NCBI GenBank assembly: GCA_030374765.1
Contig: JARGXX010000138.1
Location: 1,240,001 to 1,304,000, forward strand
From: Agarophyton chilense
Lineage: Eukaryota; Rhodophyta; Florideophyceae; Gracilariales; Gracilariaceae
Direction of reading: 5' to 3'
Length of the DNA stretch: 64,000 nt
The notes under the pieces are model-generated. The model saw only the letters and a program-made list of their open reading frames with translations. It was not told the DNA's origin and searched no databases. How positions within the stretch are numbered: the first letter of the stretch is position 1; each line of letters begins with the position of its first letter. Of the stretch, positions 1 through 64,000 are shown one piece after another. Both the position numbers and the translations under genes were made by a program.

Positions 1-877
1 GGAAAGAGAGGCTTTCGCACCAGCTCACGTTGACACCAAGCTTTTGCATCGCGAGGAGCACTGCAGCAGCGGAGAGATGGCTTGGTCGATATTTCAAATG
101 ACGCCCATCCACCATGGCCAACTCTACAAACATTTGCGCGCTTTCCAACACGTTCTGTGCCACCTCATTGTGCGTGCCTTTTGCTTCGAGTGTCTTTCCA
201 ATGCGGTTCAAGAACGTCAAGCAGTACGGAGTGCTCACCTCGAATCGTAGAGCATTCAAGATGGTTGCCTCCATGAGAACCACGTCGTCCATGCTGAAAG
301 CACCGTCCGACAGGGTGACAAAATCATTGGCATCTGGAGCGTAGATCTCTTCGTACTTTGCAGCAATGTAAAGGCACACACTGCCGACCAATTGAAGAGT
401 CTTTCGGGTAGGTTCGTAACTATGAAGGAAACGATCCAGAATGTGAACACATAAGTGGAGGGAGCTGTCCTTCAACTTGAGACACACACATACATCAGCT
501 ATCCAATCAACTAGAATCGCCCTCATTCCTCTTGTGACTGTCTTGTGGGACTCCAAGAGGTTGGTGCTGGGCATGTGTCGTTTTTCGGCCAGAAGATGGT
601 TCTTGTGGATAACTGCAGCCAAATCGCTTCCTTCCACACGGTTCAGTTTGTCCGAAGCATCAATATCGATGTACTTGGTATTCGTTTTCGATGGAAACGT
701 GTTTTGAGATACTGGCGCTTTTTCGGAGAGTACATGGTGGTGGTTCTTTGTGATAGAGATATTGTTGGAGATTTTCTGGGCTTTAGCGGCACGCTTAAGC
801 GGGAATGAGTTTCTCACATTGGCGTGGCGGTTGGTAATGTCCCCCAAAGCGCGTTTCGGCATCATTGAACTTATCAT
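1..877 (-). CDS. A/B-type mitotic cyclin, copy 1 (partial, cut by window start)
   Basis: This is the minus-strand duplicate of the intact cyclin at 58991-59995. It reads from ATG at 877 to the window edge and covers residues 1-292 of 334, so the end of the second cyclin fold is missing only because the window stops. The reading frame is open throughout. I see two amino-acid differences from the other copy: Met235 to Thr, and Ile268 to Leu. The cyclin-box hallmark MRAILVDW and the N-terminal destruction-box-like KRALGDITN are unchanged. A-type and B-type cyclins activate cyclin-dependent kinases at S/G2/M and are destroyed through the anaphase-promoting complex. Upstream sequence to about 1832 is also shared, so the copy probably keeps its promoter. 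Whether both copies are expressed, or one is an assembly artefact, cannot be told here. Confidence 0.85.
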   Translation of the reverse strand, partial: MISSMMPKRALGDITNRHANVRNSFPLKRAAKAQKISNNISITKNHHHVLSEKAPVSQNTFPSKTNTKYIDIDASDKLNRVEGSDLAAVIHKNHLLAEKRHMPSTNLLESHKTVTRGMRAILVDWIADVCVCLKLKDSSLHLCVHILDRFLHSYEPTRKTLQLVGSVCLYIAAKYEEIYAPDANDFVTLSDGAFSMDDVVLMEATILNALRFEVSTPYCLTFLNRIGKTLEAKGTHNEVAQNVLESAQMFVELAMVDGRHLKYRPSHLSAAAVLLAMQKLGVNVSWCESLSF

Positions 878-1832
878 ACTGTTGATGGGGGGGAGGGGTG
901 GTTTTGACTAGGAAGGAAAGCGGAAAAAAGGTTGAATGCCTGGATGCTTTTGTTGTTGCTGAATGTGAAGGAGAGAGGCAGATGCCATCGCCTCTTAAAT
1001 GTGGCTGCTGTGAACTAATGTACCTGATTCCGGTATTTCCAAAACAGAAAGCCCTTGAGGTCCAAATGGTTGTCATCGTTTTGGGAATATCTCCGTTTTG
1101 TATGCAAAGCACGGCAAACCCATTTGGGAGTCACAAAGAGTTTCCGAAACTGGACTTGTTTGAAGTTGGAGAATGAGCCGAAATTATGGTGTACCAAAAC
1201 TAGAAAAATAAATCATTTACGTTTTGGTTTTGGCCAAAGATTTATTGGCATGTGTTCTTTGTGCTCAATATGTAATGCAGCAAACAGAACGCAGAATGTG
1301 AGCATTATTTTATTAAACCATTTGCTTCTCAGCAAATCTCGGGCGCGGTTTGGAGAAGTAGAGCTCAAGTGAGATATCCAAAGTTTTTTATGTCCTGCCT
1401 TTTTAGTTCAATAAGTCTGTCTTGGAATCTGCGTTCTGTGGTTGTTCCTGTGCGAGAAGGGAAAGCTGTAGAAGGCTCAATGTTTGGTTGCTTTTGCCGT
1501 TGCTGCTGCGCCTTTCCGGTACATTCTGCCACAAGCCTAGCTGCTGCAGTAGCGAGTACGGCGGAGAGCGGAGCGTCGGCAGTGATCGCGGCTGAGGGAA
1601 GCGCGGGGCCGGAGAGAGCAATCGCATCAAGTGCGGCAACGGCGACGACGACGCGGAACGCGCGTGTAATGACAGCAGTTGTGGCAGCAGGGAGCGCGGC
1701 AGCAGAGCACGCGGCAACAGAGGTCGGCTGTGACAGCGGCGCAAGTGAGAGCGAGAAGTGCGGGAGATAATGGAACAGTCTGGCGTAAGAGGCACGGGCG
1801 GGTGCACTGAGCCAGAGCCACCTCAAGACACT
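1..1832. repeat. Left arm of large inverted repeat (cyclin locus)
   Basis: This arm is the reverse complement of 58034-59867. Position x pairs with about 59868 minus x, shifting by one after a 1-bp indel near 1113. I count only about 6-10 differences in 1.83 kb. Similarity ends abruptly after the shared string TCAAGACACT at 1823-1832. The arm starts outside the window, so its true length is unknown. The spacer between the arms is about 56 kb of transposons. Confidence 0.95.
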
Positions 1833-2206
1833 AGTGTCTATACGACCGCTGGCCTCATATGAGGCCAAACTGTAAATTTAGGTGCTGATTTTTAGTTATT
1901 TTGACCAGATTTTTTCCCTTTTTTGACCTCCAAACAGTAAAGACTTAGTATAGCCTACTCAACAGAATATGCGCTTCACGAAACTGCTTCCATGTGAAAG
2001 AATGCCACATAAGGAATAAAACAGTATAGAATATATGTTTAACTGATAAGCAGGCTAATTTCTATCTTAGAATAAAAAACAGGTATTTTTGGGTGGAAAA
2101 ACCGTGGTTGCACTCTCAAAAATCGTTTTGAAGCTGTGTATGAAACAAAATTACCTTTCAAAAAATAACCAATTTTGAACTGTGTCTCCAGTCGTATAGA
2201 CACTAG
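1831..2206. mobile_element. MITE-like element with perfect 16-bp terminal inverted repeats
   Basis: CTAGTGTCTATACGAC at 1831-1846 recurs in exact inverse orientation at 2191-2206. The 376-bp interior is AT-rich and has no coding frame. Just inside the left end is a perfect 16-bp palindrome, GGCCTCATATGAGGCC, at 1851-1866. A weaker echo of the same motif lies to the right, at about 2240-2265. Flank and terminus together form larger palindromes (AGACACTAGTGTCT at 1826-1839; AGACACTAGCTAGTGTCT at 2198-2215), which hides the target-site duplication. The family is not recognised. The left end touches the edge of the cyclin inverted repeat. Confidence 0.6.
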
Positions 2207-2904
2207 CTAGTGTCTACATGCGCGGCGCATTGGCATCACATGAGGCCAGCTTGGCCTCATTTCAGGGCAGTTCTATTTTCCAAAAAATTAGTAGAAATCG
2301 CTGGTTTCCACACTGCAGCGGCGTATTCCACTTTCTAAGTAAAAAACTAATTTTATAACCATGTCCCTCTTGCTTTAAAGTAAATTCCTTAGACAGTTGT
2401 CTTCAGTAACAGCAGCTCAGTGGTTTCTCGACCACTCGGAGACTGATAAAAACAGAGTTCAAACCACACTGAGTTCAGTGTAACTCAAAAACTTCTACGG
2501 GAGCTCGACTAATTTTAAAAATTATTATTGTCAAAGGACGCATTTGCATTCTCTTGAACAGCAGACATAATAAGATGACATTTGCTAGAGGGATTGTTTC
2601 ATCAGCGACCATAACATATCTAGCAAGTTGAATAACGCAAGTTTAACTAGTAGGAAGCCTACGATAATTTGAGGTTTTGCTTTATAATTTTGCAAATGCT
2701 CCTACAAAGCCTTAAAAACACATGTTGACCCATTATCATCAATTTAGTTAACTAATTGTTACTCTAGATGTAATGAATGTCACGATGATGATTTTTAAAA
2801 CACTTTTGACTGTTTTCTCTTTTAAATTTATAAACATCCATATTTTTGTACTTTTTGAATTCTAATCATACAAATTCGGCTTTGTAAGTGGTTTTGCTAA
2901 CTTT
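2207..2904. other. AT-rich sequence without recognisable gene
   Basis: About 700 bp of low-GC sequence between the MITE-like element and the end of the piggyBac transposase. The first 60 bp look like a second, degraded copy of the left MITE end. It probably includes the 3' flank of the piggyBac element, but I could not define that element's terminal repeats. Confidence 0.4.
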
Positions 2905-5488
2905 CTATCGTCCTTGATATGTTTGAGACGTCAAAAAACCATCCAGTTTCCATAGTTTTCGATTCGTTTCCATTAACCAAATTCTGGTACCAGCCATATA
3001 TGGGGTATCTATTTCATCTTCCTCCTTACATTTTCTTTTCATAGTTCTAATATCATCCCAGTTTTTATCTATTAATCCGTCTGTGAGGTTACAATAGAAA
3101 TTATGCGGTGTAAAATTCAATGTTTTTCCGTATGCACCCTTGTGAAAATTCCAATCATCAACAACTCACATTGCCAGAAAAGAAGTAGTCACTTTAAAAG
3201 ACCATTCTTTCACTTCAAACTTCTTCTCCATATGCAGATCATCTTGACGTGACCTATTATGCATATCAATTCTTGAACAACAAGAATAGTACTCCTCACA
3301 AACTTCTGGAATAGCAATGGAAAGCGGAATTTTCTTTGTTATTCCATCTATTGTCCTACATCTTTCAAGAGAAATGGGAGTTCTTGGTTGGGTACTCCTA
3401 CAAGTTCTGATGTAATATCTCCTCTTGCGGTCCACCCAGAGCACAGACATCATCTTCCGATCCAATTCAGGCAGTTTCGAGACCATTAACACGTGCTGGC
3501 CTCGTGCCGTCTTCGTAAGATCGGAAAGATGTTTCATAGGAAACCTTTTGGTGGCTGTTTTTACGACATCAATAAATCGCATTCCTCTTTGTAAAAGTTC
3601 TTCAGCGGTTTCAAGAGATGCAGAATATGAATCGGCACAAACGATTCGATCAGTTGCGAACCAATTTTCGAGAAGTGTCATTAAAACAGCTGTTCCATGT
3701 GCATGTGTCGTAAAAATCACCTTTGGCGTATGCTACTGTCTTGTCCCGGGAGCGAAGTGACACTCAACCTTAGAAGGTAGACGTGATAAACCTCGATGAT
3801 GACAGGGCACCGTGAAAACCCGCAGGGGCAAACGGCGGGGCAACTAGCCTATACCGTGTAGGTGAACGTTGGTAGGCGTCGACGCGCGGTAAAACCTATG
3901 TGGTAGTTGAGAAACAATGAACCAAAAGGTATAGTTGTGACCCAAGTGGTGCCTGTTTTTATCAGACTAGGATGGAGGAGGTGCAATTCCCTATATGCAG
4001 TGGACTGCACTCTCCAGATCACCCGGCAGGTGCCAGCAAGGCATGGTCTCTGACCTAGTGTCAGAGACCTGGCCAGCACTGGCTACAGTGCCAGGTGGCC
4101 ACTTCACTACTGTACTAAAACATATATAATTACAATTACAATTTCTAACAATTACTCAAGCAGAAGGTACATGTCAACAATACATGTGGCTGACAACACC
4201 TAGATGGTAGCTCGCCTGGAGCTGCGTGGCCAATGATCCCTCGCATCCATCACCTACAAGGTCAGTGTAGTATATCGACAACCTCAAAGGTCAAACCTTC
4301 TGCCACTATACGACAGCATGTTCTGATTTAAAAGGCTGTACATCTTGTTGCGCAGCTCCCATCGTGATTCCTCTTTTGAGAATAATTCCACTCCTTCCAC
4401 AACACACTGTTTTTAATTCACAACCATTTTCAGGTTTCCTATCAAGAACAGTGTAGTGGGGAAGTCCAATTTCAATCCAGTTCCATCCAAGTCCATACCA
4501 ACGTGACATACTTTCGTCCACGCACAAACTGTGTGACGGAGATACGAACGCTTTCCGGTGGTCATTTATAGCTTTCATAAACTCAAAAACGCATGACCAC
4601 CTGCATTCTTCTGATTTTTGATCGTTTTCAGAGCCACTGAAAACGATGAATTGCCTTATATGTTCAAACCGATTTCATGACATGATCTTTCCGAGCTGCG
4701 GAGATTCGATATATTTAGAAAATGTGTCTTTAGACCAAAGCGATCTTCTATTTGAAAACTCCAAGCGTGTCATTAACACCATCAAACCGGAAAACTTCAA
4801 AATTCCACCTCCTGTAGTCTGCTTTAAGCGTTTTTCTTCGAACCGAGAGTTGGTAGATCGAACTATTTTTTCCAAATGATCTACAGGAAACATCCACCTG
4901 AAGAAATCGTATGAACAGAGTCCCGAAGGTGCATGTATGGCGGAGATAAATTCTCCAACAGGTCCCGTGACTTTCCATTAATGTATTTGCACTGGACCAT
5001 TCAGAGTCAAAGACATATTTTCAGTTGTCCATTTTGTCGAATGAACTTCCACAAAGCTATCTTGCGTGTCACTGTTTGTCACAGTAGGAGGGCTCAACGG
5101 ATTCATTTTTTGACAGTGATCGCCATCCGTTACAGTATGCTGCCCTTCATTGTTCGAAGCTTCAGTAGTAATAGCAGCACCATTTATCTCCACGTTGGAA
5201 TTGATGGCTTCTTGAGCAGTTTCCTGAACCGTGACATGATCTCCGGCTTTTACAAAGTTTGAGAGTGCATACTTTCTCGCGACCAGTTAGCTCGAAGTGT
5301 ATCGTGACAAAAGTGTGTCTCTGATTATTTTTGACAACAACGTCCACTTTTGTAACACTTCCGCTCACCAGTTTCGTCTTCCATTGCGTGCCAAAGAAGC
5401 GTTTACAGTCGCTCTCTGATGTGGTGAGACTTGCGCGGGTGTGTACTCTGTTTCCCACTACACGACGGGGACCCATAGATGATGACAT
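2905..5488 (-). pseudogene. piggyBac-type transposase (DDE_Tnp_1_7), broken
   Basis: Fragments in order on the minus strand give most of a piggyBac transposase. The N-terminal part is 5488-4978. The catalytic-core start is 4578-4306, with CVDESMSRWYGLG and DRKPENGC. The core continues at 3720-3166, with VCADSYSAS, GVVKTATKRFPM-like FIDVVKTATKRFPM, and WVDRK. The C-terminal part is 3120-2905. The three aspartates expected for the DDD triad can be placed in VDES, ADSY and WVDR. In active elements this enzyme excises DNA precisely at TTAA sites. Here the frame is interrupted by stop codons, by frame changes and by a 579-bp insertion at 3737-4315. A cysteine-rich C-terminal finger typical of the family is not evident. 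A TTAA-rich stretch at 5571-5597 may mark the right end, where the element abuts the truncated LTR of gypsy element A. Confidence 0.8.
3737..4315. mobile_element. Solo-LTR-like insertion inside piggyBac transposase
   Basis: This 579-bp stretch separates two contiguous pieces of the piggyBac core. It begins TGTC and ends GACA, the TG...CA form of an LTR, and it has no coding frame. It contains an AT-rich TATA-like region around 4118-4135. It also holds a perfect 10-bp-stem hairpin, GGTCTCTGAC (4045-4054), loop CTAGT, GTCAGAGACC (4060-4069). The flanking pentamers are not identical, so the target-site duplication is either decayed or my boundaries are a few bases off. It does not resemble the other LTRs in the window. 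Confidence 0.5.
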
Positions 5489-5574
5489 ATTTGATAAATT
5501 ATGAAAGAATGAAGTAAAGATTATATTGTTTACATGTTGTGGACGATCGTTCGTGATCTTTGTTACAGTGCTAT

Positions 5575-5726
5575 TAAATTAATCTTAATTCCCGATATTT
5601 CCCTAAAGTATTCTGCTCATACTATGTCGTTGCAGAGCTCAGTAACAAGAATAGCTTGTGAGGAAGTTGTATATCGACATCGATGCTTTTCGATTGTTCG
5701 ATTCAATGTGCATCTAAAATGCTAAA
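5575..5726 (-). repeat. 3' LTR remnant of gypsy element A
   Basis: The segment aligns with 15960-16119, sharing ATTCTGCTCAT, ATGCTTTTCGAT and TTCGATT in the same order. It is preceded on the minus strand by the polypurine tract. Only about 150 bp of an LTR of about 1.06 kb remain. Confidence 0.6.
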
Positions 5727-5883
5727 TATCCCCCTCATTAAGCCCGGAGCACCCGTAAAGCAAGATCTTAAAAGTGTATCGACAACGTGCTTCACTCCAA
5801 GTTCTCGGTCTCAACAAACACCCAACATTGCATCTCAACACGGCCGCTTCTGTAGTCGTCTTTTATAACCTGCGACACTCGCG

Positions 5884-7563
5884 ATGAGCAATCCTTGCTA
5901 TGTGATGAGTCCATCGACTTCATAAGACGACCTGAACAACCCAGCACATAATCAAACCACTGCTTCTTTGGGTGGTCCCGGTCCCATATCTCGAACAGCG
6001 CCGCTTCCGGCTTCTTCCTCGGTCCTAGCCCAGCATATCTTTCTTCAACAGAAGCCATTCTAGAACCATCATCGTCTGCGATCCAGAACTTTCCGCACCA
6101 AGCGGACTTCATCGGGCAGAAATAGATGCAGCACACTGCACTCTTCGTTCGTGGTCCCTGGTTTTACCTGCGGCTGTCCGCAACGAAGATCTCATCCGTG
6201 AATACGTAATTGGTGGTCGACTTCCTGACTGTATTCCGTGGTATGTTAACGAGCAACTGGCTCGGCCATTGCACGATTCCAAACAACTTGGTAGGCCACT
6301 TTGGCTCCGAAATCATGGAGGAAGGCTGCGAAAAGTTCATCCGAGTAGTGTACTAGTGAATAAGCCGCGTGAATGGGACCGTTCCTTAAGCGAATATTGG
6401 ACTCTCGATACCACGATCTCCGGAACGAACTAACAGGCCCACTCGTATGTCCAGAATCTCGCGGATTTGGATGTCGAACTGTGGCGCGTCGTACGCGGAG
6501 TGTCCAACATGGCTCTTTGCTTCGACAGTCCTCAGATTCGAGCACAGTTACGCTATCATTGCAAGCGCAAAAATCGTTTTTGGGAATTCCCTCGATGAGA
6601 GAGACGTACTTGATCAGGACCAGGATACTTGGTCTTGTACCAAATGCTGGGGATCAACCGAATTCGGCAGAACTCGAGCACCGGGCGCTATGTACCCATC
6701 CCTCGTTTTTGGCATGAAATCGAGAGTCCTCGCGGATTTTCTGTGAAGCTCCCTTCAGTGATTACCTATGTGGGTTCCCACGTTGAACATGATTCACAAC
6801 CCGGTTTCTGAGTAGTCATCTACAGTGAATTCATAGCTAACATGGCCGTCTTCATTCTTTAGAATTTGCATGACATCTATCGCCTTTGTTACATGAGCTC
6901 AAGGGCCCAACAACTTTCGAAACAGCTCAATAGGTCCATAGTATTGAGATCATGTGCAAATCACGAAGAGTTTCAGCACCTGATGAGTATCATGGACCAG
7001 ATTGATTGGACACTGGTTCCGAAAGAAGAGAATGAAATAGGTATAACTCGTCGTTATCATGCCCCTGGAAGGACTGCGCCTAGCGGTGATTTCGTTTGGT
7101 ATGATCCACGGACCAAACAACACATCCACGGCGATCACGCCAAGACCGTACGGTAAAACCCGAGAGCAATGCCTCCTACGCAGCCAACATGCTATCAATT
7201 AGAGATTATGCCTCTTAATGTCAACGCAATCGAAGAAGAGCTCTAAAAAATCGACTACGGTGACGAGCCTGAAGAGCCGGGCCTCGAAATAACCGTTCCA
7301 ACGGAAAAAGACGGCATTGAGCCCATAGCTCCGATTGAAACGCAGAGGGATGGCTAGGAGCCAACAGACACAGCTGAGATGCAGAGTTCTGCTTACGAAC
7401 CCGAACAGCCGGTGGTGTCGATGCACAATGCGGAACTCGACAGTTTGGGGCGGTTCTTCAAAGAAGCTGGGATTCCTCACGATGCAGTTCAAAGCGACCG
7501 ACAGCCGGTGCTCAGTCTCCGGCACTCCTCGGTGGGCAACCACCCTGGCGCTCCTAGCCCGTG
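5884..7563 (+). pseudogene. Antisense ORF of gypsy element A (novel family, decayed)
   Basis: On the strand opposite gag-pol, a protein homologous to the antisense ORFs of elements B and C can be followed through several frames. The start is likely the ATG at 5884, 158 bp from the LTR edge. Blocks matching element C are: MSNP at the start, followed by a Ser/Pro/Gly-rich stretch containing SLGG; ALFVRGPWF then AVRNEDLI near 6140-6205; DLDVELWRVVRG near 6465; LRYHCK near 6550; LPSVITYVGS near 6755-6785; FIL then DIYRLCY near 6855-6890; GDFVWYDPR near 7085; and AELDSLGRFFKEAGI at 7432-7475 near the C terminus. Several stops interrupt it, one of them where element C has tryptophan. Function unknown. 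It ends about 240 bp from the convergent end of pol. Confidence 0.6.
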
Positions 7564-7804
7564 AGATGGCATCTCAGACGAACTGTAGTAGACCGTCTAA
7601 TGGTATAACTCTGAGATAAACTCTTTCACTTCTGCCTCCAGATACTTTGTCTTCATTGTTTTTCTCTACTACATGGTTCTCCACTTATTCCTTCATCTTT
7701 ATGATAATTTGTGATACTTCTTATCCCATTAGGAATCAAATTAGATCTAGCCTTCTTGAGACCAATAAACTGACGAGAGTGTCATCGATATAAATTAGGA
7801 TATT

Positions 7805-10209
7805 GACCATAGCTTGTTTATAGTACGACACCACGTGAGACCGTGATAAGTGATGTATTAATTCCACTGTATCGTCTCCGGGTTGATACCCATACCGTCG
7901 TACTCTAAACACCAAACTTTTATCCCTAGCATGCCATCCATGACTTATAATTGGTTCGATATCGTACTTCTCTACTCCATTGAGCGGCGTTGAGGCCGAG
8001 ATAGCGCTTCTGTTATCGGGCTCTGCTGTGCATACTTCGTGTACCGCTCGCTGAGCCTGCTAAATGTTCGACCGCTCTCTCGAAGCGTCTGTTGTCGCCT
8101 TACTGCGTTCATCCGGTTTGCCCACTTCTGGGTGTCTCAAAGCCAGTTTTATGGATTCTCGTGATCTTTCGGATTCGGCCTGGATTTCTTCTGATCATTC
8201 GGTTAACCAGATTCTTTCAGCGATGAAGCGGTGTTTTTTCTCTCCGTACGCCTTTGTTCTGCTTTTGAGGGCATTTTAGATTCTACGCTTATAGTAGAGG
8301 GGGGCATGGGGCGTATTTTTTTATGCGCAGAGTCTCCCTTCGAGGAGTTAGTCGATACAACCTTGTGATTAAACTGTGGCCCTTCCAATTCGATTCTGTT
8401 TCTCTAGAGATGGAGATCTCTCTTCTCCTTGTGAATTTCCTTGTATTCTCTTGTGAAATTTGCGTCTTTCCACCCGAGTAGCGGAACATTCTTGCTGACT
8501 TCAGTTTCGTATTTGTAGTGTGCTATTGTAGGTGGCTGAACAGCAACGACCTCAGGTTCTCCTGTTGATGGTTCCACGACGCGAGGCGCGCAACCATCTT
8601 CAAATGAAGCTTTTTTTCTCACTCTTCTCTCCGACCTCATCACTACTCTTTACGTGAATGTTTCCTGGTGTGGGAGATGCAGATCGCTACGAGCTCAAGG
8701 CGCGTGTCGCCAAACCTTCTCCGACTTGACCTCCAAAGTTCAAAATTTCACCCATCAATGCCCCTCGTGGCTGCAGCCCGCTTACTAACGTCATGCACAG
8801 GTTCTTCGGATCGTGCCAGCCACATGGCAATATTTTTAAGTTATTTTCTTTCTTGAGCGGCCAGTTCGCAGGTGCCTGTACTCTAGGGATCTGCAGTGGT
8901 CCTTGTACCTCAGTTGATACACGAGTCAGATATTTTTGCTGCACATCAGCTTCATGGATCGACACGACCCCAGCTAAATCTGAACTTGGGTCATTTACCA
9001 CTCTATCGCATGAAATGTGGTCACCCTTCTTTTTTTCTCGGATAACAATCGTGTGCTCGTCGATTTAGAGAATTCCGTGCGGTCCAGTCGCCACCGGCTC
9101 TAACTTATGATGGCGTTTCCGTTCCTTTTATTCTACCGGTTTCCGGTTATCCTTTTTTTCTATTCTCACGAAGACCTCTCCTCAAACTTGGACATCCGGG
9201 ACTTCCCGCCGTACTGACGCGTCGAAATTGTGCTTGTGGTTTTCTTGGGCAGTTTCCATCTTGGTGACGGCTTGCGTAGTGCGATTGTGCACCTCGTCTC
9301 TCCAACGTAGGTGAAACAGAGCCAGCATCGGCATGTCCTTATATTCGGTTCTGTCCGAGCGAATCTCGATGAGCAAAGCCTTCGGGCGGCGTGGCAGAAC
9401 CAGCTCGAATGGAGCTAACTTCATAGTCAAAAGAACCTGTGTCTTATAAGCGTGGAAAAGCGTGTCCGTGTAAACATCCCAGTCCTTTGGGTGTTCAGTG
9501 ATGTGATGCTGGGGAGCCGCGAGTACCGTACGTTTGTACTGTTTCACCTTCTCGTTACATTGTGGTTGATAAGTCGTGGCGAGCACGTTCCTAACTCCCA
9601 GTTTCTTGCATACATCTTTAAATAAGCGTGCAAAAAAATTGCTTACCAATTTCTGAGAGCGGAGTATCCGGCGGTCTATAGTGATAGATCGAATGGTGTA
9701 TAAAGGCTAGGGCTATAATGGCAGCTGTGATCCGTTTAAGAGAAGTTGCCTCGAACAGCTTAGGAAAGCAATCAGTAATTAACAGATGGTATCCGTTTCC
9801 CCGCATCGAACGAATCAATTCTCCGAGTATATAGATACTTACATAATGAAAAGGCGCTTCCGCCCGGAGTAACTTCATTTGGGTTCTTCATTTTCAACAC
9901 CGTAACTAGATTTATACTGCATGTTGTGCACCACTTTTATGTCGAATGACAATCTAATACCAAAGTAGGCCGATGAAACTCCCTTTTGAGAGTTGAATAC
10001 AACTTCGTTCCTCCTGGATGACCAAACAATTGTGAGTAGTGAGCCAAATGTAGTACTCTACTCTTCATAACGTGTTGTATCACGATTTTATCATGTGCTT
10101 CGACAGCTCGAAGAAGAAATCCTCGATCATCGAGACGAAAAAGTAGCTCCTCCTTCCCCTTTAAGACGAAAGGGGATAGACGCAGAAAAATTGTCCGTGA
10201 CCTGTTCAC
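7805..10209 (-). pseudogene. Element A integrase, linker and chromodomain (decayed)
   Basis: 10209-9937 holds the zinc-binding H2C2 region (HYSQLFGHPGGTKLY) of a gypsy integrase, and 9878-9182 holds its core, including TTYQPQCNEKVKQY around the catalytic glutamate and the downstream TPFELVL-like APFELVLP. A GPY/F-type module (TGPHGIL) follows near 9115-9090. Then comes about 1 kb of broken low-complexity coding sequence. Finally a chromodomain (about 7975-7805) shows YDIEPIISHG, FRVRRYGYQPGDDT and SHVVSYY. Chromodomains let chromovirus integrases target methylated histone tails. Here both expected tryptophans (the one before GY and the one after the acidic DDT) are Arg and Val. Multiple stops mean no intact product. 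Confidence 0.75.
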
Positions 10210-10234
10210 GCAGAAGCTCCTCGAGCCTTATTCG

Positions 10235-12761
10235 TTAAAGTTGATCATCGGAATCTGTGCTCGTAGTCCGGGTTACCAGTAAATCAAAAGCATAATATTT
10301 TTCGTCATGATTGTTCTCCTCATCAGCATCTTTCGAAATCGAATTTTCCATGAACAAATATTGAATCTCATCATTGATTTTGAATAGGGTTTCTCCCAAG
10401 GTTTCGAGTCGATATAACGCTTTGGTATGACCGTTTGAAATCCCCTTCTTGTAGTTGAAAGGAGAATCAAATTCAGAAAGGCTTAGGCGCCATCGCATTA
10501 ACCGCCTCGAAGGGTCGTTAATCGACATGACTCATCTTAAAAATGAGTGACCGCCAATGACCGCAAATCGTACTCCTTGGAGATAGGGCCGTAAGTTGGC
10601 TAGAGGCCGTACCGTAGCAAGGTATACCTTTTCTGATACTGAAAAACTCGTCACTGACTGATGCAGTGACTATGCAATGGGGTATCGTTTGCCATTTTTT
10701 TGCGTTTTAAAAAGTGCACACCCTACCTGATATTCACTTTAATCGGTGTCCACGGAATAGAAAAGATCCGTTCCCGGAAGTCGTAGAACAGGAGCGGATG
10801 TCAGCATTCGCTTCAACTTATCGAGGGCTCCTGACTCGAATGGATAAAACTCATACAATAGTATAGTTGTTTATTCTTCAATAATGCGTTCAGAGGCGCT
10901 GCTACATTCAAAAACACGGTACAAATCGTTAGTAGGCCTTACAAAGCTACAGAAAGGCTCGCAATTTGGTCTGCATTGCGTTCTAGGAGGTTTCTTTTCA
11001 CGAAATACAACGGTTCGCACCTTTTCCATTTCCAGCGTTCTTTGTCTGATGTTATGTCCCAGGTATATCACTTGGTACTTAAACCATTTACATTTCTTGA
11101 TCACCAAGGTAGTCCCAGCTTATCTTAGCTTCTCCAGAATCCCCTCCATATCTATGAGATGATCTTCAATACTGTTACTGAATACAATGATAAAATCTAA
11201 ATTGACAAAGCATGTCTTCCACTTTTTTGGCGACAAGATAGTATCGAAAGCGCGCTGGAACGTTGTCGGAGCGTTGGTTGAACCGCTTAAAGCGATACAG
11301 TCCTTATTGGCAGACGAATGACGAATGTCGTCTGATCTTGATTCTCTTGGTCCATGAGTACTTGCCGGTATCCCCAATCTGCGTCCATTGTAGTAAACAA
11401 ATTGGCTCTGCAAAGACTGTCGGTGCATTAATCCATGCGTGGCAAAGATTGCGTATCCCTTATAGTTACTGCGTTCAGTTTGAGTTAATCAACGCAAAAT
11501 CGTAAAGAGCCATCTCCCTAGAGAGAAAATACCACTGGAGACGCCTAAGCTGATTTAACTGGCTCAATAATTCTCTTGTCTAGCATGGGTTGAACGTGTT
11601 CCTGCTCGATTTGATGTGCGCCAGAACCTTCCCGATAAGGCGCTTGGTCAATGGGTCTGCAACCCTGTATTGCATCAATGTGATGTTCTGAAGTGGGAAT
11701 CTATACAATTTATCTATTCCACATACGGAAATATTTCAGTAGTACCTAACGCAGCCTTTCCTTGTATTACCCAGAAACGTGTTCCATCTCCACGCCCTCG
11801 ACAGCCTTTTCTTTCTCTTCTTTAGACTTATTTCCCATTATCGTGTTTTCCATGTTCTGTTCTTGTCCTGTCGGTGTCAACGGCGGCTCGCCCTTAGGCG
11901 TGATACGAGGACGTCAGTCGTCATAAGGTGGGTCGGTATCACAACCGAAGGGTGCGGCACAGCGGTCTCCAGAACCTGATTCTTGTGCGCGCGTCGATCT
12001 TCTGAGCCAACATTGCCCATAAAAAACTTTAAGGGTCTTTCCCGTTACACCCGGGCGATTCAGTTAGCGAAAAGTAATTCACAATTGTGATACAACACAG
12101 CCATTTGCTGAATAATAATAAGCCCATGTTTCTCAATAACAACTGATTCTCAAGCCTTGAATTTCGGCGGTAATATCGTCCACGGACAAAACCGAATATT
12201 TGATGAGCTCATGCTCCACTGGGCGTCATATTCTAGTGAAGGTTGTAACTGTACTGCGTAAGCGGGGTTCCGAAGCGGTTTGCGCACAATAGGTACGGTT
12301 GTTCCGTTATCCCTTTCCATTTCTCGATTCTTCGGATGTATTTATTCCGCAGATGTGCCGCAGAAGTCAAATTCCAGAACAACTGGTGCTGCTAACGTGT
12401 CACACGCGATAAACGATAACATGACGTCATGATTTCCTAACCGAACGACAAGTAGTACAGTTTCAAGAGATTTTCTTGGTTTTTTGTTTCCATTCCGGCT
12501 ATCCAGTAGCTATGTCTTTTAGATTTGAACCTGCTCGTCGGTTCGAAAATCAGACCGTCTAATAAAGTTCGGACCGGCACTGGTATCAAAGACCGCGAAT
12601 CTGCATGACAAGACTGATTGAAACAGGCCGACATGGGCGTAGACCTTTTCATTTCTACGGAGCATGACCATGACGTACTCAGTTCTTATTTTTGGACGCA
12701 CATATCGTCTCCAAGGGCATTCTAAAGTACAGTCGAGCTGTACTCGTTTGGTGATATCCAA
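10235..12761 (-). pseudogene. Element A protease, reverse transcriptase and RNase H (decayed)
   Basis: 12761-12519 carries the aspartic protease with FDTSAGPNFI, equivalent to DTGAGPNF in element C. The reverse transcriptase palm is at 11428-11120: STNAPTTFQRAFDTIL, then NLDFIIVFSN where active enzymes have YLDDIIVFS, so a catalytic aspartate is lost. The connection and RNase H follow at 11107-10235, ending in LMRWRLSLSEFDSPF and YKKGISNGHTKAL, equivalent to the RNase H end of element C. The fragments lie in different frames separated by stops. The order is that of Ty3/gypsy pol. Confidence 0.75.
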
Positions 12762-13178
12762 ATACGTACTGGCCTCAGACGGACCTTTGGTTTAACTTCT
12801 CGGAAGAAAACCCATGTCAGTTCCCAGGTTGGCGTTATGGGCTTGATTCTAACCGACGCTTTGACGACCTCCTCATTTAGTTTCTCGAAAGGGCAGGGTT
12901 CTCCTTCGCCACTTCGGCGTTATTTGAATCTCGAAAGTCAGCGGCCTGTGCTGTTTCAGTGTTCTGCATTCCAGTGGGACCTTTCAGGGAATGTTCGGAA
13001 ATACCCCAAGCTTTGGTTTTTCAATATGACTGACCTAATACACGGGTGCGCTCCGCCTCTGAGAGGGCTTCATAATTCAAGATCACTCGACATAAAACCC
13101 TGACGGACAGGGTACATTCTTATGACAGATGGTTTCTTCTGTAGCAACTATAGCATATCAGGCCATCCCTCTAAATTC

Positions 13179-15022
13179 TCAGCCGAGCCTGATTCTGTCC
13201 ACGGGTGTCAACCCTTTCAGGCTTCTTTGAAGTGAATCTTTCCGCGGGTGGGACCATCGCATTACCTCTGTAAGGGTATCAGCGCTGCTCCATAAAAACA
13301 TAATATCCTCCTTGAGAGATTCATTAGCTGGCAATTCCGTTATAAGTACAGAACCTTCTGGGTCCTCCAGATAATGAAGTGCGTCCTCCATGGTCTGGCT
13401 TGCGTGATGTGGCGTATGCGTCGAAAAGCGCGAGATCTCTAGTGATTTCAGATACAATAATTTACTTCGCTTCAAAGCGTGCTTGGGATCTCCCTTCGCG
13501 AGGGGATACTATCCTAAGTGACGTGTACCACCGCGACGAGTGCAAACAGCTTCCCCTTCAGCCTGCAAATACTGCACTGATTCCAAAAAGACAACTCGAG
13601 CATGCTTCCCCCGAAGACGAGCTACATATGAATTCATAGCCGGATCAAAACCATTGAAGAATACCGTCCTCTTATCATCGGTAGGATGAACATTTACACG
13701 ACGGGTGGCTGCATTATTCCGTCTTAAACTATACTCAACTTCTTTCCTACAAGTCTTCTGAACAAACCCCCTGAGATTCAGGATATATTCTCGTATTGAT
13801 TTCGACGCGGCTTAACTAAGCAGGGGATCCTGCACACCGTTTGCCCAACTGGTGACACCACCTTCATCAACCGTAAATGAACCACTAACAGCACTGTTTG
13901 CTCTAAAGAAAAAACGTTTAGAAAATGTGGAAGAGCCACGAATGCTTGAGTCTCACTCGCTCTAAAGGTGTCGGCTTCGGCAACAGATTGACTAAAAATC
14001 TCGAGCATGAGCACGATATGCTTCTTAGAAAAAGTGAGACCGTCGAGTCCGATCTTCAAACGCTTGATGTGATCCCTCAGTTTCGTGGCTTCGCGAACAG
14101 ATCGCTTGAACTTTTGTAGTTTCAACAGATACGTGCGGTAGTTCATAATCTTCCGACAAAGCAGATTGGTGCATAGAAAGGGGTTCAGGTTTATGGAAGC
14201 CGGTTCCTTCTTGCGACGCGACTGTGGTTGGCCACTTCTCGTTCTTCGCGATCTACGAGTGTCATCTTCGCTCGAACTATCATCCTCTAATGCGCTATCA
14301 TCTTCGGAGTCGTCAGAGGTAACAATAACGCTCCTCCAAACAATCGGCTTCTCCTTCGAGGTCACTGATTCTTGTAAATTTCTTTGATTTCGAACGTTTG
14401 GAAGAAAGATTCAGCCCCTTCGGCTTACATTTACATGACTGCAGTTCGGCCACAATCAACTGTGCGTTCTGACCTTTCGGGGGTGGAATTGATAGTGGTG
14501 CGTTCACCAAAGGTTCAAATCGCTCCATGAGAGGGTTGACGCGTGAAAGGTCTTCCTCAGGAGTGAAAGGCAATGCTGATAAAGCCCCATTGGCATTCCC
14601 CTGCTTTTCTAGCAAATGATTGAGATCCTTTCGGATTCACCGAACTGTATTTACCATCGGATCTGTATTAAATTTTAGGTTCTTCAAGGCAACATGCCCC
14701 CTTTTAAACGTTTCCAAAGACTATATTAACAAGATCAATTTCTTTACATTTGCTCCAGGCCAAACTTTTGCGTCGCAGACTCCGCACGCAGTTGCTGTAG
14801 TTCCGCTTGCGAGGCTGTACCTTCCGTAACATCACGTATAGATGAGCCTTCATCCTCTTGAGAAACCTTCTTCGGTTCCTCCAAAGACAAGCGAGCTTCT
14901 CCTGTCCATCTCGACTTGCTTCTCGCCTGACGGTATAAGCTGTTTCCAGTCTCCGTAGAGGTGTCTAAGCGGAGTGCCGCTGACTCGGGCTTATTCTTAC
15001 TCGAGTGACTTTTCGTTGGCAT
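13179..15022 (-). pseudogene. Element A gag (decayed)
   Basis: The start is probably the ATG at 15022, just downstream of the primer-binding site. Fragments at 15022-14744, 14615-14313, 14365-13778 and 13475-13179 follow one another on the minus strand. The middle has an acidic Ser/Asp/Glu run and then basic RRSRRTRSGQPQSRRKKE. Next comes the gag core AEADTFRASETQAFVALPHF, which matches AEADILGMNEGQAYVALPYF of element C. Gag forms the particle that packages element RNA. No convincing CCHC knuckle survives. Several frame changes. Confidence 0.7.
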
Positions 15023-15060
15023 CAGTTTCCAATATTAACTGGTTATCCAGACCCCAAATT

Positions 15061-16119
15061 CTTACACGTAACACAATTTCAAAGAATGAAAACAATAGAT
15101 ATCGTAATCGATACAACCAAAATCGATGACGATAGTGAACCTTCTAGAAAATAGAATAACAAACGATGAATTACAAATCTTCACAAATAAACTTCGGGTG
15201 AACCGATAAACGAAGCCAACGGTTAGATCCAGCTCCGAATGTCTTCTGACAAAACATATTCCGTGATGAATGTTCAATCGTCTGATCACTGATCGAGGTT
15301 TCTGATACAGAAATCTAACGAGGATCAAGTGACGTGGGAGACACGAATGTTCCGGTCCAAGCGACCAATTCTTAGACACAATTGTACTTCTTTCAAAGTT
15401 GGGAAAATATATTATGTGTTATTACAAGAGGGATTTTAGCGTACTCGATGGCAGGTGGATGTCTGCAGTTACCAACGCGGTGAGCGGGCATTGCTCTGCG
15501 AACGACTGTTCTTGAAAGAAGGTGTGTAAAAGAAGATGATCAGAGCAGCCTGATGAGAAAATCGATACGTGTAAACACGAGACAGTACTACAGGCACTCA
15601 CATTAAAACAATAAAACTACAAAAATAATACAAAAAACAAACAATTAAGAAGTGGTAAACAGTGTTATGGGGAAGATATTCTCGTATCAAGAGCTACTGC
15701 TCAAAGGCGATTAGCTCGGAGGCTATAGATTCTCCTTAGTCGATACCTACTTTAAGACTTCTAGTGAACTCGAAGAAGATGGTAATTTGGTTTTTGGTTG
15801 GCCTCTGGCTTTCTCACCCGGAGCCAAGCGCCCTTTTTGTGACAGGGGGCAAAAAAGCTACTGTATTGTAATTTTTACACTGTAATGAACCACAAGATAA
15901 TTATTTTAAAATTCCCGAAGAATAGATCTGGTGGTCACACCGTACAAATGCACTGTAGTACGTTTCTATTAAATCCATTGTAATTTCCAATTTCTTCCTG
16001 AATTATTCTGCTCATAATATCTCGTTGCCAAGTGAAATACCAAGAATATTTTATGAATACCGTATATCGTTTTCGATGCTTTTCGATCGTTCGATTAAAT
16101 ATGCATCTCAAATGCTACA
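15061..16119 (-). repeat. 5' LTR of gypsy element A
   Basis: About 1.06 kb, read on the minus strand from TGTAGC at 16119. Its first 150 bp match the 3' LTR remnant at 5726-5575. The inner end is set by the likely primer-binding site TGGGGTCTGGATAACCAG (minus strand, 15056-15039), offset by a few bases as in element C. The inner boundary is approximate because the second copy is truncated. The rest of the segment is AT-rich and non-coding. Confidence 0.55.
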
Positions 16120-16439
16120 TCGCCAAGCCGAAAATACTTCGAGACACCAGAACTCGGTTGCGGAAAACTTAGTGAGTGACAAGCCACATCGACGAGCCAC
16201 TAAATAGTGTAGGATACTATAGTCAACTTCCTACCTTAATAAGAATAATGCAGGTAAAATATATCAACTGACCAGCAGTGCGGGAAGTACAGGTGTACAC
16301 CTCGCGTGCACGACCAGTCCCTCGGGCAATGATGCTCTCTAATATGGACAAGATTTAGAAGAACGCGCAGGTGGTAAAAATTGTTGAAATAGTTGAAAAC
16401 CGCCTTCACGAAAATTACATTTCAGTATTAACCTCGTGC
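16120..16439. other. No recognisable feature between gypsy elements A and D
   Basis: About 320 bp separating the outer end of element A's 5' LTR from readable reverse-transcriptase sequence of relic D. It may be decayed pol sequence of D, but I cannot read a motif in it. Confidence 0.3.
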
Positions 16440-18930
16440 GCGCCTACCACTAGATGCACATCAAGGTCGAAGAATGCCACAAGTCAGCTATCAGAATGAG
16501 GTTTGGCTCCTTTGAATGATGCTTCCTCTGCTTTGGGCTCTACAATGCGCCCGCAGCATTCTCTAGGCTCATCTTTACAGCTCTACGTACACTTAATGGA
16601 GACTGTTTCGTACTCTACCATGATGAAATTATGATCGACAGCAAATCACTGGTAGAGCACAAGCGGCATCGCCATTAAGTCATTTCAGCTCTCGGAGAAC
16701 AAGAGATCTACCCCAAACAGTATGAATGGCCCTTTGGTGTTGCCGAAGTACAGTTATTAGGGTTTAGCGCAACAGCAAAAAAGTACCAAAAGAGAAGCGC
16801 CAGCTCACCTCTGTCAAAAATTGGTCTACCGCCTCTTTTTTGAAGCATGTTCAAAAATACGTTAGACTGAAAAACTTGTAGCGGATATTTGTTTGCTGCT
16901 ACGCTGCCATTCTCCGACCCTTGACCGACTTGATCCACTGTCATTCCTTGCGGTGGACGCCTCTGCATCGGTCGGTTTTCGACGATATTAAAATGGAACT
17001 TTCCATAGCCCTTGTTTTGGCCCACTCTGATACCTCTGAGCCGTTTTTTGCCACCTACGCCTCTAAATATGCCTTCAGAGCAACTTTATACCAAAACACT
17101 CATACGATTCTTTTCATCTTTTACCGCCTCTATCCTGCAGAGAACAACTGGGAAATACGACTCCAAGAGCTTTTGGCAGTCACAAAAGCTCTACGTGTGG
17201 TACCACCGACCATGATCACATCCGATACCTACAGTCCACTCCAAAGCTCAGCGACAGACGATGAAGGTGTATGAAGAAACGATAATAACGGTTGATCCCG
17301 GTATGCTGCCGGGCCCTGAAGGATCTTGCAGGTAGCAAGTGTACGGGTCGACCTCAGGTGGACTTATGTAGATTATTAAAGTAATTAAATTAGTGCAATA
17401 GATTAACACTACAGTGTCAGGGAGATCTAAGCGCCTCGCCAGTACTATTTACTTGGCTCGAGTAAAACTTTTCCCTTAGAGTACGTTAGGCACCGTTAGG
17501 ATACTAAATAACCCCCTTTGGTATAGTAATTCCATCTTTTGGTCTTGAAGCCGTCGTTTCCGTCGCTCCAACCTGTAGGATTACGCAGTAAACTCCAGCC
17601 CATTGCACAAAGTACTCTGGGTGTGCCGTCATCAAGGATTCGAACCTTTGGACCCGCTCTACCACTTTACTACCGGTCGAGACCCGTACGCTGTCTTAAC
17701 TCGTCATTGCGATACAAGGTGGTTGAGCGAAATCCAGGAAAATTGTTTCGAACTCCAACACATCCTTAAAACACGAAATATCGTGCCGCACACCCACAGC
17801 CGAGAACGGTATCACGCTCCTTTCGAGCTCAACTCACTCACCATTCAACAACTGGACATAATAAAGAAGCTCCTGTCAACCTACAGGAAAATTAACTTGG
17901 TTACCAGCATCTTCGCCTATCATAACTCAACCATAAAGTATGCTGAAGACATTCAAGAAAATAGTCAACTACCTGCAGGGGCAACAGCGTACCCAATGCG
18001 AGAAATCACCAACCTCAAGATACTAAACGTGTTCATTTACTGAACGGGAACTGGATCGATTCGATTCTACTTCGTGGCAAGTCCACTTCGCAACATGCGT
18101 CTTACCTGCTTTAATTGTATTGGCCACACAAGAGTGGAAAAGATTTAATACTTTTCTGATAGAAGTACTCATAGGCCGCATATGTAACAAAAGGTACTTC
18201 ATTTCACCAGCTCTTGCCTCTCGTGTAAAGCGAAAAAGACCGACAATAAACCGCCATACGAACTCCTCCAGCCTCATTCTATCGCGAACAGGTGCTGGGA
18301 GATAGTCAACTTCGACTTCCTCATGAAACTGACGGTCTCCGAGCGCGCGTTCAACGCTATACTCATTCTCGTGGGAAAATTGTCGAAAATAACCATCTTC
18401 GTCCCAATTACCAAGACAGCTACCGCCCTTGGGACATTTCAGTTCTTTGTGACCCATCTCTTTTCGAAGCTAATGATATCTCACACTCTCGTTTCCTAAA
18501 AAAAACAGAATGTCTCATCCCTTCTTTGCACTTCTCTAATAACCTGCTAAACTTCTACTGCAACATTTTAACGGCTGACCACTTTTAATTGAATGGCGAT
18601 TTCAAAACGCCATCCTGTCTCTCTGAACTCTCCTTCCAACCTTCATTCTGCAGAAGTTGTCTCCCTGGGCATCTATTTTACATGAGTTAGAGTTCGCAGT
18701 TAACACACACCATCAAGTGTATACTCGCTGATTGCATTTTGGAGTGGCATTTGGATACAACCAGTTCACCTCCGTCACCCTCCTACTGGAACACTGCCCC
18801 AAAAATATCGTGAAGGCCACCCACTACATTGCGTTTCGTAGTTCGGTGGCTGCTATCACTCGAGAGAACCTCGCCTCCGCTGTGGCCAACGAGAAGTTCT
18901 ACACTTTACAACACCACCGATAAACCGCTT
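16440..18930 (+). pseudogene. Ty3/gypsy relic D: RT, RNase H and integrase fragments
   Basis: In order on the plus strand: RT palm with MRFGSFE and FGLYNAPAAFSRLIF, followed by the catalytic box as YHDEI instead of YLDDI (16440-16740); RNase H with DTSEPFFATYASKYAF and AENNWEIRLQELLAV (16930-17260); its end RWLSEIQENCFELQHI (17717-17770); an integrase zinc region with CLSC; and an integrase core with NFDFLMKL and AILILVGKLSKITIFVPITK (18210-18430). The sequence differs from elements A, B and C and looks like the common gypsy type without the antisense gene. It is riddled with stops and is split by the solo LTR at 17270-17716. No LTRs of its own were found. Confidence 0.7.
17270..17716 (+). 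repeat. Solo LTR (element B family) with 5-bp target duplication
   Basis: This 447-bp LTR lies inside the RNase H region of relic D. It is flanked by perfect direct repeats AGGTG (17265-17269 and 17717-17721). It starts TATGAAG and ends GATACA, and it aligns along its length with the 3' LTR of element B (41532-41976, TGTGAAG...ATTACA) at roughly 70 percent identity. Removing it with one repeat restores adjacency of RNase H coding sequence, RWLSEIQEN following directly. The minus strand near its end carries a tRNA-like stretch with GGTTCGAATCC. Confidence 0.85.
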
Positions 18931-19304
18931 TTAAATCTGTAGACCTGGTAATGTTGCGACCCGAGACATTGTCTATTATAAGTCGCATTACTCTATCACA
19001 GAAGTGGTAATTGAACATAATTGGTAGGCAGAGTTGGTTTTTGCACTAGGGTACTCGTCGAGCTGATCGAATGAAATTCTTTAGGTGTAGAACAAAGTAA
19101 ACAATAGTTGGGAAATGTCGATGTCCCTACTCTCCCTATACACACAGGATAAATAACACTATAAGTACAAAATACAGAACAATAAAATGAACTTGACTTG
19201 AGCCATTCACGGACTGCTATCAAAGTGTAGTATAAGACGTAATTACATATTCAAATAGATGACAAACGGGTGTCATTCATATATCACTGCGAAGGCGTAC
19301 ATAC
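18931..19304. other. No recognisable gene
   Basis: About 370 bp between gypsy relic D and the coding-like sequence that starts at 19305 on the minus strand. If the splice donor at 19304 is real, this is intron sequence of that gene. I saw no branch point or acceptor I trust. Confidence 0.3.
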
Positions 19305-20580
19305 CTTGAGATACCGCACTATCCTTTTGAGCGCTTCCACCGCCGAGGCCAGTATAGTCTTCCACCAGCGCCCCCCGGCATTCGAACGCGCAATTCTCTA
19401 TATCACACTCGCCGGTTTCGAAACACAGTCCTGTTCGTTGCGCTCCATGCCCTTTGCCAGTTTCAGTGGCGCAGCTTTCTCCGAAGAAAAATCGCAAGGC
19501 GCCCGTGGGATCCTCAGAGCTCCACTGCACGCCTCTCACCACATGCATCGTCCGTCTGGCCTTGGTGTTGTCTTCCTTCACCAAGAGCAGCTTTCTGTCC
19601 GCGTCACTTATAATATCTAACCATGCCATCATGATGGCTGCTGTGGAGAAAACGATGCCGGCCTCGTGTATGAGTTGGGACGGGTGCTCTTTTTCCAGAC
19701 TCTAGCGTGAAAATATTACCTGTCCAGCTTCAATTGGGGCACTGAATTCATAAAGAACATGTCGGGCAACACAGTGAAACAATCTGAAGTCATACTAGTA
19801 CTGCACCACCGCTTTTGAAAGCTGCAGCACGGTATCAAACACTTCCCGTGCATGAAAACTCTTCGATCTTTTAGCTGGTGCTGCAGTAGAATCAAAAAAT
19901 CAAGCTCGTCATGCACAGGTACCTAATTCACCCTTTCTTCTAGCAACTCGCGCTGGCGGCATTTCCCCGTACTGTTCAACTGTGTTTCAATGGCAGCAAC
20001 GCGCCGAACAAATTTTCCTGTGCCTCGCGTATTGTCTGGAATTCTTCTCCGCTAATGTTTAGCGTTCCGTTCGGCCGGTACTTCCTTGCCCGCCATCGTT
20101 GCACATCGCTTTGACAACCCTCCTGTGATGAGAACACCTGGCATATCCTAAAATCTTCAAGATTCTCGCCGTCCAGCTGCTCCCTGTGAATTTCTGCGAA
20201 ATCCCATGTTACCCGACTGCGATTACCATCCTCATCTACATCTGTGCATAGACATCCATTGCCAAGAAACTCTACCTTGCATCATATCTATTGGTATCCA
20301 TGTGCAGCCTCATACTGTACATCACCATGGCGGTCGCCAGAACATCACCCCGGCCGGACAGTGGATGTAAGTGCTCCAATACAGCTCGCCACCATGCTAC
20401 GCGGTTGTATTCGACAAAGAAACAGACCCAGATAACCTCCGATGGAAATGGAATAAGGCTTTCACACGGCCGTCATGTTGTAGGAAACATATCCAGCCGA
20501 TGCAGGGGACAGCGCAGATCATAGAGTCTGTGCGAGATTGGTATTTTCCCGCGTCTTTTGGCGCTGCCGGTAAGGTTAGA
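19305..20580 (-). pseudogene. Unrecognised protein-coding gene, broken
   Basis: The minus strand reads like real protein in long pieces. From about 20520 to 20290 one piece holds FFVEYNRVAWWRAVLEHL and LATAMVMYSMRLHMDTNRY. After a one-base frame change a second piece (to about 19990) holds CTDVDEDGNRSRVTWDF and ISGEEFQTIREAQENLF, ending in a stop. A third frame (about 19890-19305) has two internal TAG stops and then EKEHPSQLIHEAGIVFSTAA, SDADRKLLLVKED and a Cys-rich stretch GLCFETGECDIENCAFEC. The last piece runs into AAG|GTATGT at 19304, a canonical splice donor. I do not recognise the family. It could be a host gene with short introns rather than a pseudogene, but the in-frame stops favour decay. 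Confidence 0.4.
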
Positions 20581-21299
20581 AATTGACGGAAGCTTCGTGG
20601 CCGTGGATGCTCTCGACAGCGGCCTCCCGGTCATTCACCTGGACAAATTTGCACGTACTGTACCATATCCAAATAAAATTAGGTTTCTGGGTCTTCCGTA
20701 CCCCTGATATAGGTGGGAAAACTATTTAGAGAATATGCTCTTCAAATGGTACGATATCATTTAACTCCCAACCGAAACGATCGATCCCCATCACAATTCC
20801 CGCCCCTCCACTTATTTTTTTATAGCTGCGCTAAACCGTCTAAACGTTTTTAAGGAGCCCTCGACAAGAAAAAAGGATAACATACAGAAGCATTGAAATG
20901 ACACGCCAATTTCCGACGAAAGTGGCCGCCGCCGAATCGTTGTTCTTTTTAACTCTTCGCTCGAGAAAGTCAGAGAAAGAAGAAGCGCAATCAGAGCACC
21001 GCAAGGAAGCACATATCTCCTGCGGAATCTCGCGCCCGTACCTCCTCGCAACATACACCGTCTTTACCACCGTTGAAAAGTACTTCAAACATTTGCCACG
21101 AACATGAGAAGCACGAAATCCGACGTGGTGTTGCCGGATCAAGTGCGCATTCAGCATCCGCAGTGCATCAGCCGGTACTTGGTCACTACAATGCTGGCGC
21201 CGGGGTCCCAGAAAAGCTTCTTTAGAAGACCGGATCACTTTGGGAAGTGGAAGCTGTTCGTGTTTCTTAGGGTGACGATGGCTCGTCTACAAAAAACGT
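20581..21299 (-). other. Coding-like ORF of uncertain status next to the copia insertion
   Basis: The minus strand is open for 132 codons (21238-20840). Joined across the copia empty site it stays open into 26600-26552, giving about 170 codons. The C-terminal third holds a hydrophobic run (MLLYVILFSC). No family is recognised, and plus-strand frames here are also partly open, so this may be chance in GC-balanced DNA. Confidence 0.2.
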
Positions 21300-21304
21300 T
21301 CGAG

Positions 21305-21627
21305 TATGGAAAGCAAATGCATCTTAGTCAATCTATGCATACCCTAGGCGCATTTGCGTATAATGCAAGCCTTCTAGGAGAGGTTTTGCATGACATGGTG
21401 CTGCAATAATCATGTGCAGCAAGAGAGTAGATTACGTGGCCATTTGCATTCGATTGCGTGGCCTTTTAGTGATAGATTACATGGCCGCTAGCCCGCCTTG
21501 TCGGGTATATAAGCCCAAGAGCATGGACTTGGACCCTTGGTTTTTCCGAGGTAGGCAAGCATTCAAATAGTAATCTGAATCAGTAAATTGTTCTTTATCA
21601 GAAGCATCTACAACTACCCTTTTCTTT
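21305..21627 (+). repeat. 5' LTR of the copia element
   Basis: 323 bp, matching 26224-26546 with about 6 substitutions and no indels. The coding region starts only three bases after its end. It contains a TATA box and three copies of a 12-bp motif in the U3 part. Confidence 0.95.
21430..21512 (+). promoter_or_regulatory. Copia LTR promoter: three spaced motifs plus TATA box
   Basis: GATTACGTGGCC (21430-21441), GATTGCGTGGCC (21452-21463) and GATTACATGGCC (21475-21486) are near-identical direct repeats, 22 and 23 bp apart, about two helical turns. A TATA box GTATATAA follows at 21505-21512. The core ACGTGGC resembles bZIP/G-box-type sites. The same array is present in the 3' LTR at about 26349-26405. 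Function is inferred from spacing and position. Confidence 0.6.
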
Positions 21628-21630
21628 GTT

Positions 21631-24177
21631 ATGGGCCCAGAAAGCTCAAACAACCTGCCGTCGCGACCTCGTTTCTCTTGGGACATTCGAACCCTGCCAT
21701 GGACGGATGGACGTGGAAACCAAGAGCAGTATGATGAGGCTGTATCGTTATGGAAGGCGTTCCAGGATACGCTTACAGATTCAAACAGCAACAAGCTTCC
21801 CAAGACAGCACAGGGAATAATGCTTCAATCGCAGCTGTATGGTCGGGCTAGGGATCTGTGTAAGGCTATTCCGGACAGTGTGATTCGATCGGTGGAAGGT
21901 GCAGAAGCCATCGTGAAGGCCTTGTACAAGCGAGATCCGCTCGCCGTCGTTTCAGATGTATTTCAGGACTTTCTTTCGCTCCTCAACACAAAGAGAAACC
22001 ACAACAAAAGCTTTAAAAGTTTTGAATCGAGATTTCAGGCCCAAGTATCGAGACTTAACGCTCATGGAACGGAAGCAAAGCTTTCTGATGCGCTTGTGGC
22101 TTTTGCTCTTCTGGCAAAGGCAGATGTCGACAATAATCAGAGAGTGTCAGTTTTGGCCAATGGCGCTCCGCGAGACGCCAGTCTTACACCGACGTCGACG
22201 ACAAATGATTACCTCAAAGTGGTTTCTTATGATTCGATTGCCTCTGTTCTTAGGCAATGCGACAAAGTGAAAAATTCAGGAGGAGATGCAACTTCAAAAA
22301 CGCTCTCCACCAACGCCGCTCACTATCAGTCGGCGCCGCAAGGTTCTTCCGCCGCCGGTAGCAACCGTAGGCGTAATCGACCTTCCCGGAGAACCCCAGA
22401 GCAAATTGCTGAGCTCAAAGGGAAGACGCAGTGTAACACCTGTGGAAAGTACGGTCATTGGTATCAAGACCACAGGAAGGACGGCACGCTGAAACCGGGT
22501 GTGAAGTCTTTAGCTGCCCCTGCAACAGGCGATAAGGCACAGAATAACGTTTTGACCTTCAATATGGCAGAATTGAGCGCACAGAACTTCGCACAATTTG
22601 CACCGGGCGGCTTTATTGGACCACTCTTAGACGATGGAGCACCTTACAGCGGAATTGGGGTTACTGAATTGAACCTCATCACTCCTCTCGTCTGTCCCGA
22701 TTGGAACAGGAAGCTGGAGCCATTACCAGAAGCAGTTGCTGAAAGACCCTACTGGCAGTATGGCAACGGTGAACATCGAAGCCAGGCAAGGAAAATACTT
22801 GGATCGGTGGTCTTCAAAGCAAGAACGGACGAAGGTACAGTGGTGAACATCAGGCATTTGGTTATCGATGGTTCCTCTCAATGGGTTGTAGGACGCAACG
22901 TAACCGACTACTGTGACATACTACATGTTAACCAGAACATATTGAAGTTGCCACCCGATGCCAGCGGCAATTCGCAAGGAAGCGTCACTCTCGTCGACAG
23001 AGACATGCACACCTACATTCCGCACACGGCGTTCACTTATCAAGCAGAAAAGCTGACCCCTAGGCACGAAACGACCCTGTTCTGTGCAACGGCTCACATC
23101 GACGGAAACCTGGCTAAGAAACCGTGGAAGGACTTGAAAAGAATTGTGGACAAAGTCCATAAACATGTCTGCGGGCACTCTACATACTCCGAAATCAAGA
23201 TACTTCTTGAAAGAAAAGAACTATGGAATGGACATGTAGACAAGTACCTTCAGCGCACAGTTGAAGAGTGCACAGCATGCAGAACAACTGCTAGGCCAAA
23301 AGCAGACAGGAAGGTCTCACTTAGCTCGATGAGCAGATCCTTCAATGAGGTAGTGTGTGTGGACCATATGTTTCTGGATCAGCACTGTGTTATGCACATA
23401 ATGGATACCGCATCGCGCTACTCTGTTGGCGCAGTGGTGCAAGACACATCAATGCGTGAAGCTATTCTAGTATTTGATGCGCACTGGCTGACACCATTTT
23501 GGACACCGCTAACAGTCGCTTATGACAGCGCATTCAAGAATAGCATCTTTGCCGAGTACCTGCGGGAACATGACATAGAAGCTAGACCTCTGCCGCCAAG
23601 AAGGCACAATAAGAACGTGCTTGAGTCCAAGCATAAAATCATCCGAGATGTCTTCACTCGCCTGAAGGAAGAGTCTACTGTGGAGCGGAAAGAATGGGAA
23701 ACCTCCCTGATCATTCAACAGGCAATCAGAATTTCCAATGATCTCTACGGAAACGACGTTCTATCTGCGCAAGAACTTGCCAAGGGCTATTCCAGACCGA
23801 TACAGAAGGGTGTCATACCAAAACAACTTCCACAGGAACTCGTGGATGCCCACCAAACCCTTCTAGCAAAGCGAAAGCTGACCTTGATTGTGCGATCAAA
23901 GACATTTAATGAAAGCCCTATTGCAGTAGGAGATCTCGTGCAGATATTTATCAAGAAGGAGCACGAAAAACGTGGGAAGTGGTCACGAGACAAGCCCGTG
24001 CTGGCCTTTGACATTGCAAACGGCACAGTAACCGTCCCAGGAGCCAAAGGAAAAAAAATTAACGCTGCAATTGAAGACGTCAGGCCAGCAATAGTCCAGA
24101 ACGAGCTAGCTACTGCTGTGCAGAATGCTATTGATGAACTGGATCGAAACTTGGAAGAAGTTGTAGACAAACTATAA
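21631..24177 (+). CDS. Copia gag, protease and integrase polyprotein
   Basis: 848 codons from ATG at 21631. Residues 1-250 are gag-like. A zinc-knuckle variant CNTCGKYGHWYQDH lies near residue 267, with His in place of the final Cys. The protease signature LLDDGAPYSGIG is near 330. The integrase zinc domain is near 510-550, with HKHVCGH and CTAC. The catalytic D, D, E are in CVDHMFLD (about 577), VAYDSAFKN (about 630) and NVLESKHK (about 664). A basic C-terminal region follows. The protein would form particles, mature itself and insert the cDNA. The frame ends at TAA (24175-24177), but the same frame stays open beyond it into the RT. The stop is therefore either a single nonsense mutation or a readthrough point. 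Confidence 0.9.
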   Translation: MGPESSNNLPSRPRFSWDIRTLPWTDGRGNQEQYDEAVSLWKAFQDTLTDSNSNKLPKTAQGIMLQSQLYGRARDLCKAIPDSVIRSVEGAEAIVKALYKRDPLAVVSDVFQDFLSLLNTKRNHNKSFKSFESRFQAQVSRLNAHGTEAKLSDALVAFALLAKADVDNNQRVSVLANGAPRDASLTPTSTTNDYLKVVSYDSIASVLRQCDKVKNSGGDATSKTLSTNAAHYQSAPQGSSAAGSNRRRNRPSRRTPEQIAELKGKTQCNTCGKYGHWYQDHRKDGTLKPGVKSLAAPATGDKAQNNVLTFNMAELSAQNFAQFAPGGFIGPLLDDGAPYSGIGVTELNLITPLVCPDWNRKLEPLPEAVAERPYWQYGNGEHRSQARKILGSVVFKARTDEGTVVNIRHLVIDGSSQWVVGRNVTDYCDILHVNQNILKLPPDASGNSQGSVTLVDRDMHTYIPHTAFTYQAEKLTPRHETTLFCATAHIDGNLAKKPWKDLKRIVDKVHKHVCGHSTYSEIKILLERKELWNGHVDKYLQRTVEECTACRTTARPKADRKVSLSSMSRSFNEVVCVDHMFLDQHCVMHIMDTASRYSVGAVVQDTSMREAILVFDAHWLTPFWTPLTVAYDSAFKNSIFAEYLREHDIEARPLPPRRHNKNVLESKHKIIRDVFTRLKEESTVERKEWETSLIIQQAIRISNDLYGNDVLSAQELAKGYSRPIQKGVIPKQLPQELVDAHQTLLAKRKLTLIVRSKTFNESPIAVGDLVQIFIKKEHEKRGKWSRDKPVLAFDIANGTVTVPGAKGKKINAAIEDVRPAIVQNELATAVQNAIDELDRNLEEVVDKL

Positions 24178-26201
24178 GAAAACTCCCCCGAATCCAGAAT
24201 AGACTCTATCGGAGATGAAGTTCCGAACTCGAACTCAACTGCGCACAAATTAGAAGAAGAACCCGACTGCATAGGACCTAACACTCCCAATGTCGGTGAC
24301 AATATAGAAGTGTACTGGCCAATAGACAAAAAATTTTACGGAGGCACAGTACATACGCATGACGAGAGGACTGGAAAGTACGCAGTTCATTATTTCGACG
24401 GAGATAAGGAAAATCTAAACCTGGAAAATGAAGTATGGAATTATCTCGACAACCGAGCAGTCGCAGAGCAGAAAGAGGATACGGACTGTCAGTCCAACCA
24501 ATCAAGCGATCAACCAGATGCCGAAGAACCTTTCAGTGCAGCAGAAGTACAGTTGTCGCCAGGGCAAGACTTGCAAAGCACAGAGAAAGACCTCATTCAG
24601 ACCTATTACAAGGCGTTCGGAAATACAGAATTTATGTTGCACCAAGCACAGGGGTTACCACCCTTTGCAACACAGAATGCCTATGACAAGGAAGAACTGT
24701 CATTTAAGAAGATTGTGAGAGATGTAGCCGTTTCTCGAGTTCCTAAAAAAGCGAACATAGTATCAAGCCACGTCCTTTACAAGGTGAAGAAGTGTGATAA
24801 TAACTCGCTGACATTAAAGGCACGAATTGCAGTACATGGCAATAAGGATCGAGAAAAGCATGCCCTGAAAACAGACTCTGCAACATGCCCACCAGTTGGT
24901 ATCCGCATACTGTTGTCTCTCTCTACGATCTATCGGTGGACTCTGGCAAAGATCGACTCAAGAGCGCCTTTCTTCAAACAGAAGCTCAACGAGATGTCTA
25001 CATGGTACCTCCTCGCGAATGCAAAACACGTCATCAGCACTACTGGTTGCTGCTATCAGCAGCCTATGGTCTCGTAAATGCAGGGGCCAAGTGGCAAGAG
25101 CTTAGTGATGATGTGCTACGTGGATTTGGTTTTTCGCAGCTCGTGTACGTGCCGCAGCTCTTTTACAAAAAATTGGATGGAAAAGTTGTAGTCATTGCAG
25201 TCGAAGTGGTCGATGACATCCTCTTTGCTGGAAAGAGAAAGAATTTGTCTACAATTATAGAAAAAATAAGACACAACCATAAACTTGGCACGATAGCGTA
25301 TGGACCAGGTAGGGTACAGTTTTATGGTCTGGCGCTTACTCAGTACGAAGACTACACAGTTACCATCGATGGAGACGAAAAGCTGAAAGGGTACAAAGCC
25401 GGAACAATGAGTCGTTTAAGGAGAAAAGACCAGGAAAGCCAGCTGAACAGCATTGAGCTCTCATCATTCAGGTCGCTGAACAGTTCAATTGGCTGGCTTG
25501 GCATTGCTGCCTCTCCGTTTTGCGCATTTGCGGCAAGCTATTTGCAGCAAAAAGGGCCATTTCCTACTATCAAGGACATGATAACGCAGATTAATATGCT
25601 GCGCACTCTGAAGAGAAAAGGAACGTCACTAAGGTTCCTGAGGCCACTCAGTGGAAAAGAATATCAGATCTCGATTGTAGTATTTTCTGACGCATGCCGA
25701 ACGAACGACTATGGACAGCTTGGGTTTGTCGCTGGACTTCTTTTTGGAAAACTGAAGCAAGACTCTGTCATTCATGTCATTTCCTGGAGTTCTCATAAGT
25801 CCCGAAGACCAGTTAAATCAATTGGATTGGCCGAAACTCTGGCTGCAGGAGAGGCCATCGATGAGGGCAAGGTACTTTGTAAGGCATTCCAGGCTTTGTT
25901 AGGAATCCACGTTGGACTGTGGATCGTTGTAGACTCAAAGGATTTGTTTGGCACACTTTCTACCTGTCGCAACGCTGCAGATCGTTCTATTAGTGGAGAT
26001 GTCAGCGTAATCAGATACGAATTTGAAACAAGAAACGTTGACCAAATGATATGGATTCCAGGTAGCGCAAACTATGCTGATCTATTGACAAAAACCGATA
26101 GCCCTGTCTCTCAAGCTTTGGAGTTAATGTTTTTTGATGGACAAATATCCATGGACTTTCATGGTGCTTTATTCCGAAACTCTAACGCACCCACTGGTTA
26201 G
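24178..26201 (+). pseudogene. Copia reverse transcriptase and RNase H (one frameshift)
   Basis: The frame of the upstream ORF continues after TAA through a linker containing YWPIDKKFYGG to the start of the RT (LAKID, about 24945). One base is missing in GACTCAAGAGC (about 24959), and the RT continues in the next frame with SAFLQTEAQRDVYMVPP, AAYGLVNAGAKW and the catalytic VDDILFAG. RNase H follows with FSDACR, GLAETLAAGEA, VDSKDLFG and SANYADLLTK, so its acidic residues appear intact. It ends at TAG (26199-26201), 22 bp before the 3' LTR. Apart from the frameshift and the upstream stop all key residues are present, so loss of function is recent. Confidence 0.85.
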
Positions 26202-26223
26202 CAGGAACTCTGAGAGGAATTGG

Positions 26224-26546
26224 TATGGAAAGCAAATGCATCTTAGTCAATCTATGCATACCCTAGGCACATTTGCGTATAATGCAAGCCTTCTAGGAGA
26301 GGTTTTGCATGACATGGTGCTGCAATAATCATGTGCAGCAAGAGAGTAGATTACGTGGCCGTTTGCATTCGATTGCGTGGCCTTTTAGTGATAGATTACA
26401 TGGCCGCTAGCCCGCCTTGTCGGGTATATAAGCCCAAGAGCCTGGACTTGGACCCTTGGTTTATCCGAGGTAGGCCAGCATTCGAATAGTAATCTGAATC
26501 AGTAAATTGTTCTTTATCAGAAGCATCTACAACTACCCTTTTCTTT
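26224..26546 (+). repeat. 3' LTR of the copia element
   Basis: 323 bp, about 98 percent identical to the 5' LTR, preceded by a purine-rich tract and followed by the target duplication TCGAG at 26547-26551. Confidence 0.95.
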
Positions 26547-26551
26547 TCGAG

Positions 26552-28328
26552 TTTCTCCCGCGGCAACACACTGTCTCGGTTGGCCCTCACCGGCATGCGT
26601 CCACCTGGGCAGTTCCTTAACATCCCTCAGGGCTGGAGTAGTCTCTGTGACTATTCTAGGTATAGATCCCGATCCATCATCTCTACCTGGCTTGATTCGG
26701 CAACACCAGCAACTCCGCCTCGCAAGAAAGGTCGCCTACCCGGTGTCGGCTTTGTCGTCGGTTCCACTACCACGCTGTGAGGAATCCGATTCTGGTTGCT
26801 AAGGGCTTTTCTCCAGCCAGGTGTTGCACTTCGCGAAAGGGATGGGTAGTATACACGACAGCGTTGAGAAAATGGGAGTTCTTTTCAAGCAAATCACGGA
26901 CATCTTTGTGCGACAGTAGGGCTTCGAAAAAAGTCACAATTGCTTCTGGTCGGAAGAGGAAAACGCGAAGCCGAAGCCATTGTACGAGAAGGAGATATAA
27001 AGGAGGCTTCCCCAACTTGAAACGGCCTTCAATGAATTTTCAATCTCCCGCTGCGATTCCAACAGCATAGTGGCCGCCCCCATAGATTAGTGCACACCCG
27101 TCCCTGTCTATCCGGCTGGAGTGCGAGATATCCTGACGACAGTTCTGTTTTCTGGAAAGCAGAATGACTCTAAATATTAGTTTCAGCGCGGATGTGGGCC
27201 AGCAGCGTGCATTTACAGGCGCAGAGTCATCTACTGCTGCATATAGAACGCTCGATGGGATACTTTTAGGCTGGTTGCTGATATCAAAGACAGCCACCGA
27301 GCTGGACAGATGCGCCCGTCCATGCTGGCATGGTGGGTTGAGCATGTCACTGAAGTTGGCGATTCCATATCGCGCCAGCATGTGGTGGCCACCAAAGAGC
27401 GGAATTAAAAGCTTGTGGAGGGACAGATTGAGTACCGGTTTGAGATGGAAATTGCGAATAAGGCACACCCGCCCAGTGCAGATGACGGTTAATACGCGAT
27501 GAGCTACGGGTACACCACCTTGGTGCACCTTCTCAAGACAGCTTGGAACTTTGGAACTTGGCTTCGATAGAGTGTTTCAACAACGTGGGGTACCTTTTTA
27601 CGGAATGTTTTCCATACAATCCATAAATGGTGATGGATTCTGAATTCAACATGTCTTGGGTGGCTGGCGTCAAAGCGGCGGCCGCGCCTTTCCCGATGGA
27701 GGTCCTCCCAGCAGTTGTGTTTTCTGAAAACGACCCAGTCATGTTGGCCACGAACGAGGGTCACCACAAGGAGTCCGTCCGTTCCCGGCAGGAGCTCAGG
27801 TCGATGGTGCGGCACAACGTTCTTTTAAGCCTTCTGGGGCGTAGGTCAGACCTCCAAAATCATCGCAGCTAAGAGGTTAGATCAGGAAAGCGTGTTACAA
27901 ACATCTTGAATTCGGCCGCATATTTATTAGGGCCCTGTCCTCTTTCAAGCGCTCGGCAGATCTCAGTGAAATATTTGTTGTGGTGGTGGCGGCGGAAGAC
28001 GGGCGGCGTTGGCGGCGGCGGTGAAGCTCGTCGACTGCGATGTGCTGGGCGCGAGTGGGCGCGGGCGCTTCCAGCAGCATCACGAACGACGCAGGCTCCA
28101 TGCTAAGCGCTGTGCGCGGAGGCGGGTGCGTAACGAAAGAGAGAGAGGGACGCTAAGAAGAGGGGAGATGGGGGAGTGCGGGTGAGAGTGGGGATGGGGA
28201 AGCGCGGAGGAGAGCGGCATGTCAAGCAGCACATACGACGTTTGAATATCCAACTGAAATGTCACTGTCGGAGCAGCGAAAGCCCCTGGAAAATTTCGTG
28301 CGTACTACACGGGACGCACATAAAGTCT
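26552..28328. other. Unresolved, partly coding-like sequence right of the copia element
   Basis: Both strands show moderately long open stretches with frequent stops and no motif I recognise. Examples are 162 codons at 27528-27040 (-), 81 codons at 27627-27872 (+) and 68 codons at 28101-27895 (-). The last begins in a GC-rich patch with GGC/GGT repeats (about 27975-28030) and could be the first exon of a minus-strand gene. I cannot choose a frame with confidence. Confidence 0.25.
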
Positions 28329-29644
28329 GTTTCAAAAACATATCCCTTGCACAAATATTTCGTAAAATGCCTTTTCGACTACAGTACACTCAATAAAAAC
28401 AACACATGAAAAATATAAAGTCAAAAAACTGTTTCAAAAACATATCCTTTCGTCAGCCATATTCTCTACAGCGCGCTTTCAGTAGTTTGTTTTCGCCTCT
28501 TTAACCCTACTGACACTTACAGAGTGTGTTAACATTTATTCAATAAAAAAATGAATTAAATTAAACGTTATTTTGTCCCAGTAATTTGTAATACAAACTT
28601 TCGAATAAAAAACTGTACTGAACTGTCTAATTTGCCCATAAATCATCTAATCTAGCACTCCATTAGTGTTTTCAATAAACTGAACATTGAAAATTCGTCA
28701 TGAAAGATCCGTATCAGTCATATTTAAACCATTCATGTACTGTTTCTAAACTTTGACTGTTTTACAAGCGCACTATCCTGCTAAAAATCATAAATCAATT
28801 CATACGTAAAGTAGGAATAAAGTAGCACAAAACTTCTACCACTTTATCATAACGTTTCTAAGTCATTAAAGCTTTTAAAAACGCTATTTTAGTTAGTGTT
28901 ACTTCAAATATGCCATCTAAAACCATCTTAGATCTATAACCAAAGAACATTTTTACAAAACTCAACTTTGTTTTGCCATTATCATACTAATAGAATTTAA
29001 AGAAACCTGGTCCGTTCATATTAACAGTTTTCGTCCAAAAAATTATCTTTTTTTTCATACTCTTTTTTTTTAAGAGGCTTTTCTGAGGAACACAACGCAC
29101 GTTTGCGTTTATGGTGCGTTTTCAAAAGAAGATTCTTTTGTTGTTGTATAGTTTAATCAATTTTGAATTCTTAATTTGCGTCATATTTAAGAACATTTTA
29201 CATTCAAACACTGTTTTTTTTCAATTATTTTTGCACGATGAAGTATCACAGAACAGATAAAGCTTACTTACACGCGTTTTTTGTTAGAAAGAATGCGGTA
29301 TGGCTCAAACATCGCTTGAATTCATACCAAACAGAGTGTTCTGTAATAGTTGTTTGTTTTTGGGATTTTTATTTGTTTTTGCGCTATAAAAGTTGAGATC
29401 ATGCGTTTGGGGTCCATTCTAATAATTTTCATATAGTTTTGGCGAGATAAAGGCGGTACAAAAGTCATAATGGAGCTCTATATTGTATAAAGGATATGTT
29501 TAAGAAACAAGGTTTTTTACTTGAAAAGGTTTTTTACTTGAAAAGGGTTTTTACTTGAAAAGGTTTTTTCGGTGAGAAATTCCCTCTACAGTACAGAAAA
29601 CGCCATTTTTTGCCCGGTTTTAGGAAAGGATATGTTTTTGAAAC
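28329..29644. repeat. AT-rich block bounded by doubled inverted repeats
   Basis: GTTTCAAAAACATATCC occurs at 28329-28345 and again at 28431-28447. Its reverse complement occurs at 29628-29644 (exact) and 29492-29508 (two mismatches). The interior is strongly AT-rich and non-coding. The arrangement, two nested pairs facing inward, suggests a non-autonomous DNA element, possibly one inserted in another. Target duplications were not identified. Confidence 0.45.
29503..29570. repeat. 17-bp tandem repeat, about 3.5 units
   Basis: The unit GTTTTTTACTTGAAAAG is repeated head to tail with one or two changes, just inside the right end of the AT-rich block. Confidence 0.8.
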
Positions 29645-31344
29645 GCCCTGTATGGCAAGCTGTCTTGCACACCAAAGCAATTAACATTTTTCGAGATACA
29701 AGAGCGGCGACGATGCGCGCGCGGAGGCAACGAAATCGTAAAAAATTGCAATTTTTTATATTTTGAAAACAGGGTACCTCGTGCGGGTCCCGTAAAGTGC
29801 ATGCATGATTCTCGTAGGGAAGCTCCACGCGAGATATCACCGCGCAGCACGCCGAAAGGCGCCTTTTCGCATTGCACGCAATCGCCGCGGTTCTTTCGGG
29901 CGCACACCCGCTCTTCGTGTTGGATGCCGTACGTGCATCTGCTGTGCGACACTTGCTTTCGTCGCCGTCGAGTAAGGGCAGACTTCATGGTTATTTAGAG
30001 TTTCTCTATCTATCAGCTTCGTACGGCCGCCACTAGGATAGATCTCGCGCTGGGCATTACTTACAACTATCAAGTCAGTGCAGCTGCCTTGAAGGACCGC
30101 GTAAATGTCGCATGAATCTCGCGGTTGCAATTACCGGGTTCTGGTGGCCGTGCTATATCGAGAATGGGGTGGATCGTTCAAGAAGACACGGAAAACTGGC
30201 CGGATCTCGTAATATCCTCGTTTGTGGTACTTTCGGAGGCATTTTGTTTGTCGCCTCGTCTTCTTATAGGCGGGTTGAAACAACGTCCGGCTGAGATGAG
30301 GGGTTCCCAGTGAAGAAAGCTGTGTATAAATCTCTGCAACGGGCAAATCATTCGTCCTTAGCCGCCACGCTAGGAAGGGCAACGGTAGGGAGGAAGAAGA
30401 CTTGGGGGATACTCTTCGTCGCGTGGTAAAAGGGTCGCGGGGAGCAAATAGTGCACCACTACCACATCAAGACCTCAAGCGAGCATGGAGGTACTGCCCG
30501 AAAATGTGTGTGTGATTCCCCAGCCGGAGGACAGCAGTAAATCTTCCGGGACTGTCTGTATTCTCGTCGCATCTCTAGTTCGACCCGGACGAGGGCAATC
30601 ATACGACGTACTCATCTGGTTGCAGTCTCGGTGTGACGGCCCTGAAGAGAGAGTAAACTTCGCTGCGATTGCAGTTGCAGACGTGATACGGATCCTGAGG
30701 TGGCAGTTGGGCTCGGAATCTTTTCCCGGAGGGCCAATGCCAAAAAAACAGACGAATTTGGGATAATTGGAGAACGCAGAGAGATATTTGGTGGACGGGA
30801 CAGCTTTCAATACCAACGGCTTCTACTAATGCAAATATCTGTGCGATTCACGATGAGTGGGGGGATGCTATGCTATCCCAGTGAAACATGTGAATGTCCC
30901 AAAAATACCCAAAATATGCGCCGTTATACCCCTGTTGAAAAAGGTATTTTGCACGCTCTTAGGACGCACAAAAGATGCGCACTGGATGCCCAAGTAATGT
31001 CCAATGTATTTTAATAAAGGATATCTTTCAGAGAGGCCATGACTCGGCAACGTATAAACGAGTGATAGACTGATGATGAACGACAATATGTCCGAATGAT
31101 GCACGTTAGTACTTTTTTGGAAAACAGTTTTGGATGCACGCAAGATATCTCATGACTGGCCCCTAGATTTAATATCTAGCCAATCACATTATTACAATTT
31201 ACCTGTACCGCCGAATAAAAGCAGGAGGCATTGCACTCTAAATCTGTGCCCTGTTTCTATTTGTCTTTCTATCAATGTAGGAACGTTCATTTACGCATAT
31301 GACATACAGTCACGCATGCTCGCTTAATCGAGTCATCCACCCCG
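29645..31344. other. Unassigned sequence with a 93-codon ORF
   Basis: Balanced base composition and several overlapping open frames on both strands, none recognised. The most protein-like is 30485-30766 (+, 93 codons), with VLIWLQSRC and VNFAAIAVADVIRILRW. The same frame is open upstream at 30125-30313, separated by several stops. This may be a decayed gene or part of the Tnp2-type element to its right. Confidence 0.25.
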
Positions 31345-33725
31345 TCATTCACCCACATTGCTGTCTACCGGATCATGTCTTTCAACTTTTCCCTTATTAC
31401 TCACCTTTAGTGCTTTGCGGCAGTAGGAAACCAGTTGCGATCGTAGAAAAGTATTGCAAACCGCCTCAAAATACCCCTCGCAAAACTCCTCTTCTTCGAG
31501 AGCAAGGACAGAGAACGAGATGCATCTGGTCAAAGAACGTTCGTCTCCCATCGAAGTCAATGAAACCTATTTTTCTCTTGATGTATGAAAGAGACTCGAC
31601 AGTTCGGCGAGTATCCCGTAGTGTACTCTTTCGAATCATTCCGTGCAGAAAAGTGAACGGCTGACCTGTTAAATTGTCAACTTGAAGCCCATATAACCAG
31701 TTGACTCGAGAAAAAATGTACGTTTTCGTGTAGGTCAATTGTTCACTTGGCGTTCTGTATGAAATTCTGGCCTCCCAATTTAATTAATGCCCCCATAATA
31801 TATTTCAAAGGGTGAATCAAAGTAGTCGCCGTGTTGTGGAATGCTAGCACCATCTGTCTCAAAATGGGCAGCTATCCAACATATTTGACGTGCCTTGGGA
31901 CGGCCCTGCCAAGTACGGCGTGTGAACTCGCCGTGGTTCTCTATTTTAAAAAAACTCTCTGTAGTTGTTACCATTATGGATGGAAACCAACTCATCCTTA
32001 ATACCTTGGCGTCATTAGCAGTTACGGGAAGCAATGAACGAGTGAATTTCAGAATCTTTTTTTGTCGTTCCGTTCCACCAATACCTCCACCGGGTCCAAA
32101 ACATTGCACTTCATGCCACCGGCGGTGCGACAGTTCTTCGTTTGAAGCGCTTCGTACATCACAATGGTGCGTAATGTCGACTCGGATAGGTGAAGCAGCA
32201 TGCGGAGATGCAAAGAAAGTGGTATATGAAGGAGGGGAACCATGTCCATCAACGAAAAATTCCGGGTTCAGACCCATACCTTTACTAAGCATGCGCAGGA
32301 CGAACAAGTTATGCGTCTTGTGAAAAAGATTGGCCTCTGGAAGTTGTGGTGACCGAACTATATTGCTCAGGACACCTGCTACACGCTCTCCTGTAAATTT
32401 TGAAACATATCTCAATGGCTCACAACTTTGCCACATTCCAGGAAGATTTAGTACTGCATGGGTGGTCCTGGTCATACAGAAAGCCTCAGACGATTTTAAG
32501 AAGAACAACCTGATAAACAAAAAGTTGGCCTCTGTCACATAAAATCTAAGACAATATACGTCTTCTTTTTTCAGGACAGTGTCGAAAAGAATGTAAGTGA
32601 TTTTTGAGGTAAGACTCCAAAGCTTCGTTACAATTTCACTCACAGAACTGCCATTGAACATAGCAGGACCAAAGTACAGGGCAAAGTTCATGTAGTCCTC
32701 AGCCTTGAGCTCTCCAGTGTACTGGAATGATTCCGGAGGTCGACCCCAAACAGAGGATATTCCATTGGAACTGGATTTCAGTTAATTTTTGAGGCGCTGA
32801 ATCAAGTTTTCACTCAGATCGAAAGCGTGCTTGCTCACATCACACTTCAAATGAAGCCCAGTACAAAGAGATAGGATATGTTTAATCCACCCAAAAAGCC
32901 ACAGAGTCATTGGATCATACACAGCACATCTGAAAATATCGAGGTTGAACTTTCCAATCACAGAGAACCTCCTCACGGAGAACCCCCTCACTCCGGTCTC
33001 CTTTGCAACTCGCTCTCGTACTGAACGGTTTTCGGCTCGTTGAAGTCGTTGCCAGGTTTACTGCACTCCTTCCAAGATCCGCAGATGTGGACACTCCGTC
33101 TCGGTGTAGTTACTAGGTGCATTGTATAAAGAGCTTTCTATATTCCATTGGGGGAGTTAGCTTCGCCCTGGTATCATTCACAACCTTTTGCTTTGTTTTA
33201 AACCCCTTCATGCCGTTTTGTGGCATTTTTCGCAAAAAACTTCAGTGTTATGACCCTTACGACCAAGAATCTTGCTCGCAGCTGGCCAATCTGCTCTTAA
33301 GTACAAAAAAAATCAAAAATCTTCCTTTATTTACCATCGTAACACTGCATCAAAAGCGTTGTTTCCAGTAATTGAAGATCATTGACAAGGGGCGAGAGAA
33401 AACTGTTAAAACAGTCCGGGTCATATGCTTCTGGTACATAACCAGTTAATAAAACCTCCTTTTTCTGAAAGCGATGTTCTGGACTATGATTCATAATGTT
33501 GAACATCAAGGGCCACAACGATCTCGTCATCTTTCAATCTTTGGAAACCTCGACCTCATCAGTTGAGAACGACAAGAATATGTACCACTCCGCGTCTATT
33601 TTCCATGACTCCAACCGCCTCTTGTGCGTATCCTGAAGATAATCTCCAGTATAGTAATCATGAAAGTATATACATTTAATATGGTTTGATTTAATGAAAA
33701 CAAAGGCATCATGGCATCCCTTCAT
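31345..33725 (-). pseudogene. Tnp2-type (CACTA/Plavaka-like) transposase, decayed
   Basis: Pieces line up on the minus strand in the order of Tnp2-type transposases. 33725-33534 contains FLSFSTDEVEV, equivalent to the catalytic-region LS-DG motif. 33530-33327 contains SLWPLMFNIMNHSPEHRFQK and NSFLSPLVNDLQLLE, equivalent to the family's WP..., NLPP..R and FL.PL...L. 32991-32782 is followed by 32691-31780 (303 codons), which matches the conserved helical tail, including FTGERVAGVLSNIV. Remnants continue to about 31345. The enzyme would move a CACTA-like element by cut and paste. Stops and frame changes abolish it. Assignment to CACTA rather than Plavaka is uncertain, and terminal CACTA repeats were not found. 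Confidence 0.6.
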
Positions 33726-34398
33726 GAGAAATTGAAATTCATTCTTTTACTCACAAAGAGCAGTGACCTTATCTGAAACCAACCTGTACCAATATTTCGG
33801 TTGTATGAAACAGATTGCCCAAAGCCCTTCCTGGGTCAACGCCAGTCACTACAATAGGGGTGAAAAACAGGACAATGTTATTGGATACACATAACCCCAT
33901 AATGTCTTCCCACACCTGATCTGCAACGGTTATAGTTCATAAGTGCATCATAAATGACCTCGAAACCAACTACTTTTGTCATGAAGGGTTTCCGTGCCTG
34001 GTTCTTAGAGAGACCTCCATACTCTACAAATAGTAGGATTTACATTAACCTCTTTGCTTCAGACTCCTTCCCAGAATCGAAGATCATCTGATATGTATTT
34101 GCCTTGAAGTTGTTTGGCTCTTGTTCCCAAGATCAAAAAGATATATGCGCTGAGATGTCATTACCATTGCTGCAATTATCATTTCGGGTACCTCCCGTGC
34201 GAAGTGCTTCAATTGAGAACGGTAAAACATCGTTCCCCTCACCGCTTCGGTCTTACGAGGCTCCCTCTACCACCGGCCTGCTCCCTCTGCCTTGCAATTA
34301 TCCCACCTTGTGACAGCACGAAGTATCTACCTGAGGACGTACGAGAAAACCTCCTAACCCTAAGGGAAGAGAATTAACGTGTGCGGTGATCCGAAGGA
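33726..34398. other. Junction between Tnp2-type relic and gypsy element B
   Basis: No intact gene. The left half is probably the N-terminal region of the decayed transposase. From about 34180 the GC content rises and the sequence probably belongs to the 5' untranslated region of element B. No 5' LTR of B could be identified here. Confidence 0.35.
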
Positions 34399-34868
34399 AT
34401 GTTTAACAGTGCACAGCAACGAGCCACAAGGACCCCTGGAAGCTCACGCTATGCCACGCCTCCGGACACTCCGATCAAAGCCCCACAGGTCCACGCCATG
34501 GTAGATCCTACGGACGACCCCGTGGAAGAACCCAATCCTCAGTAAAAAACGGAAACCTCATCGGAAAACTCTTAGAGGGACGACGGTAGGCAAATCTTCC
34601 CTCTTTAAGCCCCTTCCTCAACCAATTGGATGGTCATGAGCCGACGAGCTCTTCACCTCCCAATACAAACCACCCACAATGGACCACTCAGGATAAACCA
34701 CAATTGGAACACGGTAACGACCCGGTCTGTATCCTCAGGAAAGAAAATTACAAAGTTCGGTTAACCGTGGGACTTCGTTCCAACAACTCTCGAGTGACCA
34801 CAGCCGTATTGGACAAAGGCCTTGGTCCCAATTTGGTCCACCCTAAGCTACTCCCGCTTGGTTGGTAA
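34399..34868 (+). pseudogene. Element B gag N terminus joined to protease remnant
   Basis: The ATG at 34399 begins a Pro/Ser/Thr-rich gag N terminus (TPGSSRYATPPDTPIKAP), like the PP-rich start of element C gag, and stops after 49 codons. About 200 bp later the sequence is already protease (34740-34868). Nearly the whole gag, including the capsid core and zinc knuckle, is therefore deleted. The protease active site reads LDKGLGPNLV where element C has LDTGAGPNFI, so the catalytic DTG triplet is destroyed. Confidence 0.65.
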
Positions 34869-37800
34869 GATTTAGTTCAGGCAAGGAAGACCCCCAAGAT
34901 TACCAATGCGTCACGTAGACCAATGGATATTAAAGAGATATTACCACTTTATATCCAGTCAGGACAATTCAAAGTCCGCACGTGGTTCCTTGTATGTCCT
35001 AACTTGGGCGCTGAGGCAATCCTAGGACCTCCTCTATCGATACATCAAGGCCATTTATCCAGGCCTTAGAAAAGTCGCATGCTATCGTGCACCTTCCATC
35101 TCCATAACTGGTTCCGCCCCAGCGCCAGATGCTAACCACAAACAAGCGGTTATCTCCGTAAACACGAAGTCTAATAAGGTTCGCTTGTCAAAGGCCACAA
35201 CGATACCCCGATGACCAAAATCACAGTATTGGTCCATTCCCAGTCTTTATATCTCGTAACGATTCAGAACCACCGGAAAACGTTTCTGCAGCACCTTACC
35301 TTTATGGCCAACGAAGTTATGGACATCCACCCTAACGGGCCCTTCTTGGTCACGATGAGCAATTTCAAATATAATCCCGTACGGTTACCTAAAGATACAG
35401 TAATTGGCATCACTCTATTTGCGCCGGTGGCCATGATGAAGGCCCAAATGGATAATCTTTCAAGGCGAACTCCCGACGAGGACGTCGACTCTTGGAAGGG
35501 GATAGTCGCTACCGGGGCAGAATTAGAATGCTATATGCCCCAGGTAGTTGATCTCCTCAGGGAATACTAGGCCATGTGGTCAGGTAAATTTGGAAAAATC
35601 AGAGCCACTACTGACCGCATTGACCTTCAGGACGATGCTGGACGACAGTTCCAGCACCCATACCGTAAAGGCCTGAAGGGAACGGAAAATTTCGCCGACC
35701 AGATGGACAAAATGCACAAAGCTCACGTCATAGAGCCGGCGCCTCCTAACCAATCCGAATGGGCACGTACCATTGTCCTCGCCGCTAAGAAGGATCGCTC
35801 CGTCAGGTTCTGTATCGACTAAAGGAAGCTGAACGCAGTAAACAAGAGGGACTCATACCAAACACCCCGTATGGATGACTTTACAGATTCCTTAGGTGAA
35901 GCTGCCGTATTTACCACACTGGAAATTTACTCCGGATGTTGGAAAATCCTTTTGGCCGAAGAGGCGAGAACCCTGATAACCTTCACATCCCATGAAGGTC
36001 TGTTCAGAATTATTCGTATGCTTTTTGGTTTAAAGAATGCACCAGCAACCTTCAAATGAGTAATGGACATGAAACTATCCAGATTCAAATGGATATTCGC
36101 CCTGGTCTATTTAGATGACGTAATATTCCCCTCAAGGACCGTAAATGAACACCTTCGCCACGTGAAAACGGTGCTAACAATCCTACAGGACGCTGGAGTA
36201 ACACTGCCACTCAGCAAATGCGCCTTCTTTCAGGCCTCGGTGAATAATCTCGGTCACATCATTCTCCCAGGAAAGCGAAAGGTAGCAACACGGACCGCGA
36301 GTGTGATCCGCCAGGCTAAACCTCCCAGCACCCATACGGAACTACGAACCTTCGTTGGCTTGTAAAATCTTTACCGACGTTTCGTCCAAGGGTTTGCTAA
36401 AATCTCGGCCCTCTTCAACTCAATGCTGAAGAAGGGAACACCTTCGGAGTTTGAGACCCTTACCGACGACCAGTACGAGGCATTTCACACCCAAAAGGAT
36501 AATTTGCTGAACCCACTTATACTGGCTTAACCAAAACCCAATAGGTCATTTGTTCTGGACACAGATGCCTCTGATGTCCAAGTGGGATGTGCACTGCTAC
36601 AGGAACAGGAGTCGCCGAAGGACTATCGACCTACTGGATACTAGACCCGAACGCTCACCAGCGCGGAGTGACACTACAGTACTACGGAAAAGGGATGTCT
36701 AGCCATCGTATGGTCCGTATTGACACTGCGTCCATACCTCGAGGGAACATGTTTAACATTAGGACAGACCACGATTCACTCCGCTGGTTACTCAATATGA
36801 CCGATGCATCAAGTCGCCTCGCTCGGTTGCACCTCAGGCTGTCAGAACGTGACTACGAGATAACCTGTAGGCCAGGCTTCAAACACCAGGCAGCAGATGT
36901 CCCCTCGCGAATCATTAGCGACGGAACTGATGACACTGCATTGGACGACCTAATTCCTACCCCCTTTACAGGTGATGGACCTCAAGACTATACGGAAACT
37001 GATGACCTTATGGGGAAGGTGTAATCGGAGGATCCTGATGAAAAGGAGAACGAAGTATATCTATTGGACTGGGAGAAAGTACCGCCCTATTCGGCACCAC
37101 CTCAGGTTAATGCAATAGCCCCGGAGGAAAAAGAGCTCCTCCCTCTAACTATTGAGGAACTCAAAGAGGCGCAGGAAAAAGACGATTATTGCAAGGAAAC
37201 AGCCCAATTGGTAGGAACCCCTGAATGCCTATTCGACTACGATCGAATCGAACTACTGTGTGGCCGCTCACCGCTGGATGGCGCACTCCGACGGGTAGTA
37301 CCAACTTTGCTGAGGGTGCGATTCCTATACCTCGCCCATTTCCCTCGCTTGGCTGGTCTCCCTGGAGGGCAACTAATTTACCAGACCGTAAGGAAGTATT
37401 TCTACTGGTTAATGATGGCACAGGATCTATGGCAAACCGCACGTATCTGTACATCGTGCGCACAAATCCGAGGGTCTCACGCCAACCATCAGGCCAAATT
37501 GAGGCTCTTTCCCGCCGCAGGTCCGATGGAATTTGTCGCTATGGATATACTCTGGCCTTTGCCCAAGTCGTCCCATGTGTAACGGCTTGTTTTGGTTATA
37601 ACCGACAGGTTTACCAAACTCACCCGAGTCCTACCACTAGGGAAGACGACAGCCACGAATTTCGCCACGGCCTTCCTGTTCCACTGCGTATGTCCATAGG
37701 GCACGCCACTGTACCTCCTTACAAATAACGGCATCCAGTTTGTGTCCAGATTCTTCTCGCATGTCTGTGCTACCTTAAGTATCAAACATGTAACCACCAC

Positions 37801-38925
37801 GGCTTAACACCCGCAAACCAATGACCAAGCCGAACGCTTCCACCGCATCCTTCTGGACCGTTTGGCTGACTACGTATCGGAACACCAATTGGACTGGGAC
37901 GACTACGTTGAGCCATTGGCTTATGCCTAAAACAAGCAGATGCACGCTTCCACGGGGACTAGACCTTTCGACTTAGCGCTAACGAGAGCGCCGCCTCCGA
38001 TAGCTGTTGAACTTCAGAAGTCTATCATACCCCGGGACAGAACCGAAGGGATGACTCCTACCCAGGCGCGGCGCTACTCGCGCCGACACATCGACGACAT
38101 TATCCATTCGACTAGAACTATACTGACCAAAACCCAAAGGCGTTACAAGATCAATTTCGACAAGGCCGTTTGGAATAAACCGACCTTTGGGAAAGGAGAA
38201 CTTGTTTACATGGACTGACCACCGAACGACAGTGAGGAACTCGAGGACACTACGCCGAAGCTCGTACTCCACTCTATGGGACCATACAAAGTCCTTAAGG
38301 CCAACCAAGACACCATTACGTCACTAAGTGACGGCCTACAGGACACCGTACCTATTGATCGTGTGACACGAGCCCCCAGCTCCCCCGAATCACCAAATAC
38401 TGAGTCCCCTGGCCCAACGGAATCACTACGATCTCAGGTCGACGTTCAAGTCCCCACACACCCTAAGGCAGTTTTTGTGGACCCGACTAGCCCCATGGAC
38501 CATGGTCGATGGCAATGACGATGACCCATCGCTTCCAACAGGCTCTGATGGTTTCGCCCCTTTGGACCACATTCTCCTGCCGGAGAATGATTACCAATCG
38601 GAATATATGATTGAGCGCATAATCCATGCCGGTCGGGGATAAGATGGAACTATGTTATATCGCGTCCGTTAGTTCGGCTACACACCTGAGGAAGACACTT
38701 AGAAAGAGCCTCAAACCATTACGGCTAATTCTTTCAGCCGCTATTGGCGCAAAATCGGCAGCACGGAGCACAGCCTTCAGGAGGGGGCAACCATTGGCCC
38801 GAATAATTCAAAAAAGACTCTCGAAACGCCTTCCCACACGACGGTTCGCCGGAACACGACGGTTCGCACGAACACCGCATCAGGGAACAAAGCCAGTCCT
38901 CAGGAAACACTTGAAAAAGACCTGA
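34869..38925 (+). pseudogene. Element B pol: RT, RNase H, integrase, chromodomain (decayed)
   Basis: RT fragments 35574-36365 contain SVRFCID, MLFGLKNAPATFK and VYLDDVIFPSRTVNEHL, so the YLDD box survives. RNase H (about 36540-36920) contains LDTDASDVQVGCALLQ and RTDHDSLRWLLN. The integrase zinc region (37064-37582) has LAHFPRLAGLPGG, where a His is lost, and CTSC. The integrase core has AMDILWPL and then TNNGIQF, with Asn replacing the second catalytic Asp. A GPY/F motif MGPYKVLK is at 38276. The chromodomain (about 38600-38700) reads EYMIERIIHAG and FGYTPEEDT, with TAG codons at both expected tryptophans. Many stops; clearly inactive. Confidence 0.75.
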
Positions 38926-39076
38926 GACGCTCTCAAGGTTGGGCGCCGTCCCGGGGCACGCACGTATAAAATACAGGAACGACCTTGGGAAAGCACAACC
39001 ATTACTTTATTTGACTAACTAACAGCCATCTTCATGACCTTAATGTTCGCGGAAGCCCTCCTAACACCAACAGGAC

Positions 39077-41176
39077 TCACTGAGGTGGCAAAGGAGTAAC
39101 TCTGTCGTCCTCATTGGAACCTGCAGGAGCGAAACCGGGAGTGGGGTACCCAGAGGAGCCAAATGGACCACAAAGACCGGCCCCAGCGAGCCGAGCATGC
39201 TTCTTCGGCGGAGATTCTCCTGAGGAACTATTGTCACCATCGAAAGCCTCCCGGTCGCTCAACTTTAGACCATACCGGGCATCCAAGTCGGCAGTAACCC
39301 TCTGGGACATCATTTGGGCATTCTGTGGCAGGATATTGACCATGGGGGTCTTCAGATTCTGACCCTGTTGGACAACCGCATCGTAGCGCGCCGAGCGACG
39401 CGCCACAGAGCAAGCTTCCCTCAGGACTATTGCAATGTCAATCGAGTCCGGAAAGTGTGGCCACGGAGAGGACGGAGCGATGTCGACTCCCCCAGTGGAC
39501 GGTTGACCCAGCGCATCACCTACAGGGCTTTCGGCCTCGACAGTAACCTCGCCGGGAGGCATTTCCACTTGGGCGAGGGGCGGCTCACATGAGAGTTCAT
39601 CCTGAGGAGCAGCGCCCGGAGAAGCTGGAGCAGGGGAAGCGGTCGGAAACACAACAGTGAACTCGACTGGAGGATTAACGCCCTCTACGGGTAGGACGAA
39701 GGGATCTTCACCGAAGAATTCTCCTTCGGACATACCAGCAGAAAACATCGGCGTGGCTTCCACATCAGGCTCGAAGCACAGGGAATCGAAACCACTGGCC
39801 TTCGGATGATAGTCGGGCACATGACGCCTCGGGATGTCCGATTGTTGATTCCTCAAAGGCTTGGAGAAACAGGCACGAGCGTCGTCCCGACCCTACGAAT
39901 GTAACGGAATCGGCGTAAACGAGTCTTTATCGTGGTCATACCAAAGGAACCCGGGAGTCTGGCCCCACCACACCTGTATGACATGATCCAAAAGAGCCTT
40001 GGTCTCCTCGACGTCGAACTGGGTTCCACGGACAATATTCTGGAGGCCCAGGTTCCTTAGGAGACGGATCATGATGTCCAGGAGCGGGAATAGGCGACTT
40101 CGAGGACCGGGTATGTTCTCGTCATACCATACCCTCCAGTCCTCCGAACGGACATTACCACGGACTCCGTACTTCGCGGTATCCAAGAAGGCCATAAGGG
40201 ACATCACGCCGAACTCAACGAAGAGTACCTTCCAGGACAGCCAAGCCCTTCGGTCATTGTCATCTCCCATGAGTTGGCACGAGTACTACGCCACTACAGA
40301 CTGCGTGGGAACCAAAACGAGCGGCGAGACACGCCAATACATTGCCAATTGGTTCTCATTCTCTTGGGAAAGCGAAAAATGTAACGGAAGACGTTTGTCT
40401 GCGCTAATGTCGTGAAACTCCACTCGGTGCCAACAAAAGAAGAACCTCAGGGATTGACGCCAACGACCATCGGGCACAAGCATATCGTTCCAATAGACCC
40501 TATTGGAGATCCATAACAGGCGGTCATACGGCGTTTGAAAGCACATGAGCGCCAAGAGGGTGTGAACCGTCGGAGGAAATCGCACATGAGGCGAGATGAA
40601 GTCCGTGTATAAGTCCGAAAGTAGTTTGTTCACCCTGAACTGGTATTCGGCTTCCTCCTCGCAGCGAATATACGCCATGTCCGCTTGGACGAGTGTGCGA
40701 CATCGCGTCGCCGAACGCGAATCCACAGGACAATCCAACCATCGGTTATACCACGAAACGCTGCGCGCGTTCTTGCTGCCCCTCCGGAAATCGGGTATCT
40801 TGGAAATCATTCGGGCGTCGAGATATATATGGCAGAACCTTTTGTATTCGTCCACAGAAGATGGAAGAATGGCATGAAGCACTTCCCGTGACTTTCGTCC
40901 GATTGTATGGTCACAGCGGTCTTCGAGACGTTCGTAGGCCACTTGGTATCCCGAACAGCTCCCCGCTTGGTTGTTTGAAGCCATAGTGCTGCTGCCCACA
41001 AGTTGGTCCGCCGGAAAATGGATAGGAAAGCCGACGGAAGCGACAAAGTCCAGAGGAAGAATGGCGTATCCGACGGGCTTATAAGGCGACTTCTGCATCG
41101 CGCGTAGCCACTGGAAAAGTACTACGATGAGAAGACGAGCGGAATTGACCTGAGGGGACTAAGAGGCGTAATCCAT
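39077..41176 (-). pseudogene. Antisense ORF of gypsy element B (novel family)
   Basis: One reading frame on the strand opposite pol runs about 700 codons, from ATG at 41176 (or 40984) to the stop at 39077. It is interrupted by only three stops: a TAG near the start, and stops ending the 40286 and 39893 segments. The middle aligns with the element C antisense protein: EAEYQFRVNKLL, then VRFPPTVHTLLALMCFQ, YDRLLWI, LRFFFCWHRVEFH and FVEFGVMSLMAF. Then come LLDHVIQVWWGQTPGFLWYD (39960-39901 region), facing LLDFVEGVQW and GDFIYFD of C. The C-terminal 260 codons are rich in Pro, Glu, Gly and Ser and are less similar. No known domain is recognised. Such an open frame in otherwise heavily mutated DNA suggests selection until recently. 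It begins 356 bp from the 3' LTR and ends about 150 bp from the convergent pol. Confidence 0.65.
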
Positions 41177-41531
41177 GGTGGAAGAATCGCGGAGAGTCGC
41201 CAAATGAAGAGCGGAGACTAAGGACGTCCTCAATGACCTTTAGGGAAGAATAAGCCAAGGGACCATCGCGCTACCGCGCCACGAGGAATACGCCGGCGAT
41301 GTATCTATGGCCAGTGTCCACGGCGCGCGGGAGTTTAAGTCCTTAGGCAAACTAATTTCCACCCTGGCGCCAATGGTCAGCTCACGTTTCCTCTTACCCC
41401 CGCAGGTGATGACAACGCGACGCCCCGTTGCGCCCAATGGTCATGGGAGCGACTTCACGCTCACGTCCCCTGGTTCCATCATGAGGCAATCTGGACTTTG
41501 CCGAGACGGTCGATTCATAAGGAGGGAGGTA

Positions 41532-41976
41532 TGTGAAGGAGCAATGATCAAGGTTGAGTCCTGTAAGCCGCTAGGGCCTAAGGTATCTCACAGACGCCAC
41601 GTGGACTGGCCGACCTCAGCTGGACATACAAAGATAATTATTTTATTTTACTTAGTGTAATAGAAAAGCTTGACAGTGCAAAGGAGATCCCAGTGCCTCG
41701 CCATTGATATTTACGTGGCTCGAGGACGCTTCTCCCTTAGAGTGAGGTAGGCACCGTTAGGATACTAAATTTCCCTCTTTGGCATATTAGTTCTACCTAT
41801 TGGTCTTCAAGCCACTGTTTCCGTAGCTCCAACCTGTAGAACTACGCAGTAAATGCCAGCCCATTGCACCAAGTACTCTGGGAGTGCCGCCGTCAAGGAT
41901 TCGAACCTTAGGACCCACTCTACCACGTTACCACCGGTCGAGACCAGTACGCTGACCCACTAGTCATTGCATTACA
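41532..41976 (+). repeat. 3' LTR of gypsy element B
   Basis: 445 bp from TGTGAAG to ATTACA, immediately after the polypurine tract. It aligns over its whole length with the solo LTR at 17270-17716. Near its end the minus strand reads GTGGTAGAGTGGG, then GGTTCGAATCCTTGA, resembling parts of a tRNA (D-arm and T-arm). Confidence 0.75.
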
Positions 41977-42227
41977 GTCACAACGTTTTCAGCAACGGAG
42001 ATCCAAGTGGCGGTCGTCTAGCGTGTTGCAAGCCGGAGCGCGAAAAATCTAGTGGTCGGCTTCGGTTCTCGATACATGCGACAACGGCACATGGGTGACG
42101 ATAAACACAAGCTTGGGAGGCAACGATGGCAAGATGGTAGGAGACACTTCAGGGAAGCGCTGCAGCGAGAGCTCCGGGAGCACAGCACATCTTTTTCCTG
42201 AGAGGTTTCCAGCCTCCACGAACCTTG

Positions 42228-43092
42228 TGAAGAGCAACGTCCTCCAGGGAGGTTTTTGGGGACTTAAGTTTTTTCCGGAGCCTCCGGCGTGCAACCTCGT
42301 TATGAGTAGGAGTAATCCGCTTTCACGGCGACACCCGGAACGCCGGTGATGCACCGGCGGGACCGGGTGCCATACACGTGGCCGCAGCGCCCGCGCGACA
42401 CGTGGCCGCCAGATTGGCCCCTTTTGTTAGACTGACATTTAGCTATTTAGGATGGACTTTATTTATTGTATTCTACGGTGACTACAGTACTTAGGCCGCC
42501 GGCCTCGCGGCCGCCGGTCCAGTAAAGTCTCCCCAACAAGGGTGATCTTGGTCTTCCAGATCTTGGCTCTGGGTCGAACCGCCTGCGCGGATATACAACT
42601 CCTTACGGAGGGTTTTCCTGTGGTGCACGGCTTCCCAACCCCCTTGGACGTTCAAGCAGCCTTCGTTTGTCGGGTATCTATTCCCACTTTCGTGGTTCCG
42701 CCCGTGTATACGGTTTGCTACAACCGGCAGTTCCGGGTATTCCCGAGTCGGCTCTTGCGACTCGTGGTCAACCTCGCCCTCTTGCCTCCGTTCCCATTTT
42801 CCTTCCCTTTTCCTCCCCTTCATTGGGCAATTCCCGCTCTTGCGGCTCGCACTGACACCTGTCGTACTCGCCACTCTCGTGGGTTTTGCCTCCTCAGAGG
42901 ATACGCAAGCACCGCTTCGGCGGATATTCTCGGCTTCTTTCAGCCTCCCTGCGCCCGTCGCGACGGTTCGGCTCCGGCTTACACCCGGCATTGCGCACCG
43001 ATCCCTGGGAGGGCTCTACCGCGCCGGTTACCTCGTGAGAGGAAGATCCGGACGTCTTCGTAGGTTTTCCCCCTTGGGGGCATTGTCCTACA
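42228..43092 (+). repeat. 5' LTR of gypsy element C
   Basis: 865 bp, TGAAGAGC to TCCTACA. Compared with the 3' LTR it has one extra base and about 29 substitutions. Open frames on both strands inside it are chance products of GC-rich DNA. Confidence 0.95.
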
Positions 43093-43095
43093 AAT

Positions 43096-43113
43096 TGGTC
43101 TCCCGACTTAGAA
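43096..43113 (+). promoter_or_regulatory. Primer-binding site of element C
   Basis: TGGTCTCCCGACTTAGAA starts three bases after the 5' LTR and begins with TGG, the complement of a tRNA CCA end. The primer tRNA would end in GTCGGGAGACCA, which I cannot assign to an isoacceptor. Element A has a comparable site at the same offset. Confidence 0.65.
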
Positions 43114-43215
43114 GTCAAGACCGCTTGTGTCCTCTCTGAGTTTGTTTTCCGTTTAACGGGTTTTCTCCGGTCTCACCGGTTTGCTTTCTATCCTTCCGTC
43201 GAGACGGTGTGGCCA

Positions 43216-45326
43216 ATGCCAAGGAAACCGCCTAGCATGGAGCCTCCTGCAACACGCAGCCGTTCCCGCCAAGCGGTGATGCCAGGGGCACTAATGTTTC
43301 ACAGGCCCTGGCTCCAACACCGGATTCCCGGGAAATACCGGTCACCGGCACTGAAGACCCGCAGCCCGATTCCGGGTTAACGACCGTCGCAACGGTGGTT
43401 TCTCCGCCTCCGCGGTTGGTCGACCAAGCGCGGGTTGTACGCTGGGAAGAGCAGCTCCGCTCCCTGCGGGCTGCTCACAATACCCTCTCGAGGGAGTTCA
43501 CCTCTTTACGAGGAAGCCTCGCTAACCCCCCTCCAAGTGAGTTAGCCGAGGATATCCGCGTATTGCGGTCGGACGTCAATACACTACTCGAGTGTTTTGG
43601 CGCTCCGTCTTCCTTCGCAGAAGGTATGGAGAATCGCTTCGAGCGTATCCGAAGCCGACTTGAGTCGGTCGAGAGGACGTTAACCTCGCCCGCGAACGCG
43701 GCTAGACCGGCTGTCTCTCATCGAGAGACCCAGTCGCGGAACCGGAAGAGCCGGAAGAACCGGGATTCTAACCATAAGCGCGGACACCCGTCCGACTCAT
43801 CATCTGAGTCGTACGGTAAACCGAATGACTCGGAGAGTTCCGATTCGTCGGTGAGCGATGACCCACAGGATCGTTATGGGCGCTCTTCCCGCTCAAAGCG
43901 GTCCTCTGCGACCTACGGGGCCATCCGGCCGCGCCCCAAGGGTCGGCGACATCCGGGCCTCAAACCCTTGAAGCCCACCAACCCTCTGTACAGGACACTC
44001 CTGTCCTACCGGTATTACCGGCTAGAAGATTCCTCTTTAGGTCGGACACCGCGTGACACGGGTAAAGTGAAAGACGGCATATAGCGGATGCAGCTTTCAC
44101 TTCGTAACCAGTCGTTTACTGGGGATGATCCAATTCTGGTCTTGGATTTCCTACACCGCTTTGTAGCGGAAGCAGATATACTCGGAATGAACGAAGGACA
44201 AGCCTACGTGGCGCTACCCTACTTTCTACGGGGTGTCGCTGAAGATCAGTTTTTGTCCGTTCGGGGCTCGTCGCGAGCCTCCGAAGGAGGTGTGACCTGC
44301 TGGCCCGAGGCCGTGCAGTACCTCCTGCGTTCCTACGCAACCAACTCCGCGATACAAGCAGCGATACTCGATTTGCGAGACACTTGACAACGCTCCGGCG
44401 AGCTCGAGACCGATTACTCGGTACGCCTGAATAAGGCTTTACACCGTTGTGGTAATGTATACCCCGCTGGGGAACGCTGTACGATGTTCATTGATGGATT
44501 GGATCCAGCCATCAAGACTCTTGTCGCCCGTTACAGGGAACAAGAGCCGAAGGTGACCTACCTTGAACTCGTACAGTTTGCCCGCGCAGAGGGAGATGCA
44601 CTACGTGCACGCAATCCGGGAACACGGTCGAAGGCCGCTAAGGCATTGCTGCTTGAGTTGGACTCTTCTTCACCGTCATTTGCGACGGATGGCATCCCCA
44701 AACAGGGTTATGACAATATGAATGTCATCCATCACGATGGTTTATCTATTCCGACAACGGAATTACCGTTTACGACGGATGGCTCGGTTGACTCAACCGC
44801 AAGGGACACGGAGAATGGGCAGGTCTTTTATCTTAATGACCGCCGCACTCCGGCCCCCCGTATGCCGTACCCGAACGGAATGACACGAATTCAGCGCCCT
44901 GGATGGGTTGGAAACCGGGAACCCGGAAGATACACCAATGCTCGGAATGCCGTACCGCGAAAAGCGGGAGTGACGTTGGTGTGCCACTTGTGCTACGAGC
45001 GCGGGCACACCTCCCCGCAATGCCTTTTATCGCTACGCGATATGGCGCGAGTGGTGGATAATTACGAAGCCCTCTCCCCGCAGGAGAAGGGCTCCGTGCC
45101 ACCCACGTCATATCTCCGCGTGAAGACGGACTTCCCCAACGCATTGGCTGACACTCCGAATTCTCGGTACAAACCGGCTCAGCTGGCACGCGCCGCACCA
45201 GCGCCAAACCACGCTGGTGGATCTCAACCCGCTCCTGCGGTAGCTACCGTGCAACGGAATCATGCACTCGTTGCCGAGAAAGTCGGGCCTTCGCCCGACC
45301 AGGACCCTGTACAGGGAAAAGAATAG
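43216..45326 (+). pseudogene. Element C gag (two in-frame stops and one frame change)
   Basis: The likely start is the ATG at 43216 (MPRKPPSMEPPATRSRSR). A one-base shift near 43290 moves the reading into the frame that runs to 45326. A coiled-coil-like region (43430-43720) is followed by Ser/Asp-rich and basic stretches. The capsid core (44088-44640) contains AEADILGMNEGQAYVALPYF and FIDGLDPAIKTLV. A CCHC zinc knuckle CHLCYERGHTSPQC lies near 44980-45021. Stops TAG (44082-44084) and TGA (44385-44387) interrupt an otherwise continuous frame. Gag would assemble the particle and bind RNA. It ends at TAG (45324-45326), three bases after a slippery heptamer that would shift ribosomes into pol. 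Confidence 0.85.
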
Positions 45327-45348
45327 AGGGAGTCTCCCCTTCGGGAGA
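45314..45348 (+). promoter_or_regulatory. Probable -1 programmed frameshift site, gag to pol
   Basis: In gag phase the sequence reads G-GGA-AAA (45314-45320), an X-XXY-YYZ slippery heptamer, then GAA and the gag stop TAG. A six-pair stem, TCTCCC (45333-45338) with GGGAGA (45343-45348) around loop CTTC, lies 12 bases downstream. Pol is exactly one base back in phase and is open across this point. The spacer is slightly longer than the usual 5-9 bases. Confidence 0.65.
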
Positions 45349-48238
45349 GGCGTTCTCAGAGTTGAGGCTGACGACGCCCGAGGCGCCAATGCCTCGCTAC
45401 CAAGTGAAAATCCTGACAAGGAAGGACACCGCAGACGCGGACTCTAAACACCTCTGTGTTTTGCGTCGACCGTGGATACGGATTAGAAATAACCGGATCC
45501 CGGATAGAGTCTTGGTAATGGCCAAGAGTAACTACAAGGTTTACGCTGACCTTGGTCTGCACACGCAGTTTATGGTGAGATATCTCACTGTCCTGGATAC
45601 AGGTGCTGGGCCGAACTTTATTGTGGAATCGGTTTTACCCCCGCCATTGCGGTCACTCATCCGTTCTGAAAGGGTACCCGACGTCTCAGACGCCAATAAC
45701 AACCCGTTGAAAACGGTTGGTGTGATCGACCTGGTCGTCAGGCTAGGGCGGATGGTGGTTAAACTAACTTTTATTGTGTGCCGCTCGCTGGCCGCGCCAG
45801 TTATACTGGGATGTGACTACTGCGACAGGTTTGTCGACGCCATCCGCCCACGCCTTAAGCAGGTGGAACTTGAGGACGGATCGACCGTCCCCATTGTTCG
45901 TCAACCGCTGAAGCGGGCATCGGGGAAACACGTTCGTCTACCTGCTGCGCAGGAACCCACACCGGCAAACCGGGATTCTACGAAGCTACGCGTTGCCTCG
46001 TCAGTCACCATACCCCCGGAGAGCCAGGTTATGGTTTCAGTCAATTCCCGTCAACACGGTCTTCGGGTTGTTCAGCCCTTGCCCTCGTTGTACGAGAAAT
46101 ATCAGTTAACCGTTGCGAACGGAATCGTGCAAGTCACGCCGAATTCCCCTTTGAGGGTGTTGGTTGCCAATATGGGAAAGGCTCCCCAGACGCTGGCAAA
46201 GAACCAAGTCATTGGGTCTGTGACGCCGCACCCGCTCGCGATGTTCCCTACAAAGGTGACGGCTGCCGAAGTACTCTGAATAACTCCCTCTACCGAGGAT
46301 GGTCTCCCGGTATCCGGTGCAGAAACCTCGGGGGAGGCACAGCAGTTGGCGCTCGATAAAACCGTTAAGACGGATGCATTTCCGACCTCGTCGGTTCCCA
46401 CACCTGACACCAGGGCACAGCCTACGAGCTACGATAAGATAGACCCGATCAAGGCCCTCGAGGACCTGGACCTGAGTCATGTACCGGTCTCACACCGGGA
46501 CCGCTTACGCGGAATGCTACGCGAGTTTACCACAATGTGGGACGGCTCACTGGGTGAGATCAATACAACCGAACATCGGATAAATTTGCTACCGGACGCA
46601 CGTCCGGTTGCACAACCCCCTTACAGGGCGGGACCGAAAGCTGGGGAGGAGGAAGAATTTCAGGTGGACAAGATGCTCCGTGCTGGAGTCATCGAGCCCA
46701 CCCAATCCCCTTGGGCTTCACCGGTGGTGCTGGCCCTCAAGGCTGACGGAACGTGGCGGTTTTGCGTTGACTACCGCCGCCTCAATGCCGTCACCGTGAG
46801 GGACACCTACCCGATTCCGCGCATGGACGAGTGTATAGACTCGCTCGGGGACGCTACCGTGTTTACGGCTCTGGATGCTAACTGGGGCTACTGGCAAGTC
46901 CCAGTCCGGGAAGAGGACCGAGACAAAACCGAGTTTGTTTGCCACTCGGGTTCCTACCGCTTCAAGCGGATGCCGTTTGGTTTAACCAATGCACCGGCCA
47001 CCTTTCAAAGGGCAATAGACATACTGATGTCGCGTTTCAAGTCGCGCACGTGCCTTGTCTACTTGGACGACATCATTGTCTTTTCCAGAAACCTGGACGA
47101 TCACCTGACCCACGTGCGGGATGTGATGACCGTACTGCGAGACGCAGGAATAACCCTCAAGTTGAGGAAGTGCGAGTTCTTCACCGACACGGTGAAGTAT
47201 CTTGGGCACGTCATCCGTCCAGGACGGTTAATGATCGAACAAGTTCGTATCAAGTCCCTCTGCGAGGCGAAGGAGCCCCGTACTCAAACGGAGCTCCGAT
47301 CCTTTTTAGGTCTGGTCAACGTCTATCGACGGTTTATACCGAGTTTCTCGGATATCGCCGCTCCGCTAAACGCGCTACTGCGGAAGGGCCAGCCACCGAA
47401 GCTTGCGCCATTTACCACCGATCAGTCGGACTCTTTTCGCTCCTTGATTAAGGCAGTTACGACAGCTCCCATCCTATCCTTGCCCAAACCTGGGCTTCCC
47501 TACTCCATCGACACCGACGCTAGCGACCACCAGGTGGGCTGCGCACTGTTCCAAACCACCCCCGAGGGGGAACGCAAACCAATTGGCTATTGGTCCCGCA
47601 CGCTGAACGTCCACGAGCGCAACTACTCGGTCTCCGAGAAGGAGTGCCTTGCAGTGGTCTGGGCGCTATCCACTCTGCGCCCATACCTCATGGGCGTTCA
47701 TTTCACCGTGTACACGGACCATGTCTCGTTGAGGTGGCTGCTGAACATCGCAGATCCTTCTGGCCTCTTAATGCGGTGGCGCCTCCGCTTAGCGGAATTC
47801 GACTTCGAGGTCGTCTACAAAAAGGGTGTCCAGAACACCCAAGCAGACGCCCTTTCTCGATTACCTACGATAGGTGAAGCACTTTCCGACCCGGAGGTCG
47901 ACGAGATCCCGTGCTTTACCTTGGAAGGGGAAACACCGACGGAGTCAGATAGGCCCGAAACCGGGGAAGACACCATGGAAATGGATGAGCTACTCGCAGC
48001 GCGCGAGAATGAAACACCCGTACCCGGGACCTTTGTACCCATCTCCACCGAGGAGATGATCCGAGAACAGTTCGGCGACCCGTTCTGCACGTGCATACGG
48101 GCCCGCCTAAACGGTGGAGAGGACCTCCCGTTCGAGGTAAACGACATCGTTACCTCGTCCGGACGGTGGACCACCGATCCCAGATCGTGGTCCCCCACAC
48201 CCTGCAAACCAGGGTGCTCCACCTCTCACACTACCTGA
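45321..48238 (+). pseudogene. Element C pol: protease, reverse transcriptase, RNase H
   Basis: After the frameshift, protease shows LDTGAGPNFI (about 45595-45625). A single TGA (46277-46279) interrupts the frame before RT. RT has ADGTWRFCVDYRRLNAV, ALDANWGYWQVP, MPFGLTNAPATFQRA and the intact catalytic VYLDDIIVFS (about 47060). RNase H has SIDTDASDHQVGCALF, EKECLAVVWAL, YTDHVSLRWLL and NTQADALSRL, all key acids present. RT copies element RNA to DNA and RNase H removes the template. The frame drifts near 48165, where a one-base change moves the reading into the integrase frame. Apart from the TGA and this shift the enzyme looks functional. Confidence 0.85.
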
Positions 48239-50604
48239 CCCTCGGGGGACACTCCGGTGGGAGAAAACTTTATCTAACCCTGCGAAGGGACTTTTATTGG
48301 CCCGCTATGGCGGTTGATTGCTACGCTACGGTGCAGTTCTGCACCCAATGCGCAAAGAACCGGGTGAAACTCCGGAAGCACTCCAAACGGATGAAGCTTT
48401 TCCCCGCAAGGGCGCCCCTCGAGTTTGTCGCAATCGACATTCTCGGGCCTCTACTGAAGACGCGCAAGGGAAACAAGTTCCTCTTGGTTATCACTGACCG
48501 CTTTTCGAAGCTGGTGCGCACCGTACCTTTACGGAAGATCACCGCTTTCACGGTTGCGAACGCCTTCGTTACGCACTGGGCGTTCGTTTATGGCCCTCCG
48601 ATAATGGTTCTATCCGATAACGGTAAGAAGTTCGCCTCTAAGTTCTTTCAGGACGTCTGCCGCATCCTCGACGTTAAGAACCTGTTTACTACCACCTACC
48701 ATCCGCAAACAAACGGGCAGGTGGAACGCTTCAACCGCACCCTACTCGCGTCGCTACGCTCCTACGTATCCGATCACCCAATGACGTGGGACATTTATTC
48801 TGATGCTATCACCTACGCCTATAACACGCAGGTTCACCGGACAACCGGTCTGACTCCCTTCGAGCTTGTGCTCTCCAGGACACCCCCGCCAGTGGCGGTC
48901 GAACCCCAACACAGGGTCAATTCTTTCCCATCCGTGGGTCAATACCTCCTCAAGTGGAAGAACTGGCTTACCAAGCTCGTACCGGTCGCCCGGAAGTCCA
49001 TGGAACGTGCCCAGGCCGCCTACAAGCGGGATTTTGATAACCGCTTACGCGGACCACAAACGGCACCGCCCAAGCCGGGAACCTACGTGTTCGTTCGCCG
49101 GGAGTACTACAACCCCCGGACCGACAAGCGTCACAAGCTCTCGCCTGTCGCTGAAGGTCCGTTCCGGGTCGTGCCCTCCCTCCCTGGCCCCGTTGTGGTG
49201 GACAAGAACGGCGACCACGAATGTCTTTCAGAAGACCGCATCGTAGCCGCCCCACCGCCGCAGGCGGAAAACACATCAGCCCCCGTCGAAACGGCCTCGG
49301 ATATCACGGGTACAACGGTGGCACCACGCCCCGCCGTGGTACCGCACCCCTCACGGGGTCTCTCCGATATACCGACTTTATCGGAACCCCCGGCAATGCC
49401 GGAAACACCTGACCCTCGCGGCCGGCTACCCTTACGGGCGCCGCGCAGCGGTATTTATACCTGCCATGCGGTAAGCCCACCATCACCCGTCGCTCCGTCT
49501 AAGGAGGGGGAGGGGACCCGCTCAATCGCGGAAGCATCGCCGTCGCAACGGAAGTTTAACCGGACACCCCGGGCAAGGCCCCCGAGCGGGCAACCAGCAT
49601 CGTCGCCGGACGCCAAGCCGCTCCCGCGGGGCGCGGCGGTCAACCCGACCGCCACGCAACCCCGCAAGGGGGACCGAGGCGCTCGAAGACCCGAAGCCGA
49701 AAAGCGAGACCCTACGGACGCTCCGCATCGCGTGGAAGCAACTGAGGGCTCCCCGCACAACCGCGGTCGCACACCGAGCGTTTCGGTCGATACCGGTACT
49801 CCGGCGGGCGCTGCGCAAGCAGGTCTAGCGAGCCACTCCGTTGAGAACGGTACGAACTCCATGGGGGAAAAGGGGCGCGACGACAAGTCGAAAACCGCTT
49901 CCCTTGCCGAACAATCGGAGCCAACCGTCCGCGACGGTCCGACCACCCGTCCTCAAGGTCATGTGACCCGGGCGGGAGATCGGACCAATGGGCACCTGGC
50001 ATCCCGGTCACTGGCTGACAGCCACCCCGCGGAGACGGATCGCCGGGACGGTGAAGCACTCACCGCCCACGGCGCACCGCACGGCGGAAATGGCCCACCA
50101 ATGGGAACGCCGCATGCCGCAAATCAAGCGGAGGCCTCCAGCGAACCGTCACCAAGACGGAAGGACCCCCGCAAACTCGCGGTAAGAGCGGACTTCAGGG
50201 AAGCCCCTACCGCCCAGCGGAAACACAACCCGGCCGCGCCGGCAACTTCCGCGAAGCGGTACGGCAGCCCTGGCAACCCGGCAACAACCGCAGAGCAGAA
50301 TGACAAACCGGGTGACCCGGAACAGGCGACGACGAGCCCAGCACCACGCGGCGCTTAGGCTCGGGTCACCACCACCCGGCAAGGCCGGCAAGTTTACGTG
50401 CAGGAGTACGTCCTCGACCAAATCATCGGACATAGCTACGATGAGCACGGGATGCTTCAGTACCGGACCCGCTGTTACGGATACGGGCCGGAGTGGGACA
50501 CCCCGGAGCCCATCGAACACCTCCCGCGCTCCGCGGTAATGCGATACCACCGCCTTGCGGGGACCGCACTCCCAGCCACGCTGGTAAACGCCCAAGAGGG
50601 ATAA
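48166..50604 (+). pseudogene. Element C integrase, long linker and chromodomain
   Basis: H2C2 zinc domain at 48218-48360 (HYLTLGGHSGGRKLY, then CTQC). Integrase core with the catalytic acids in VAIDILGPL, VLSDNGKKF and HPQTNGQVERFNR (48430-48740). GPY/F module EGPFRVVP near 49160. A linker of about 370 codons, rich in Pro, Ala, Thr, Gly and Arg, follows to 50355. TAG at 50356-50358 interrupts the frame. The same frame then gives a chromodomain (50398-50560): EYVLDQIIGHSYDEHG, YRTRCYGYGPEWDTPEPIEH. Its first aromatic-cage tryptophan is Cys and the WEP tryptophan is Pro. Integrase inserts the cDNA and the chromodomain normally guides it to chromatin. Ends at 50604, 333 bp from the convergent antisense ORF. 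Confidence 0.85.
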
Positions 50605-50937
50605 ACCGTGAACACGGAATGGAATGGCTGATGGCGCCACGTGCCATCTTTGTCCATGCCCCAACGCGGGGAAGGAAGCAACCGCTCACGCTATCCCAAC
50701 GTCGTTGGTGGTCGTGCCAGTTACCTGGTCCGCGCGCGAAGCGCCCACTGTTCAACACGGAACTCCCAGCTAGGCTGGTTCCCTGCAACGCCGGAACCCC
50801 GGTAGAAGGCCGGTACCCCGGAAAGCAAGAAGCGGACTTGGGAAAGGGCGTCGGAAAGGCGACCCTCTTCTTTTTATTTCTCACTACTGGCAAGGGCGCC
50901 CTAGTGGCGCCGCCCTACATTCTACCGGAAGCTCCGG

Positions 50938-52711
50938 TCATTCCTCCACACGAGGTGGACCCCCGCCCAGGCGGTTGGCTAAGGCATCCCGCATGGCGGC
51001 CACATCACCCGAGATCTCGGAAGGGCGAAGCCCCACCTCCCGAAGGAAGCGCGCGATGACCTCGCCCCACTCCGCGCCAGCGGCAGTTGCGGGCGGGCCC
51101 GCCACCGATGGAGTCGGATAGGAATCCGTTCGCACGGCATCAGCAGCCCCAGATGGAGCCGCAGCACCGTATTCAACGCACTCCTCACCGGCCTCGCCGG
51201 ACTCGTCATCCTCCGTCGGAGCGTAACCCGGATCCTCCGGTTCGTTGTCGACCATCGGGTCACCATCCGCATAGCCGCGGTAATAGTCGCTCGGGTCGAC
51301 ATACCCTCGCGGGTGGTCGGCCGGGACTTCACGCGGCGCATGCCGGTTGGCTTCCGCTTCCTGGCGGCTGATCTCATGGTACTCCCAGGGGTCGAAGTAG
51401 ATGAAATCCCCCGCTAGCGCGGTATTCCTCCCGAATCCGGGGCCAGACCCGCGACGCGGTTGAATGCGTTAGGAGTTCTCCAGCGGGACCTCATCCCACT
51501 GGACCCCCTCCACAAAGTCGAGGAGGCCCAGCATCTCTTCTTCGTTCGCCTCGCCCCCGAGGGGGATGCGCATGTCCAAACGGCGGATCGCAGCCCGCAC
51601 ACGCGGTGGCACGTACCACAATCGGTATTGGTCGTACGCCTCAGCGAGGATAAAAGCCGCAGTGCGGACGGCACATTCGCTTACCACGACGGACCACCAC
51701 CCCGACTGGGAATCGTTCAAGAACGACGACCCTACATAGGTGAAGATTGGGGGCAGCTCAATGAAGCAACCCCAGCACGCCTCCAAGGAGGACCACCAGT
51801 CTGGGAGACTGACGTACCGACCACGTCGGTGAGCAGGCGCGATGCGCTAAATCTCCGTGTTCTGGTACGGTACGAAATACCCGGTCCGGGCCCGCCAACG
51901 CCGCTCATCGCGGATGAAGTTCTGACGGAAGTTCGAGCGCGACTGCCGCGGTTGGTAGCGGAACTCTGCCCGAAGAATCGGTCGTACCCAGCAAAGGGCT
52001 TCTTGCCGAGCGATCGGTGTGCCCCTCCAAGCGAGGGTTTCCAATCCGTTAAGACGGTCGCAGTACGACATTTCCTCGCGTGCGGTAAAGGTGGACGTCG
52101 AATTCGACCTCTGGCGGTATCGGGAACTCGAAAGGCGCCCGATGGTGCCTGAGATAAGCGATCCGCACAAGCGCGGCCTGAGCCTCGGCAGAGGATTCAC
52201 CGCGTCGGCGGAGTATGTGGTGTACCGGGATGGCGATACGATTACGCCAATCCCAGGACATGGTCACCACGCCGTGCAGGTCGCCCGGGAGCATCTCCGA
52301 ATTATCGGTGTAGGAGTGGATCAAATCCTCGTCGCGGACAGCCAATGGGTGAAACCAAGGCGCGTACCGCAACATCGCGGAGCCATGCAGAGTTCTCGGA
52401 TTTGCACCCACAAGGGCGTCGTAGGTCGGCCACTGCGGTGGGTCCGCCTGTCCGCGAAAGCGGGCGCCAATACGGCGGTCTTCGTACGCGAGGTTGGTAA
52501 CATCCCCAGGGTGGGGCGCGGACCGGAAGCCGGTGGAACCGCCAAGGGCGGGAGTCGCGGATGTGTTATGACGGTCGGGGTTGGACATGGTGCTTGTTGG
52601 TGTGCTGTGGTTGGAATCGGATGCGAAAAGCTTGCGTGGGATCCCTGGTGAAGGTGTGTTGGTTTCCGGAGACCCGGTGTCGGACGCGCTCTTATCAAGA
52701 CGAGCTGCCAT
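50938..52711 (-). pseudogene. Antisense ORF of gypsy element C (novel family)
   Basis: Reads on the opposite strand from ATG at 52711, only 48 bp inside the 3' LTR, to the stop at 50938: about 590 codons. The first part (52711 to about 52085) is one frame with a disordered Ser/Thr/Pro start, then AMLRYAPWFHPLAVRDEDLI and FEFPIPPEVEFDVHLYR. A one-base shift near 52085 leads into a second frame. This has only two stops (ending at 51847 and 51469) and contains YCDRLNGLETLAW, ILRAEFRY, LPPIFTYVGSSFLNDSQSGW, AEAYDQYRLWYVPPRVRAA, LLDFVEGVQWDEVP and GDFIYFDPWEYHEI. An acidic region and the C-terminal AEWGEVIARFLREVGL follow. Blocks match elements A and B. No domain recognised, no signal peptide or membrane helix seen. 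Confidence 0.7.
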
Positions 52712-52745
52712 ACCGACTTCCTCTTCGAGGTGTTCGCCCTGTCTT

Positions 52746-52758
52746 AAGGGGGGGGATA
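52746..52758 (+). promoter_or_regulatory. Polypurine tract of element C
   Basis: AAGGGGGGGGATA directly precedes the 3' LTR (TGAAGAGC at 52759). It primes plus-strand synthesis. Elements A and B have the same G-run plus ATA or GTA at the equivalent place. Confidence 0.85.
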
Positions 52759-53622
52759 TGAAGAGCAACGTCCTCCAGGGAGGTTTTTGGGGACTTAAGT
52801 TTTTTCCGGAGCCTCCGGCGTGCAACCTCGTTATGAGTAGGAGTAATCCGTTTTCACGGCGATGGCCGGAACGCCGGTGATGCACCGGCGGGACCGGGTG
52901 CCATACACGTGGCCGCAGCGCCCGCGCGACACGTGGCCGCCAGATTGGCCCGTTTGTTAGACGGACATTTAGCTATTTAGGATAGACTTTATTTATTCTA
53001 TTCTACGGTGACTACAGTACTTAGGCCGCCGGCCTCGTGGCCGCCGGTCCAGTAAAGTCTCCCCAAGAAGGGTGATCTTGGTCTTCCAGATCTTGGCTCT
53101 GGGTCGAACCGCCTGCGCGGATATACAACTCCTTACGGATGGATTTCCCGTGGTGCACGGCTTCCCAACCCCCTTGGACGTTCAAGCAGCCTTCGTGTGT
53201 TGGGTATCTATTCCCACTTTCGTGGTTCCGCCCGTGTATACGGTTTGCTACACCCGGCAGTGCCGGCTATTCCCGAGTCCCTTCCTGCGACTCGTGGTCA
53301 ACCTCGCCCTCTTGCCTCTGTTCCCATTTTCCTTCCCTTTTCCTCCCCTTCATTGGGCAATTCCCGCTCTTGCGGCTCGCACTGACACCTGTCGTACTCG
53401 CCACTCTCGTGGGTTTTGCCTCCTCAGAGGATACGCAAGCACCGCTTCGGCGGATATTCTCGGCTTCTTTCACCCTCCCTACGCCCGTCGCGACGGTTCG
53501 GCTCCGGCTTACACCCGGCATTGCGCGCCGATCCCTGGGAGGGCTCCACCGCGCCGGTTACCTCGTGAGAAGAAGATCCGGACGTCTTCGTAGGTTTTCC
53601 CCCTTGGGGGCATTGTCCTACA
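52759..53622 (+). repeat. 3' LTR of gypsy element C
   Basis: 864 bp, about 97 percent identical to 42228-43092, ending TCCTACA just before the flank CCATG. Confidence 0.95.
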
Positions 53623-54177
53623 CCATGCACTGAATCGCACGCATAAATTGCCTAGACAGTCGTAATATGTGCAGATCTTCAATTTAGACCTGAACGCAGT
53701 GCATTGAGTGGAAGGAGAGTACATAAGCATCTTCTTTTAATTGGCTCCCTCTTATCTCTACCACAGAAGAGATAAGAATTTTTCTGTTCAATAGGGTTAA
53801 CAGTTCCGAATTAAGGCAAACTGCCTTTTTCGGAACTTATGTTTTATGTCTATTCGAGCCTGGAAGAGTTTTATGAAGATTCGGCCTATGTTTCACAGAG
53901 TCACGGTATTCATGCTGATCCTCTTTTTCATCTGTCCAAGGAGGTGATTTAGCTTCGCATAAGAGCTTGAACCTTGGTGGTAGACCAGTTTGTGGCACTG
54001 GGCTCATCAATAAAATGAGTCAGTGTTGCACTATAATACATGTAGAGCTCATCAAATGATATTGTTTAGGCGTAGAGAAAAGCACAAATTAGTTTCAAGA
54101 TGTTGGTGTTTCAAATCTCTATACATACTGTAGAGCAACGCCCAGTTAGGGGATACTTGAAGATGCAACTCATAGAA
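53623..54177. other. No recognisable feature between element C and a solo LTR
   Basis: About 555 bp of moderately AT-rich sequence. A short inverted pair around a run of GTTCCGAATTAAGGC and TTTTTCGGAAC (about 53803-53837) could form a hairpin. No gene. Confidence 0.3.
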
Positions 54178-55047
54178 TGAGGATTGAACCCTCCGAGGGT
54201 TATGACTATGATCCCCTCTAAGGTGTGCTGAGGTGGCACTGTTTTCTGGTTAGAGTTCGCCTATGAAGGAAAGATTCGGATGGCCCATGGTTGGATTGGC
54301 CCCGTGATACACGTGGCTTAATTTTGGCACCGATTTTCGGATATTTGTTAGAACGTTGGACTTTTGGGCCCTGACAGTGGGATCTCCACGTGTATGGTCC
54401 TGAGCAGGTGTGCATTACTGTAGAGTTTAGTTAGTGGGCCCTACTTAGGGAGACGAGATCTGAAAGTCCGAAGCTCAGAGTAAAATGGTAACCAAGGTTG
54501 GTCTTCGATACCTTTAGAGGTTCTTCGTCGCCATCGTTTCGGCCTCACAACCCGGAACGGGCTCTGGTTAGCAACGCCTGCGTAGGGACACGACTCCACT
54601 TGGAGAGTGCCCACGTTTGGGTTCCGTGCAACCACCCCCTTGGGACCGCTCAGACGACCTGCGTGCACGATACCCCGTGGGGGTTCTGCTTACTTGTTGC
54701 GTGCTTTTTGTGTTTCCTTTCGAGGACAGGTTTTCGCCCCTGTATTGGGTTTCTTTTGTTGTTTCGCCCCTTTTCTGGTTCTCGGGTCCGGTGCCTGTCA
54801 GTGCCCGACCCTCGCCCCGTTTTTCCTCTTCGCCGGATTTTCCCCCATTCTTTGGGATACCCATACTCATTCCCGACCCAACGGTTTCTACCCCTCACCT
54901 CCGTCGGTACTGCCGGAATCCCCCGTGGGAGTTACACCCCACAATACGGGTGGAACGGAGGGCTCTGTGTCTGAGTCTGCCTCCCCCAGGGAGCAAGGCT
55001 TCGAACACCTTGAGAGCACTTCCCGTCGCCGGGTTTTGCTCCACACA
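54178..55047 (+). repeat. Solo LTR related to element C
   Basis: 870 bp from TGAGGATT to CCACACA, almost the same length as the element C LTR. It is alignable with that LTR in patches, for example GCCTGCG...CAACTCC against GCCTGCG...CGACTCC, and the run before CCCCCTTGG. Flanks TAGAA (54173-54177) and TACAA (55048-55052) are a target duplication with one mismatch. It is left by recombination between the two LTRs of a former element. Confidence 0.65.
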
Positions 55048-55052
55048 TACAA

Positions 55053-55430
55053 TGGATACATAGCAATATAAGTACTCAATGCGTACCAACTGAATGGACA
55101 TGAAGTGAAACATTTAAATATTTCTCAAGTTGTATCAAATTTTCATATAATAAGCCACTACATTTTTTTTTGAACAAGGTGTCATTCATATGTCAGCTTC
55201 AGCAGAACAAGCTATCATATTCATGGATGATCACTTTGGCACTCTCTTGAGCCATGGGCCTGTGTCTTAGCCGTTTTCTACTCTAGGACAAGAGAAGGTA
55301 CATTTTGTCCAGAATCCCCCTGATCCTGGAGATTTCCCATTTCTTAAGACATGCATAAAACACAAGTCTTCTGTCCAATTTCCGCCTTATTTTGGGGTCA
55401 CTCGAGAGCGATTCCAACACATAATCCATC
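55053..55430. other. No gene; probable left end of the Harbinger element
   Basis: About 380 bp of AT-rich sequence. Terminal inverted repeats of the Harbinger element were looked for and not found. Confidence 0.3.
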
Positions 55431-56561
55431 ATGATAGCCTCTGTAGCCGTCCAAAACATGACCACCGAATGTCGCCGTCGCTTCGTGATGGCCATTGCAG
55501 CCGTTCTTGCAACTGATGATTATGCGTCAGAGCTCATGGCCACGAAATTGCTTTTCTCAACCCTATCAATCGCTCTTCAATGGCTTTTCAAAACCGAAAC
55601 CCGACAAAGAACATCAAAAAGAGCGTGGAGGAGGATACGCAATGCCCCGTCATAGATTTTCAACAATGCCACAATCCATGATATTCTTGGAAGCTCATCG
55701 TGGAGAAGTCTTTTCCTCGTTTTGTACACTATATGCCAACGTCTCTCTCATGAACTTCGTCCAATTATTGAGGCCAAGAACTCAAGATTTCACAAGGCGT
55801 TGCCTGTTGAGTTAAATCTGGCAGCCTTTCTGCTATATGCAGGCAGATGCACTTGCGAGAAGGCAGCCTGTCTACTTGGCATAAGTCCAAGCACCGTATT
55901 GTCTAGTGTTCTTACTGTTTCCAGCGCGATCACAAAGAACTACGAAAACACTCTTCAATTTCCAACTAAAGAAGGAGGAGTTTTTTTGGCCATGAAAAGT
56001 TTTGAAAACATAAGTTGATTCCCATACTGTGTCGGGGCTATTGATGGAACCGATATAAAATGGAGTTCCTGTCCGGACGTGCATTATTATGAATACAGAT
56101 GCTAGAAAGGGAATTAAACCATTGTACTTTATGCTCTTTTTACGGCAAACCGAAGGTTTTTGTACGTGTATATTGGGAAGCCTAGAGTTTTGGGTGATTC
56201 AGAAATCTACAAACGATCCAGTCTGAAAAAGAATATCGATGATGGCACTTGGCTTGGTGCTTAGATTTTGGACCTCATGATCGCGAACGTATCGACTAGG
56301 CCGTATTTGATTGGTGATTGCGCTTTTCATTTGAGTCAATATGTGATGAAGACATGCACGGAGCCCGAAAAAAACGCCAACCCTGTACTTCGTACCTGGG
56401 ATGAAGTTCCCAGGAAGACGCGAAAAGGCTGTGTGATGTGCCTTTGGGATGCTCAAGCACCGCTTTACGGTTCTAAAAGAGGGCATAAGGCTTCACCACG
56501 AAGAGGATATCATTCGATTGATACTTTCCTGTTTGGTTTAAAACAACTGGACGATAGCTAA
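55431..56561 (+). pseudogene. PIF/Harbinger transposase (DDE_Tnp_4), broken
   Basis: A single frame of 376 codons from ATG at 55431, interrupted by about six stops (first TAG at 55653-55655). An N-terminal helix-turn-helix-like region (TCEKAACLLGISPSTV, about 55849-55896) is followed by the DDE core. PYCVGAIDGTDIKW holds the first Asp, KPRVLGDSEIYKRS the second, and PYLIGDCAFHLS the position of the third acidic residue region. KGN and LYALFTANRRF are also typical. The enzyme, related to HARBI1, cuts at a 3-bp target together with a Myb-like partner. That partner is the converging gene at 57434-56840. Stops make this copy inactive. Confidence 0.8.
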
Positions 56562-56839
56562 TGTTGAAGATATTGAAGCGTATTTATGTCCCCACAAAGA
56601 TGAAGACCCTAACGCTTCAGGAACCGCAGAGACAACGGCAGGCAAAAAGCAACGCCATGCCCTTCTTCACTACGTTCCGAACGATTTCGAAGAGGGGTAT
56701 TAATAGCTAAAACTTATATCCAAACGCTTTTATACACTGGGTGTCTTATCTCGCTTCTTGGTTCCCATTCGAAGCCCCGAAATTAGGTTTTACATTCGTC
56801 TCTTCCTGTTTCTATATAAATTCAGAGAGCAACTCATCA

Positions 56840-57434
56840 CGAGAATCTTTTGTTTCTTGCGAGTACTGGTGGTTTCACTTTCAGAAGAAGTAAAATCTGC
56901 ATCAGTGGAATATTGTGCGGGAGGATCGTATCTGGCTTTTCCGTTTTACGTCTCATGCATCTGTTCGTAGAACTCCGGAGTGTTGAAAAGATCTTCATCG
57001 TCCTAATCTCAGCCGGATTGCTGAAGCTTTGAAATAAAAGAAGAATACTCTTGCTTGACTTTTTTAAACGTCTTTTGCCAACCTTTAGCTGTGCGCTTGG
57101 TGCCATGAATATGCTCTGCAAGTTATACCGCATCAAAAAAACTTCCCGTAGTCTCGTGTACTGCTGTTTGCGGTTGTTGTACCAATCTTTGTTCATTATG
57201 GAGAAAAGCAGAATGACAGTGTTGTTGTCATGGTTTCCTTTTGTCGAAGAACTGGGGGTTATGCTCATTCTTTGTCTGAGTGGCGCTTGAAGAAGGTGCT
57301 GGATTACTGCTTGTTTTAGTTTGCTCTGCGGTTGGAACGTTGGCTTCAGAAGCAGTTGCTGGGTTGCCGTGCACGAAGTCTTTTCCGTTTCTCGCTAAGT
57401 GTGGGGGCGTATCGCTGTGGGGAACGTTGGACAT
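56840..57434 (-). pseudogene. Harbinger Myb/SANT-like DNA-binding protein, broken
   Basis: The start is at 57434 (MSNVPHSDTPPHLARNG), followed by a low-complexity Ala/Thr/Ser/Asn stretch. After frame changes comes a tryptophan-spaced helical module: DWYNNRKQQYTRLREVF, LAEHIHGTKRTAKGWQKTF, KKVKQEYSSFISKL, then DEDLFNTPEFYEQMHE. This pattern is that of the Myb/SANT-like second protein of Harbinger elements, which carries the transposase to the nucleus and to the element ends. It converges with the transposase gene, leaving about 280 bp between them. Confidence 0.6.
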
Positions 57435-58033
57435 TGCAGAAAGAGCGCGTAGAAGGATTAAAATCAGATAAATCCAATTGTTTAGAGTGCAAGCGGTCTA
57501 GGAAGGGTTGTTGGCGCAAGGGCAGAAGGTGAGGTTGTGTTTCGACTCTACTGCGCAGGATGGGCAACGTTCTAAAAAATATCCGAAGGACATTTTCCCC
57601 GCGACTTGCTGTCTTGGGGTCAACTTGTCCATGTCCTAGTGTAGAAAGCTTAAATATAAAAAAAGGTAAGTTTGGCCATGGCACTATTTGCTGGGATAAG
57701 AATACAAAGTATGCTCGAAAAAACATAAGTTGATCAGAGATGGTTGAATTTCAGGCAATTTAGTTTTTCAGTGTGCGGAATTCGGGTTTGACCTGTTCAT
57801 TATGTGGCTGTAACAAAAACTTTTAGACCTAAGCAAAAGTACTGCACGTCGCCACTGATGAAAAAAAAACATCTACGTCCACTTGGGTGTCAAATAGCAA
57901 ATTTTTGCAGCGGACAAAAACAGGTACGTTTTTGCAAGGTGCGGGTTGAACAGTCGCCAAAATGTAGGTGTTGAAACAATGGTTTTTTCGAGAGGAGGTG
58001 CGGGAGAGTGTAGTAGAGATTCGTGCACTCTAG
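57435..58033. other. No recognised gene between Harbinger element and cyclin repeat arm
   Basis: A minus-strand frame of 126 codons (57726-57346) overlaps the start of the Myb-like gene. Its composition is not convincing. The right end of the Harbinger element must lie here. A palindrome CACTCTAGAGTG (58026-58037) straddles the edge of the repeat arm. Confidence 0.3.
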
Positions 58034-59867
58034 AGTGTCTTGACGGAAGCTCTGGCTCAGTGCACCCGCCCGTGCCTCTTACGCCAGACTGTTCCATTAT
58101 CTCCCGCACTTCTCGCTCTCACTTGCGCCGCTGTCACAGCCGACCTCTGTTGCCGCGTGCTCTGCTGCCGCGCTCCCTGCTGCCACAACTGCTGTCATTA
58201 CACGCGCGTTCCGCGTCGTCGTCGCCGTTGCCGCACTTGATGCGATTGCTCTCTCCGGCCCCGCGCTTCCCTCAGCCGCGATCACTGCCGACGCTCCGCT
58301 CTCCGCCGTACTCGCTACTGCAGCAGCTAGGCTTGTGGCAGAATGTACCGGAAAGGCGCAGCAGCAACGGCAAAAGCAACCAAACATTGAGCCTTCTACA
58401 GCTTTCCCTTCTCGCACAGGAACAACCACAGAACGCAGATTCCAAGACAGACTTATTGAACTAAAAAGGCAGGACATAAAAAACTTTGGATATCTCACTT
58501 GAGCTCTACTTCTCCAAACCGCGCCCGAGATTTGCTGAGAAGCAAATGGTTTAATAAAACAATGCTCACATTCTGCGTTCTGTTTGCTGCATTACATATT
58601 GAGCACAAAGAACACATGCCAATAAATCTTTGGCCAAAACCAAAACGTAAATGATTTATTTTTCTAGTTTTGGTACACCATAATTTCGGCTCATTCTCCA
58701 ACTTCAAACAAGTCCAGTTTCGGAAACTCTTTGTGACTCCCAAATGGGGGTTGCCGTGCTTTGCATACAAAACGGAGATATTCCCAAAACGATGACAACC
58801 GTTTGGATCTCAAGGGCTTTCTGTTTTGGAAATACCGGAATCAGGTACATTAGTTCACAGCAGCCACATTTAAGAGGCGATGGCATCTGCCTCTCTCCTT
58901 CACATTCAGCAACAACAAAAGCATCCAGGCATTCAACCTTTTTTCCGCTTTCCTTCCTAGTCAAAACCACCCCTCCCCCCCATCAACAGTATGATAAGTT
59001 CAATGATGCCGAAACGCGCTTTGGGGGACATTACCAACCGCCACGCCAATGTGAGAAACTCATTCCCGCTTAAGCGTGCCGCTAAAGCCCAGAAAATCTC
59101 CAACAATATCTCTATCACAAAGAACCACCACCATGTACTCTCCGAAAAAGCGCCAGTATCTCAAAACACGTTTCCATCGAAAACGAATACCAAGTACATC
59201 GATATTGATGCTTCGGACAAACTGAACCGTGTGGAAGGAAGCGATTTGGCTGCAGTTATCCACAAGAACCATCTTCTGGCCGAAAAACGACACATGCCCA
59301 GCACCAACCTCTTGGAGTCCCACAAGACAGTCACAAGAGGAATGAGGGCGATTCTAGTTGATTGGATAGCTGATGTATGTGTGTGTCTCAAGTTGAAGGA
59401 CAGCTCCCTCCACTTATGTGTTCACATTCTGGATCGTTTCCTTCATAGTTACGAACCTACCCGAAAGACTCTTCAATTGGTCGGCAGTGTGTGCCTTTAC
59501 ATTGCTGCAAAGTACGAAGAGATCTACGCTCCAGATGCCAATGATTTTGTCACCCTGTCGGACGGTGCTTTCAGCATGGACGACGTGGTTCTCATGGAGG
59601 CAACCATCTTGAATGCTCTACGATTCGAGGTGAGCACTCCGTACTGCTTGACGTTCTTGAACCGCATTGGAAAGACACTCGAAGCAAAAGGCATGCACAA
59701 TGAGGTGGCACAGAACGTGTTGGAAAGCGCGCAAATGTTTGTAGAGTTGGCCATGGTGGATGGGCGTCATTTGAAATATCGACCAAGCCATATCTCCGCT
59801 GCTGCAGTGCTCCTCGCGATGCAAAAGCTTGGTGTCAACGTGAGCTGGTGCGAAAGCCTCTCTTTCC
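58034..59867. repeat. Right arm of large inverted repeat (cyclin locus)
   Basis: Reverse complement of 1-1832, about 99.5 percent identical. The outer limit given is set by the window start, not by loss of similarity, so the repeat may continue through the end of the cyclin and beyond. Includes about 950 bp upstream of the cyclin, with a GC-rich patch at 58100-58350. Confidence 0.95.
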
Positions 59868-59995
59868 ACTCAGGTTGGAGCGAAGGCGAACTTGTTCGCT
59901 GCGTTGAAGACGTTCGGCAGCTGGTTGATGAGGGCCAAAGATCACCACGGCGTTTGAACGCCATTCGTAGAAAATTCTTGCACAAAACAGTCTGA
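58991..59995 (+). CDS. A/B-type mitotic cyclin, copy 2 (complete)
   Basis: 334 codons without introns, ATG at 58991, TGA at 59993-59995. The N terminus has KRALGDITN (residues 8-16), the pattern of a destruction box, with Lys where Arg is usual. Cyclin_N spans about 86-215, with the diagnostic MRAILVDWIADV (118-129) and IAAKYEEIYAP (171-181). The second cyclin fold runs from about 217 to 325 (STPYCLTFLNRIG at 215-227, HISAAAVLLAMQKL). Cyclins of this class bind and direct a cyclin-dependent kinase to drive S-phase or mitosis and are removed at anaphase. The features do not separate type A from type B cleanly. Met5 and Met6 are alternative starts. Length is short for the family, the N-terminal tail being only about 85 residues. 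Confidence 0.95.
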   Translation: MISSMMPKRALGDITNRHANVRNSFPLKRAAKAQKISNNISITKNHHHVLSEKAPVSQNTFPSKTNTKYIDIDASDKLNRVEGSDLAAVIHKNHLLAEKRHMPSTNLLESHKTVTRGMRAILVDWIADVCVCLKLKDSSLHLCVHILDRFLHSYEPTRKTLQLVGSVCLYIAAKYEEIYAPDANDFVTLSDGAFSMDDVVLMEATILNALRFEVSTPYCLTFLNRIGKTLEAKGMHNEVAQNVLESAQMFVELAMVDGRHLKYRPSHISAAAVLLAMQKLGVNVSWCESLSFHSGWSEGELVRCVEDVRQLVDEGQRSPRRLNAIRRKFLHKTV

Positions 59996-61081
59996 CTTTA
60001 AAGCTTGTTCTGCTTAAAACCAAAGTCTTTTTCCACTAAAAATTATTTACTCTGAGCTTTCTTTTGCCGGGATATTCGTCTCCACCAGAATTTGTAATCA
60101 CGATACTGGCCGTTCAGATGCATTCGACCAGGTTTTCCTGGGTTGAACTGCCACAATGCTCTCATCCGCAGTTTGCTTCAATTGCGCTCGCTTTCCTACT
60201 GTGGTTTAGAATTAATTCTCGTGAGCAGTCCCCAATATGCGTTGGTCTTGTTCTGTTTTTTGGCTTAGCTTTTGTCCAACTGCTTCTTACACACGAAGGA
60301 GTATGGGCTGAGGGAAGGGAAAGAATAAGATAATGTGTTTCTTTCCTTCGCTGCAAACTAGATGGGGTATGAGTTCGAGAGCTGCAATGCGGATATAAAT
60401 GAAACAAAGATCCCGGTTTGCGAGAGTTCTCGTTAGCGACGTGTTTTTTAATCCCAACTAGTTGGACAACCACATGCAAATTCCTTAATACTGTACTTTT
60501 CGGGAAAGCTATGGTGGTTTGATCGTTTCCCATAAAGTAATGTATCTACTTGATTTCTTTTCAGGAGTGAGATTGAAAGGGATTTCTGCAATTGCAAAAG
60601 TCATTGCTTCAACGTTTCGAAGTTTTGATGTGGACCACCGATGATCATGGATTCTCTCCAGAGAAAACGTCTCACAACGACGTCATACAGTTCGCGTAAC
60701 CCTTAATCGCATGGTAGTAAGCAGCACTGGGTTCAAGAGTGACTTGTTTTTGAAAATCGGCTTTTTTCGAAGTATGTCCCGCACAAAATTTGTCATTTAA
60801 TGATCTGTTTCTGTGATCTGAAATGCGTAGCGCACCCTCATGTAAAAACTGTGCGTCACATTATGTTCGCATCGTTGCCAATTCGTCATGGCATGTAAGC
60901 TTTTCTCAAAGAGAACCCACGCACAACAGGTGCTCCACATTCCAAACGGACCTTTGCTTCGTTGCTCGATCCTTAAGAATGCTGTTTCGTCACAATGGAT
61001 GATGCATCACCGCCGCCGTCTCTTTGGCGGCGTGCGCGGCCGTCGTTGACTCGAAACCTACACGACTAACATTTGACAAAG
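59996..61081. other. Intergenic region between cyclin and first collagen-like gene
   Basis: About 1.1 kb. Short open frames on both strands (60064-60333 +, 60533-60162 -) overlap and look like chance. No TE motif was seen. Presumably holds the cyclin terminator and the promoter of the next gene. Confidence 0.4.
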
Positions 61082-61864
61082 ATGCAGTTTGCAATATTGA
61101 CGTTGAGTTGCGTCCTGCTTCTGGCCATTTGCAACAGTCCCGCGGCCTCTGTGCCACTCTCTACTTGGACGACAATTCGGCATGCAAGAGTGAATACGCC
61201 AGTGAGAGCCACACTGCTCGCTGATGGGCATGGTGGCCCTCCGAAAGATGGAAAGGATGGAAGAGATGGAAAAGATGGAAAGAATGGAAAGGCGGGGAAG
61301 GATGGGAAGGACGGGAAGGACGGAAAGAGAGGGGGGACTGGGGGCGAAGGAGGAGACGGAGGCTCTGGAAGCGAGAGCGCTCCTGGCGGAGATGGTGGAG
61401 ATGGAGGAGATGGGGCGCTCGGTGGTGGTGGAGGGGATGGTGGTGCGGGAGGTACCTCGTATACTTCTGATGGTGGGGACGGTGGTGACGGTGGCTTAGG
61501 CGGAAACGGAATCATTGGTGGATCAGGCGGTGACGGGGGACATGGCGGTCATTCTGCTGTGGGTGATGGCGGCGACGGTGGAGATGGAGCAACTGGAGGT
61601 GATGGAATTGTTGGCGGACGTGGTGGTGCAGGGGGTGGCGGTGGAATTGGCCTCGGCGGACCTGGTGGGAATGGTGGTGCCGGCGGGAGGGGTGGAGGTG
61701 GGGCCTTGCCAGGAAACGGCGGCCACGGTGGTAACGGGGGATTTGGGCTCACTGGCGGAAACGGTGGTGACGGAGGCGATGGAGGTGAAAACTTTACGGA
61801 TGAGGAGGCACTTTCTATTGTTGCCGATGCGCTTCATCCTGGGAAACCGGGTGGCAAGCGCTAA
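61082..61864 (+). CDS. Secreted collagen-like, glycine-rich protein 1
   Basis: 260 codons from ATG at 61082, the first true ATG in this frame. Residues 1-23 are a clear signal peptide (MQFAILTLSCVLLLAIC, cleavage likely after AAS). A short linker follows, then nine uninterrupted Gly-X-Y triplets (residues 57-83) made of GKD, GRD, GKN, GKA and GKR, a highly charged collagen-like block. Residues 84-235 are built of GGDGG, GGNGG and GGxG units, more than half glycine with regular aspartate. The C-terminal tail (about 236-260) is acidic then basic and contains NFT, a possible N-glycosylation site. The mature protein has no cysteine. Expected to be exported, plausibly to the cell wall or matrix. 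That role is inference. A paralogue begins 1.9 kb downstream. Confidence 0.8.
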   Translation: MQFAILTLSCVLLLAICNSPAASVPLSTWTTIRHARVNTPVRATLLADGHGGPPKDGKDGRDGKDGKNGKAGKDGKDGKDGKRGGTGGEGGDGGSGSESAPGGDGGDGGDGALGGGGGDGGAGGTSYTSDGGDGGDGGLGGNGIIGGSGGDGGHGGHSAVGDGGDGGDGATGGDGIVGGRGGAGGGGGIGLGGPGGNGGAGGRGGGGALPGNGGHGGNGGFGLTGGNGGDGGDGGENFTDEEALSIVADALHPGKPGGKR

Positions 61865-63731
61865 TAACTGGTGACGACAACAGGGAAGCGAATGGTTTTC
61901 ATCTGATGATGACGCGGATTGTTTGCTTTGTTGGGTTCTCTCAGCTAGAGACACTGCGCCAACTGAGGAGAAGGAAAGCCATACCAACAGCATTGGGTTC
62001 GTGAGGACTTAGTTCATCTGGAGATTTGCAAGCACTAGGCTAGAGAGAGTTAACGCAACTCCAACTTTGGTATAAATTTCGAGCAATACTAGACAGGTGT
62101 CACGTTGACGAATTTTTGAGGCTTTGCTGTGTACCATTCTTCGTAGGAATCGTAATGGTAGGGCATCTGCGTTGGCGTGTGACAACCACTAGGCTATAAA
62201 AGTGTCCGGCCAGACACCAGAGGAACGTGGACAGCTGTATTAGTAGTGAGCTCCCACAAGGCGCACATCGCCGCATGGGGACAAACGCACACAAAGTTTG
62301 GAGAACCTGTTATCTACCCTTCGTACATGATTTCTGTAATAAAGTATTTAACTGATGTTTCCCCTTAGACACGCGTTCCCGTTGTACACACGTGTCTCAC
62401 ATGTTGGGAAACACTCTCATGCTGAATACAATGCAGTGCTTTGGAGTACTACAGTAAACAAAAACAACGTTCAACTTTTAAAAAAAGCTATATAGTTCCA
62501 ACATATTCAATATATTTGAACTACGAAGCTTTTTTCCGGAAATCTTTTTACTTTTCAGTTTCTTTTTTTCTCACAGATTTTCGAAATGTTTTAATTTCTT
62601 TCTTTTGAACAAAGAAAGCTTAACAAATACTTGTGTTAAAATGTTGGAGTAAAACGAACGATTGTCGCGTGCGTGTATTGGGTCCTGTGCGCTCTCTTTT
62701 GCTACTAGTAAATGCTATAATTTAGCTTGTCAGGTGCCTCCTTTTTAGAAAAGAAGGCGTTTGTTCACAAACCTATCCTAAACTAGAGTCAAGGGCTCAT
62801 GCATGATTTTGGGTGCCATATTCCATCAGTGCACATCAAGAATTTTAAATCTTACGACGTCATGTTGGCCAAATAAGTGTATTTGAAGTTGCCAAGACGT
62901 TCAGTCTAATTAAATCAGTGAACGATAGTTCTGCGTCCATTTGGCCGTTGAGTAACAGTTTGCTTCCATTTTCTGCCTGATACATCGAGTTCTTGATTCT
63001 CGAAAAGTCAAACAGACGTGGAAAAGGCCTTCGAAATACACAAGTATTTCTGCATAGAGCATTGAAAAACCACATTCGGTGGGAGACAATACCCACGGAC
63101 GCCAAGCTTTGCAAGGCTATAAGTGGCGTCAAACCAAGAACCCAGGTTTTCCATGCGGTCAATTTCTCCGTTCTTGTTTGCGCGTCATTGGTACCAGTTG
63201 GTACCAGTTGAAACCATTTCCAGAAAAAATGAATCATCTCCTAGATGTACCTCTTGAGACATGGAGATTATGGTGCTGAGAGACGGAGATATATCTAAGA
63301 TTCAACAAGGACTGAAAATACAAAGCCACCCTTCTGTTCGGGTTTTGAGTACTACAGACAGAGGGATGCAGCAATCTACCTTGATGTATGAAATCATTAC
63401 TGTGAAACGTCATAGGTTCTGGGTGGTTTGGGTGGAACAATTTCAAAAATTTCAGGCAACCCACGTCTTTCATGTTACGCGTGACAAAGTTATGAAAACG
63501 TCGGAGAAGAACCGACAGTAGCAGACGGTTGGAGACATCATGGAATCTCTTGTTAGCTGATGATATACCCATACAATGACTATAAGTATGGGTCATCAAT
63601 ACCTTTTCTAGCAGCGAGACATCCAGCGCCGGGCCGTAATCAGGAAACCCTCACAAAGCAGGTGCTAAATTAATCTTTGAGCGGATAGTCTCCGGAAGAG
63701 ACAAGACTCAATAATACATATTGTGAGTAAG
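61865..63731. other. Intergenic region between the two collagen-like genes
   Basis: About 1.9 kb. Apart from the compact TATA/polyA unit near 62195-62343 it is AT-rich with no convincing gene. A 125-codon minus-strand frame (63237-62860) and an 86-codon plus-strand frame (63261-63521) are open but not recognised. Confidence 0.35.
62195..62343 (+). promoter_or_regulatory. TATA box and polyadenylation signal 140 bp apart
   Basis: TATAAAA at 62195-62201 is followed by a small inverted pair GTGTC...GACAC and, at 62338-62343, AATAAA. The pairing within about 150 bp is typical of a retrotransposon LTR. TGTCACG at 62098 could be its start, but no second copy or target duplication was found. Confidence 0.3.
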
Positions 63732-64000
63732 ATGAGGGCAAGCACTCTCCTCTTGATCATTTGTTTCCTCTTGGCCGCCGTATGCGCCCCAGTCACATGC
63801 GTTCCTATTTCTTTTTCTACAAACAAAAGTTTGACAAATGGCACTGTCATGAGAGCTATGAAGGAGTCCATGAATGGATACCGCTTACCGCCAAAGGACG
63901 GAAGGGATGGGAGGGATGGAAGGGATGGAAGAAATGGTAAGCCTGGAAAGCCTGGAAAGGACGGGAAGCCCGGAAAGAGAGGCGGGGCTGGTGGCGATGG
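63732..64000 (+). CDS. Secreted collagen-like, glycine-rich protein 2 (partial, cut by window end)
   Basis: ATG at 63732, open to the window end (89 codons). A signal peptide (MRASTLLLIICFLLAAVCAP) is followed by a short linker with N-glycosylation-type NKS and NGT. It then has PPKDG, the same nine-triplet Gly-X-Y block as gene 1 (here with GRD, GRN, GKP, GKD, GKR), and the start of the GGAGGDG region. Triplet number and the PPKDG entry are conserved while the signal peptides differ, which marks the two genes as tandem paralogues. The proline-containing GKP triplets make this copy the more collagen-like of the two. Confidence 0.8.
   Translation, partial: MRASTLLLIICFLLAAVCAPVTCVPISFSTNKSLTNGTVMRAMKESMNGYRLPPKDGRDGRDGRDGRNGKPGKPGKDGKPGKRGGAGGD

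Follow-up and report, generated by a model that had tools for sequence, protein, structure and literature searches.

The window, that is, the whole stretch of 64,000 nucleotides of the red alga Agarophyton chilense considered here, holds three LTR retrotransposons of the Ty3/gypsy type (A, B and C), each with a long antisense gene on the strand opposite to pol. Element C is bounded by a 5′ LTR (42228..43092, plus strand) and a 3′ LTR (52759..53622, plus strand), 96.6% identical by blastn over 865 columns; a polypurine tract adjoining the 3′ LTR is read in the sequence at 52746..52758 (plus strand) and, taken together with the first bases of the LTR, occurs a single time in the window with up to three mismatches allowed. 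The same strand encodes the reverse transcriptase and RNase H (46280..48238; PF00078, E 1.3e-36; PF17917, E 9.5e-35), a long-tailed integrase with zinc-binding and rve domains (48013..50358; PF17921, E 2.4e-12; PF00665, E 6.3e-10) and a chromodomain-like pol end (50359..50601), whose match to PF00385 (E 0.044, 14.2 of 25.1 bits) is under the Pfam cut-off. The antisense gene (50938..52711, minus strand) lies between the end of pol, at about 50601, and the 3′ LTR, which begins at 52759; this is the position of the antisense ORFs named aORF-3R in other LTR elements (see below). Its start codon is an ATG at 52711-52709, separated from the polypurine tract by 35 bp, and its final stop a TGA at 50940-50938; the stop codons of pol and of the antisense gene, which converge, lie at a distance of about 335 bp in C as well as in A and in a further family, D. 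The window copy is decayed, with one frame change and two internal stops: in the ORF list it appears as 52049-52972 in one frame and as 51847-52263, 51469-51846 and 50938-51468, separated by stops, in another; its intact relatives are the loci L010, L015 and L031. In L010 and L015, both of the C copies examined for this feature, the sense frame stops at the identical place within the chromodomain, and family C may be devoid of a complete chromodomain.

The antisense gene of element B (39086..41317, minus strand) is also decayed, with a single frame interrupted by two stops (ORF pieces 41158-40286, 40285-39893 and 39892-39077); its coordinates are those of a tblastn match to the open frame of the intact copy L072 (68% over 769 columns) and possibly include codons preceding the start. 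The pol of this element was located by tblastn with the C pol at 35553..38425 (plus strand), with reverse transcriptase from 35553 and integrase at 37295-38425. Element A has the opposite orientation: its antisense gene (5881..7561, plus strand), decayed into three frames with stops (5881-6021, 6024-6386 and 6161-7561, the last with several), was matched by the protein of the intact copy L069 (tblastn) in pieces of 48.8%, 39.5% and 54.2% identity, while its pol (8987..11808, minus strand; tblastn with the C pol) comprises the integrase at 8987-10119 and the reverse transcriptase at 10157-11808. A fragment at 5564..5661 (minus strand), 73% identical to 15959-16056, is read as its 3′ LTR; element A is an old insertion. 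Antisense coding homology in the three elements had been proposed in the first-pass annotation of the window, and it is present, all five sets of motifs quoted there being found in the translations; on alignment with intact copies, four of these sets lie within matching blocks, the fifth (YDRLLWI of B paired with YCDRLNGL of C) joining motifs that occupy different columns. The frame of about 560-700 codons described there corresponds to the length of the homologous stretch; in all three window copies the frame is interrupted.

Other repeats are found in the window. A direct repeat of 226 bp (86% identity) occurs at 17468-17693 and at 41729-41954, the second copy adjoining the B antisense gene, and is perhaps a lone LTR of the family of element B. 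A Ty1/copia element (21304-26522), with LTRs of at least 300 bp that are 98% identical, shows in a pol piece (24178-25077), beside the reverse transcriptase, a match to a PTM/DIR17-like Tudor domain slightly under the cut-off (E 1.3e-5), and in an upstream ORF a match to DUF1759. Finally, an inverted duplication of 1.8 kb (1-1818 and 58049-59867; 99-100% identity, spacing of about 56 kb) takes in, in its right copy, the greater part of a cyclin gene (58961-59995; Cyclin_N, E 3.5e-37).

Intact copies and families in the genome

Searches over the 80 Mb of the genome (135 contigs) recovered intact antisense frames of 584-748 codons belonging to families A, B and C and to the further family D, intact copies being numerous in C and few in A and B, with at least 14 in D. 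The representative open frames reach 584 codons in A (L069), 611, 607 and 611 in D (L070, L071 and L073), 748 and 698 in B (L072 and L074) and up to 679 in C; having been chosen by length, they give no rate. Two pieces of the C gene were followed through their best 150 matches each, of 1477 and 1204 first-look candidates, a recurrence far beyond what chance would give; with the first piece, 91 of the best 150 have a frame that is open over at least 590 codons, and since 14 of these 91 hold a stop within the matched piece, 77 of the best 150 remain, counts that describe the best matches and not a genome-wide rate. Among distinct C loci, 18 of 26 have a frame of at least 520 codons. The B piece gave 135 scored matches, the window copy included, of which 14 have no stop in the match and 121 do, family B being mostly broken. 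It was the A piece that revealed family D: in 15 of its 150 scored matches listed (one A-like and 14 D-like) a frame of at least 577 codons goes with a match free of stops. To the left of the LTR side of one D copy lies a diverged gypsy integrase (L087), 27% identical to that of C. At the level of sequence, the antisense placement of the gene, the intact frames in other copies and, for C, D and A, the lack of any overlap with pol are established.

In all four families read (the window elements A, B and C, and the A, B and D loci fetched from elsewhere), pol lies on the strand opposite to the antisense gene. The antisense proteins are 49% identical between A and D, 33% between C and either A or D, and about 22% between B and C or D, B giving no significant identity to A; the integrases are 62% identical between D and A, 54% between C and D, 50% between C and A, and 35-46% and 33-40% between B and, respectively, C and D. 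The two proteins rank the families alike, as far as the B integrase, compared with C and D only, allows, and this order fits an antisense gene that was inherited along with pol as at least four families diverged. An apparent discordance between the pol and antisense trees proved to be an artefact of the decayed pol of window A (35-46% to the C integrase, 32% to that of D); pol taken from L091, an intact copy of A, agrees with the antisense family order. The B antisense protein is a remote relative, weakly joined to the other families by single-sequence BLASTP (E 2e-4 to 4e-4 with C, 0.002 with D, 0.11 with A), and a profile comparison of B with the rest also supports the relationship (92% probability, E 5e-7).

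The Chromo domain is over the Pfam cut-off in D (E 3.1e-11) and in A (E 2.4e-9), so that the elements are classified by their domains as Ty3/gypsy elements of the chromovirus type, in keeping with the chromovirus-like character proposed in the first-pass annotation; B is diverged, its peptide having no Chromo match at E <= 1, and the window A peptide has no Chromo match either.

Constraint on the antisense frame

The antisense frame was compared with the other five by a frame test, in which frame-blind DNA alignments were converted into ungapped in-phase blocks and evaluated in six frames against 200 shuffles; the blocks contain 1588 of 1685 aligned bases for A-D, 1455 of 1677 for C-A and 1328 of 1705 for C-D. 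The mismatch at codon positions 1, 2 and 3 of the antisense frame is 0.343, 0.314 and 0.616 between A and D, 0.497, 0.468 and 0.664 between C and A, and 0.438, 0.429 and 0.674 between C and D, with z values against the shuffles of 14.1 and 14.8 (two A-D comparisons), 10.9 (C-A) and 12.2 (C-D). Within the compared blocks the antisense frame has no stops, as against 4-42 in each of the five other frames. The runner-up between families, a frame of the gag-pol strand, attains z = 5.3-6.3, yet it contains 26-42 stops, and its signal is read as an echo of shared codon positions. Synonymous sites are saturated between families A, C and D (pS 0.75-0.78; pN 0.35-0.50). The same pattern, at lower contrast (z 4.7), was obtained with two B copies, a pair whose dN/dS is 0.44 (pN/pS 0.48, bootstrap 0.39-0.60). 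The conservation of the protein between families, which characterizes aORF-3R, is therefore also found here, and protein-level constraint and common ancestry across the families are demonstrated by these alignments. The first-pass proposal that the frame was selected is supported by the A-D contrast and by the stops in every frame of the gag-pol strand; an overlapping sense gene, which it had named as a possible cause of the open frame, is excluded by those stops and by the distance that separates the stop of pol from that of the antisense gene in C, D and A.

Among similar copies the selection signal is weak. The in-frame pN/pS of the C copies (17 of the 18 loci with at least 520 codons) is 0.596, as compared to 0.69-1.15 in the other frames; that of the D copies (12 of 15 loci, three with frames below 500 codons having been dropped) is 0.764, no lower than the 0.756 and 0.693 of two other frames, so that similar copies alone are no proof of selection. 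The pair L015-L031 gives a pN/pS of 0.74 (0.53-1.11), and there is no significant difference between shared and private changes (P 0.16 in C, 0.54 in D). This pattern fits mostly drift after insertion, and the case for selection consequently rests on the comparison between families. A dN/dS near 1, which had been indicated at the outset as evidence against selection, is thus contradicted by the B pair and by the C copies but not clearly by those of D.

Predicted properties of the antisense protein

The search for relatives returned 25 database proteins, of which the 12 with a given organism are from Agarophyton chilense (10) and Gracilariopsis chorda (2), both Gracilariaceae; the closest named ones are "unnamed protein products" from Agarophyton chilense that reach up to 90% identity with the query of family D. 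No significant match to the antisense protein was found in Pfam, NCBIfam or PHROG (five members for the latter), the predicted model has no significant match among the solved structures of the PDB, the best hit of the full model in a viral structure library (E 3.4) is not significant, and no viral relative is present among 13 pattern matches in IMG/VR; the first-pass remark that no known domain could be recognized therefore stands at accepted cut-offs. AlphaFold gives a pTM of 0.68 for the full length and 0.85 for the core, with a pLDDT of at least 90 at 248 of 547 and 234 of 398 residues, respectively, and in the model a core of roughly 370 residues, predicted with confidence and mostly helical, precedes an acidic linker, after which the chain ends in a short helical part. 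A net acidic stretch of 60 residues, with a charge of -5 to -18, is present in all 29 members examined, as counted without a control for composition. The fold is perhaps new, as far as the model indicates.

Several candidate identities were considered. The C-terminal helices match Ish1 at E 0.09-0.3, below the cut-off, and a SAP/LEM-like C-terminus was rejected; similarly, TRP28 (PF04195) matched none of 31 members at E <= 1. Weak Pfam matches in the 31 members include E3_binding in seven (best E 0.029), and neither a zinc knuckle nor a capsid domain gave a Pfam match over the cut-off. An envelope-like protein is disfavoured, also because of the antisense orientation with respect to gag-pol: the best 19-residue hydropathy ranges from 0.92 to 2.08 in 29 members and is below 1.6, the usual threshold for a membrane span, in 22 of them, and in most members the most hydropathic stretch is a predicted core helix carrying Glu and often Lys. 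Seven of the 29, including L069 of A, L072 of B and all three B-type database proteins, exceed 1.6, and by hydropathy these may have a membrane span. A basic cluster, searched for with a simple pattern, is found in eight of 26 members, the most similar to a nuclear signal being those of L072 (PPKKRAR), P0013 and P0022, and is missing in the other 18.

Proposed role, rival readings and known systems

The explanation we favour, to which we assign about an even chance, is that of a real accessory gene of a red-algal Ty3/gypsy lineage of the chromovirus type, transcribed from the 3′ LTR and encoding a nuclear, trans-acting protein. As the start codon is only 35 bp from the polypurine tract and leaves little room upstream, the antisense transcript most likely initiates within the 3′ LTR, where the promoter and the 5′ UTR would be located (52759..53622 in C). 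The protein would probably return to the nucleus, by analogy with GENE23 of Grande and with retroviral antisense proteins, a step made uncertain by the 18 of 26 members without a basic cluster; it might then act in trans on the DNA or RNA of the element itself, by regulating transcription or integration or by counteracting silencing, for which HBZ offers a comparison.

It is improbable, though worth serious consideration, that the protein is instead a structural or packaging helper, produced from the antisense RNA and working in the particle or in the nuclear import of the pre-integration complex. The large folded core of the model and the location of the gene beside pol in all four families would agree with such a task, and a role around the pre-integration complex is discussed for such genes in the text available of PMC7264820; against it are the lack of any Pfam match over the cut-off, be it to a zinc knuckle, a capsid or another domain, and an antisense expression that would be uncoupled from the dosage of gag-pol. 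Capture of a host gene by the ancestral element, kept for a host-directed task such as the suppression of host silencing, appears rather unlikely: a large protein with a single core, no viral relative among the 13 IMG/VR pattern matches and no PHROG match in five members speak for it, but no relative outside the elements was identified among the database proteins, the 12 named ones being all from Gracilariaceae, which is a weak argument to the contrary.

In another reading it is the antisense RNA, pairing with the gag-pol transcript into double-stranded RNA, that matters rather than the protein. Such a function of antisense transcription has been suggested in LTR elements (PMC7264820, in the part available); here it is disfavoured by the amino-acid constraint between families and by the position of the gene, which in C, D and A shares no coding sequence with pol, and we consider it quite improbable. 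Hardly credible, finally, is an artefact, i.e., a frame open by chance through GC-rich DNA or through an overlapping sense gene; the GC content of about 62% of family C at this locus, the frame of 411 codons opposite to the gene in many C copies and the weaker echo on the gag-pol strand could be quoted in its favour, but the echo frame is full of stops, the pattern across codon positions conforms to the antisense frame, and the A, B and D copies, with 51-56% GC, are still open, so that, unless the alignments are wrong, the frame test and dN/dS refute it.

With respect to known systems, the preferred reading of an accessory gene has both precedents and peculiarities. The red-algal elements resemble chromoviruses in the order of reverse transcriptase, RNase H and integrase and in the C-terminal chromodomain, to which they add the long antisense gene. 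Steinbauerova et al. are said to have reported in 2011 that the extra ORFs of plant chromoviruses are rare and placed at the 5′ end. HBZ of HTLV-1 is a bZIP protein; no bZIP match was found in the 31 red-algal members (Pfam, E <= 1), and host and element are unrelated. A likeness exists in the antisense gene with a promoter in the 3′ LTR, which is stated for HTLV in the accessible part of PMC7264820 and inferred for the red-algal gene. Antisense ORFs between pol and the 3′ LTR (aORF-3R) are established, according to the portions available of PMC7264820, PMC11963269 and PMC8365987, in plants and in Boty: they include gene23 of maize Grande, whose product GENE23 is described as having a nuclear localisation (PMC7264820), and those of rice RIRE2 and Silene Retand, all Tat-type elements (PMC7264820, PMC11963269), as well as brtn of Boty from Botrytis cinerea (PMC7264820, PMC8365987); the first-pass mention of plant Tat-type elements alone was consequently too narrow. 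The red-algal genes are similar to the plant ones in position, orientation and presence across families. Unlike the Retand genes, which contain TRP28, none of the 31 red-algal members does; moreover, Retand belongs, as far as its partial description goes, to a non-chromovirus lineage, whereas the red-algal elements carry a chromodomain and their host is a red alga. Boty, compared by its description alone and from part of the sources, is likewise an LTR element outside plants whose antisense gene lies between pol and the 3′ LTR, but a fungal one.

The novelty lies in the protein family, in the red-algal host and in the setting within chromoviruses; in the open-licence literature, as covered by titles and the openings of abstracts, none of the matches listed deals with an antisense gene of red-algal elements. 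Somewhat more doubtful than not is the further idea that this lineage has long carried and maintained an antisense protein of unseen fold acting as a trans-regulator in retroviral style, independent of HBZ and of the plant TRP28 genes. Antisense accessory genes recur in unrelated LTR lineages, namely plant Tat elements, fungal Boty and deltaretroviruses, a recurrence which suggests a common need after integration, and red algae add to these a new protein family in a lineage that is deep and apparently independent; the four families of one small genome, with their hundreds of copies, represent natural replicates, which make the role of such proteins testable.
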